Below, piece by piece: positions 1 to 33,086 of a stretch of DNA of 33,086 nucleotides (within the stretch, counting starts at the first letter, position 1; every line of letters starts with the position of its first letter). Both the position numbers and the translations under genes were made by a program. The notes under the pieces were generated by a model, which saw nothing but the letters and a program-made list of their open reading frames with translations, was not told where the DNA came from and made no database searches. The stretch is from the NCBI GenBank assembly GCA_018334565.1, contig JAGXLU010000018.1, positions 1 to 33,086 of the forward strand, written 5' to 3'. The stretch is from Halanaerobiales bacterium. Lineage in GTDB: Bacteria > Bacillota > Halanaerobiia > Halanaerobiales > M55B127.

Positions 1-107
1 AATTTAGCCGGCCAGCCATTATTTAATTGTTCTTTGAGATTATCGGGTAAATTAAAGTCAAAATCGCCGAAACCAACTTGTTTATCTTCTTCAAAAGGCT
101 CAAACAT
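1..107 (-). CDS. N-terminal fragment of an unidentified protein (cut by window edge)
   Basis: The leftward reading frame opens with ATG at 107-105, preceded on its strand by GGAGTG (115-120) at a 7-base spacing, and runs off the left edge after 35 codons. The visible peptide begins MFEPFEEDKQVGF and continues with an acidic, aromatic stretch ending in NNGWPAK. I do not recognise the family and see no motif. The good ribosome binding site and the extended -10 element upstream argue that it is a real gene start. It is divergent from hbd and shares its 300-base upstream region. Confidence 0.55.
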   Translation of the reverse strand, partial: MFEPFEEDKQVGFGDFDFNLPDNLKEQLNNGWPAK

Positions 108-139
108 TAATAATCACTCCAAAACTTTATGATACTCTA

Positions 140-168
140 ATTATATCATAGATAATGGTTGATTTAGA
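140..168 (-). promoter_or_regulatory. Candidate sigma-A promoter for the leftward edge gene
   Basis: On the minus strand a TATAAT -10 box (plus-strand 140-145) carries an extended TGn element. A weak -35 (TCTAAA, plus-strand 163-168) lies 17 bases upstream. The -35 matches consensus poorly, so the call rests on the extended -10 box. Confidence 0.35.
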
Positions 169-254
169 GGGTAAAACCGGAATAATCTGAACATTTAAGA
201 ATTTTTTAGAATTTTGGCAGTATAATAATATATTTTTTCTATAAAATATTGATA

Positions 255-284
255 TAATAGGAAACCTATTAATGTTATATAGGT
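255..284. promoter_or_regulatory. Inverted repeat, candidate activator binding site
   Basis: TAATAGG (255-261), a 3-base spacer and CCTATTA (265-271) form a perfect 7-base inverted repeat. A further half-site ATAGGT (279-284) pairs with ACCTAT (264-269). The site lies about 100 bases upstream of the start point predicted from the sigma-54 promoter at 342-357, the usual distance for an enhancer bound by a sigma-54 activator. Binding by the activator at 8786-10255 is inference. The rest of 108-407 holds AT-rich sequence and the two promoters. Confidence 0.35.
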
Positions 285-341
285 AAAATATTATACATCA
301 AAAGCTTTAAAATTTAAAAATATTTTATAAAAATAAATGTA

Positions 342-357
342 TGGAATGTTTTTTGCA
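342..357 (+). promoter_or_regulatory. Sigma-54 (RpoN) type promoter of the butyrate/acetoacetate operon
   Basis: The element TGGAATGTTTTTTGCA has GG at 343-344 and GC at 355-356, separated by exactly 10 bases. This is the invariant GG-N10-GC spacing of -24/-12 promoters, with TTGCA matching the -12 consensus. It lies about 50 bases upstream of the hbd ATG, with a predicted start near 368. The -24 box reads TGGAA rather than TGGCA, and the same variant occurs at 11208-11223. Confidence 0.7.
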
Positions 358-407
358 TAATAATATATATGTAAATATTATATTATTAATAACTAGGAGG
401 AGTCAAG

Positions 408-1250
408 ATGAATAAAGTTGCAGTAATAGGATCTGGGACGATGGGAAATGGTATTGCACAGGTAGTTGCCACTGCTGGTTATAATGTGATTTTAGTAGAT
501 TTAAAAAAAGAATATTTAAATCGAGGTATGGAAACAATCAAAAAAAATCTTGATCGAGCGGTAAAAAAAGAAAAAATAGGTGATAAGGATAAAAAAGAGA
601 TACTTAATAGGATTAACACTACAACAGAATATGAAGATATTAAGGAGGTTAATATAGTAATTGAGGCTGCACCTGAAAATATTGAGATAAAAAAAGAAGT
701 ATTTGAAGAGCTTGATAAAGTTCTTAATCAAGATGTAATTATTGCTAGTAATACTTCCGCATTGAGTTTAACTGAACTAGCAACTGTAACAAGCAGGCCG
801 GAGAAGGTTTTAGGCATCCATTTTTTTAATCCAGTAACAGTTATGAAATTAGTAGAGTTAATTAAAAATATAATTACCAGTCAGGATACTTTTGATAGAG
901 CAAAGGAGTTTGTTGCCTCCTTAAATAAAAAAGCAATAGAGGTCAATGAATCACCAGGATTTGTAGTAAACAGATTACTTATTCCAATGATAAATGAAGC
1001 AATATTTTTAGTCGAAGAAAATGTAGCTTGTCCTGATGATATTGATACAGCTATGAAGTTAGGAGCAAATCATCCACTTGGACCCCTTGCATTAGCTGAT
1101 CTCATTGGTTTAGATGTTTGTCTAGCAATAATGGAGACACTTCATAAAGAGTTTGGTGACTCTAAATACAGAGCAGCACCACTTTTAAGAAAAAAAGTTA
1201 GAGCCGGTCAACTTGGCCGCAAGACAGGAGAAGGATTTTATCAATACTAA
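408..1250 (+). CDS. hbd: 3-hydroxybutyryl-CoA dehydrogenase
   Basis: This cytoplasmic NAD(P)-dependent enzyme interconverts acetoacetyl-CoA and 3-hydroxybutyryl-CoA. The N-terminal Rossmann fold opens with GSGTMGNGIAQ (residues 8-18). The family stretches ASNTSALSL, GIHFFNPV (active-site His) and ESPGFVVNRLL follow, and the C-terminal helical domain ends in GRKTGEGFYQY. Its 280 residues match the 280-285 of clostridial Hbd. The start is ATG after AGGAGG. It is first in a tight operon with crt, CoA-transferase and thiolase, downstream of a sigma-54 type promoter. In a lysine fermenter it may run in the oxidative direction from 3-hydroxybutyryl-CoA or serve butyrate formation. Butyryl-CoA dehydrogenase and Etf are not in the window. 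Confidence 0.93.
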   Translation: MNKVAVIGSGTMGNGIAQVVATAGYNVILVDLKKEYLNRGMETIKKNLDRAVKKEKIGDKDKKEILNRINTTTEYEDIKEVNIVIEAAPENIEIKKEVFEELDKVLNQDVIIASNTSALSLTELATVTSRPEKVLGIHFFNPVTVMKLVELIKNIITSQDTFDRAKEFVASLNKKAIEVNESPGFVVNRLLIPMINEAIFLVEENVACPDDIDTAMKLGANHPLGPLALADLIGLDVCLAIMETLHKEFGDSKYRAAPLLRKKVRAGQLGRKTGEGFYQY

Positions 1251-1263
1251 AGGAAGTGAAAGG

Positions 1264-2046
1264 ATGAATTTAGATAATATTAAAATGAGAAAAGAGAATA
1301 AAATATGCTATATAACAATTAATCGTCCTAAGGCTCATAATTCTTTAAACAAAAAGACCCTAAATGAGTTAGAAAAAGTAATTGAAAAGGTTAAGAATGA
1401 TCAAAATATATTAGTAGCCATTTTAACAGGTTCAGGGAAAAAAGCTTTTGTTGCTGGTGCTGATATTAGGGAGATGAAAGATTTTACAGATGGGGAAGCT
1501 GAACAGTTTTCATTTATGGGGCAAAAGATATTCGACAAAATTGAAAACTGCAATAAACCTTTTATAGCAGCAGTAAATGGACATGCTTTAGGTGGAGGTA
1601 TGGAACTTGCCTTAGCTTGTGATATTAGGATTGCAAGCAAGGATGCTGTTTTTGGTCAGCCTGAAGTGGGTTTAGGTATTATCCCAGGATTTGGAGGAAC
1701 TCAACGCCTAACATCATTAATTGGTAAGGGATTGTCAAAAGAATATATTTTGACTGGACGTTATATATCTGCTCAAAAAGCTCTTGAGGTTGGCTTAATA
1801 AACCATCTTATTGAAAATGAAGAACTAATTAACAAGTCAGAGGATATTGCTGATGAAATAATTAGTAATTCGCCAGTTGCTGTAAGTAGGGCTAAAAAAG
1901 CCATAAATTTCTTTGATCAAAGTTTTTTAGATCATGGTTTGAAAAAAGAGTCTGAAATTTTTGGTTCTTGTTTTGATACAGAAGATCAAGAGATTGGTAT
2001 GAAAGCTTTTTTAAATAGAAAAAAACCTATCTTTAAAGGAGAGTAA
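1264..2046 (+). CDS. crt: Enoyl-CoA hydratase / crotonase
   Basis: Crotonase-superfamily hydratase that interconverts crotonyl-CoA and 3-hydroxybutyryl-CoA. Visible motifs are AFVAGADI and NGHALGGGMELALACD (oxyanion hole plus first catalytic Glu), followed by FGQPEVGLGIIPGFGGTQRL (second catalytic Glu), in the order expected. The frame is open upstream into hbd, but the ATG at 1264 follows a GGAAG/AAAGG ribosome site and gives 260 residues, the normal family length. It starts 13 bases after hbd stops, so the two are probably co-transcribed. Crotonyl-CoA is also the product of Kal in the lysine pathway, so this enzyme links the two operons metabolically. Confidence 0.92.
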   Translation: MNLDNIKMRKENKICYITINRPKAHNSLNKKTLNELEKVIEKVKNDQNILVAILTGSGKKAFVAGADIREMKDFTDGEAEQFSFMGQKIFDKIENCNKPFIAAVNGHALGGGMELALACDIRIASKDAVFGQPEVGLGIIPGFGGTQRLTSLIGKGLSKEYILTGRYISAQKALEVGLINHLIENEELINKSEDIADEIISNSPVAVSRAKKAINFFDQSFLDHGLKKESEIFGSCFDTEDQEIGMKAFLNRKKPIFKGE

Positions 2047-2057
2047 GGAGGACTTAA

Positions 2058-2708
2058 ATGTCAAAATTAATAGAGATTGCAAAATTAAAGGATGTATTTA
2101 AAGATCAAATGCGGATTATGATAGGTGGTTTTTTAGACTGTGGTACTCCTGAAACTGTTTTAGATTATCTGAACTTTCTTAAATTAAAAAATCTTACAAT
2201 TATAGTTAATGATGCAGGTTATAATTATAAGAGTAAGGGTAAGTTTTTAGCAGAAGCTGATATAGATAAAATTATAACCTCACATATTGGTACAAATCCA
2301 AATGTTGGTAAGAGGATGACAAGTAATGAAGTTGAAGTTGAATTAATTCCTCAAGGAACATTGGTAGAACAAATTAGATCAAAAGGAGCTGGTCTTGGTG
2401 GGGTGTTAACTCCAACTGGAATTGGGACTATAGCACAAGAAGGTAAAAGAATTATAAATATTGAAGATAAAGATTATATACTTGCTACTCCTATTGGTGC
2501 AGATGTTGCGTTAATAAAAGCTTGGAAGTCTGATGAAAGTGGCAATTTAATCTATAGACATGCAGCAAAGAATTTTAACCCCATAATGGCAATGGCAGTT
2601 GATACAGTAATTGCTGAGGTTGAGGAAATATATAAAAATGGCGAGTTAGAAAATAATAACATTATGACTTCAAATATTTTTATTGATTATATAATACAAA
2701 GTAAATAA
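2058..2708 (+). CDS. atoD: Acetate/butyrate-acetoacetate CoA-transferase, subunit A (AtoD/CtfA type)
   Basis: Alpha subunit of a family I CoA-transferase that moves CoA from butyryl- or acetyl-CoA to acetoacetate, or the reverse. The N-terminal glycine-rich [16 protein letters not shown] (about residues 23-38) fits the CoA-transferase subunit A signature. [13 protein letters not shown] and the tail of the Rossmann-like fold are typical of AtoD. The 216 residues match the family. The start is ATG after AAGGAGG. Unusually, its partner subunit is not the next gene: a thiolase gene lies between them. In lysine fermentation it would activate the acetoacetate released by Kce. Confidence 0.9.
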
Positions 2709-2721
2709 TGGAGGGGTAAAA

Positions 2722-3900
2722 TTGAGAGAAGTTGTTATTGCAAGTGCAGTTAGAACTCCGATAGGAAAATTTAATGGTAATTTAAAAAATATAAAGGTTA
2801 CCGAATTAGGTGGAATAGTTATCAAAGAAGCCTTAAAAAAAGCTTCTATAGATGCTGAGCAAGTCAATGAAGTAATCATGGGGAATATATTACAGGCAGG
2901 TTTGGGACAAAATCCAGCCCGACAATCAGCAGTTGCAGCAGGTATACCTTATGAAATCCCTGCAATGACAGTTAATAAAGTTTGTGGATCAGGTTTAAAA
3001 TCAGTTGTTTCAGCAGCCCAGGCAATAATGCTAAACGATCACGATATTGTTGTTGCTGGCGGAATGGAAAGTATGTCGAGCAGCCAATACATAATAAAAG
3101 GAGCCCGCTGGGGCAATAAAATGGGCGACAGCAAAATTGTTGATCTAATGATTAAAGACGGTCTCATTGATATTTTCAATAATTACCATATGGGAGTAAC
3201 AGCAGAGAATATTGCTGAGAAGTATAATATTTCAAGAAAAGAACAGGATGATTTTGCTTATCAGAGTCAAATTAAGACAAAAAAAGCAATTCAAAAAGGA
3301 CGTTTCATAGATGAAATTGTTCCTGTTGAAATAAAAACAAGAAAAGGGAGTAAATTATTTGAACAGGATGGATTTCCTAGACTTGATATAAAAAGAGAGA
3401 ATCTAGATAAACTTAGACCTGCATTTAAAAAAGATGGTACAGTTACCGCAGGCAACTCATCGGGAATTAATGACGGGGCTGCAGCAGTAGTTCTTTTATC
3501 AAAAGAAAAAGCCAAGCAGTTAAATATCAAACCCTTTGCTGTCATAAAAGGATATGCTTCTTATGGAGTAGACCCTAAATTTATGGGAATAGGCCCGATC
3601 CCTGCTACAAAAAAAGTATTAAAAAAGACAGGTTTGAAGTTAAGTGATATTGATTTAATAGAAGCAAATGAAGCTTTTGCTGCTCAGTCGATTTCTGTTA
3701 TTAAAGAACTGAAATTAAATACAGAAATTATCAATGTAAATGGAGGTGCAATAGCTTTAGGTCACCCAATTGGTGCGAGTGGTACTAGAATATTAGTAAC
3801 CCTTGTTCATGAGATGAAAAAAAGAGAGTCTGAACTTGGGTTGGCTACTTTATGTATTGGCGGTGGTATGGGTATTTCGATGATTGTAAAAAGAAATTAG
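2722..3900 (+). CDS. atoB: Acetyl-CoA C-acetyltransferase (thiolase)
   Basis: Type II thiolase that cleaves acetoacetyl-CoA with CoA to two acetyl-CoA, or condenses them. The nucleophilic Cys is residue 88 in [28 protein letters not shown] supplies the active-site His, and LCIGGGMG near the C-terminus supplies the second Cys. Its 392 residues are the usual length. Translation begins at TTG (2722) behind a strong GGAGGGG site; no better in-frame ATG precedes it. It sits between the two CoA-transferase subunit genes with gaps of about 13 bases, so acetoacetate activation and cleavage are encoded as a block. Confidence 0.94.
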
Positions 3901-3913
3901 GAAGGGTGAGTAT

Positions 3914-4564
3914 ATGTCCAATGTAAAAAGAAAAATCGCGCAAAGAATTGCAAAAGAGATCAAAAATGGAGATGTAGTAAATTTAGGTATTGGAACACCA
4001 ACATATGTCTGTAATTTTATACCAGCAGATATTGAGGTGGATATTCATTCGGAGAATGGATTAGTTGGACTTGATAAAGAAGCTGATGAAGGTTATGAAG
4101 ATAAAGATATAATAAATGCAAGTGGTAAACCCGCAACCATCAAACAAACAGGTAGCTTTTTTGATAGTGCAATGTCATTTAATATTATTCGAGGTGGACA
4201 CCTTGATATGACAGTTTTGGGCGCTTTACAGGTTGATAGCAAAGGAAATATTGCGAATTGGATGATACCAAACAAACTTGTTCCAGGCATGGGTGGGGCG
4301 ATGGATTTAACAGTTGGTGCAAAACGTGTAATATGTGCGGTTACTCACCAATCAAAAAATGGTAGTTCTAAAATCAGAACTGAATGTGATTTACCTCTTA
4401 CTGCTAAAGGTGAAGTTGATTTGATTGTAACGGAATTAGCAGTTATGGAGGTAAGTGAAAAAGGCTTGATTTTAAAAGAAATTGCAGAAGAGACTAGTTT
4501 AGAAGAAGTAATAGAAAAAACAGAAGCAACCTTAATTATAAGTAATAATTTAAAGAATTTTTAA
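3914..4564 (+). CDS. atoA: Acetate/butyrate-acetoacetate CoA-transferase, subunit B (AtoA/CtfB type)
   Basis: Beta subunit of the family I CoA-transferase. The catalytic glutamate that forms the enzyme-CoA thioester lies in HSENG (Glu47), the diagnostic subunit B motif. LGALQVDSKGNIANWMIPNKLVPGMGGAMDL is the conserved core (shown in part in standard alignments). The 216 residues fit the family. It is the last gene of the operon: a perfect palindrome begins two bases after the stop codon. Separation from atoD by a thiolase gene is odd, but both subunits look intact. Confidence 0.92.
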   Translation: MSNVKRKIAQRIAKEIKNGDVVNLGIGTPTYVCNFIPADIEVDIHSENGLVGLDKEADEGYEDKDIINASGKPATIKQTGSFFDSAMSFNIIRGGHLDMTVLGALQVDSKGNIANWMIPNKLVPGMGGAMDLTVGAKRVICAVTHQSKNGSSKIRTECDLPLTAKGEVDLIVTELAVMEVSEKGLILKEIAEETSLEEVIEKTEATLIISNNLKNF

Positions 4565-4565
4565 A

Positions 4566-4595
4566 ATTTAAGGGCACTTTAAAGTGCCCTTAAAT
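4566..4595. terminator. Bidirectional terminator between convergent atoA and kamA
   Basis: A perfect 15-base palindrome spans 4566-4595, with arms 4566-4580 and 4581-4595, GC core AAGGGCAC/GTGCCCTT and TTTAAA at the centre. It fills the gap between two convergent genes. The T-rich run is better on the kamA (minus) side, reading into AAATTTTAAAAA, and weaker on the plus side (TTAAATCTTT). Confidence 0.8.
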
Positions 4596-4597
4596 CT

Positions 4598-5794
4598 TTA
4601 GTAATCTATTGTGTAATCATCACTATCAATTAGTTTTGACACACCTCTATTTATTAAATCTCCTTGATGTTCATCCTTATCATAACCAGGTTCAGTATAG
4701 GCAAATATCTTTCCTTCATAGTTTCTTAAAATTACCTTATTTTGAGCTTGGGACAATAAATATTGTGGTCCAACTGGTATTTTACCCCCGCCACCAGGAG
4801 CATCTATAACATAAGTAGGCACTGCCATTCCACTAGTATGTTGCCTTAAGGATTCAATGATTTCTATACCCTTACTGACTGGAGTTCTAAAGTGCTCGAT
4901 TCCTTTTGAAAGATCACATTGATACAGATAATATGGTTTTACTCTAATGTATAAAAGCTTTTGAACAAGTTTTTTCATAATTATAGGTTGATCGTTTATA
5001 CCTTTAAGTAGGACAGATTGATTTCCAACTGGAATCCCAGCATAGTTTAATTTTTCAATTGCTTTTTGTGCACTTTTTGTTATTTCCTTAGGATGATTAA
5101 ACTGAAGATTTAGATAGATTGGGTGATATTTTTTTAAGGTGTTTACTAGACTGTCTGTAATTCTTTGTGGCATAACTACGGGAGTTCTAGTTCCTATTCG
5201 AATTATTTCAACATGTTTTATGTTTCGAATCTTTTTAATAATGTTTTCTAATTTGCTATCTGTAACTAATAATGCATCTCCACCAGATAATAACACATCA
5301 CGAATATTTTTATTATCCTTAATATACTGTACGGCTTTATCTATTTGATCACTAGGCATTGCTTTATCTGTAACACCTGCAAATCTTCTTCTTGTACAGT
5401 GTCTACAATACATCGAACATTGATCTGTGATTAACAAAAGAACTCGATCTGGATAGCGGTGCGTCAAACCGGGTACGGGAGAATCGATATCCTCATGGAG
5501 AGGATCTTCTAAATCAGCCTTACCTGAGTTGAGTTCTTTAACAGTAGGAACTGCCTGTTTCCTAATTGGACAGCTTCTATTTTTTGTATCCATTAATGTA
5601 GCATAATATGGAGTAATTGCCATTCTTAGTTTAGTGAGTGCGGCTTTAATTTCTTTTTCTTCTTTTTCACTAATATCTATTATTTTCTTTAAAGTATTAA
5701 CATCTTTGATTCTATTTTTGACCTGCCAGTGCCAGTCACTCCATTCTTCTTTTTTAACATCTGTCCAAAGATCTATTTCTTTGTAGTTTGACAT
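4598..5794 (-). CDS. kamA: L-lysine 2,3-aminomutase
   Basis: Radical SAM and PLP enzyme converting L-lysine to L-beta-lysine, the first step of lysine fermentation. The cluster motif is CSMYCRHC. The PLP lysine lies in DAPGGGGK. The two Asp residues that bind the substrate's distal amino group in clostridial KamA are recognisable in YQCDLSKGIEHFRT and in YVIDAPGGGGK, which favours true lysine aminomutase over EpmB or glutamate mutase. I chose ATG at 5794-5792 because AGGGGGA (5801-5807) lies 6 bases upstream; this gives 398 residues, near the roughly 416 of the clostridial enzyme. It is transcribed alone, divergent from the racemase and away from kamDE. Confidence 0.93.
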   Translation of the reverse strand: MSNYKEIDLWTDVKKEEWSDWHWQVKNRIKDVNTLKKIIDISEKEEKEIKAALTKLRMAITPYYATLMDTKNRSCPIRKQAVPTVKELNSGKADLEDPLHEDIDSPVPGLTHRYPDRVLLLITDQCSMYCRHCTRRRFAGVTDKAMPSDQIDKAVQYIKDNKNIRDVLLSGGDALLVTDSKLENIIKKIRNIKHVEIIRIGTRTPVVMPQRITDSLVNTLKKYHPIYLNLQFNHPKEITKSAQKAIEKLNYAGIPVGNQSVLLKGINDQPIIMKKLVQKLLYIRVKPYYLYQCDLSKGIEHFRTPVSKGIEIIESLRQHTSGMAVPTYVIDAPGGGGKIPVGPQYLLSQAQNKVILRNYEGKIFAYTEPGYDKDEHQGDLINRGVSKLIDSDDYTIDY

Positions 5795-5878
5795 TATGTA
5801 TCCCCCTAAATAAGCAAAATATTTATTATTCATCATATATTTATATAATGCAAAATTCATACCATAGTTTTTACTTTG

Positions 5879-5907
5879 TTGCAGTTCTATACCAGATATA
5901 ATATAAT
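5879..5907 (+). promoter_or_regulatory. Sigma-A promoter for the racemase gene
   Basis: TTGCAG (5879-5884), a 17-base spacer and a perfect TATAAT (5902-5907). The predicted start is near 5914, about 40 bases before the ATG at 5954. The -10 box overlaps the opposing kamA -10 box. Confidence 0.6.
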
Positions 5908-5931
5908 AAGGGTTGTTAATAGATATTACAA
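5903..5931 (-). promoter_or_regulatory. Candidate sigma-A promoter for kamA
   Basis: On the minus strand TTGTAA (plus-strand 5926-5931), a 17-base spacer and TATTAT (plus-strand 5903-5908). The start would be near 5896, leaving an untranslated leader of about 100 bases before kamA. It overlaps the divergent racemase promoter base for base at the -10 region. Confidence 0.45.
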
Positions 5932-5953
5932 ACTAACTAAGGAAGTGATTTAG

Positions 5954-7033
5954 ATGAATAAAACTCCTCGTGTAAATATCAATTTAGATAAAATTAAAGA
6001 AAATGCTCGTATATTAAAAAATAGATGTGATAAAAAAGGCATAGAAATAACCGGAGTTGTAAAGTGTGGTGCCGGTGATTTAAGAATTACAAAAGCATTG
6101 GTTGCTGGTGGTATTAAAAGCTTGGGTGATTCTCGAATCAAAAATATTATTAAGATGAGAGAAGCCGGTTTTGAAAATGAGATAGTATTACTTAGATTGC
6201 CAAATCTTACAGAGTTAAAAGATGTAGTAAAATATGCAGATATTAGCTTGAACTCTGAACTTATTACTTTGGAAAGTTTGGGTAGAGAAGCAGTAAAACA
6301 AGGCAAGGTACATAAGGTAATTATTATGGTTGATGTCGGTGACCTTAGAGAAGGAGTACTATATAAAGATTACTTAGATTTAATGGATAAGGCTCTTCAG
6401 ATCAAAGGGGTTAAAGTTGTTGGTATCGGTACTAATGTTGGATGTTATGGGGGGGTTTTACCTACTTATCAAAACACATCATTACTACTTGAATTAAAAG
6501 AAGAAACTTTAAAAAAGTTTAACTATAATCTAGAAGTAATTTCAGGTGGAAATACTGCCACAACAATATTGTTAGATAATGATCAACTTCCAAAAGGAAT
6601 AAATAATTTAAGAGTGGGAGAAGGAATTATTCAAGGAACTGATATTACTCACCAACGAGAAATAAAATTTTTAAATAATAACAATATTACTTTAATTGCT
6701 GAAATAATAGAGTTAAAGAAAAAGCCATCTGTTCCCATTGGTGAGATTGGGCATGATGCTTTTGGTAATAAACCCAAGTTTGAGGACAAGGGAATAAGGG
6801 AAAGAGCAATTTTAGCAATTGGAAGGCAGGACGTTAAGGTGTCAGGATTAAGACCATTCTTAAAAGGAGTAAAAATAATAGGTGCCAGTAGTGATCACTT
6901 ATTATGTGATGTTACAGAAGTTGAAACCGAGCTACAAATTGGTAGTGAGATAGAGTTTCAACTAAACTATGGTGCAATGTTAAGAGCAATGACTTCTTCT
7001 TATGTCAATAAATATTATATATCATCTCTTTAA
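5954..7033 (+). CDS. orr: Ornithine/lysine racemase-like PLP enzyme (Orr / alanine racemase fold type III)
   Basis: Member of the alanine/ornithine racemase family that interconverts L- and D-amino acids through PLP. The start PRVNINLDKIKENARIL and the segment GVVKCGAGD, with Lys37 as the likely PLP Schiff-base residue, fit the Orr subfamily, as does GGIKSLGDSRIKNI. The C-terminal half carries SGGNTATT and LRVGEGI, which are phosphate-binding and barrel elements of this group. The 359 residues match Orr. The family is known for ornithine racemase of Acetoanaerobium. Beside kamA, and with no ornithine genes visible, lysine is the more likely substrate here; that is inference. It is convergent with the amidohydrolase, with only 2 bases between stop codons. 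Confidence 0.82.
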   Translation: MNKTPRVNINLDKIKENARILKNRCDKKGIEITGVVKCGAGDLRITKALVAGGIKSLGDSRIKNIIKMREAGFENEIVLLRLPNLTELKDVVKYADISLNSELITLESLGREAVKQGKVHKVIIMVDVGDLREGVLYKDYLDLMDKALQIKGVKVVGIGTNVGCYGGVLPTYQNTSLLLELKEETLKKFNYNLEVISGGNTATTILLDNDQLPKGINNLRVGEGIIQGTDITHQREIKFLNNNNITLIAEIIELKKKPSVPIGEIGHDAFGNKPKFEDKGIRERAILAIGRQDVKVSGLRPFLKGVKIIGASSDHLLCDVTEVETELQIGSEIEFQLNYGAMLRAMTSSYVNKYYISSL

Positions 7034-7035
7034 TT

Positions 7036-8631
7036 TTAATAGATTAAATTACCATCTTTTATTAAATTTTTCACCTTAAGATTAATAAGATTTTCTATAT
7101 TAACATGATACAGATTTTTATTAAAGGTTATAAAGTCAGCTTTATAGCCTTTTTCTATTTTACCTTTTGTTTTTTCTTCAAAATTTTGATAACTTGCTCT
7201 TTTATTATAGAGTTCTAGAGCTGTTTTTAGATCGATTATTTCATTAGGTTGCCAGCTTGGTTCATTTTTATTAAGATGAGAATTTCTCTTAACAGCAGCA
7301 TAAATACCAAGTAGAGGATTTATTTCTTCTACAGGAGCATCTGATCCAGCAGCAAGATGTAGGCCTTTTTCGATAAGGCTCCTCATTTTATATAAATACT
7401 TTACTCTTCTTTTTCCTAACCTTTTATCAGCCATCTTATAATCAGAGCTGATAAATGTAGGCTGAATGGAAAGGACAATATTGTTTGTTTTTATTTTTTT
7501 TATTAACTTATCATCAAGCATTGAGGCATGAACAATAATAGGTCTCAAATGTTTATCTGGATATTTTTTATTTATTTTTTCATATATTTTAACTATTAAT
7601 TCTACTGCTTTAATACCGATAGCATGAACTGCTGGTTGAAAGTTAAGCTTGTAAGCTTGGTCTATCAAATTTTCTAACTCTTCTTTTTTATAAAGCAGTT
7701 CTCCTTTTGTATCTGTCTGATCTGTATAGGGTTTTCTTAAAGCAGCTGTTCTACCACCTAAAGAACCATCCAACATAAACTTAACAGGACCTGTATTTAA
7801 TCTTTTTAACCCTTTAACCATATCCTTTACTTTTAAGTGAAAGTTAAAATCATCAATATTATTTACTCTTAATTGTAATATAATATCGATAGGTAGCTTG
7901 TCTTTTCTAGCAAGCTCAATATAGCTTTTTAATATCTGCTCTCTGTATTTTTTCTGCCAGAAGTCATCAGTATGAATAGTAGTTATACCATATTTAAGAA
8001 AATCCTTAAAATTATCTTCTAACATATTTTTAAAACGTTCTTTATAATTATTAAGTATAATATCATCAAATCTTGTTATTGATTCATCCTGAAGAACTCC
8101 AGTTGGTATTCCGTCTTTATCTCTTAATATTTTACCACCTACCGGATTAGATGATTTTTTATTTATTTTAGCAATTTTTAAGGCTTTTGAATTCACATAA
8201 GCCAGATGTAAACATCTTCTTTTTACTATGATAGGGACAGTTTTAGAAATTTTATCTAAAAAATGTCTATTCATTAATTCACAGTCGGGATACTTTTCTT
8301 CATCCCAGTTTATGACAGTCACCCAATGTTTTGAATCTAATTGATCTGTTTTGCTTTTAATCTTATTATATACCTCTGAGATGCTTTTACAGTCTTTAAG
8401 ATCGATACTTTCTTTTTTTAAGGCATAGTAAAAATAATGTAGGTGGGCATCTGTAAAAGAAGGTATTAAAAATCTGTTATTGAGATCAATTATTTTTGTA
8501 TCTTCACCTACGGTATTTTTTAATTGAATTCCTTTTTTAATTTCTTTAATGATGCCATCTTCAACTAGTATTGAGTTATTTAATTTGTTATCAGCTATAT
8601 TAACATTTACAAATAAATATTTTTGATTCAT
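7036..8631 (-). CDS. YtcJ-like metal-dependent amidohydrolase
   Basis: Amidohydrolase-superfamily protein of the YtcJ/exoenzyme-regulatory AepA type (amidohydrolase family 3). FLIPSFTDAHLHYFYY contains the metal-binding HxH. AVHAIG, VHASML and GSDAPVEEINPL supply the later His and Asp ligands of the TIM barrel, and KGYKADFITFNKNL is the usual C-terminal beta-sandwich return. I chose ATG at 8631-8629 after AGGGGTGA, giving 531 residues, a normal length. No signal peptide is visible, so it is cytoplasmic. The substrate is unknown. Its place between the racemase and the sigma-54 activator suggests an amide or N-acyl amino acid substrate, but nothing in the sequence fixes this. Confidence 0.8.
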   Translation of the reverse strand: MNQKYLFVNVNIADNKLNNSILVEDGIIKEIKKGIQLKNTVGEDTKIIDLNNRFLIPSFTDAHLHYFYYALKKESIDLKDCKSISEVYNKIKSKTDQLDSKHWVTVINWDEEKYPDCELMNRHFLDKISKTVPIIVKRRCLHLAYVNSKALKIAKINKKSSNPVGGKILRDKDGIPTGVLQDESITRFDDIILNNYKERFKNMLEDNFKDFLKYGITTIHTDDFWQKKYREQILKSYIELARKDKLPIDIILQLRVNNIDDFNFHLKVKDMVKGLKRLNTGPVKFMLDGSLGGRTAALRKPYTDQTDTKGELLYKKEELENLIDQAYKLNFQPAVHAIGIKAVELIVKIYEKINKKYPDKHLRPIIVHASMLDDKLIKKIKTNNIVLSIQPTFISSDYKMADKRLGKRRVKYLYKMRSLIEKGLHLAAGSDAPVEEINPLLGIYAAVKRNSHLNKNEPSWQPNEIIDLKTALELYNKRASYQNFEEKTKGKIEKGYKADFITFNKNLYHVNIENLINLKVKNLIKDGNLIY

Positions 8632-8702
8632 CTTTTCACCCCTCATTCTATACTTTCCAGATTAGTATTATTTATTCCTTTTTTGCGCAAGAAATTTTTC
8701 AA

Positions 8703-8722
8703 TATGCAAAATAATTTGCATA
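8703..8722. promoter_or_regulatory. Inverted repeat upstream of the activator gene, candidate operator
   Basis: TATGCAAA (8703-8710), a 4-base spacer and TTTGCATA (8715-8722) form a perfect 8-base inverted repeat in the 154-base gap between the divergent amidohydrolase and activator genes. There is no T-run after it, so an operator is more likely than a terminator. The regulator is unknown. Confidence 0.4.
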
Positions 8723-8785
8723 AAATAAAGGACTTAAATTACCATTAGTCGAAGTGATTAATATAGAGAAGATAGGGGGATTATT

Positions 8786-10255
8786 ATGGAACAGAAATGG
8801 TTTTTAGATAAGATGAATATTGATAAAGAGAGTTTGTGTAAGCTTTTTAATAACTTAAATGAAGGAATACATATAGTTGACCAGAGAGGAAACACGATAT
8901 TATATAATAAAAAAGCCTCTGAAATTGATGGTCTCAAACCAGAGGAAGTACTGGGGAAAAATATTTTTGAAGTCTTTCCATCTCTTACCTTAGAAACCTC
9001 AACTTTAATGAAGACCTTAAAAGATAAGAAAAGCTATTTTAATCATAAACAGACAATAATAAACTATCGGGGTAAAAAGATAACAACAATAAACCATACC
9101 TTAGCAATTGTTTTTTCTGATAGCAGTGTGGGGGCTGTAGAAATATCAAAAGATATTACACAAACCGAACAGCTTGTTGATAATATTACTAATTTAAGAG
9201 AAAAACTTCAAGTCAATAAAAACGATGTTAAAGTTAATAATGATATAAAAAGAGATAATAATACAAACTATCAATTTTCTGATATAATTGGGCAAAATAG
9301 TAATTTTAATAAGGTTCTAAGTAATGCTATGAAATCAGCTCAAAGTGATTCATCTGTTTTAATTTATGGTGAGACAGGTACAGGTAAAGAACTATTTGCC
9401 CAAAGTATACATAATGCTAGTAGAAGAAGAAAAAATGATTTTATTGCCCAAAACTGTGCAGCTTTACCGAAGGATCTTCTTGAATCATTACTTTTTGGAA
9501 CAGAAAAAGGCAGTTTTACAGGTGCAAGGAGCAAACCCGGTCTTTTTGAAATGGCTGATGGAGGAACAATACTCTTAGATGAAATAAACTCGATGGATCT
9601 TGCTTTACAGGCAAAGTTACTTAGGGTTTTACAAGATGGTAGAGTTAGAAGAATTGGAGGACAAAAAGAGAAAAAAGTTGATGTTAGGATTATTACTACG
9701 ATGAATGTTCATCCTGATAAAGCTTTTGAGTTAAATGATTTGAGAGAGGACTTATATTATAGATTAAATGTAGTTCATATTAAATTACCTCCTTTAAGAA
9801 ATAGAAAAGATGATATACTCTTATTAACGGATTACTTTATAAAAAATTATAATAAGAAGTTTAATAAGGAGATCATAGGCATATCATCTGACTTAAAAGA
9901 GATTTTTTTAAATTATAATTGGCCTGGCAATATTAGAGAGCTTAAACATGTTATAGAGAGTGCATATAATGTAAAACAGTTGGGGGACACTTTAGAACTA
10001 GGTGATCTACCAGGATATATTAATGAAAGGTTAAGTCAAGATCAAAAAAGAAAGAGTAACCTTGGTTTCTCAAAACAAATTATAGAAAAAGATCAATTGC
10101 CTGCTTTAGATATTTTTTTAGAAGATATTGAGTTAAAACTTATTAAAAAAGCTTTAAATAAGACTGGTTTTAATATTAGTGCTGCAGCCCGAAAACTAGA
10201 TATTTCAAGACAGTCATTGCAGTATAAATTAAAAAAATATGAAATAAGATTATAA
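8786..10255 (+). CDS. PAS-AAA+-Fis sigma-54-dependent transcriptional activator
   Basis: Enhancer-binding activator for RNA polymerase-sigma-54. A PAS sensor (about residues 15-125; GIHIVDQRGNTILYNKKA) is followed by a Lys/Asn-rich linker. The AAA+ domain has Walker A GETGTGKE (195-202), the sigma-54 contact loop GSFTGA (242-247; the usual form is GAFTGA) and Walker B ILLDE ending at Asp265-Glu266. The C-terminal Fis-type helix-turn-helix is NISAAARKLDISRQSLQYKLKKY. The 489 residues and architecture match RocR/BkdR-type regulators of amino acid catabolism. It precedes lysO by 17 bases, so the two are probably one transcript. Two sigma-54 type promoters in the window are its likely targets; the effector sensed by PAS is unknown, with lysine or an intermediate a reasonable guess. 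Confidence 0.92.
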   Translation: MEQKWFLDKMNIDKESLCKLFNNLNEGIHIVDQRGNTILYNKKASEIDGLKPEEVLGKNIFEVFPSLTLETSTLMKTLKDKKSYFNHKQTIINYRGKKITTINHTLAIVFSDSSVGAVEISKDITQTEQLVDNITNLREKLQVNKNDVKVNNDIKRDNNTNYQFSDIIGQNSNFNKVLSNAMKSAQSDSSVLIYGETGTGKELFAQSIHNASRRRKNDFIAQNCAALPKDLLESLLFGTEKGSFTGARSKPGLFEMADGGTILLDEINSMDLALQAKLLRVLQDGRVRRIGGQKEKKVDVRIITTMNVHPDKAFELNDLREDLYYRLNVVHIKLPPLRNRKDDILLLTDYFIKNYNKKFNKEIIGISSDLKEIFLNYNWPGNIRELKHVIESAYNVKQLGDTLELGDLPGYINERLSQDQKRKSNLGFSKQIIEKDQLPALDIFLEDIELKLIKKALNKTGFNISAAARKLDISRQSLQYKLKKYEIRL

Positions 10256-10272
10256 AATATAGGAGTGAAAAT

Positions 10273-11196
10273 ATGGATATAACATTAATCTTAATATTTC
10301 TATTTACAGGATTTCTAATTGGTTATTTCAAACCGTTACCAGATCTGTTTTATAGGCTTTCAGGTTATATCACAGAATTGGGTTTAATAATATTATTAGG
10401 ATCAATGGGTGCCAGGATTGGTGTTGATAGTAATATAATTACTCAAATTGGAGTAATAGGGTTTAAATCTTTTATATTAGCATTATTCTCAATTATAGGT
10501 AGTTTGGTTTTATTGAAAGTATTTTCCATGTTTTTGAAAGAAAATTATCGAGAACTAAAAGATGCTGAAAAGTTTGATCAAGAAGAATCTGATCATAGAC
10601 TAACAATAATTATTATATTTTCAGTTATTATAGGAATAATTTTAGGTCTTAGTATTTTGAATAATGATTCGATTAATCTAATAGAAATTATTACTACATA
10701 TGCCCTAGCAGTATTGTTATTTGGGGTTGGAGTTGATATAGGTTTAAACAAAGAGGCTTTTAGAGGGCTGAATATATTAGGTTTTAAAATATTAATTATC
10801 CCACTTTTAATTGTAATCGGTACCCTTTTGGGTAGTTTTTTTGCTAGTTTCTTTTTAAAGATGGTAATCAAAGATGCCTTGGCTGTAGGAGCAGGTTTTG
10901 GATGGTATAGTCTTTCTGCAGTTCTGATAACAAATATACATAGTGTTGAGCTGGGTTCTATTGCATTTTTAACTAATGTAATTAGAGAACTAATAACAAT
11001 AATTACTCTTCCCTTTATTGTAAGATATTTTGGAAAGATACCTTCAATTGGTCCTGGTGGTGCCACTACAATGGATGTAACCCTACCTTTAATAAAAAAA
11101 ACAGCCGGTGAAGATATAGCAGTTTTGGCATTTATAAGCGGCATGGTTTTAACGATATTGGTACCTATTTTAGTTCCATTTATTTTATCTTTATAG
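10273..11196 (+). CDS. lysO: LysO-type lysine exporter (DUF340 family)
   Basis: Integral membrane protein of 307 residues with about eight hydrophobic segments, similar in length to E. coli LysO (YbjE), which exports L-lysine. Family features are LGSMGARIGVDS in the first half, GFGWYSLSAVLI, and GPGGATTMDVTLPLI near the C-terminus. The Asp residues within GVDS and TTMD are candidates for the membrane acidic residues important in LysO. It follows the activator gene and precedes the kam operon, which supports a lysine-related substrate. An exporter in a catabolic locus is unexpected; it might relieve overflow, export a toxic analogue or work in reverse under the local gradient (inference). Confidence 0.85.
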   Translation: MDITLILIFLFTGFLIGYFKPLPDLFYRLSGYITELGLIILLGSMGARIGVDSNIITQIGVIGFKSFILALFSIIGSLVLLKVFSMFLKENYRELKDAEKFDQEESDHRLTIIIIFSVIIGIILGLSILNNDSINLIEIITTYALAVLLFGVGVDIGLNKEAFRGLNILGFKILIIPLLIVIGTLLGSFFASFFLKMVIKDALAVGAGFGWYSLSAVLITNIHSVELGSIAFLTNVIRELITIITLPFIVRYFGKIPSIGPGGATTMDVTLPLIKKTAGEDIAVLAFISGMVLTILVPILVPFILSL

Positions 11197-11207
11197 TAAA
11201 TATAATA

Positions 11208-11223
11208 TGGAACAGAAATTGCA
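11208..11223 (+). promoter_or_regulatory. Sigma-54 type promoter of the lysine fermentation operon
   Basis: TGGAACAGAAATTGCA has GG at 11209-11210 and GC at 11221-11222 with exactly 10 bases between, and a consensus TTGCA -12 box. It lies in the 51-base gap between lysO and kamB, with the predicted start near 11234. It shares the upstream heptamer TATGGAA with the promoter at 342-357. Confidence 0.72.
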
Positions 11224-11247
11224 AATTTAATAAAGAGGGGAAAGTAG

Positions 11248-12279
11248 ATGTCTTCTAAAATAAGTGATCTAATTAAAAAGAATAATATTAAAACCCTATC
11301 AATAATTGGTTTGGCTAAAAATACTGGTAAAACAGTAACCTTAAATAAGGTTATTGAGGACTTTTTTTTAATGCACAAAAAGGTGGCTGTAATGTCATAT
11401 GGCCGTGATGGAGAAAAATATGATCTATTAACTAAGCTAAAAAAACCGCCGGTTAAGATCCATCCCAACACCTATTTTGTTACTGCTGAAAAAACAGTAA
11501 ATGATATAAAACTAAAGTTTAAATTTATAAAAGACACAAATATTCAATCTACAATGGGTAGGGTAAAGATATATAAAAGTTTATCAGAAGGAGAAGTTCA
11601 ACTTGTAGGTATAAACAGAAGTAGCCAGCTAAAAAAAATAAAAGAAATTTTAATTGATCAGATAGATTATTTAATAATAGATGGTGCTCTTGATAGAAAA
11701 AGTTCTGCTCTACCAATATTAAGTGATGCTGTAATATTAACAACGGGAGCAGTAATCGGTCAGGATATTAATAAGGTAGTTTTAAAGACCAAATATGAGG
11801 TTAAAAAACTGTTAACAGGTAGTTTAAAAGACGAAAAAGATTTACTTGTTTTAAAAGATAACTATAATAAAGAAAATAGTTTAATCTGGACAAAAGATAA
11901 CAATTTTTTTTCTTCTAAACCATTACTATCAAATCTTTTTTTAAAAAACAATATGGAAATATTAAAGAGCAATAGAGTTAATATTAAATATATATTACTA
12001 CGGGGTTCATTTACCAATACCACCGCTAATATTTTAATTAATTTAGGTCTTGAAAAAATAACTGTATTAGTTTCTGATTCGACTAAAATATTTTTAGATC
12101 AAATGGTATATAATCGGCTAAAAAAGAGAAATATTAAACTTAAAGTACTTTTTAAAATAAATCTAATAGCGATTACAATTAATCCCTTTAATCCTTATGG
12201 GAAAGATTTTATAGCATCTGATTTTTATAAAAAAATAAAAGAAGAGTTTGATATTGAGGTATTTAATGTAAAAAGTTAA
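11248..12279 (+). CDS. kamB: KamB-like P-loop protein of the lysine aminomutase operon
   Basis: A 343-residue cytoplasmic protein with a Walker A-like loop GLAKNTGKT (about residues 21-29) and DYLIIDGALDRKSSA, a plausible Walker B region, near residue 140. The C-terminal 150 residues show no motif I know. Genes called kamB precede kamDE in other lysine fermenters. Their function is not established; reactivation or chaperoning of the cobalamin-dependent aminomutase, by analogy with other B12-mutase reactivases, is inference. It is first in the operon behind the sigma-54 promoter and lies 21 bases before kamD. The MutS-like KamC found beside KamB in some clusters is absent here. Confidence 0.7.
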   Translation: MSSKISDLIKKNNIKTLSIIGLAKNTGKTVTLNKVIEDFFLMHKKVAVMSYGRDGEKYDLLTKLKKPPVKIHPNTYFVTAEKTVNDIKLKFKFIKDTNIQSTMGRVKIYKSLSEGEVQLVGINRSSQLKKIKEILIDQIDYLIIDGALDRKSSALPILSDAVILTTGAVIGQDINKVVLKTKYEVKKLLTGSLKDEKDLLVLKDNYNKENSLIWTKDNNFFSSKPLLSNLFLKNNMEILKSNRVNIKYILLRGSFTNTTANILINLGLEKITVLVSDSTKIFLDQMVYNRLKKRNIKLKVLFKINLIAITINPFNPYGKDFIASDFYKKIKEEFDIEVFNVKS

Positions 12280-12300
12280 AATATCGAAAGGAGGAATATT

Positions 12301-13872
12301 TTGAATAATAAATTAGATTTAGATCAAAAACTGATCTCACTTTGCAGAAATTATACTAAAAGTATTGCTGATAAGGTAGAAAAAAAGATAGTCAATAATA
12401 CAACTACTTCAGTAGAAAGAACAATTTTGAGATTTTTAGGGGTTGATGGAGTTGATAATCATGGCATCCCTCTACCAAATGTAATAGTAGATAAAGTCCG
12501 AAATGAACAGAGATTAAATAAGGGTATTTCGTATTGGTTTGGAAATGGATTAATGCAAACTGGTCTACCGGCCCAAAGATTAGCAGAAGAAATATCTGAA
12601 GGAAAAATTGACTTATTTTCACTTTATAAAGAAAAAAATGAAGATATTAAAGAACATATATTAAAACTTTCTGAAAAAAAAGCTGAACAGATAAAACAAC
12701 AGGTTAAAAAAAGGGAAATGATGCAGTCTAAATATCCACTCGGATTAAAACCCTGGCTTTATGTGATTGTTGCCACGGGTAATATAAATGAAGATGTAAA
12801 ACAGGCAAAGGCTGCAGCCAGAGAAGGTGCTGATATTATTGCAGTTATTAGAAGTACTGCTCAAAGTCTATTAGATTATGTACCTTATGGACCTACTACA
12901 GAAGGTTTTGGCGGAACATATGCTACCCAGGCTAACTTCAAGATAATGAGAGAGGCCTTAGATCAAGTAATAAAAGAGGAAGAACGATATATTCAGCTCG
13001 TTAACTATTGTTCCGGTTTAGCTATGCCTGAGATAGCGCAGATGGGTGCAGAAGAAAGATTAGATATGATGTTAAATGATGCGATGTATGGTATACTTTT
13101 TAGAGATATAAATATGAAAAGGACCTTTGTAGATCAGCATTTTTCCAGGATGATAAATGCCTATGCAGGTATAGTCATCAATACTGGTGAAGACAACTAT
13201 TTGACTACTGCTGATTCTCTAAAAGAGTCACATACAGTTGTAGCTTCTCAATTTATTAATCAGGAGTTGGGTCTTAGAACCGGTTTAAAGAATGGACAGC
13301 TTGGTTTAGGCCATGCATTTGAAATAAACCCAGAAATTAAAGACAGCTTTTTATTGGAGATTGCTCAAGCTCAGCTAGTAAGACAGATTTTCCCTGATGC
13401 CCCATTAAAGTACATGCCCCCAACTAAATATATGAATGGTGATATTTTTAGGGGTCATCTTATGGACGGTATGTTCAACTTTGCTTCAATTATCACTGAT
13501 CAATCGATCCAGTTACTAGGTATGTCAACAGAGGCAATTCATACTCCATTTATACAGGATCGGGCCTTAAGCATAGAAAATGCTAAACATGTCTTTAATT
13601 CTGCCCGCAATATCAGCAGTGAAATTACCTTTAAATCTAACGGTAAAATTCAAAAAAGAGCTGATCAAGTATTAAAAGAAACTGCGGAACTATTAAAAGT
13701 AATAGCTGAAAAAGGACTAATGAAATCTCTTTCTGAAGGTATATTTGCAGATATTAAAAGGCCTATCGATGGCGGAAAAGGTGCTGATGGTGTGATAAAG
13801 AAAGATAGTGATTATTTTAATCCTTTCGCTGAAGTATTCTCTAAGGAGTTGGAAATTCAAGATGAAAGATAA
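12301..13872 (+). CDS. kamD: Lysine 5,6-aminomutase, alpha subunit
   Basis: Large catalytic subunit of the AdoCbl- and PLP-dependent mutase that converts L-beta-lysine to 3,5-diaminohexanoate, and D-lysine to 2,5-diaminohexanoate. Its 523 residues match KamD (about 516). The conserved barrel segments include LGLKPWLYVIVATGNINEDV (in part), AAAREGADIIAVIRSTAQSLLDYVPYGPTTEGFGGTYATQ (in part), NYCSGLAMPEIA and KYMPPTKYMNGDIF. Translation starts at TTG (12301) after a strong AAAGGAGG (12287-12294). The 3' end overlaps kamE by 11 bases, which suggests translational coupling of the two subunits. Confidence 0.93.
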   Translation: MNNKLDLDQKLISLCRNYTKSIADKVEKKIVNNTTTSVERTILRFLGVDGVDNHGIPLPNVIVDKVRNEQRLNKGISYWFGNGLMQTGLPAQRLAEEISEGKIDLFSLYKEKNEDIKEHILKLSEKKAEQIKQQVKKREMMQSKYPLGLKPWLYVIVATGNINEDVKQAKAAAREGADIIAVIRSTAQSLLDYVPYGPTTEGFGGTYATQANFKIMREALDQVIKEEERYIQLVNYCSGLAMPEIAQMGAEERLDMMLNDAMYGILFRDINMKRTFVDQHFSRMINAYAGIVINTGEDNYLTTADSLKESHTVVASQFINQELGLRTGLKNGQLGLGHAFEINPEIKDSFLLEIAQAQLVRQIFPDAPLKYMPPTKYMNGDIFRGHLMDGMFNFASIITDQSIQLLGMSTEAIHTPFIQDRALSIENAKHVFNSARNISSEITFKSNGKIQKRADQVLKETAELLKVIAEKGLMKSLSEGIFADIKRPIDGGKGADGVIKKDSDYFNPFAEVFSKELEIQDER

Positions 13873-14617
13873 TATTATAAGAGCCTATGGTGATACATAT
13901 AATGATGGTAAAATACAGCTCAGTTTTACACTCCCGGTTAAACAAGGATTAAAAGCAGCTGAAGCCTGTAAGAGATACTGTTTCAAACTAGGATTAGAAG
14001 ATGTGGAAGTTGTTCATATGAAGGATCTCAAAGAAGGTTTTACTTTTTTTGTTGTTTATGCTGTTTCGAAAAAATCTGTTAACTTTGATAAGATAACTGT
14101 TGCAAAGATCGATACTGAAATAATGGATTATTATAAAATTAATGACTATATAAAAGAAAAAATTAATAGAAAGGTAAATGTTGTGGGAGCCTGTACAGGT
14201 ACAGATGCTCACACAGTGGGTCTTGATGCAATCTTAAACATGAAAGGATATGATGGTGAATACGGGTTAGAGAGATACCATGAGATTAACACTGTAAATA
14301 TGGGCAGCCAGGTTGCAAATGAAAAACTGATTGAAACTGCTGTAAAGATGAAGGCAGATGCAATTTTAGTTTCACAGGTTGTAACTCAGAAGAATATACA
14401 TATAAAAAATTTGACAGAATTTGTTGAAATATTAGAAGCAGAGGGTTTAAGAGATCAGTTTATTTTAATATTAGGAGGGCCTAGGATAAGTCATGAACTA
14501 GCCTTAGAATTAGGTTTTGATGCAGGTTTTGGTAGTGGAACCAAACCTAATGAGGTTGCTTCATATATTGTACAAAAAGTCTATAAAGATTCAATATTAG
14601 TTAAAGGTGGTGAATAA
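13862..14617 (+). CDS. kamE: Lysine 5,6-aminomutase, beta (B12-binding) subunit
   Basis: Small subunit carrying the cobalamin-binding Rossmann domain. The base-off motif DxHxxG is visible as Asp115-Ala-His117-Thr-Val-Gly120. The PLP Schiff-base lysine is Lys128 in NMKG; both sit 16 residues earlier than His133 and Lys144 of the characterised enzyme, so the spacing is preserved. VSQVVTQKN and LILGGPRIS are later parts of the B12 fold. The frame is open upstream, but ATG 13862 with AAGGAG at 13843-13848 inside the kamD end is the natural start, giving 251 residues. AdoCbl supply is probably linked to the cobalamin operon from 24222. Confidence 0.93.
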
Positions 14618-14618
14618 A

Positions 14619-15011
14619 GTGGATAATACAGTTATGATTAGAGTTAGAATGGGTTTAAATGATGCTCATTATGCAGGTGAATTAGTCGATGGAGCTAAGC
14701 TTTTAGAATTATTTGGAGATGCTGCTACAGAGTTATTGATTAGAAGTGATGGTGATGAAGGTCTTTTTTTGGCATATGATAATGTGGAATTCAAAGCCCC
14801 TGTTTTTGCTGGTGATTTTATAGAAGCGAGGGGAGAGATAGTAAAAAAAGGTAGGACATCCCGGCAGATGAAATTCATAGCTTACAAAGTAATAACTTCT
14901 GCTGACAATTCAGAGCTTGCATCAGCCTGTGATGTTTTAGAAGAGCCCATAATAGTCTGTAAGGCCAGCGGTACCTGTGTTGTACCCTGGGAAAGGCAGA
15001 GAAAACCATAA
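14619..15011 (+). CDS. kal: 3-aminobutyryl-CoA ammonia-lyase
   Basis: Hot-dog-fold enzyme that eliminates ammonia from L-3-aminobutyryl-CoA to give crotonyl-CoA. [28 protein letters not shown] (N-terminal helix and turn, given in part) and [22 protein letters not shown] are typical of Kal and its acyl-CoA thioesterase-like relatives. I chose GTG at 14619, just after the kamE stop, with AAAGGTGG (14603-14610) as the ribosome site. This gives 130 residues, close to the roughly 126-130 of known Kal; upstream GTG codons at 14607 and 14610 overlap that site. It overlaps kce by one base. Confidence 0.88.
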
Positions 15012-15829
15012 TGGAAAAATTAATAATAACTGCAGCTATTTGTGGAGCGGAAGTGACAAAAGCAGACAATCCTAATCTTCCCATAAGTGCTTCGGAAATT
15101 GCCCAGGCCTCTCTATCTGCTGAACAAGCAGGTGCTTCGATTATTCACCTACATGTCAGGGATGAAGCGGGAAACCCAACCCAGCAAAAAGAGGAATTTA
15201 AAAAGGCAATTGATAAAATTAAAGAATATGGGGTGAAAGCTATAATTCAACCATCGACAGGAGGAGCTGCTGGTATGACCTGGCAGGAAAGAATTCAACC
15301 GATTTATTTGAATCCGGAAATGGCTACTTTGGATTGTGGAACAACCAATTTCGGTGATGATATTTTTGTGAATGATCTACCTTTGATGAGAAACTTTGCC
15401 CAAGAAATGAAAAAACTTGATATTTTACCCGAATTAGAGTGTTTTGAATTAGGCCATATCTATAATGCATTGAAGCTATTAAAAGAAGGTTTTTTAGATA
15501 GACATCTTCATTTTGATATAGTTTTAGGAATCCCGGGTGCTATGCCGGCTTCGATTAAAAACCTCTTATTTATGGTTGAGCACTTACCTTCAGATGCTAC
15601 CTGGACTTCTGCAGGGATTGGGAGACACCAGCTTGAAATGGCCTACCACACAATAACAATGGGAGGGCATGTAAGGGTGGGATTTGAAGATAATATCTAT
15701 TATAAAAAAGGAAAACTGGCTGAAAGTAATTCTCAATTAGTAAAAAGAGTTGTAAGACTGGCTGAAAATTATGGACGAAAGATTGCTTCACCCCGTGAAG
15801 CTCGCCAAATATTACAAATTAAAAAATAA
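15011..15829 (+). CDS. kce: 3-keto-5-aminohexanoate cleavage enzyme (BKACE family)
   Basis: Zn-dependent enzyme that condenses 3-keto-5-aminohexanoate with acetyl-CoA and releases acetoacetate plus 3-aminobutyryl-CoA. The zinc ligands appear in HLHVRDE as His46 and His48, the same numbering as in the crystallised Cloacimonas Kce. GGHVRVGFEDN supplies the catalytic Arg222 and the third ligand Glu226. QPSTGG and the LDCGTTNFG strand complete the TIM barrel. The 272 residues match the family. The ATG overlaps the kal stop (TAATG), which indicates coupling. BKACE enzymes vary in substrate, but the operon identifies this one as Kce. Confidence 0.95.
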   Translation: MEKLIITAAICGAEVTKADNPNLPISASEIAQASLSAEQAGASIIHLHVRDEAGNPTQQKEEFKKAIDKIKEYGVKAIIQPSTGGAAGMTWQERIQPIYLNPEMATLDCGTTNFGDDIFVNDLPLMRNFAQEMKKLDILPELECFELGHIYNALKLLKEGFLDRHLHFDIVLGIPGAMPASIKNLLFMVEHLPSDATWTSAGIGRHQLEMAYHTITMGGHVRVGFEDNIYYKKGKLAESNSQLVKRVVRLAENYGRKIASPREARQILQIKK

Positions 15830-15865
15830 ATAAAAAATTATAATTTTGTCAGGAGGTAATTACTA

Positions 15866-16900
15866 ATGAAAAAAGGTAACAAATATGGATTACATAGAGT
15901 TATTAAACCCAAGGGTGTTTTACCACAACCTGCCCAGAAAATTGATAATGCAATGGAACTATATGATAATGAGATTTTAATAGATGTACAGGTTTTAAAT
16001 ATAGATTCTGCCAGTTTTACCCAAATTAAAGCAGAAGTTGGAGATAATGAGGAAAAAATAAAGGAAAAAATGATGGCGATAGTGAATAAAAGAGGTAAGC
16101 ATCATAATCCTGTTACAGGTTCTGGTGGTATGTTAATAGGAACTGTCAAAGAGATAGGAGATAGGCTTTTGGACAGAGATCTAAAAGTTGGTGATAGGAT
16201 TGCAACTTTAGTTTCATTGTCCTTAACACCTCTTAAAATCGAGAAAATCAAAAAGGTACATAAAGAGATTGATCAGGTTGAAGTAAAAGCACAGGCTATT
16301 TTGTTTGAAAGCGGCATATATGCAAAACTACCTACCGATATAGAAGATACTCTTTCTCTGGCAGTACTTGATGTAGCAGGGGCAGCAGCTCAAACAGCAA
16401 AATTAGTCAAGCCGGGTGATAATGTTTTAATTATAGGAGCAGGTGGAAAATCCGGATTATTATGTTTACATGAAGCTAAAAAAAGGGCTGGTGTTACAGG
16501 TACTGTAATAGGAATGGGACACAGTGATAACAGCTGTAAGAGGATAAAAGAATTAGGAGCAGCAGATATTATTATCCAGGGTGATGCGACTCAACCTGTA
16601 GAAAGTTTAAAACTCCTCAAGACTCAAACCGGAGGGGAACTTGCCGATATAGTTATCAACAATGTAAATATTACAGATACCGAGATGGCATCTATCTTGT
16701 GTACAAAAGATAAAGGGACTATCTACTTTTTTTCAATGGCAACAAGTTTTACAAAGGCTGCTCTTGGAGCAGAAGGTGTTGGTAAAGACGTAAATATGAT
16801 TATAGGCAATGGTTTTACAGAGGGACATGCCCAGATTTCTCTAGAGATATTGAGAGAAAATCAAAAGTTGCAAGAGATTTTTACAAGATTATATACATAA
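15866..16900 (+). CDS. kdd: L-erythro-3,5-diaminohexanoate dehydrogenase
   Basis: NAD(P)-dependent oxidative deaminase that makes 3-keto-5-aminohexanoate, the Kce substrate. The medium-chain-dehydrogenase-like protein begins KKGNKYGLHRVIKPKGVLPQPA, the typical Kdd start (given in full here). A Rossmann motif GDNVLIIGAGGKSGLLCLHEA lies near residues 185-205 and is followed by LGAADIIIQGDAT. The 344 residues fit Kdd. ATG follows CAGGAGG at a good distance, 36 bases after kce. With kamA, kamDE, kce and kal it completes the known lysine-to-acetoacetate/crotonyl-CoA path within this window. Confidence 0.92.
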   Translation: MKKGNKYGLHRVIKPKGVLPQPAQKIDNAMELYDNEILIDVQVLNIDSASFTQIKAEVGDNEEKIKEKMMAIVNKRGKHHNPVTGSGGMLIGTVKEIGDRLLDRDLKVGDRIATLVSLSLTPLKIEKIKKVHKEIDQVEVKAQAILFESGIYAKLPTDIEDTLSLAVLDVAGAAAQTAKLVKPGDNVLIIGAGGKSGLLCLHEAKKRAGVTGTVIGMGHSDNSCKRIKELGAADIIIQGDATQPVESLKLLKTQTGGELADIVINNVNITDTEMASILCTKDKGTIYFFSMATSFTKAALGAEGVGKDVNMIIGNGFTEGHAQISLEILRENQKLQEIFTRLYT

Positions 16901-16915
16901 TTAGGAGTGTTGTGC

Positions 16916-17386
16916 ATGGGTTTGGATAAGAAAAATGAGGATTACCTTTTGATGTATGATAGTGTAAAGGCACTATTAGAAGGAGAACAAGATTGGATTG
17001 CCAACCTGGCCAATATATCTGCTTTATTATATTTATATCTAGAAAATGTAAACTGGGTTGGTTTTTATTTGTTAAAAGAAAGTGAGTTGGTTTTAGGTCC
17101 TTTTCAGGGCAAACCAGCTTGTATAAGAATTGAAGTTGGTTCTGGAGTATGTGGTACTGCAGTTAAAGAAAAAAAGGCTATCATTGTTGATGATGTTGAT
17201 CAATTCAAAGGTCATATAGCATGTGATACTGATTCTAAATCAGAAATAGTAATTCCATTGGTCAAAAAAGGAGAAATTATCGGAGTCTTAGATATCGATA
17301 GTCCTTTACTAAACAATTTTAATGAAGTTGATAAAATTTATTTAGAGAAGATGGTTCGGTATTTAATTGATACTTCTAATATTTAA
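16916..17386 (+). CDS. msrC: GAF-domain free methionine-(R)-sulfoxide reductase-like protein
   Basis: Single GAF domain of 156 residues that matches the fRMsr family, which reduces free methionine-R-sulfoxide. Landmarks are NWVGFYLL, LGPFQGKPACIRI, GSGVCGTAV, HIACD and GVLDIDSP. The three conserved cysteines (CIRI, VCG, ACD) are present, so catalytic competence is likely rather than mere ligand binding. An in-frame GTG lies at 16907, but ATG 16916 with AGGAG at 16903-16907 is the better start. It follows kdd by 15 bases and so belongs to the lysine operon, where an oxidative repair enzyme is not an obvious partner. Confidence 0.87.
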   Translation: MGLDKKNEDYLLMYDSVKALLEGEQDWIANLANISALLYLYLENVNWVGFYLLKESELVLGPFQGKPACIRIEVGSGVCGTAVKEKKAIIVDDVDQFKGHIACDTDSKSEIVIPLVKKGEIIGVLDIDSPLLNNFNEVDKIYLEKMVRYLIDTSNI

Positions 17387-17425
17387 TGTTTTTAGATTAT
17401 TTAAATTAATCAGGAGGGGAATAAT

Positions 17426-18292
17426 TTGGAAATAAATAAGGAGAAACTTGTTATGCAGGCGGTTCAGGGTTCTATATCTCATCCAATGTCAGCTCGGACT
17501 CCCTATAGAATGGATAGAGAGGGTGTTGGGCAGATAGTTCCGGGTACAGGCGGCATTTCTTATAATGTTAGAATAGGGAATCCTGCTTTTGGTTGGGCTG
17601 GGGATCATATTGAACCGGGAGTTAGTATGAAGATAAGTGATAAAAACAAATCAAGTGAAAACTATGGATTGGGCTTATTGGCGTGTATAGGAAATAAGGC
17701 GAAAATAATAAGTGGTGATGGGCAGGGATCATATGGTTATGTGACAGGTACCCATGGTGGAATAGAACATGTGATTGTAGACTTTGAAGCCAATGTATTA
17801 GAAAAGTTAATAATAGGTGATGACATTTTAATCAAAGCATTTGGTCAGGGTCTTAAATTACTTGATTATCCAGATATAAAAGTATTTAATCTTGATCCAA
17901 ATTTACTGGATAAGATGAATATCAATCAAAAAGAAGGCTATCTGGAAGTGGGAGTCAGTACTGTTATTCCGGCTCATTTAATGGGTTCAGGTATTGGTGC
18001 TTCAAGTGTGGCTTTGGGCGATTATGATATAACAACCGGTGATCAAGAAGAAATTGAAAGACTAAAGATAGATAAATTAAAATTGGGTGATTTTGTTTAT
18101 CTTAAAGATTGTGATAATACATATGGCAGGGAGTTTAAAAAGGATGCAGGTAGTATCGGAGTAGTAGTCCATAGTGATTGTATAAAAATGGGGCATGGTC
18201 CTGGGGTAACTACTGTAATGACTGCTAAAGATGAATTATTAAAACCTTTAATTGATCGAGATGCTAATCTTATTAACTATCTCTACGACTAA
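17426..18292 (+). CDS. DUF4438 family protein of unknown function
   Basis: A 288-residue soluble protein that I recognise as DUF4438 (the group including Thermotoga TM1086, known only structurally). Conserved stretches include IVPGTGGISYNVRIGNPAFGW, ISGDGQGSYGYVTGTHGGIEH (given in parts) and the C-terminal HSDCIKMGHGPGVTTVM. The glycine-rich THGG, the HSD and the GHGPG segments look like ligand or metal sites. There is no signal peptide or membrane helix. Translation starts at TTG (17426) after CAGGAGGGGA. It ends the apparent lysine operon, 39 bases after the GAF protein. No terminator follows before the rubrerythrin promoter. A role in lysine or 3,5-diaminohexanoate metabolism is guilt by association only. 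Confidence 0.8.
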   Translation: MEINKEKLVMQAVQGSISHPMSARTPYRMDREGVGQIVPGTGGISYNVRIGNPAFGWAGDHIEPGVSMKISDKNKSSENYGLGLLACIGNKAKIISGDGQGSYGYVTGTHGGIEHVIVDFEANVLEKLIIGDDILIKAFGQGLKLLDYPDIKVFNLDPNLLDKMNINQKEGYLEVGVSTVIPAHLMGSGIGASSVALGDYDITTGDQEEIERLKIDKLKLGDFVYLKDCDNTYGREFKKDAGSIGVVVHSDCIKMGHGPGVTTVMTAKDELLKPLIDRDANLINYLYD

Positions 18293-18311
18293 AATTAAAT
18301 TAGAGGGTATC

Positions 18312-18340
18312 TTGACATCATTAGGTGCGGATGCTATAAT
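18312..18340 (+). promoter_or_regulatory. Consensus sigma-A promoter for rubrerythrin
   Basis: TTGACA (18312-18317), exactly 17 bases, then TATAAT (18335-18340), preceded by an extended -10 TGc. Every core position matches consensus, which predicts very strong expression. The start is expected near 18347, about 50 bases before the ATG. Confidence 0.88.
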
Positions 18341-18349
18341 CAATTTTAA

Positions 18350-18364
18350 TAGTAATAATTATTG
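18350..18364. promoter_or_regulatory. PerR-box-like inverted repeat overlapping the rbr start
   Basis: TAGTAAT-A-ATTATTG (18350-18364) matches 10 of 14 positions of the PerR box 7-1-7 consensus TTATAATnATTATAA. The core AATAATTATT is a perfect palindrome. It lies just downstream of the predicted start, where a repressor would block a consensus promoter. In such AT-rich DNA a chance match is possible. Confidence 0.35.
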
Positions 18365-18395
18365 ATAAGAAAATTCAAGGAGGTTGCATAATATA

Positions 18396-18953
18396 ATGGT
18401 AAATAATGATATGACAGCTCAAAATTTGAGATCTGCCTTTGGAGGAGAAAGTCAGGCTTATCAGAGATATATAGTATGGAGTGAAAAAGCAAAAAAGGAC
18501 GGATTTCCCAATGTGAGCCTTCTCTTTAAAGCAATAGCTTATGCAGAACAGGTACATGCTGGAAATCACTTTGAAGCCCTTGATAACTGTAAAGGGGGGT
18601 TTCTTGTTGCATCTGGTGCTGAATTTGGGTTAGGTTCTACAGCTGATAACCTAGAAGGTGCTAAAGCAGGTGAGGATTTTGAAATTACTCAGATGTATCC
18701 CACATATAATTTGGTTGCAAAAGAGCAGCAGGAAAATGAAGCTGTTCGGTCTTTCCACTATGCTTTAGAGGCTGAAAAAACACACTCTACATTATTTGGT
18801 GAAGCCAGGAAGTCAGTATTAAGTAGTGATGACTATGAATTGGAAAGTGTAAGTGTATGTGATGTATGTGGGCATACTGTTAAAGATGGTACTCCTGAAA
18901 AATGTCCAATTTGCTCTGCGCCAAAAGAAGAGTTTACTGTATTTGAAAAATAG
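18396..18953 (+). CDS. rbr: Rubrerythrin
   Basis: Non-haem di-iron peroxidase that reduces hydrogen peroxide in anaerobes. The four-helix ferritin-like domain contains GGESQAYQRY, AYAEQVHAGNHF and EQQENEAVRSFHYALEAEKTH (given in part), which carry the Glu/His iron ligands. A C-terminal rubredoxin-like domain has CDVCGHTV and CPICSAPKEEF for the FeS4 site. The ATG at 18396 follows CAAGGAGGT (18377-18383 region); the upstream in-frame TTG overlaps that site and is rejected. The length is 185 residues, typical for the family. It is followed 45 bases later by superoxide reductase, so superoxide and then peroxide are removed by one transcript. Confidence 0.95.
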   Translation: MVNNDMTAQNLRSAFGGESQAYQRYIVWSEKAKKDGFPNVSLLFKAIAYAEQVHAGNHFEALDNCKGGFLVASGAEFGLGSTADNLEGAKAGEDFEITQMYPTYNLVAKEQQENEAVRSFHYALEAEKTHSTLFGEARKSVLSSDDYELESVSVCDVCGHTVKDGTPEKCPICSAPKEEFTVFEK

Positions 18954-18998
18954 ATAATTATTTATTATAATATAGATATAACAAGAGGGAGGGTTTAT

Positions 18999-19349
18999 AT
19001 GTCAAAGTATAAAGTTAAAACCTTAAATGATTCTGAAGACAAGACTGTTTTAGAAAAAAAGCATATTCCTTTCATTACAGCTCCTGAAAGTGTTGAAAAG
19101 GGCGAAATTTTTGAAATAACCGTTAAAATGGGTAAAGAAATTGATCATCCTATGCAGGAAGGGCATTTCATTGAATATTTTGATGTTTATGCAGATGATA
19201 TGAAAATTGCCAGTGTAACATTTACACCTGAATGTGAGGCAGAGGCCACATTGAAATTGAAATTAGAAGAATCGGTAACCCTAAAAGTTGCAGAATATTG
19301 TAATCTACATGGTTATTGGGCACATGAAAAAGAAATAGAAGTAAAATAA
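18999..19349 (+). CDS. sor: Superoxide reductase (neelaredoxin, class without N-terminal desulforedoxin domain)
   Basis: Single-iron enzyme that reduces superoxide to peroxide without making oxygen. His22 lies in EKKHIPF, further His ligands lie in DHPMQEGHFIEYF, and the Cys-His pair lies in EYCNLHGYW near residues 101-104. This gives the His4-Cys set of the SOR centre. The 116 residues and the lack of a CxxC desulforedoxin domain place it among 1Fe-SORs. The residue directly before the catalytic Lys21 is Lys rather than the usual Glu, with Glu19 one step earlier. ATG follows GAGGGAGGG. The electron donor may be the rubredoxin domain next door (inference). Confidence 0.9.
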   Translation: MSKYKVKTLNDSEDKTVLEKKHIPFITAPESVEKGEIFEITVKMGKEIDHPMQEGHFIEYFDVYADDMKIASVTFTPECEAEATLKLKLEESVTLKVAEYCNLHGYWAHEKEIEVK

Positions 19350-19371
19350 ATATTATATAATTTTTTTGGTT

Positions 19372-19410
19372 TATCCCCTCTCTGGAACGCACGGAGCAGG
19401 GGATATTTTT
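19372..19410 (+). terminator. Rho-independent terminator after superoxide reductase
   Basis: TATCCCCT (19372-19379) pairs with AGGGGATA (19398-19405) around an 18-base loop that can add a CTC/GAG pair set. TTTTT (19406-19410) follows directly. It closes the rbr-sor unit 23 bases after the stop codon. Confidence 0.85.
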
Positions 19411-19567
19411 ATTTCATCTATTAAAATGGTACTTTCAAATGAGACATTGAAATATATTTTACAGACTTAAAATTCGAACTACAAACTTAAAAAAATAAAT
19501 TAATATTTTTCATATGAATTAATATGTGTTTTTCTTGTTAATTTTTGATTATATGAGGGGGATTTTA

Positions 19568-20080
19568 ATGTCAGGACTAAAAAGAATACAAGATTATTTA
19601 GAAAAAGATCTTAAAGTAATATTTATAGGATTTAATCCTGGAATCAAGTCTTCTCAAACAGGTCATCATTATGCTCATCCCACCAATAGATTTTATAAAT
19701 TGCTCAATGAATCAGGCTTAACTCCCAGATTATATAAGCCAGAGGAAGATAAAAAATTGCTCAAATTAGGTTATGGTTTGAGCAATATTGTCCAGCGGCC
19801 GACTAAGTCAGCCGCTGAAATAAAAGACAGCGAGTATGAAAAAGGAAGGAAGTTAATTCTCATAAAATTTAAAAAATATCGTCCTCAAGTAGTCTGTTTT
19901 ACGGGAATAGGTGTGTATAAAAAGTTCAGCAAACACAGAAATATAAGCCGGGGTTTACAGGATGAAATTCATGTTGATGGGGTGAAAGAATTTGTTGTGT
20001 CTTCTCCCAGTGGTTTAAACAGGACAAGTTATGAAAAACAATTAAAAATGTATAAAAAGTTAAACAAATTAATTAATTAA
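19568..20080 (+). CDS. mug: Mug-type G/U mismatch-specific DNA glycosylase
   Basis: Uracil-DNA glycosylase family 2 (TDG/Mug) enzyme that removes uracil and ethenocytosine from mismatches. Motif 1 GFNPGIKSSQTGHHYAHPTN contains the catalytic-water Asn, as in E. coli Mug (GINPG), and motif 2 SPSGLNR inserts into the helix gap. The Mug hallmark NRFYKLL is also present. The frame is open upstream, but ATG 19568 after GAGGGGGAT gives 170 residues, equal to the family norm. It stands alone between a terminator and the pgi promoter. Its own promoter is not clear in the AT-rich 157 bases upstream. Confidence 0.9.
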   Translation: MSGLKRIQDYLEKDLKVIFIGFNPGIKSSQTGHHYAHPTNRFYKLLNESGLTPRLYKPEEDKKLLKLGYGLSNIVQRPTKSAAEIKDSEYEKGRKLILIKFKKYRPQVVCFTGIGVYKKFSKHRNISRGLQDEIHVDGVKEFVVSSPSGLNRTSYEKQLKMYKKLNKLIN

Positions 20081-20180
20081 AATTTATAGACGAAGCAGAA
20101 ACTCAATCTATATTGCTTATTATATATCAATTTACCTCACGATATATATCATATTAAGTGCAGTTAAAGAAAATTATAGT

Positions 20181-20208
20181 TTGAAAATAGATATTTAGAT
20201 GGTATACT
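20181..20208 (+). promoter_or_regulatory. Sigma-A promoter for pgi
   Basis: TTGAAA (20181-20186), a 16-base spacer and TATACT (20203-20208). The leader to the ATG at 20318 is about 105 bases, AT-rich, with no riboswitch I recognise. The remainder of 20081-20180 shows no other feature. Confidence 0.55.
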
Positions 20209-20317
20209 TTTTATAAATCAAAGAAAAAATTAAGCTAATAATAAAAAAATACAACAACAACCAAAAAAGTTTTAATAATAAAAATCTGAAGTTAAAGCAA
20301 AGAAGGAGGCAAAATTA

Positions 20318-21748
20318 ATGGGGGCTAGATATAAGAGTCAGGACTGGCAAGAAAAGATGAGGGTTGAAATAGATGTAAACAATATGTTTGCAGAATTTAT
20401 TGGTGAAAAACATGGGATTAAGGTTTCTGAAGTAGATGAGATGGCAAAAGAGGTTGAAAAAGCAGATTTTAGTATCAAAAAACAGTATGGGGAAGGCAAA
20501 TTAGGCTTTATTGATTTACCTGACAAACAGAAAGAGGTAGTCAAAGAAATTGAAGATTTTGCTAATAAAAGGCGGGGCGACTTTGATAACTTTGTTATTT
20601 TAGGTATTGGGGGCTCTGCTCTGGGTAGTATTGCTTTACAGACTGCTTTAAAGGATTCTTACCACAATTTAAAAAACAAAGATGTATTGAGAATTTATGT
20701 ACCTGATAATATTGATCCCGAAAGATTTCAAAGTTTATTAAACACCCTAGATTTAGAAAGAACACTTTTCAATGTCATTTCTAAATCAGGTAGTACAGCA
20801 GAAACGATGAGTTTATTTTTAATTGCCAGAAAGGCTGTAGAAGAGGAAGTCAGCTCTAATAATATTTCTAGACATTTTATTGCTACTACCAGTCAAAATT
20901 CTGGTTATTTGAGAATAATTGCTAGAAAAGAAGGCTTTAAAATGTTTTATATACCGGATAATGTAGGCGGTAGATTTTCAGTATTAACACCAGTCGGTCT
21001 TATATATGCTGCTTTTGTAGGTATTAATATACGTGAACTTTTAGCCGGTGCATCTTATATGAAAAAAATAGCTTCTGGTACAGATATTTGGCAAAACCCG
21101 GCATATTTAAACGGAGTTCTGCAATATTTAGCATATCAAAAAGGTAAAATAATGTCTGTTATGATGCCCTATGCACATTCTTTGAAAGATATAGCTGATT
21201 GGTACAGACAGCTATGGGCAGAATCACTAGGTAAAGAAGAAAACCGAAAAGGTGAAATAATAAATGTAGGTCCTACTCCAATTAAAGCTTTGGGCGCAAC
21301 TGATCAACATTCTCAGGCTCAACTATATATGGAGGGGCCTTATGATAAAGTTATTAATTTTATTGAAGTTGAGAAGTTTCATACAGATCTTAAGATTCCA
21401 GACTTATATGGAGATGTAAAGGGTGTAGCTTATTTAAGAAATAAATATTTATCTGATCTCATAAATACAGAAAAAAAAGCGACGGAATTGGCTTTAAGTA
21501 AAAGAGGTAGATTAAACAATACAATTTTAATACCTGAGATCAATGCATTCACAGTAGGTCAGCTTTTTTATCTCTTTGAATTGCAAACAGCTCTTATTGG
21601 AGAGTTGTTTAATATAAATGCTTACAACCAACCCGGAGTTGAATTGGGGAAAAAATATACTTATGGAGTATTTGGAAGAGAAGGTTACCAAAAGATGAAG
21701 GATGAATATTATTCACGCCCTGAAAAAAAAGAAAAATATATAGTATAA
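20318..21748 (+). CDS. pgi: Glucose-6-phosphate isomerase
   Basis: Glycolytic isomerase of glucose-6- and fructose-6-phosphate. The sugar-phosphate-binding SIS domains show VILGIGGSALGS, ISKSGSTAETMS, the signature DNVGGRFSVLTPVG and, at the C-terminus, QPGVELGKKYTYGVFG. The catalytic Glu and His lie in LWAESLGKE and GATDQHSQ. The 476 residues are slightly long for the short Bacillus-type Pgi (about 450). ATG follows AGAAGGAGG. It is the first of three closely spaced genes (pgi, pseudokinase, nadE). Confidence 0.95.
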   Translation: MGARYKSQDWQEKMRVEIDVNNMFAEFIGEKHGIKVSEVDEMAKEVEKADFSIKKQYGEGKLGFIDLPDKQKEVVKEIEDFANKRRGDFDNFVILGIGGSALGSIALQTALKDSYHNLKNKDVLRIYVPDNIDPERFQSLLNTLDLERTLFNVISKSGSTAETMSLFLIARKAVEEEVSSNNISRHFIATTSQNSGYLRIIARKEGFKMFYIPDNVGGRFSVLTPVGLIYAAFVGINIRELLAGASYMKKIASGTDIWQNPAYLNGVLQYLAYQKGKIMSVMMPYAHSLKDIADWYRQLWAESLGKEENRKGEIINVGPTPIKALGATDQHSQAQLYMEGPYDKVINFIEVEKFHTDLKIPDLYGDVKGVAYLRNKYLSDLINTEKKATELALSKRGRLNNTILIPEINAFTVGQLFYLFELQTALIGELFNINAYNQPGVELGKKYTYGVFGREGYQKMKDEYYSRPEKKEKYIV

Positions 21749-21763
21749 AGAGGGGTAATAAGT

Positions 21764-23125
21764 ATGGATAATGAATATATCGAATACGATAAAGGCAACA
21801 AAAAATTAATAGCTGAAAAAATATTTATCAATAAAAAGCCCCGATCCCGGGTTATGATTGATATAGTTAAAAACATCAAAAATAATTTAAAAAGATATAG
21901 GTTTGGCAGCGATAAAGTTCTTAAATTTAGTAAAGCTGAGAGAATTGGTGGTGAATATTTTTTACTGACAAAAGATGAAAACTATTACCCTTCTCTGATA
22001 GAAAATATTACCTCAGGTAATATTGAAGTAGATAAAGCTGCAGATTGGTGTTTGCAGATATTACAAATTTGGAACTCATTAAATGATAAGATAGAATTTT
22101 CATCTGAAATTAAATTAAATTACTTTAGGGTAGATCATAAAAGTAATATTAAATTGGTTGATCCTCATATAAATAGGATTATTGAGCAGTATAGATATCC
22201 ATATTTTGAAAAAGAATTTGATGAAATATACCGGTCTCCAGATTTGATCAGCAAACAAAATTGGAATGAAAAGGCTCGTATATATAACTTTGGAGTTATA
22301 TTTTATTATCTTCTGACAGGGCGATTTCCTTTTCAAGCAGATAATAAAAAAGACATGTATGATAAAAAAATGACGGGGTCTTTTTTGAAAGCCCGTTATT
22401 TAAATTCGGAAATTTCTGTTAAATTTAGTGATTTAATTACGAAGATGCTGCAGTCTGATCAAAAAAAACAACCTGTTTCCATCAATACTATAATAAATGA
22501 AATAAAACATTTAAAAGAGAAAAAATCTATAAAAGCCCTGCCTCAGGTAAGAGAGCAGAACTTAAATAAAAAAGAAACACAATTAAGGAAAAGTAGATTA
22601 AAAGAAAATATTTTATTCTATTTTAGGCATCACTGGGGAAAAACATTATTTTTTGGGATTATAATTACAGCCATATTATCAATTGGGCTTTTAGGTACCA
22701 ATCCTCCTGTTATCACTGAAGCAACTACACCGGATCAGCTTATTAAATATTTTTATGATTCAATAGACAAAAAGAACCCTGTGATTTTAACTCAAACCAC
22801 CTCAGTTAATCTAAAAAAACTAAAAACTATGGTTTCAGAAGGATATGTGATGGAAACGATGCGGGGTGCTTATCAAAATCAGAATGATGAGGAAGATATT
22901 GGAGAAAAGGTATTTGGTATTAAGAGTTTAAATATCAATAGTACTGCAGCCAGTGATTATTATCAATATGAAATAAGTTATATATTCTATTATCCGCGTG
23001 AAGACAAAATGCAAGAAAAAAATATGGTGGACAGACTTTTAGTTAAACAAGAAGATGGTAAATGGCAGATAACCGAAATTAAGGGAGATATTGTTGATTT
23101 AATTGAAGGTAATTTTGAAGGATAG
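21764..23125 (+). CDS. Membrane-anchored protein kinase-like (probable pseudokinase) protein
   Basis: A 453-residue protein in three parts. Residues 1-250 resemble the fold of a Ser/Thr kinase: YRSPD at 156-160 stands where APE would be, and RIYNFGVIFYYLLTGRFPF (172-190) is a clear helix-F motif. The HRD loop is replaced by LNYFRVDHKSN and DFG by VDP (132-134). No glycine-rich loop is visible. This suggests loss of catalysis. A basic linker leads to one transmembrane helix (about 294-311; FFGIIITAILSIGLLG). The outer part (312-453) looks like a small NTF2/DUF4878-type domain: TTPDQLIKYFYDSIDKKNP, then DRLLVKQEDGKWQITEI. It is 15 bases after pgi and abuts nadE. The function is unknown. Confidence 0.62.
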   Translation: MDNEYIEYDKGNKKLIAEKIFINKKPRSRVMIDIVKNIKNNLKRYRFGSDKVLKFSKAERIGGEYFLLTKDENYYPSLIENITSGNIEVDKAADWCLQILQIWNSLNDKIEFSSEIKLNYFRVDHKSNIKLVDPHINRIIEQYRYPYFEKEFDEIYRSPDLISKQNWNEKARIYNFGVIFYYLLTGRFPFQADNKKDMYDKKMTGSFLKARYLNSEISVKFSDLITKMLQSDQKKQPVSINTIINEIKHLKEKKSIKALPQVREQNLNKKETQLRKSRLKENILFYFRHHWGKTLFFGIIITAILSIGLLGTNPPVITEATTPDQLIKYFYDSIDKKNPVILTQTTSVNLKKLKTMVSEGYVMETMRGAYQNQNDEEDIGEKVFGIKSLNINSTAASDYYQYEISYIFYYPREDKMQEKNMVDRLLVKQEDGKWQITEIKGDIVDLIEGNFEG

Positions 23126-23134
23126 GTGATAATT

Positions 23135-23881
23135 GTGGAGTTAAATTATGAACATGTAGAAAACACTTTGTTAAATTGGTTGAAACAAAAAGTGAAGAAT
23201 GCTAATGCAAATGGTGTTGTGTTAGGTCTAAGTGGGGGGATAGATTCATCTGTTACGGCTGCATTGGCCCAAAAAGTATTTCCCAATAATATGCTGGCCC
23301 TTATTATGCCCTGTTACAGCAGTGAACAAGATAAAATTGACGCAGTAAAAGTGGCGGAGAAATTCAATATAAATTATAAGGTGAAAAATTTAGATAATTT
23401 CTTCGATTCTTTTAAAAATTTAGTCAAAGCGGAAAATATAAAAAGCAAAAATAATTTAGTCCTGGCCAATGCAAAACCCAGATTACGCATGTTAACCCTA
23501 TATTATTATGCAGCTAAAAATAATTATCTAGTATTAGGCACAGATAACTGGAGTGAATTAAAGGTCGGTTACTTTACCAAATATGGTGATGGTGGAATCG
23601 ATCTTGCCATATTAGGAAGATTGGTCAAATCTGAAGTAAGAGAACTGGCCAGATATTTAGGTATCCAGGATGAAATAATAAATAAAAAACCTTCGGCAGG
23701 ACTTTGGGAAGATCAGACCGATGAGGACGAGATGGGACTTAGTTATAAACAATTAGACCATTATATTTTAACGGGCCAGGCTGAGCCTGAAATCAAAGAG
23801 AAGATTGAAAAATTAGCCCAAAAAAACAGTCATAAACTTGATCCTATCCCGGTCCCAAACAGAAAAAATTTAACAAATTAG
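23135..23881 (+). CDS. nadE: NAD+ synthase, ammonia-dependent
   Basis: Adenylates nicotinate-adenine dinucleotide and amidates it with ammonia to NAD+. The ATP-pyrophosphatase P-loop is LGLSGGIDSSVTAAL. LGTDNWSELKVGYFTKYGDGGIDLA (in part) and KPSAGLWEDQTDEDEMG are hallmark NadE sequences. There is no N-terminal nitrilase-type glutaminase domain, so it uses free ammonia, plentiful in a lysine fermenter. An in-frame GTG sits at 23126 next to the previous stop; GTG 23135 with AGGTGA (23124-23129) is preferred and gives 248 residues, the normal length. Confidence 0.93.
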   Translation: MELNYEHVENTLLNWLKQKVKNANANGVVLGLSGGIDSSVTAALAQKVFPNNMLALIMPCYSSEQDKIDAVKVAEKFNINYKVKNLDNFFDSFKNLVKAENIKSKNNLVLANAKPRLRMLTLYYYAAKNNYLVLGTDNWSELKVGYFTKYGDGGIDLAILGRLVKSEVRELARYLGIQDEIINKKPSAGLWEDQTDEDEMGLSYKQLDHYILTGQAEPEIKEKIEKLAQKNSHKLDPIPVPNRKNLTN

Positions 23882-23904
23882 CAGGATAATTAAAAAAGAT
23901 ATAG

Positions 23905-23910
23905 TATAAT
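23905..23910 (+). promoter_or_regulatory. -10 box of the cobalamin operon promoter
   Basis: A perfect TATAAT (23905-23910) lies 36 bases before the first riboswitch helix. No good -35 box is visible at 16-18 bases, so the promoter is assigned from position and the -10 box only. Confidence 0.4.
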
Positions 23911-23945
23911 AATAATAATAGCAGAATAAAAATTTCATATATATT

Positions 23946-24110
23946 GTAAATAGGTGCTTTCAGTTAAGCTGAAAGAGAATAGGGAATCAGGTTAAAATCC
24001 TGAACGGGTTCGCCACTGTAAACAGTTAGTCCTCTAAAAAAAACCACTTGTTTTAACAGGGAAGGTTTAAAAGGACGTCAAGCTGTGAGTCAGGAGACCT
24101 GCCTGTTTAT
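23946..24110 (+). ncRNA. Cobalamin (AdoCbl) riboswitch
   Basis: The order of conserved blocks is that of the B12 riboswitch: AGGTGC (23952-23957), a short hairpin, AATAGGGAATCAGG, a GCCACTGTAA core near 24011-24020, and the B12 box AGTCAGGAGACCTGCC (24088-24103). Closing helix P1 can be drawn directly: 23946-23954 (GTAAATAGG) with 24102-24110 (CCTGTTTAT). It precedes cobalamin genes, so bound AdoCbl should reduce their expression. Confidence 0.93.
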
Positions 24111-24150
24111 AATCTACATTCTTCGAAAACAGGATCAGTAGATTATTTTT
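24109..24150 (+). terminator. Riboswitch-controlled hairpin with U-tract
   Basis: ATAATCTAC (24109-24117) pairs with GTAGATTAT (24138-24146), followed by TTTT. The competing pairing CCTGTTT (24102-24108) with AAACAGG (24127-24133) would trap the left arm. CCTGTTT is also the 3' strand of P1, so ligand binding should free this hairpin to form. The stem is AT-rich, so it may be a weak terminator. Confidence 0.55.
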
Positions 24151-24157
24151 ATTAGAT

Positions 24158-24192
24158 CAGATCTTTAATTTTGAAGGAGATCTGGTTTTTTT
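24158..24192 (+). terminator. Second intrinsic terminator before cobU
   Basis: CAGATCT (24158-24164) pairs with AGATCTG (24178-24184), extendable by A-U and G-U pairs, and is followed by seven Ts (24186-24192). It ends 30 bases before the cobU start and is the better-formed of the two hairpins. Confidence 0.72.
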
Positions 24193-24221
24193 ATTTGTTA
24201 TATAAAAAGGGGTTGAAAAGC

Positions 24222-24830
24222 TTGGCTAAAATCATATTAATCTTAGGTGGTGCTCGGAGCGGGAAGAGCACTTTTGCAGAAAAGATTGCAAAAAAATTAG
24301 GTGGTGAGCAGGTTAGTTATATAGCGACGGCAGAAGCCCTTGATCAAGAAATGCAGGAGCGGATTAAACTTCATCAATCTCAGAGATCAAAAAAATGGGA
24401 TACAATTGAAGAGCCAAAGGAAGTATCTAAAGTTATTAAAAGAGTAGAAAACAGCCGAACAATTTTGATAGACTGTCTGACTCTCTTTATTTCCAATTTA
24501 TTATTAGAAAAAGAGAATTTAAAAAATGAGAATAATCTAGAGATAAAAAATAAGCTTGAAGATGAAATTATCAATGAGGTTAAAGAAATTATAGATATAG
24601 CGCGCAAAAAACATATGAATTTGATAATAGTATCAAATGAGGTAGGGCAGGGCCTGGTACCAAGTTATGAACTAGGCAGACTTTTTAGAGATATTTCAGG
24701 GAGGGCTAATCAAATGATGGCTCAGAAAGCCGATAAAGTATATTTAACTATAGCTGGTTTTGCTCTTGATTTAAATGAACTAAATAAAAACAATCAAGCT
24801 GATATTTTGAAGGATTTGGGTGAAGGATAA
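24222..24830 (+). CDS. cobU: Adenosylcobinamide kinase / adenosylcobinamide-phosphate guanylyltransferase
   Basis: Bifunctional enzyme that phosphorylates adenosylcobinamide and converts it to GDP-cobinamide. Walker A is GGARSGKST. RIKLHQSQRSKKWDTIEEP contains the guanylylated-His region, followed by LIDCLTLFISNLL and SNEVGQGLVPSYELGRLFRD (in part), all typical of CobU. I chose TTG 24222 behind AAAAAGGGG (24204-24212). An upstream in-frame start at 24171 would put coding sequence inside the terminator and is rejected. The length is then 202 residues. It is first in an eight-gene B12 operon under the riboswitch. Confidence 0.93.
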   Translation: MAKIILILGGARSGKSTFAEKIAKKLGGEQVSYIATAEALDQEMQERIKLHQSQRSKKWDTIEEPKEVSKVIKRVENSRTILIDCLTLFISNLLLEKENLKNENNLEIKNKLEDEIINEVKEIIDIARKKHMNLIIVSNEVGQGLVPSYELGRLFRDISGRANQMMAQKADKVYLTIAGFALDLNELNKNNQADILKDLGEG

Positions 24831-24831
24831 G

Positions 24832-26352
24832 ATGACAAAAACAATTATGTTTCAGGGAACAGCCTCCAATGTGGGGAAAAGCATGATGGCGGTAGCTTTA
24901 TGCAGAATATTATACCAAGAAGGTTATCGAGTTGCTCCCTTTAAATCCTGGAATATGGCATTAAATTCCTATGTGACAAAAAACGGTGGGGAGGTTGGCA
25001 GAGCTCAGGCTTTACAGGCAGAGGCCTGCAATATCGAAGTAACAGTTAATATGCAGCCCTTTTTGATAAAACCAAAGGGTAAGGGGAAATCACAGGTTAT
25101 TTTTAAGGGAAAGCCGCTCGGCGATTTTACTGACAATTATCAAAATAAAGAATATATTCAATGGGCACTTCGCATTATAAAAAAATCACTGAATGAACTG
25201 TTTTTAAACTATGAAGTAGTGGTTATGGAAGGAGCTGGTAGTCCAGCAGAAATCAATATAAAAGATAGAGATCTGGCTAATATGAAGGTGGCAGAATTAT
25301 TTAAGACACCGGTCATATTAGTAGCTGATATAGACAAGGGAGGGGTATTTGCTTCCATCGTAGGCACACTGGAATTATTGGGTGACAAAAAAGATTTAAT
25401 AGAAGCTATTATAATAAATAAATTTAGAGGTAGCAGAGAATCACTACAGTCCGGTTTAAAATTTATTGAAAATAAGACCGGGATACCTGTTCTGGGAGTT
25501 ATGCCTTATTTAAAGAATATTTCATTGCCGGAAGAAGATTCTGTCATGATTAAAGAGCACAAAAACCAAAAGGCAGAAATTAAAATCGGCGTAATTAAAT
25601 TACCCCACATATCAAATTTTACTGATTTCGATATATTGGGTATGGAGCCTTTACTTGAATTGAACTATATAGATAGTGATCAAAACGATCTTGGCAAATA
25701 TGATGCGGTTATTTTACCCGGCACTAAAAATACAACCGAGGATTTATTTTATATAAAAGAAAAGGGATTAGATAATAAAATTATTGAAGCAGCTGAAAAA
25801 GGAGTGGAAATTATCGGAATCTGTGGAGGATATCAAATGCTAGGGAACAACTTAATTGATCCTGAACAGACCGAGGGTAGTTTGAAAGTTATAGAAGGAC
25901 TTTCCCTGCTGGATATAGAGACTGAATTTAGTGCAGGTAAAAAGACCCATCAAATAGAGGCTTTAACACATAATAATTTAGAACTTTCAATAGATTTTTC
26001 AAAAGAGGTAATTAAAGGCTATGAAATACATATGGGAAAAACAGCCTTGAAAGAAGATTCTTCACCTTTATTTAAGATAATATTACGTTCAAATCAAGAA
26101 TGTTTGATCAATGATGGAGCTATATCAAAAGATCAGAAGGTATGGGGAACTTATATTCACGGAATTTTTGATAATGATATCTTTAGAAAAAAATTTATAA
26201 ATAAACTCAGTCAGGATAAAATAAAAAAACGAGATCAGATCGATTTGATAAATTTCAAAGAACAAAGAAGTAGTTCAATCGATAAATTAGCAGAAGAGGT
26301 AAAGAAAAATATGGATATGGATTTATTGTATAGAATAATTGGACTTGATTAG
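24832..26352 (+). CDS. cobQ: Cobyric acid synthase
   Basis: Glutamine-dependent amidation of adenosylcobyrinate a,c-diamide at four side chains to give cobyric acid. The N-terminal dethiobiotin-synthetase-like P-loop is GTASNVGKSMM. ADIDKGGVFASIVGT and NKFRGS follow. The C-terminal class I glutaminase has GICGGYQMLG (nucleophilic Cys) and YIHGIFDN (catalytic His). ATG 24832 with AAGGAT just upstream is preferred over GTG 24820, which lies inside cobU; this gives 506 residues, the normal size. Its presence means the cell can use late corrin-ring intermediates, not only salvage cobinamide. Confidence 0.94.
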   Translation: MTKTIMFQGTASNVGKSMMAVALCRILYQEGYRVAPFKSWNMALNSYVTKNGGEVGRAQALQAEACNIEVTVNMQPFLIKPKGKGKSQVIFKGKPLGDFTDNYQNKEYIQWALRIIKKSLNELFLNYEVVVMEGAGSPAEINIKDRDLANMKVAELFKTPVILVADIDKGGVFASIVGTLELLGDKKDLIEAIIINKFRGSRESLQSGLKFIENKTGIPVLGVMPYLKNISLPEEDSVMIKEHKNQKAEIKIGVIKLPHISNFTDFDILGMEPLLELNYIDSDQNDLGKYDAVILPGTKNTTEDLFYIKEKGLDNKIIEAAEKGVEIIGICGGYQMLGNNLIDPEQTEGSLKVIEGLSLLDIETEFSAGKKTHQIEALTHNNLELSIDFSKEVIKGYEIHMGKTALKEDSSPLFKIILRSNQECLINDGAISKDQKVWGTYIHGIFDNDIFRKKFINKLSQDKIKKRDQIDLINFKEQRSSSIDKLAEEVKKNMDMDLLYRIIGLD

Positions 26353-26363
26353 GGGAGGATTTA

Positions 26364-27308
26364 ATGTTTGTATTATTATCAGCTGTCATCCTTGATTTGC
26401 TATTAGGTGATCCTACTTCATATCCTCACCCAGTTGTTTTAATGGGAAAAATGATTTCAGCTTTTGATGATATATTACGGGATAATTTAGAAGATAACAA
26501 AAAGCAGAGAATAAAGGGTTTTGTCTTAGTATTATCGGTATTATTAATTACTTTTTTAATAACTTATTTTACGATTTTTCTTTTTACTTATCTAAATGAT
26601 TATTTAAGTACAGCCCTTAAAATATTTATCTTATATACATCAATAGCAATAAAAGGTTTGAGTGAGGCAGGTAGAAAAATATATAAAAGCTTACAAGATG
26701 GCAATAAAAAAAAGGCCTGCAGCAGTTTAAATATGATTGTGGGCAGAGAAACAAAAAATTTAAACAAAGATGAAATTATCAGGGCTACGGTTGAAACGAT
26801 TGCTGAGAATACAAGTGATGGTATTATAGCACCTCTTTTTTATTATCTAATAGGCGGTCCAGTTGCAGCAGTTTCATATAAAGCGGTTAATACAATGGAT
26901 TCTATGTTGGGATATAAAAATCAGGAATACAGATATTTTGGTTGGACTGCAGCTAAATTAGATGATGTGGTTAACTACATTCCAGCCCGGTTAACAGCCC
27001 TTTTTATTATAATAGCTGCTTTTTTATTACAAAAAGATTATAAAAGGGCCTATAGGGCGATATTAAACGATGCTGACAAACATGTGAGTCCAAACGCCGG
27101 TTACCCGGAGGCAGCGGTAGCAGGAGCCCTTGGAATCCAGCTGGGAGGTGTTAATTACTACTTTGGACGAGTCAGTGAAAAAGCTTTGCTGGGAGAAAAA
27201 ATATTAGATTTTAGTAATAAAAATATAAAAGAAACTATTAGCTTAATGTATATTGCAAGTTTTAGTTTTATATTAATGTCAGTCTTTTTGGTATATATAT
27301 TTAGATAG
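26364..27308 (+). CDS. cbiB: Adenosylcobinamide-phosphate synthase
   Basis: Integral membrane enzyme that attaches (R)-1-amino-2-propanol O-2-phosphate to cobyric acid. The N-terminal hallmark DLLLGDPTSYPHPVVLMGKMI (given to residue ~26) is present. VGRETKNLNKDEIIRATVETIAENTSDGI (in part), AVNTMDSMLGYKN and DDVVNYIPARLTA are family blocks, and PNAGYPEAAVAGALG lies near the C-terminus. Several hydrophobic helices (about 50-95, 210-225, 290-312) anchor it. It has 314 residues, 11 bases after cobQ. Its substrate comes from CobD, encoded four genes later. Confidence 0.94.
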   Translation: MFVLLSAVILDLLLGDPTSYPHPVVLMGKMISAFDDILRDNLEDNKKQRIKGFVLVLSVLLITFLITYFTIFLFTYLNDYLSTALKIFILYTSIAIKGLSEAGRKIYKSLQDGNKKKACSSLNMIVGRETKNLNKDEIIRATVETIAENTSDGIIAPLFYYLIGGPVAAVSYKAVNTMDSMLGYKNQEYRYFGWTAAKLDDVVNYIPARLTALFIIIAAFLLQKDYKRAYRAILNDADKHVSPNAGYPEAAVAGALGIQLGGVNYYFGRVSEKALLGEKILDFSNKNIKETISLMYIASFSFILMSVFLVYIFR

Positions 27309-27318
27309 GAGTGAGAAA

Positions 27319-28359
27319 ATGGAATTATTAGAGAAAACCATTAAAAATATTGGCAGTTTAGATCAGGGCAGCATGGAAAGTGCTCAAACACGTCTTGATA
27401 ATCTGACTAAACCACCGGGTAGTTTGGGATATCTAGAAGAACTTGCTGTAAAAATTGCTGGGATAACGGCAGTAACCTTACCTGATGTAAGTCAAAAAGC
27501 ACATATTATCATGGTTGGGGATCATGGAGTTGTTAAAGAAGGGGTGAGTGCCTTTCCTCAAACTATAACTGCTGCAATGGTTAAAAACTTTTTAAAGGGC
27601 GGAGCAGCTGTCAATGTATTTGCCAATCAATACAATGTGGATATTTCCATCGCTGATATTGGAATGATAGAAAAGATAGATGATGATAAATTGATCCAGA
27701 CCAATATCAAAAGAGGCACAGATAATATCTTAAAAGGCCCTGCGATGAGTCACAAAGAAGCAGTTGAAAGTATAGAAGTAGGTATTAAAATAGCAGAGCA
27801 GTTGATTGATCGAGGAAAGAATATAATTGGGACAGGTGAGATGGGCATAGGAAATACTACTCCCTCCAGCGCTATCATTTCTGTGGTAATTGAAAATAGT
27901 TTAGATGAAATCGTAGGATATGGCACTGGACTTGATAAAAAAGGCTTAGAAAATAAAAAAGCAGTAATCAACAAGGCCTTAAAGGTAAATAAGCCCCAAA
28001 AGGATGATGGGATTGACATCCTTTCCAAGGTGGGGGGATTAGAAATTGGGGGTATGGCAGGAGTGATGTTAGCAGGTGCAGCTCATAGAAAGCCAGTCAT
28101 GATCGATGGTCTAATATCTGGGGCAGCTGCCTTAATTGCTTATTTAATTGAGCCTGATGTTATTAATTATTTGATCCCTTCTCATAAGTCTGTAGAACCT
28201 GGTCACGATAAACTCTATCAATATTTGAATTTAAGACCTATGTTTGATTTAAATATGAGATTGGGAGAAGGTACAGGTGCTATTTTGGGAATGGGTATAG
28301 TTGAATCTTCTATCAGAATTATTAAAGAAATGGCTACTTTCGATACGCTTGATTTTTAA
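27319..28359 (+). CDS. cobT: Nicotinate-nucleotide:dimethylbenzimidazole phosphoribosyltransferase
   Basis: Activates the lower-ligand base (dimethylbenzimidazole or another benzimidazole) to alpha-ribazole phosphate. Motifs are LTKPPGSLGYLEELA, MVGDHGVVKEGVSAFPQ, GTGEMGIGNTTPSSA and the C-terminal PSHKSVEPGH that carries the catalytic Glu. The 346 residues match CobT. ATG follows a GGAGTGA site 10 bases after cbiB. No gene for making dimethylbenzimidazole (bluB or bzaABCDE) is visible, so the lower ligand may be imported or made elsewhere. Confidence 0.95.
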   Translation: MELLEKTIKNIGSLDQGSMESAQTRLDNLTKPPGSLGYLEELAVKIAGITAVTLPDVSQKAHIIMVGDHGVVKEGVSAFPQTITAAMVKNFLKGGAAVNVFANQYNVDISIADIGMIEKIDDDKLIQTNIKRGTDNILKGPAMSHKEAVESIEVGIKIAEQLIDRGKNIIGTGEMGIGNTTPSSAIISVVIENSLDEIVGYGTGLDKKGLENKKAVINKALKVNKPQKDDGIDILSKVGGLEIGGMAGVMLAGAAHRKPVMIDGLISGAAALIAYLIEPDVINYLIPSHKSVEPGHDKLYQYLNLRPMFDLNMRLGEGTGAILGMGIVESSIRIIKEMATFDTLDF

Positions 28360-28369
28360 GGAGGCTGAG

Positions 28370-29104
28370 ATGAATTCATTTTTAATAGCCCTGCAATTTA
28401 TTACAGTAATACCTGTTAAAAAAGAACTCAATTATAGTGAAAAGAATATAGCTCGCTCCATGTTATATTATCCTTTAATTGGAACATTTTTAGGATTAGT
28501 TTTAGTTATTATCAATTTATTAGGTACAATGTTTTTACCTAATTTGGTTAGGGATGGACTGATTTTATTATTCTTTGTCATTCTTTCAGGTGGTATCCAT
28601 TTGGATGGATTAGCAGATAGTTTTGATGGGCTATTTGGAGGTAAAAATAAAAAAGAGGTTCTATCAATTATGCATGACAGCAGGATAGGTGTTTACGGTG
28701 TACTTGCTTTGATCTTACTTTTATTCTTAAAATTCATCTTATTAATCGAACTTCCCCTGGCTCAGAAAAATGCAGCTTTGATAATGGTTCCAACCGTAAG
28801 CCGTTGTGCGATGGTATTGGCAGTTTTTATATTTCCTTATGCAAGAAGAGAAGGAATGGGTAAGGCATATCAGATATATTTAGAAAAATCTCAGGTTTTA
28901 ATTTCTGTTTTATGGACAGTTCTGGTCAGTCTATTTTTGTTTTTCTTTAAAGGAGCCCTAATTCTAGCAATTACTGCTGCAGCCGTTTGGTTATATGGCA
29001 GGTTTTTTATCAAAAAGATTGATGGGTTAACAGGTGATCTTTACGGAGCACTCAATGAGATAATGGAAGTGCTTATATTATTCATGTTAATTTTATTTTT
29101 TTAA
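28370..29104 (+). CDS. cobS: Cobalamin 5'-phosphate synthase / cobalamin synthase
   Basis: Polytopic membrane enzyme that joins GDP-cobinamide with alpha-ribazole (phosphate). GGIHLDGLADSFDGLFGG is the Asp-rich active-site motif, and MHDSRIGVYGVLAL and MVPTVSRCAM follow. Most of the remaining sequence is hydrophobic, consistent with 6-7 membrane helices. The frame extends back into cobT, but ATG 28370 behind AAGGAGG gives 244 residues, the usual size. It is 10 bases after cobT. Confidence 0.93.
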   Translation: MNSFLIALQFITVIPVKKELNYSEKNIARSMLYYPLIGTFLGLVLVIINLLGTMFLPNLVRDGLILLFFVILSGGIHLDGLADSFDGLFGGKNKKEVLSIMHDSRIGVYGVLALILLLFLKFILLIELPLAQKNAALIMVPTVSRCAMVLAVFIFPYARREGMGKAYQIYLEKSQVLISVLWTVLVSLFLFFFKGALILAITAAAVWLYGRFFIKKIDGLTGDLYGALNEIMEVLILFMLILFF

Positions 29105-29114
29105 GGAGATAGTT

Positions 29115-29987
29115 ATGGAAGTAAAAGTTAAAGTACCGGGCAGCTGTGGTGAATTTATTCAGGGATATTTGAATGGAGAAAATTTTTTAATAAGTTCTCC
29201 TGTAGATATTTACAGTACAGCCTATGTAAGGAAAACAGAAAAACACAGCCAAATATTAATCAACGATAACAAGCAAAAGACATATTTGGCGGTGCAAAAA
29301 ACTTTAAGTTACTGTAATAAAGAGCATGTCGGTTTAAACTTAAAAATAGAATCTGATATTCCATATGCTAAAGGTATGAGTAGTTCAACTGCTGATATCA
29401 CAGCAGCTGTAATAGCTACCTTATTATTATTTAATAAAAAAGTAGAAATCGAATTCGTTAAAAAAATTGCACTCGAAGTTGAACCGTCTGATGCCACTTT
29501 TATGAAAGGTATTGTATTGTTTGATCATATAAATGGTCATATAAATCAGTATTTGGGAGAAATAGATCAACTACCCGTTTTAATCTTTGATTATGGAGGT
29601 GAGATTGAAACCTTGTCATTTAATGCAAGAAAAGATCTGGCTACTTTAAACAGTCAGAAATCTAATTATATAAAAAAGGCATTAAAATTGATAAAAAGGG
29701 GCATAAAAACCAAGAACTATAAAATGTTAGGAAGGGGAGCTACTATCAGTAGTCTAGCCAATCAGTCTATAATCAATAAGCAAGATCTGAAAAGTCTTAT
29801 AAGTATATTGAAAAAACAGTCTGGTTTTTTAGGATTAATAACTGCCCATAGTGGTACAATTATAGGTGTTATTCTAAAAGAAGAGAGGTTTGGTGAGGAA
29901 ATTGCATCAGTTATCAGTGCTAATTTTCCTTTTCTAGACTTACTTTTTAAATCCAGATTAATTAATGGAGGATATGAAGTGCTATAA
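29115..29987 (+). CDS. pduX: PduX-like L-threonine kinase (GHMP family)
   Basis: GHMP-fold kinase that makes L-threonine O-3-phosphate, the CobD substrate. VPGSCGEFIQGYLNGENFLIS (start given in part) is the characteristic PduX opening. AKGMSSSTADITAA is the GHMP ATP-binding motif, and TAHSGTIIGVI is the C-terminal motif 3. The 290 residues match PduX. Its location between cobS and cobD supports this role over homoserine or other GHMP kinases, since together they make the aminopropanol phosphate linker. Confidence 0.9.
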   Translation: MEVKVKVPGSCGEFIQGYLNGENFLISSPVDIYSTAYVRKTEKHSQILINDNKQKTYLAVQKTLSYCNKEHVGLNLKIESDIPYAKGMSSSTADITAAVIATLLLFNKKVEIEFVKKIALEVEPSDATFMKGIVLFDHINGHINQYLGEIDQLPVLIFDYGGEIETLSFNARKDLATLNSQKSNYIKKALKLIKRGIKTKNYKMLGRGATISSLANQSIINKQDLKSLISILKKQSGFLGLITAHSGTIIGVILKEERFGEEIASVISANFPFLDLLFKSRLINGGYEVL

Positions 29988-30002
29988 GGGAGGGTTAATG
30001 TA

Positions 30003-31088
30003 ATGAATAAACAGCACGGTGGTGATATAGAAGGTGCGGCTAAAAAATATAATCTATGCCGAGAAGACATAATAGATTTTAGTGCTAATATAAATTTTAT
30101 AGGTCCTCCACCACAACTTTATCAAAAATTACAAAATGAACTTAAGCTGATAGAAGATTATCCTCAACCTAACTCCGAAAATTTAAGATGTAGATTAGCG
30201 CAAAAATATGGTTTTACTGCTGATAATTATATACTAGGTAATGGAGCAGTCGAATTAATTTATCTGCTCATTTCAGTATTAGAACCTGATTATAGTCTTA
30301 TACTTGCTCCTACTTTTTCTGAATATGAAAAAGCCCTAAATTCAAAGGGCAGTGATATCAAATATCATTATTTAAATAAAAGCAACAAATTTAAAATAGA
30401 TGTTGAGAAATTAAAAAAAGATATTAGTCAAGATATCGATCTTTGTATTTTATGTAATCCCAATAATCCAACTGGAAATTTTATTGATAGAGATACTATT
30501 TTTAATATCTTAAAATATAATAAAAAACGAGGCATCTATACTATAATTGACGAAGCCTTTGTTGATTTTATGAACAGGGATATTTCGGCAGTGAGTTTAT
30601 TAAAAAAATATGATAATCTCTTTGTTCTCAGATCTCTCACAAAAATTTTTGCCATTCCAGGTTTGAGATTAGGATTCGGTATCGGCCAGAAAAATATAAT
30701 AAATAAGATGTATGATCACAAAGACCCCTGGAATGTAAATATCATGGCCCAGAGAGCGGGAGAACTGCTTTTAAAACAAAAACAGTATATCAAGCATACT
30801 AAAATATCTGTAAATAAAGAAAAGAAGTTTCTATATAATTATCTTAAAAAATATAAGGGTCTTGATGTGTATTATCCTAATGCAAACTATATATTTATTG
30901 ATATATCTGATTTAAATATAACGGCTCAACATCTTTGTAATAAGCTAGCTAAGCGAGCAATTTTAATTAGAGACTGTAGTAATTATCGTGGATTAAACAA
31001 TAATTTTATCAGGATAGCAGTAAAAAAGAGGGAACATAATTTAAAATTTTTAGAACAGTTGGATAGAATTTTTCACAATATGAAATAA
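30003..31088 (+). CDS. cobD: L-threonine-O-3-phosphate decarboxylase
   Basis: PLP fold type I enzyme that gives (R)-1-amino-2-propanol phosphate for CbiB. It begins KQHGGDIEGAAKKYNL, as CobD proteins do. NPNNPTG and IIDEAFVDFM bind the cofactor ring, and the Schiff-base lysine is in SLTKIFAIPGLRLGF. It is related to histidinol-phosphate aminotransferase (HisC), but the N-terminus and the pduX neighbour favour CobD. It has 361 residues. ATG follows an AGGGAGG site 15 bases after pduX. Confidence 0.92.
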   Translation: MNKQHGGDIEGAAKKYNLCREDIIDFSANINFIGPPPQLYQKLQNELKLIEDYPQPNSENLRCRLAQKYGFTADNYILGNGAVELIYLLISVLEPDYSLILAPTFSEYEKALNSKGSDIKYHYLNKSNKFKIDVEKLKKDISQDIDLCILCNPNNPTGNFIDRDTIFNILKYNKKRGIYTIIDEAFVDFMNRDISAVSLLKKYDNLFVLRSLTKIFAIPGLRLGFGIGQKNIINKMYDHKDPWNVNIMAQRAGELLLKQKQYIKHTKISVNKEKKFLYNYLKKYKGLDVYYPNANYIFIDISDLNITAQHLCNKLAKRAILIRDCSNYRGLNNNFIRIAVKKREHNLKFLEQLDRIFHNMK

Positions 31089-31108
31089 AAAATAAGAGGA
31101 GGAATAAA

Positions 31109-32053
31109 ATGATTTCTAAAAAGAATATTACTTTAATCATTTCATTGTTAATTATTAGTATACTAATTACTAGCGGAGGTATAGTTGCTCAAAAATTTCC
31201 ACTTACAGTATTAGATGATCTGGATGAAAAGATAGTCATGGAAGAGAAACCGGAAAAGATCATCTCATTGTCACCTAATACAACAGAGATTTTATTTGCG
31301 GTGGGAGCAGGTGATAATATTATAGGAGTAACTACATTTGCTGATTACCCAGAAAAGGCAACCAAGGTTGAAAAGATAGGTACTATTACAGAACCTAATA
31401 TTGAAAAAATTATAACTATGGAACCGGATTTAGTAATTGCTGCTTCTGTAAATAAAATGGAAACCGTCGAAAGATTGAAAGAATTAAATATCAAGGTGGC
31501 TGGGTTCAGTTCAGATAGTGTAGAGATAGCTGTTGAAAATATTCAAAAGATTGGTTTAATAACAGGAAACCAAGAAAAGGCAGATCAAATAGCTATTGAT
31601 ATGAAAAATAAAATGAATTTAATTAAAAGTCTGGTCGAAGAGCATCTGAAGACTAATGAAAAGCCTAAAGTATTTTATGAGCTTTGGAATGATCCTCTAT
31701 TTACAGCCGGCAAGAACAACTTTGTAGATGATCTAATTCAAATGGCTGGTGGAATAAATATAGGTAGATTGGCAGAAGGACAGTGGCCACAGTACAGCTT
31801 AGAAAAACTGTTAATAGAGGATCCTGACGTATATATATCGACTCCACATAGTGCACAGATGGAGGTATCGGTAGAAGGAATTAAGAGCAGAGAGAGATTT
31901 CAACCTATATCTGCAATACAAAATGATAGAATTTATATAATTGACGCGAATATATTAAATAGGGCTTCCCCCAGGTTAATTACTGGTCTAAAGCATATTA
32001 CCAAGTCTGTTTTCCCAGAACTTAGTGAGCAAGTTGATGAGATTGTAAATTAG
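31109..32053 (+). CDS. btuF: Corrinoid ABC transporter substrate-binding protein (BtuF-like)
   Basis: Exported binding protein of the BtuF/FepB family (314 residues). Residues 1-27 form a signal peptide (KK then a long hydrophobic run, likely cleaved after Ala27 in GIVAQ). There is no lipobox cysteine, so the mature protein would be soluble outside the membrane. KIISLSPNTTEILFAVGAGD and PDLVIAA are family blocks, and ELWNDPLFTAGKNNFVDDLI (in part) is typical of BtuF. Its place as the last gene of the B12 operon supports corrinoid over haem or siderophore. The permease and ATPase (BtuCD) are not in the window. Confidence 0.85.
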   Translation: MISKKNITLIISLLIISILITSGGIVAQKFPLTVLDDLDEKIVMEEKPEKIISLSPNTTEILFAVGAGDNIIGVTTFADYPEKATKVEKIGTITEPNIEKIITMEPDLVIAASVNKMETVERLKELNIKVAGFSSDSVEIAVENIQKIGLITGNQEKADQIAIDMKNKMNLIKSLVEEHLKTNEKPKVFYELWNDPLFTAGKNNFVDDLIQMAGGINIGRLAEGQWPQYSLEKLLIEDPDVYISTPHSAQMEVSVEGIKSRERFQPISAIQNDRIYIIDANILNRASPRLITGLKHITKSVFPELSEQVDEIVN

Positions 32054-32096
32054 TTATATTAACTTCTACCATTTGATAACAAGTATAAAATCTGAG

Positions 32097-32121
32097 CCTC
32101 TACTTATATAGTAGGGGTTTT
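32097..32121 (+). terminator. Rho-independent terminator of the cobalamin operon
   Basis: CCTCTACT (32097-32104) pairs with AGTAGGGG (32110-32117), eight pairs with one G-U, around a 5-base loop, followed by TTTT. It lies 44 bases after the btuF stop. The rest of 32054-32260 holds the cobC promoter and AT-rich sequence. Confidence 0.8.
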
Positions 32122-32197
32122 AGTTATATAATATGAATAAATCAGACTATTTAAGCACAAGATTTAGATAAAAATTATAATATAAAACATATAAAAA

Positions 32198-32226
32198 TTG
32201 ATATAGTCTTGTTTTTCAATTATAAT
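32198..32226 (+). promoter_or_regulatory. Sigma-A promoter for the cobC-like gene
   Basis: TTGATA (32198-32203), 17 bases and a perfect TATAAT (32221-32226). The start is expected near 32233, just ahead of the ribosome site. This separates the phosphatase gene from riboswitch control. Confidence 0.75.
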
Positions 32227-32260
32227 AGAAAAAGAAAATGAAAAACGAGAAGGTGTTAAG

Positions 32261-32875
32261 ATGGCAACCAATTTAGTTTTAGTTAGACATGGAGAAACCC
32301 AGTGGAATAAAGATTCTAAATACCAAGGTGCTGTTGATATTGAATTAAATAAAAAAGGTAAGAGACAAGCCCAAGAACTATATAATTTTCTTAAAGATGA
32401 AAAATTTGACACAATCTACAGCAGTACTTTAAAAAGGGCTTCTCATACTGTTAAAGACATAGCTGATTATCAAAATAAAGACCTCATTACGATTGCAGAT
32501 TTGATGGAAATAGATTTTGGTGAGTGGGAGGGTCTAACCTTTGCTGAGATAGAAGAAAATTATCCTAAATTAGCTCATAAGTGGGCAAAGGATCCAACTT
32601 GCTGTAAACCTCCCGAAGGTGAACATATTCAGGAAGTAGAAGAAAGAGTTGGAGATGCTATAGATCAAATTGTAAAAGAAAACCAGGACAAAAAAGTGTT
32701 AATAGCTACTCATGGTGGAATAGTAAGAATTATTATTGCATATCTGCTCGAGTTACCTCTAAACCGTATATTTAGCATAGAAGTGGATAATGTTTCTATA
32801 TCAAGAGTTAAATTTTATGATCATTATCCCGTTGTAAAATTATTAAATAGTACCCATCACTTAAAACAGACCTGA
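32261..32875 (+). CDS. cobC: Histidine phosphatase family protein, probable alpha-ribazole phosphatase
   Basis: Phosphoglycerate-mutase-like phosphatase. The phosphohistidine motif is LVRHGETQWN (His10), with the second Arg in YSSTLKRA, acid Glu in DFGEWEGL, and the second His in ATHGGIVR. It has 204 residues, within the usual 190-210. Proximity to the cobalamin operon suggests alpha-ribazole-5'-phosphate phosphatase (CobC), which finishes nucleotide-loop assembly. The family is broad, however, and the gene has its own sigma-A promoter, so a general phosphatase is possible. Confidence 0.75.
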   Translation: MATNLVLVRHGETQWNKDSKYQGAVDIELNKKGKRQAQELYNFLKDEKFDTIYSSTLKRASHTVKDIADYQNKDLITIADLMEIDFGEWEGLTFAEIEENYPKLAHKWAKDPTCCKPPEGEHIQEVEERVGDAIDQIVKENQDKKVLIATHGGIVRIIIAYLLELPLNRIFSIEVDNVSISRVKFYDHYPVVKLLNSTHHLKQT

Positions 32876-32971
32876 GTTTATTAAAGAAACTATTGTAAAG
32901 GATGATTCTTGTGGTCAACTTCTCCCACTTAATCAGAAACAAGATTAAAAAAAGAGCTCGTTAAATTAAAA

Positions 32972-32988
32972 ACTGTACTCAGTACAGT
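32972..32988. repeat. Perfect inverted repeat in the right-hand intergenic region
   Basis: ACTGTAC (32972-32978), TCA, GTACAGT (32982-32988) form a perfect 7-base inverted repeat without a following T-run. It could be an operator or a small hairpin at the start of the structured leader that follows. The stretch 32876-32971 shows no gene or RNA I can name. Confidence 0.45.
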
Positions 32989-33005
32989 CGCGAACAATTT
33001 ATACC

Positions 33006-33086
33006 GGCTCTATCTCACAAGCGGGTGATTTAAAAATAGAGCCAGTTGAAGGGCGGATCCCCACTGTAAAGACAATAGGGGCCATA
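33006..33086 (+). ncRNA. Structured-RNA / riboswitch candidate cut by the right edge
   Basis: GGCTCTAT (33006-33013) pairs with ATAGAGCC (33036-33043), enclosing a smaller TCAC/GTGA hairpin (33015-33018 with 33025-33028). GGGCGGATCCCCACTGTAAA follows, and CCCC (33059-33062) can pair with GGGG (33078-33081). The CCACTGTAA block resembles the cobalamin riboswitch core seen at 24011, but the AATAGGGAA block is missing. A Moco-type or other metabolite-binding leader is also possible. Class and downstream gene cannot be decided from the fragment. Confidence 0.45.

Follow-up and report, generated by a model that had tools for sequence, protein, structure and literature searches.

DUF4438 is a protein family with a structure solved since 2008, yet it remains without an assigned function. 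In the stretch of DNA analysed here, 33,086 nucleotides of contig JAGXLU010000018.1 from a Halanaerobiales bacterium (hereafter, the window), a DUF4438 gene closes a run of lysine-fermentation genes, and it was originally predicted that its product might supply an activity missing from that pathway, such as a racemase/epimerase or a damage-control step. The locus therefore raises the question of whether DUF4438 is a dedicated part of lysine breakdown or a general gene that came to lie beside it.

The predicted reading frame was borne out as a DUF4438 gene by matches to both Pfam domains and to TM1086. Its TTG start, which coincides with the start residue of other family members, is preceded by a ribosome-binding site. 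The product matches PF14505 with 192.2 bits (gathering score, 24.9) and PF20999 with 169.1 bits (gathering score, 27), far over both thresholds; the two domains lie in order and jointly span residues 27–286, as in a full-length member of the DUF4438/TM1086 family. The protein also matches TM1086 of Thermotoga maritima (PDB 3DCL and 3N99) end to end (298 bits, approximately 51% identity), which has the same two domains over its whole length and likewise has no assigned function. An AlphaFold model (mean pLDDT 93.5) superposes on TM1086 (3DCL) with a TM-score of 0.93, indicating the TM1086 fold. A fold search of the PDB and viral libraries returned no solved structure other than TM1086 at E ≤ 0.001, a profile search for further solved-structure relatives returned none, and viral contigs and plasmids yielded no DUF4438 relatives. 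As modelled, the fold is an orphan without a characterised relative. The proposed racemase or epimerase role finds no support here, as sequence and fold match DUF4438 and TM1086 only. A literature search, with subscription journals mostly outside its coverage, found nothing on DUF4438/PF14505 function; for TM1086, 3DCL and 3N99, the crystallisation paper alone was relevant, in which TM1086 features for crystals whose asymmetric unit exceeds 1 MDa (PMC2661377). The window protein belongs to a known but uncharacterised family, from which only its operon context sets it apart.

That context was confirmed by NCBIfam and Pfam matches and by the sequence itself. The gene order is lysO–kamB–kamD–kamE–kal–kce–kdd–fRMsr–DUF4438 (Table 1), with the short gaps and ribosome site that had been predicted, and every gene from kamB to kdd exceeds its curated NCBIfam cut-off. 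The fRMsr label derives from a GAF-domain match together with a reading of the sequence, and the NCBIfam models gave no match to this protein; its true start is likely the ATG at 16916.

Table 1. Positions of features discussed in the text (window coordinates, except for the amidase of locus L088).
Feature	Position	Strand	Evidence or remark
Sigma-54-type element before hbd	342–357	+	Sequence scan
kamA, lysine 2,3-aminomutase	4598–5860	-	589.7 bits, cut-off 525.4
Sigma-54-type element at kamA start	5849–5864	-	Sequence scan
Ornithine-racemase-like PLP protein	5954–7033	+	441.8 bits, just below Orr cut-off of 480
PrdR-like sigma-54 activator	8786–10255
lysO	Start 10273		Heads the order before kamB
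Sigma-54-type -24/-12 element	11208–11223	+	TGGAACAGAAATTGCA; 40 nt 5′ of kamB
kamB, aminomutase reactivase subunit	11248–12279	+	294.9 bits, cut-off 210
kamD, lysine 5,6-aminomutase alpha subunit	12301–13872	+	NCBIfam
kamE, lysine 5,6-aminomutase beta subunit	13808–14617	+	NCBIfam
kal, 3-aminobutyryl-CoA ammonia lyase	14607–15011	+	NCBIfam
kce, 3-keto-5-aminohexanoate cleavage enzyme	15011–15829	+	NCBIfam
kdd, L-erythro-3,5-diaminohexanoate dehydrogenase	15866–16900	+	NCBIfam; final lysine-pathway gene 5′ of fRMsr–DUF4438
fRMsr-like GAF protein (free methionine-(R)-sulfoxide reductase type)	16907–17386	+	GAF-domain match
Ribosome-binding site of DUF4438	17412–17419	+	AGGAGGGG; 6 nt 5′ of TTG, read directly from sequence
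DUF4438 protein	17426–18292	+	288 aa, TTG start; PF14505 residues 27–162, PF20999 residues 163–286
Sigma-70 promoter TTGACA-17-TATAAT	18312–18340	+	12/12, extended -10; directly 3′ of DUF4438; best site of the scan
Protein-kinase-like protein	21764–23125	+	Pkinase, 48.6 bits
Cobalamin-synthesis-like gene run	24171–31088	+	CobU at 24171 by Pfam, others by eye
FmdA-type amidase (locus L088)	4498–5403	-	110.7 bits; directly downstream of fRMsr beside kam operon

The window also contains hbd, crt, thiolase and CoA-transferase subunit alpha genes, and family-profile matches give every known lysine-fermentation step its own gene. In the genus of the window, KamBDE, Kdd, Kce and Kal are encoded in one gene run with DUF4438, and KamA nearby on the opposite strand; DUF4438 matches none of their families. 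Because KamA and an ornithine-racemase-like protein are already encoded in the window, the lysine pathway has no gap. A cobalamin-synthesis-like gene run shares the window with the B12-dependent lysine 5,6-aminomutase. Elsewhere in the window, a gene for a protein-kinase-like protein lies directly 3′ of the phosphoglucose isomerase gene, a position at which relatives also encode a protein of similar length.

Signals in the DNA suggest that DUF4438 is the end of the kam transcription unit. Among the genus members read, the kdd–fRMsr gap is 6–15 nt and the fRMsr–DUF4438 gap 23–39 nt, and between kdd and DUF4438 we found no convincing promoter and no terminator-like site on the + strand. Sigma-54-type elements head three lysine units (hbd–crt–ato–thl, kamA and the run that begins with kamB). 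The four elements found in the window, versus 1.9 expected, are not beyond chance as a count; their positions and conservation are telling. The element 39–40 nt before kamB is in the same place in L095 and L175–L177 (at -39 in L189), and other Halanaerobiales have similar sites ahead of kam genes. A gene for a PrdR-like sigma-54 activator lies near these elements. Directly 3′ of DUF4438 is a consensus sigma-70 promoter; because this promoter follows DUF4438 and is conserved in kin (L095 and L175–L177), the downstream rubrerythrin and desulfoferrodoxin genes (rbr and dfx) probably form a separate unit. Within 18312–18400, that promoter is followed, before rbr–dfx, by an A/T-rich imperfect palindrome, AATAGTAATAATTATTGATAAG, which resembles a PerR/Fur-type operator. 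In the genus, DUF4438 may be co-transcribed with the kam genes.

A comparison of 38 Halanaerobiales genomes, in which DUF4438 was found in 16 and kamD over its cut-off in 20, shows how far this arrangement extends. In the genus of the window, kam and DUF4438 lie within approximately 5 kb of each other in five of five genomes (the G426 contig stops within its DUF4438 match), and DUF4438 is the distal kam-operon gene in all readable loci, namely the window, L095 and L175–L177, of which L095 and L177 are near-identical copies. L095 (7698–8414, + strand), L176 and L177 also encode a 238-residue protein between kce and kdd that the window lacks; Pfam places the L095 protein in the FMN-reductase family. 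The predicted lysine-operon context holds in this genus and does not hold in other Halanaerobiales: kam linkage of DUF4438 was not found beyond the one genus, kam and DUF4438 are on different contigs in the eight other genomes that have both (G404, G416–G421 and G423), and kam operons elsewhere in the order stop at kdd, without DUF4438 (L086, L190–L192 and L194). This last observation, together with the presence of KamA and the racemase-like protein, argues against the notion of a missing pathway activity.

The more widely shared partner is fRMsr, which accompanies DUF4438 in most Halanaerobiales that have it. The pair occurs without adjoining kam genes in L097, L098, L179–L181 and L185, with gaps of 4–78 nt; in L096/L178 the two genes are 686 nt apart with one gene between. 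The fRMsr-linked DUF4438 proteins of Halanaerobiales group in a single clade (19 rows, support 100/100). The simplest history is that the fRMsr–DUF4438 pair is old and became attached to the kam operon in the genus of the window.

Beyond the order, the neighbourhood of DUF4438 is highly variable. Across 62 distinct lineages the commonest flanking Pfam families account for at most 3 of 118 immediate neighbours, and the gene is mostly solitary, with 38 of 120 genes lacking any neighbour on the same strand within 120 nt. Outside Halanaerobiales, the named loci that were read show fRMsr only once, four genes away (L103). Several loci place DUF4438 with enzymes of peptide and amino acid turnover. 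A P1/S58 peptidase gene lies 3 nt upstream in L150, and L052 and L063 also carry one at a distance of two genes upstream; operon partners include an S9 peptidase (L172 and L188), a beta-aspartyl-peptidase (L186, 509 bits) and an asparaginase (L052); consecutive M42 peptidase genes follow DUF4438 in 10 loci; and 5-oxoprolinase subunits and D-glutamate cyclase are encoded beside it in L054/L055. A flavin-reductase-like protein and glycerate kinase are further repeated operon partners. L052, L063, L172 and L188 belong to one clade (support 100/94); the P1- and S9-linked loci lie in neighbouring clades and are therefore not all independent. The immediate neighbours include M42 (3), M20 (3), M28 (2) and Lon (2), which are small numbers among 118, and no peptidase family is among the matches listed for 95 distant neighbours (best 25 families); this contrast between near and far is not proof. 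The peptidase theme is weak because no partner is conserved. A nitroreductase-like protein is encoded upstream of DUF4438 in L041/L101, with two nitroreductase-family members among the neighbours, and in another clade CotJC-like manganese catalase genes, read from sequence, diverge from DUF4438. Tandem DUF4438 pairs in L064, L137 and L152 represent a duplication in one lineage; the L064 copies are approximately 53% and 47% identical to the window protein.

Genome content gives a different picture from gene neighbourhood. DUF4438 is found in archaea as well as several bacterial phyla and is widespread in oxygen-avoiding microbes. In a phylum-wide sample of 299 genomes, DUF4438 was present in 47 and kamD in 61 (60 over the cut-off and one split gene). 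Either kamD or oraE was found in 36 of the 47 DUF4438 genomes versus 34 of the 252 others (Fisher p = 1e-17) and, counted by family, in 18/25 families with DUF4438 versus 16/97 without (p = 2e-7). For kamD alone the figures are 31/47 versus 30/252, and within Halanaerobiales 13/16 versus 7/22 (p = 0.004). However, DUF4438 is absent from 30 of the 61 kamD genomes, and kamD from 16 of the 47 DUF4438 genomes. Within families the association is absent (28 observed versus 28.8 expected), although this is a weak test, few families varying in both traits. By the listed coordinates, kamD and DUF4438 are close together in no genome of the sample other than that of the window. The co-occurrence with B12-dependent aminomutases looks like a shared amino-acid-fermenting lifestyle rather than a pathway link. 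An association with amino acid fermentation was part of what had been anticipated; it is present at the genome level and, by neighbour statistics, missing at the gene-neighbour level outside the genus. As a marker of oxidative-stress defence, desulfoferrodoxin shows no enrichment (16/47 DUF4438 genomes versus 129/252 others), which gives no indication of a general redox-repair role. Indolepyruvate oxidoreductase was discarded as a correlate: no clear enrichment was visible by eye, and its model also matches other oxidoreductases in almost all genomes.

These results bear on several explanations. A dedicated lysine-fermentation enzyme, one that epimerises or repairs a pathway intermediate, for example, would suit both the distal kam-operon position in the genus and the kamD co-occurrence across phylum and order. 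We judge it improbable in view of a pathway that is complete without DUF4438, kam linkage in a single genus, the many genomes that have one gene without the other, the lack of a within-family association and T. maritima, which, unlike the window genome, has DUF4438 (TM1086) and no kamD match. Repair of oxidative damage together with fRMsr, rubrerythrin and desulfoferrodoxin, perhaps acting on oxidised amino acids, is also unlikely. It draws on the fRMsr–DUF4438 pair followed by rbr–dfx in much of a Halanaerobiales clade, on the divergent manganese catalase genes and on the upstream nitroreductase-like protein; against these, rbr–dfx have their own promoter, dfx is rarer in DUF4438 genomes and, among the named loci read outside the order, fRMsr appears once only. 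The fRMsr pairing does mildly favour the damage-control idea.

A further explanation arises from a related genome (G251, locus L088), in which the order is kdd, a divergent small gene, fRMsr and then, in the DUF4438 slot, a gene of the FmdA/AmdA acetamidase–formamidase family (PF03069), which also has an HGG motif. Similarly, the row of nitroreductase-like protein, FmdA, rbr and dfx in L204/L225 parallels the nitroreductase–DUF4438 and DUF4438–rbr–dfx orders seen elsewhere. (L204/L225, G424 contig 220, carries a second rubrerythrin–desulfoferrodoxin pair in a genome that also has a DUF4438 cassette, and could be assembly contamination.) That DUF4438 functionally replaces an FmdA-type amidase is nevertheless very improbable. 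No homology between the families is detectable by profile (hhalign probability 0.3%) or by fold, DUF4438 matching no amidase, and the families co-occur, in the phylum (17/44 versus 52/243 genomes; sample G000–G286), in the order (9/16 versus 9/22) and in T. maritima; replacement, suggestive in one genome, was rejected on these grounds. The solitary, variable setting of the gene might instead reflect neutral placement, whereby a housekeeping gene with a role unrelated to amino acids was rearranged to the end of an operon. We doubt this strongly, given the genome-level association with amino-acid-fermenting lineages, the recurring operons with peptidases and the conserved fRMsr pair in Halanaerobiales.

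The remaining clues come from the protein itself. Residues invariant in 126 homologues include D60, H61, E63, N90, H110, D132, S188, D199, Y200, D201, D222, H249 and H257, and H115 is conserved at 99%. H110 (in GTHGG), H249 (in VHSD) and H257 (in GHGPG) lie in the very segments that the original prediction had singled out as conserved, and the window protein carries the family-invariant D60, H61, E63, H110, H249 and H257. Such strict His/Asp/Glu conservation fits the expectation of an enzyme and, for a soluble protein that stands alone, suggests dependence on a metal.

The explanation that we prefer, and to which we give about an even chance as a whole, is that DUF4438 is a general metalloenzyme whose pairing with fRMsr was joined to the kam operon, and not a lysine step. 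DUF4438 would be a stand-alone soluble enzyme of the DUF4438/TM1086 family, inherited by Halanaerobiales together with the free methionine-sulfoxide reductase. In the genus of the window, a lysine-fermentation operon under sigma-54 control would have gained the pair at its 3′ end, and DUF4438 is probably produced during lysine fermentation without being a dedicated step of it. This contextual part, a general enzyme that joined the operon in one genus, we hold with good confidence. The chemical part is tentative: the likeliest reaction would be metal-dependent hydrolysis or similar, on a small substrate derived from an amino acid or peptide, with catalysis through D60–H61–E63, H110, H115, D199, D201, D222, H249 and H257. 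The neighbours of DUF4438 point to the origin of the substrate and the fRMsr pairing to a damaged or modified form; candidates would be damaged, modified or otherwise unusable amino acids or dipeptides, and their processing is our best guess at the role.

More speculatively, DUF4438 may represent an uncharacterised, orphan-fold class of metalloenzymes that rescues or detoxifies amino acids or peptides in damaged or modified form (such as isoaspartyl, D-, N-acyl or oxidised) in anaerobic fermenters of peptides and amino acids and is induced with lysine fermentation in this genus. Compared with its relatives, the gene appears as an older one of general character that became attached to the lysine operon, and not as a step that lysine breakdown would otherwise lack. 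The clue given by the lysine operon holds within one genus only; better handles on DUF4438 are the inherited fRMsr–DUF4438 pair, the operons with peptidase genes in other lineages and the invariant residues.
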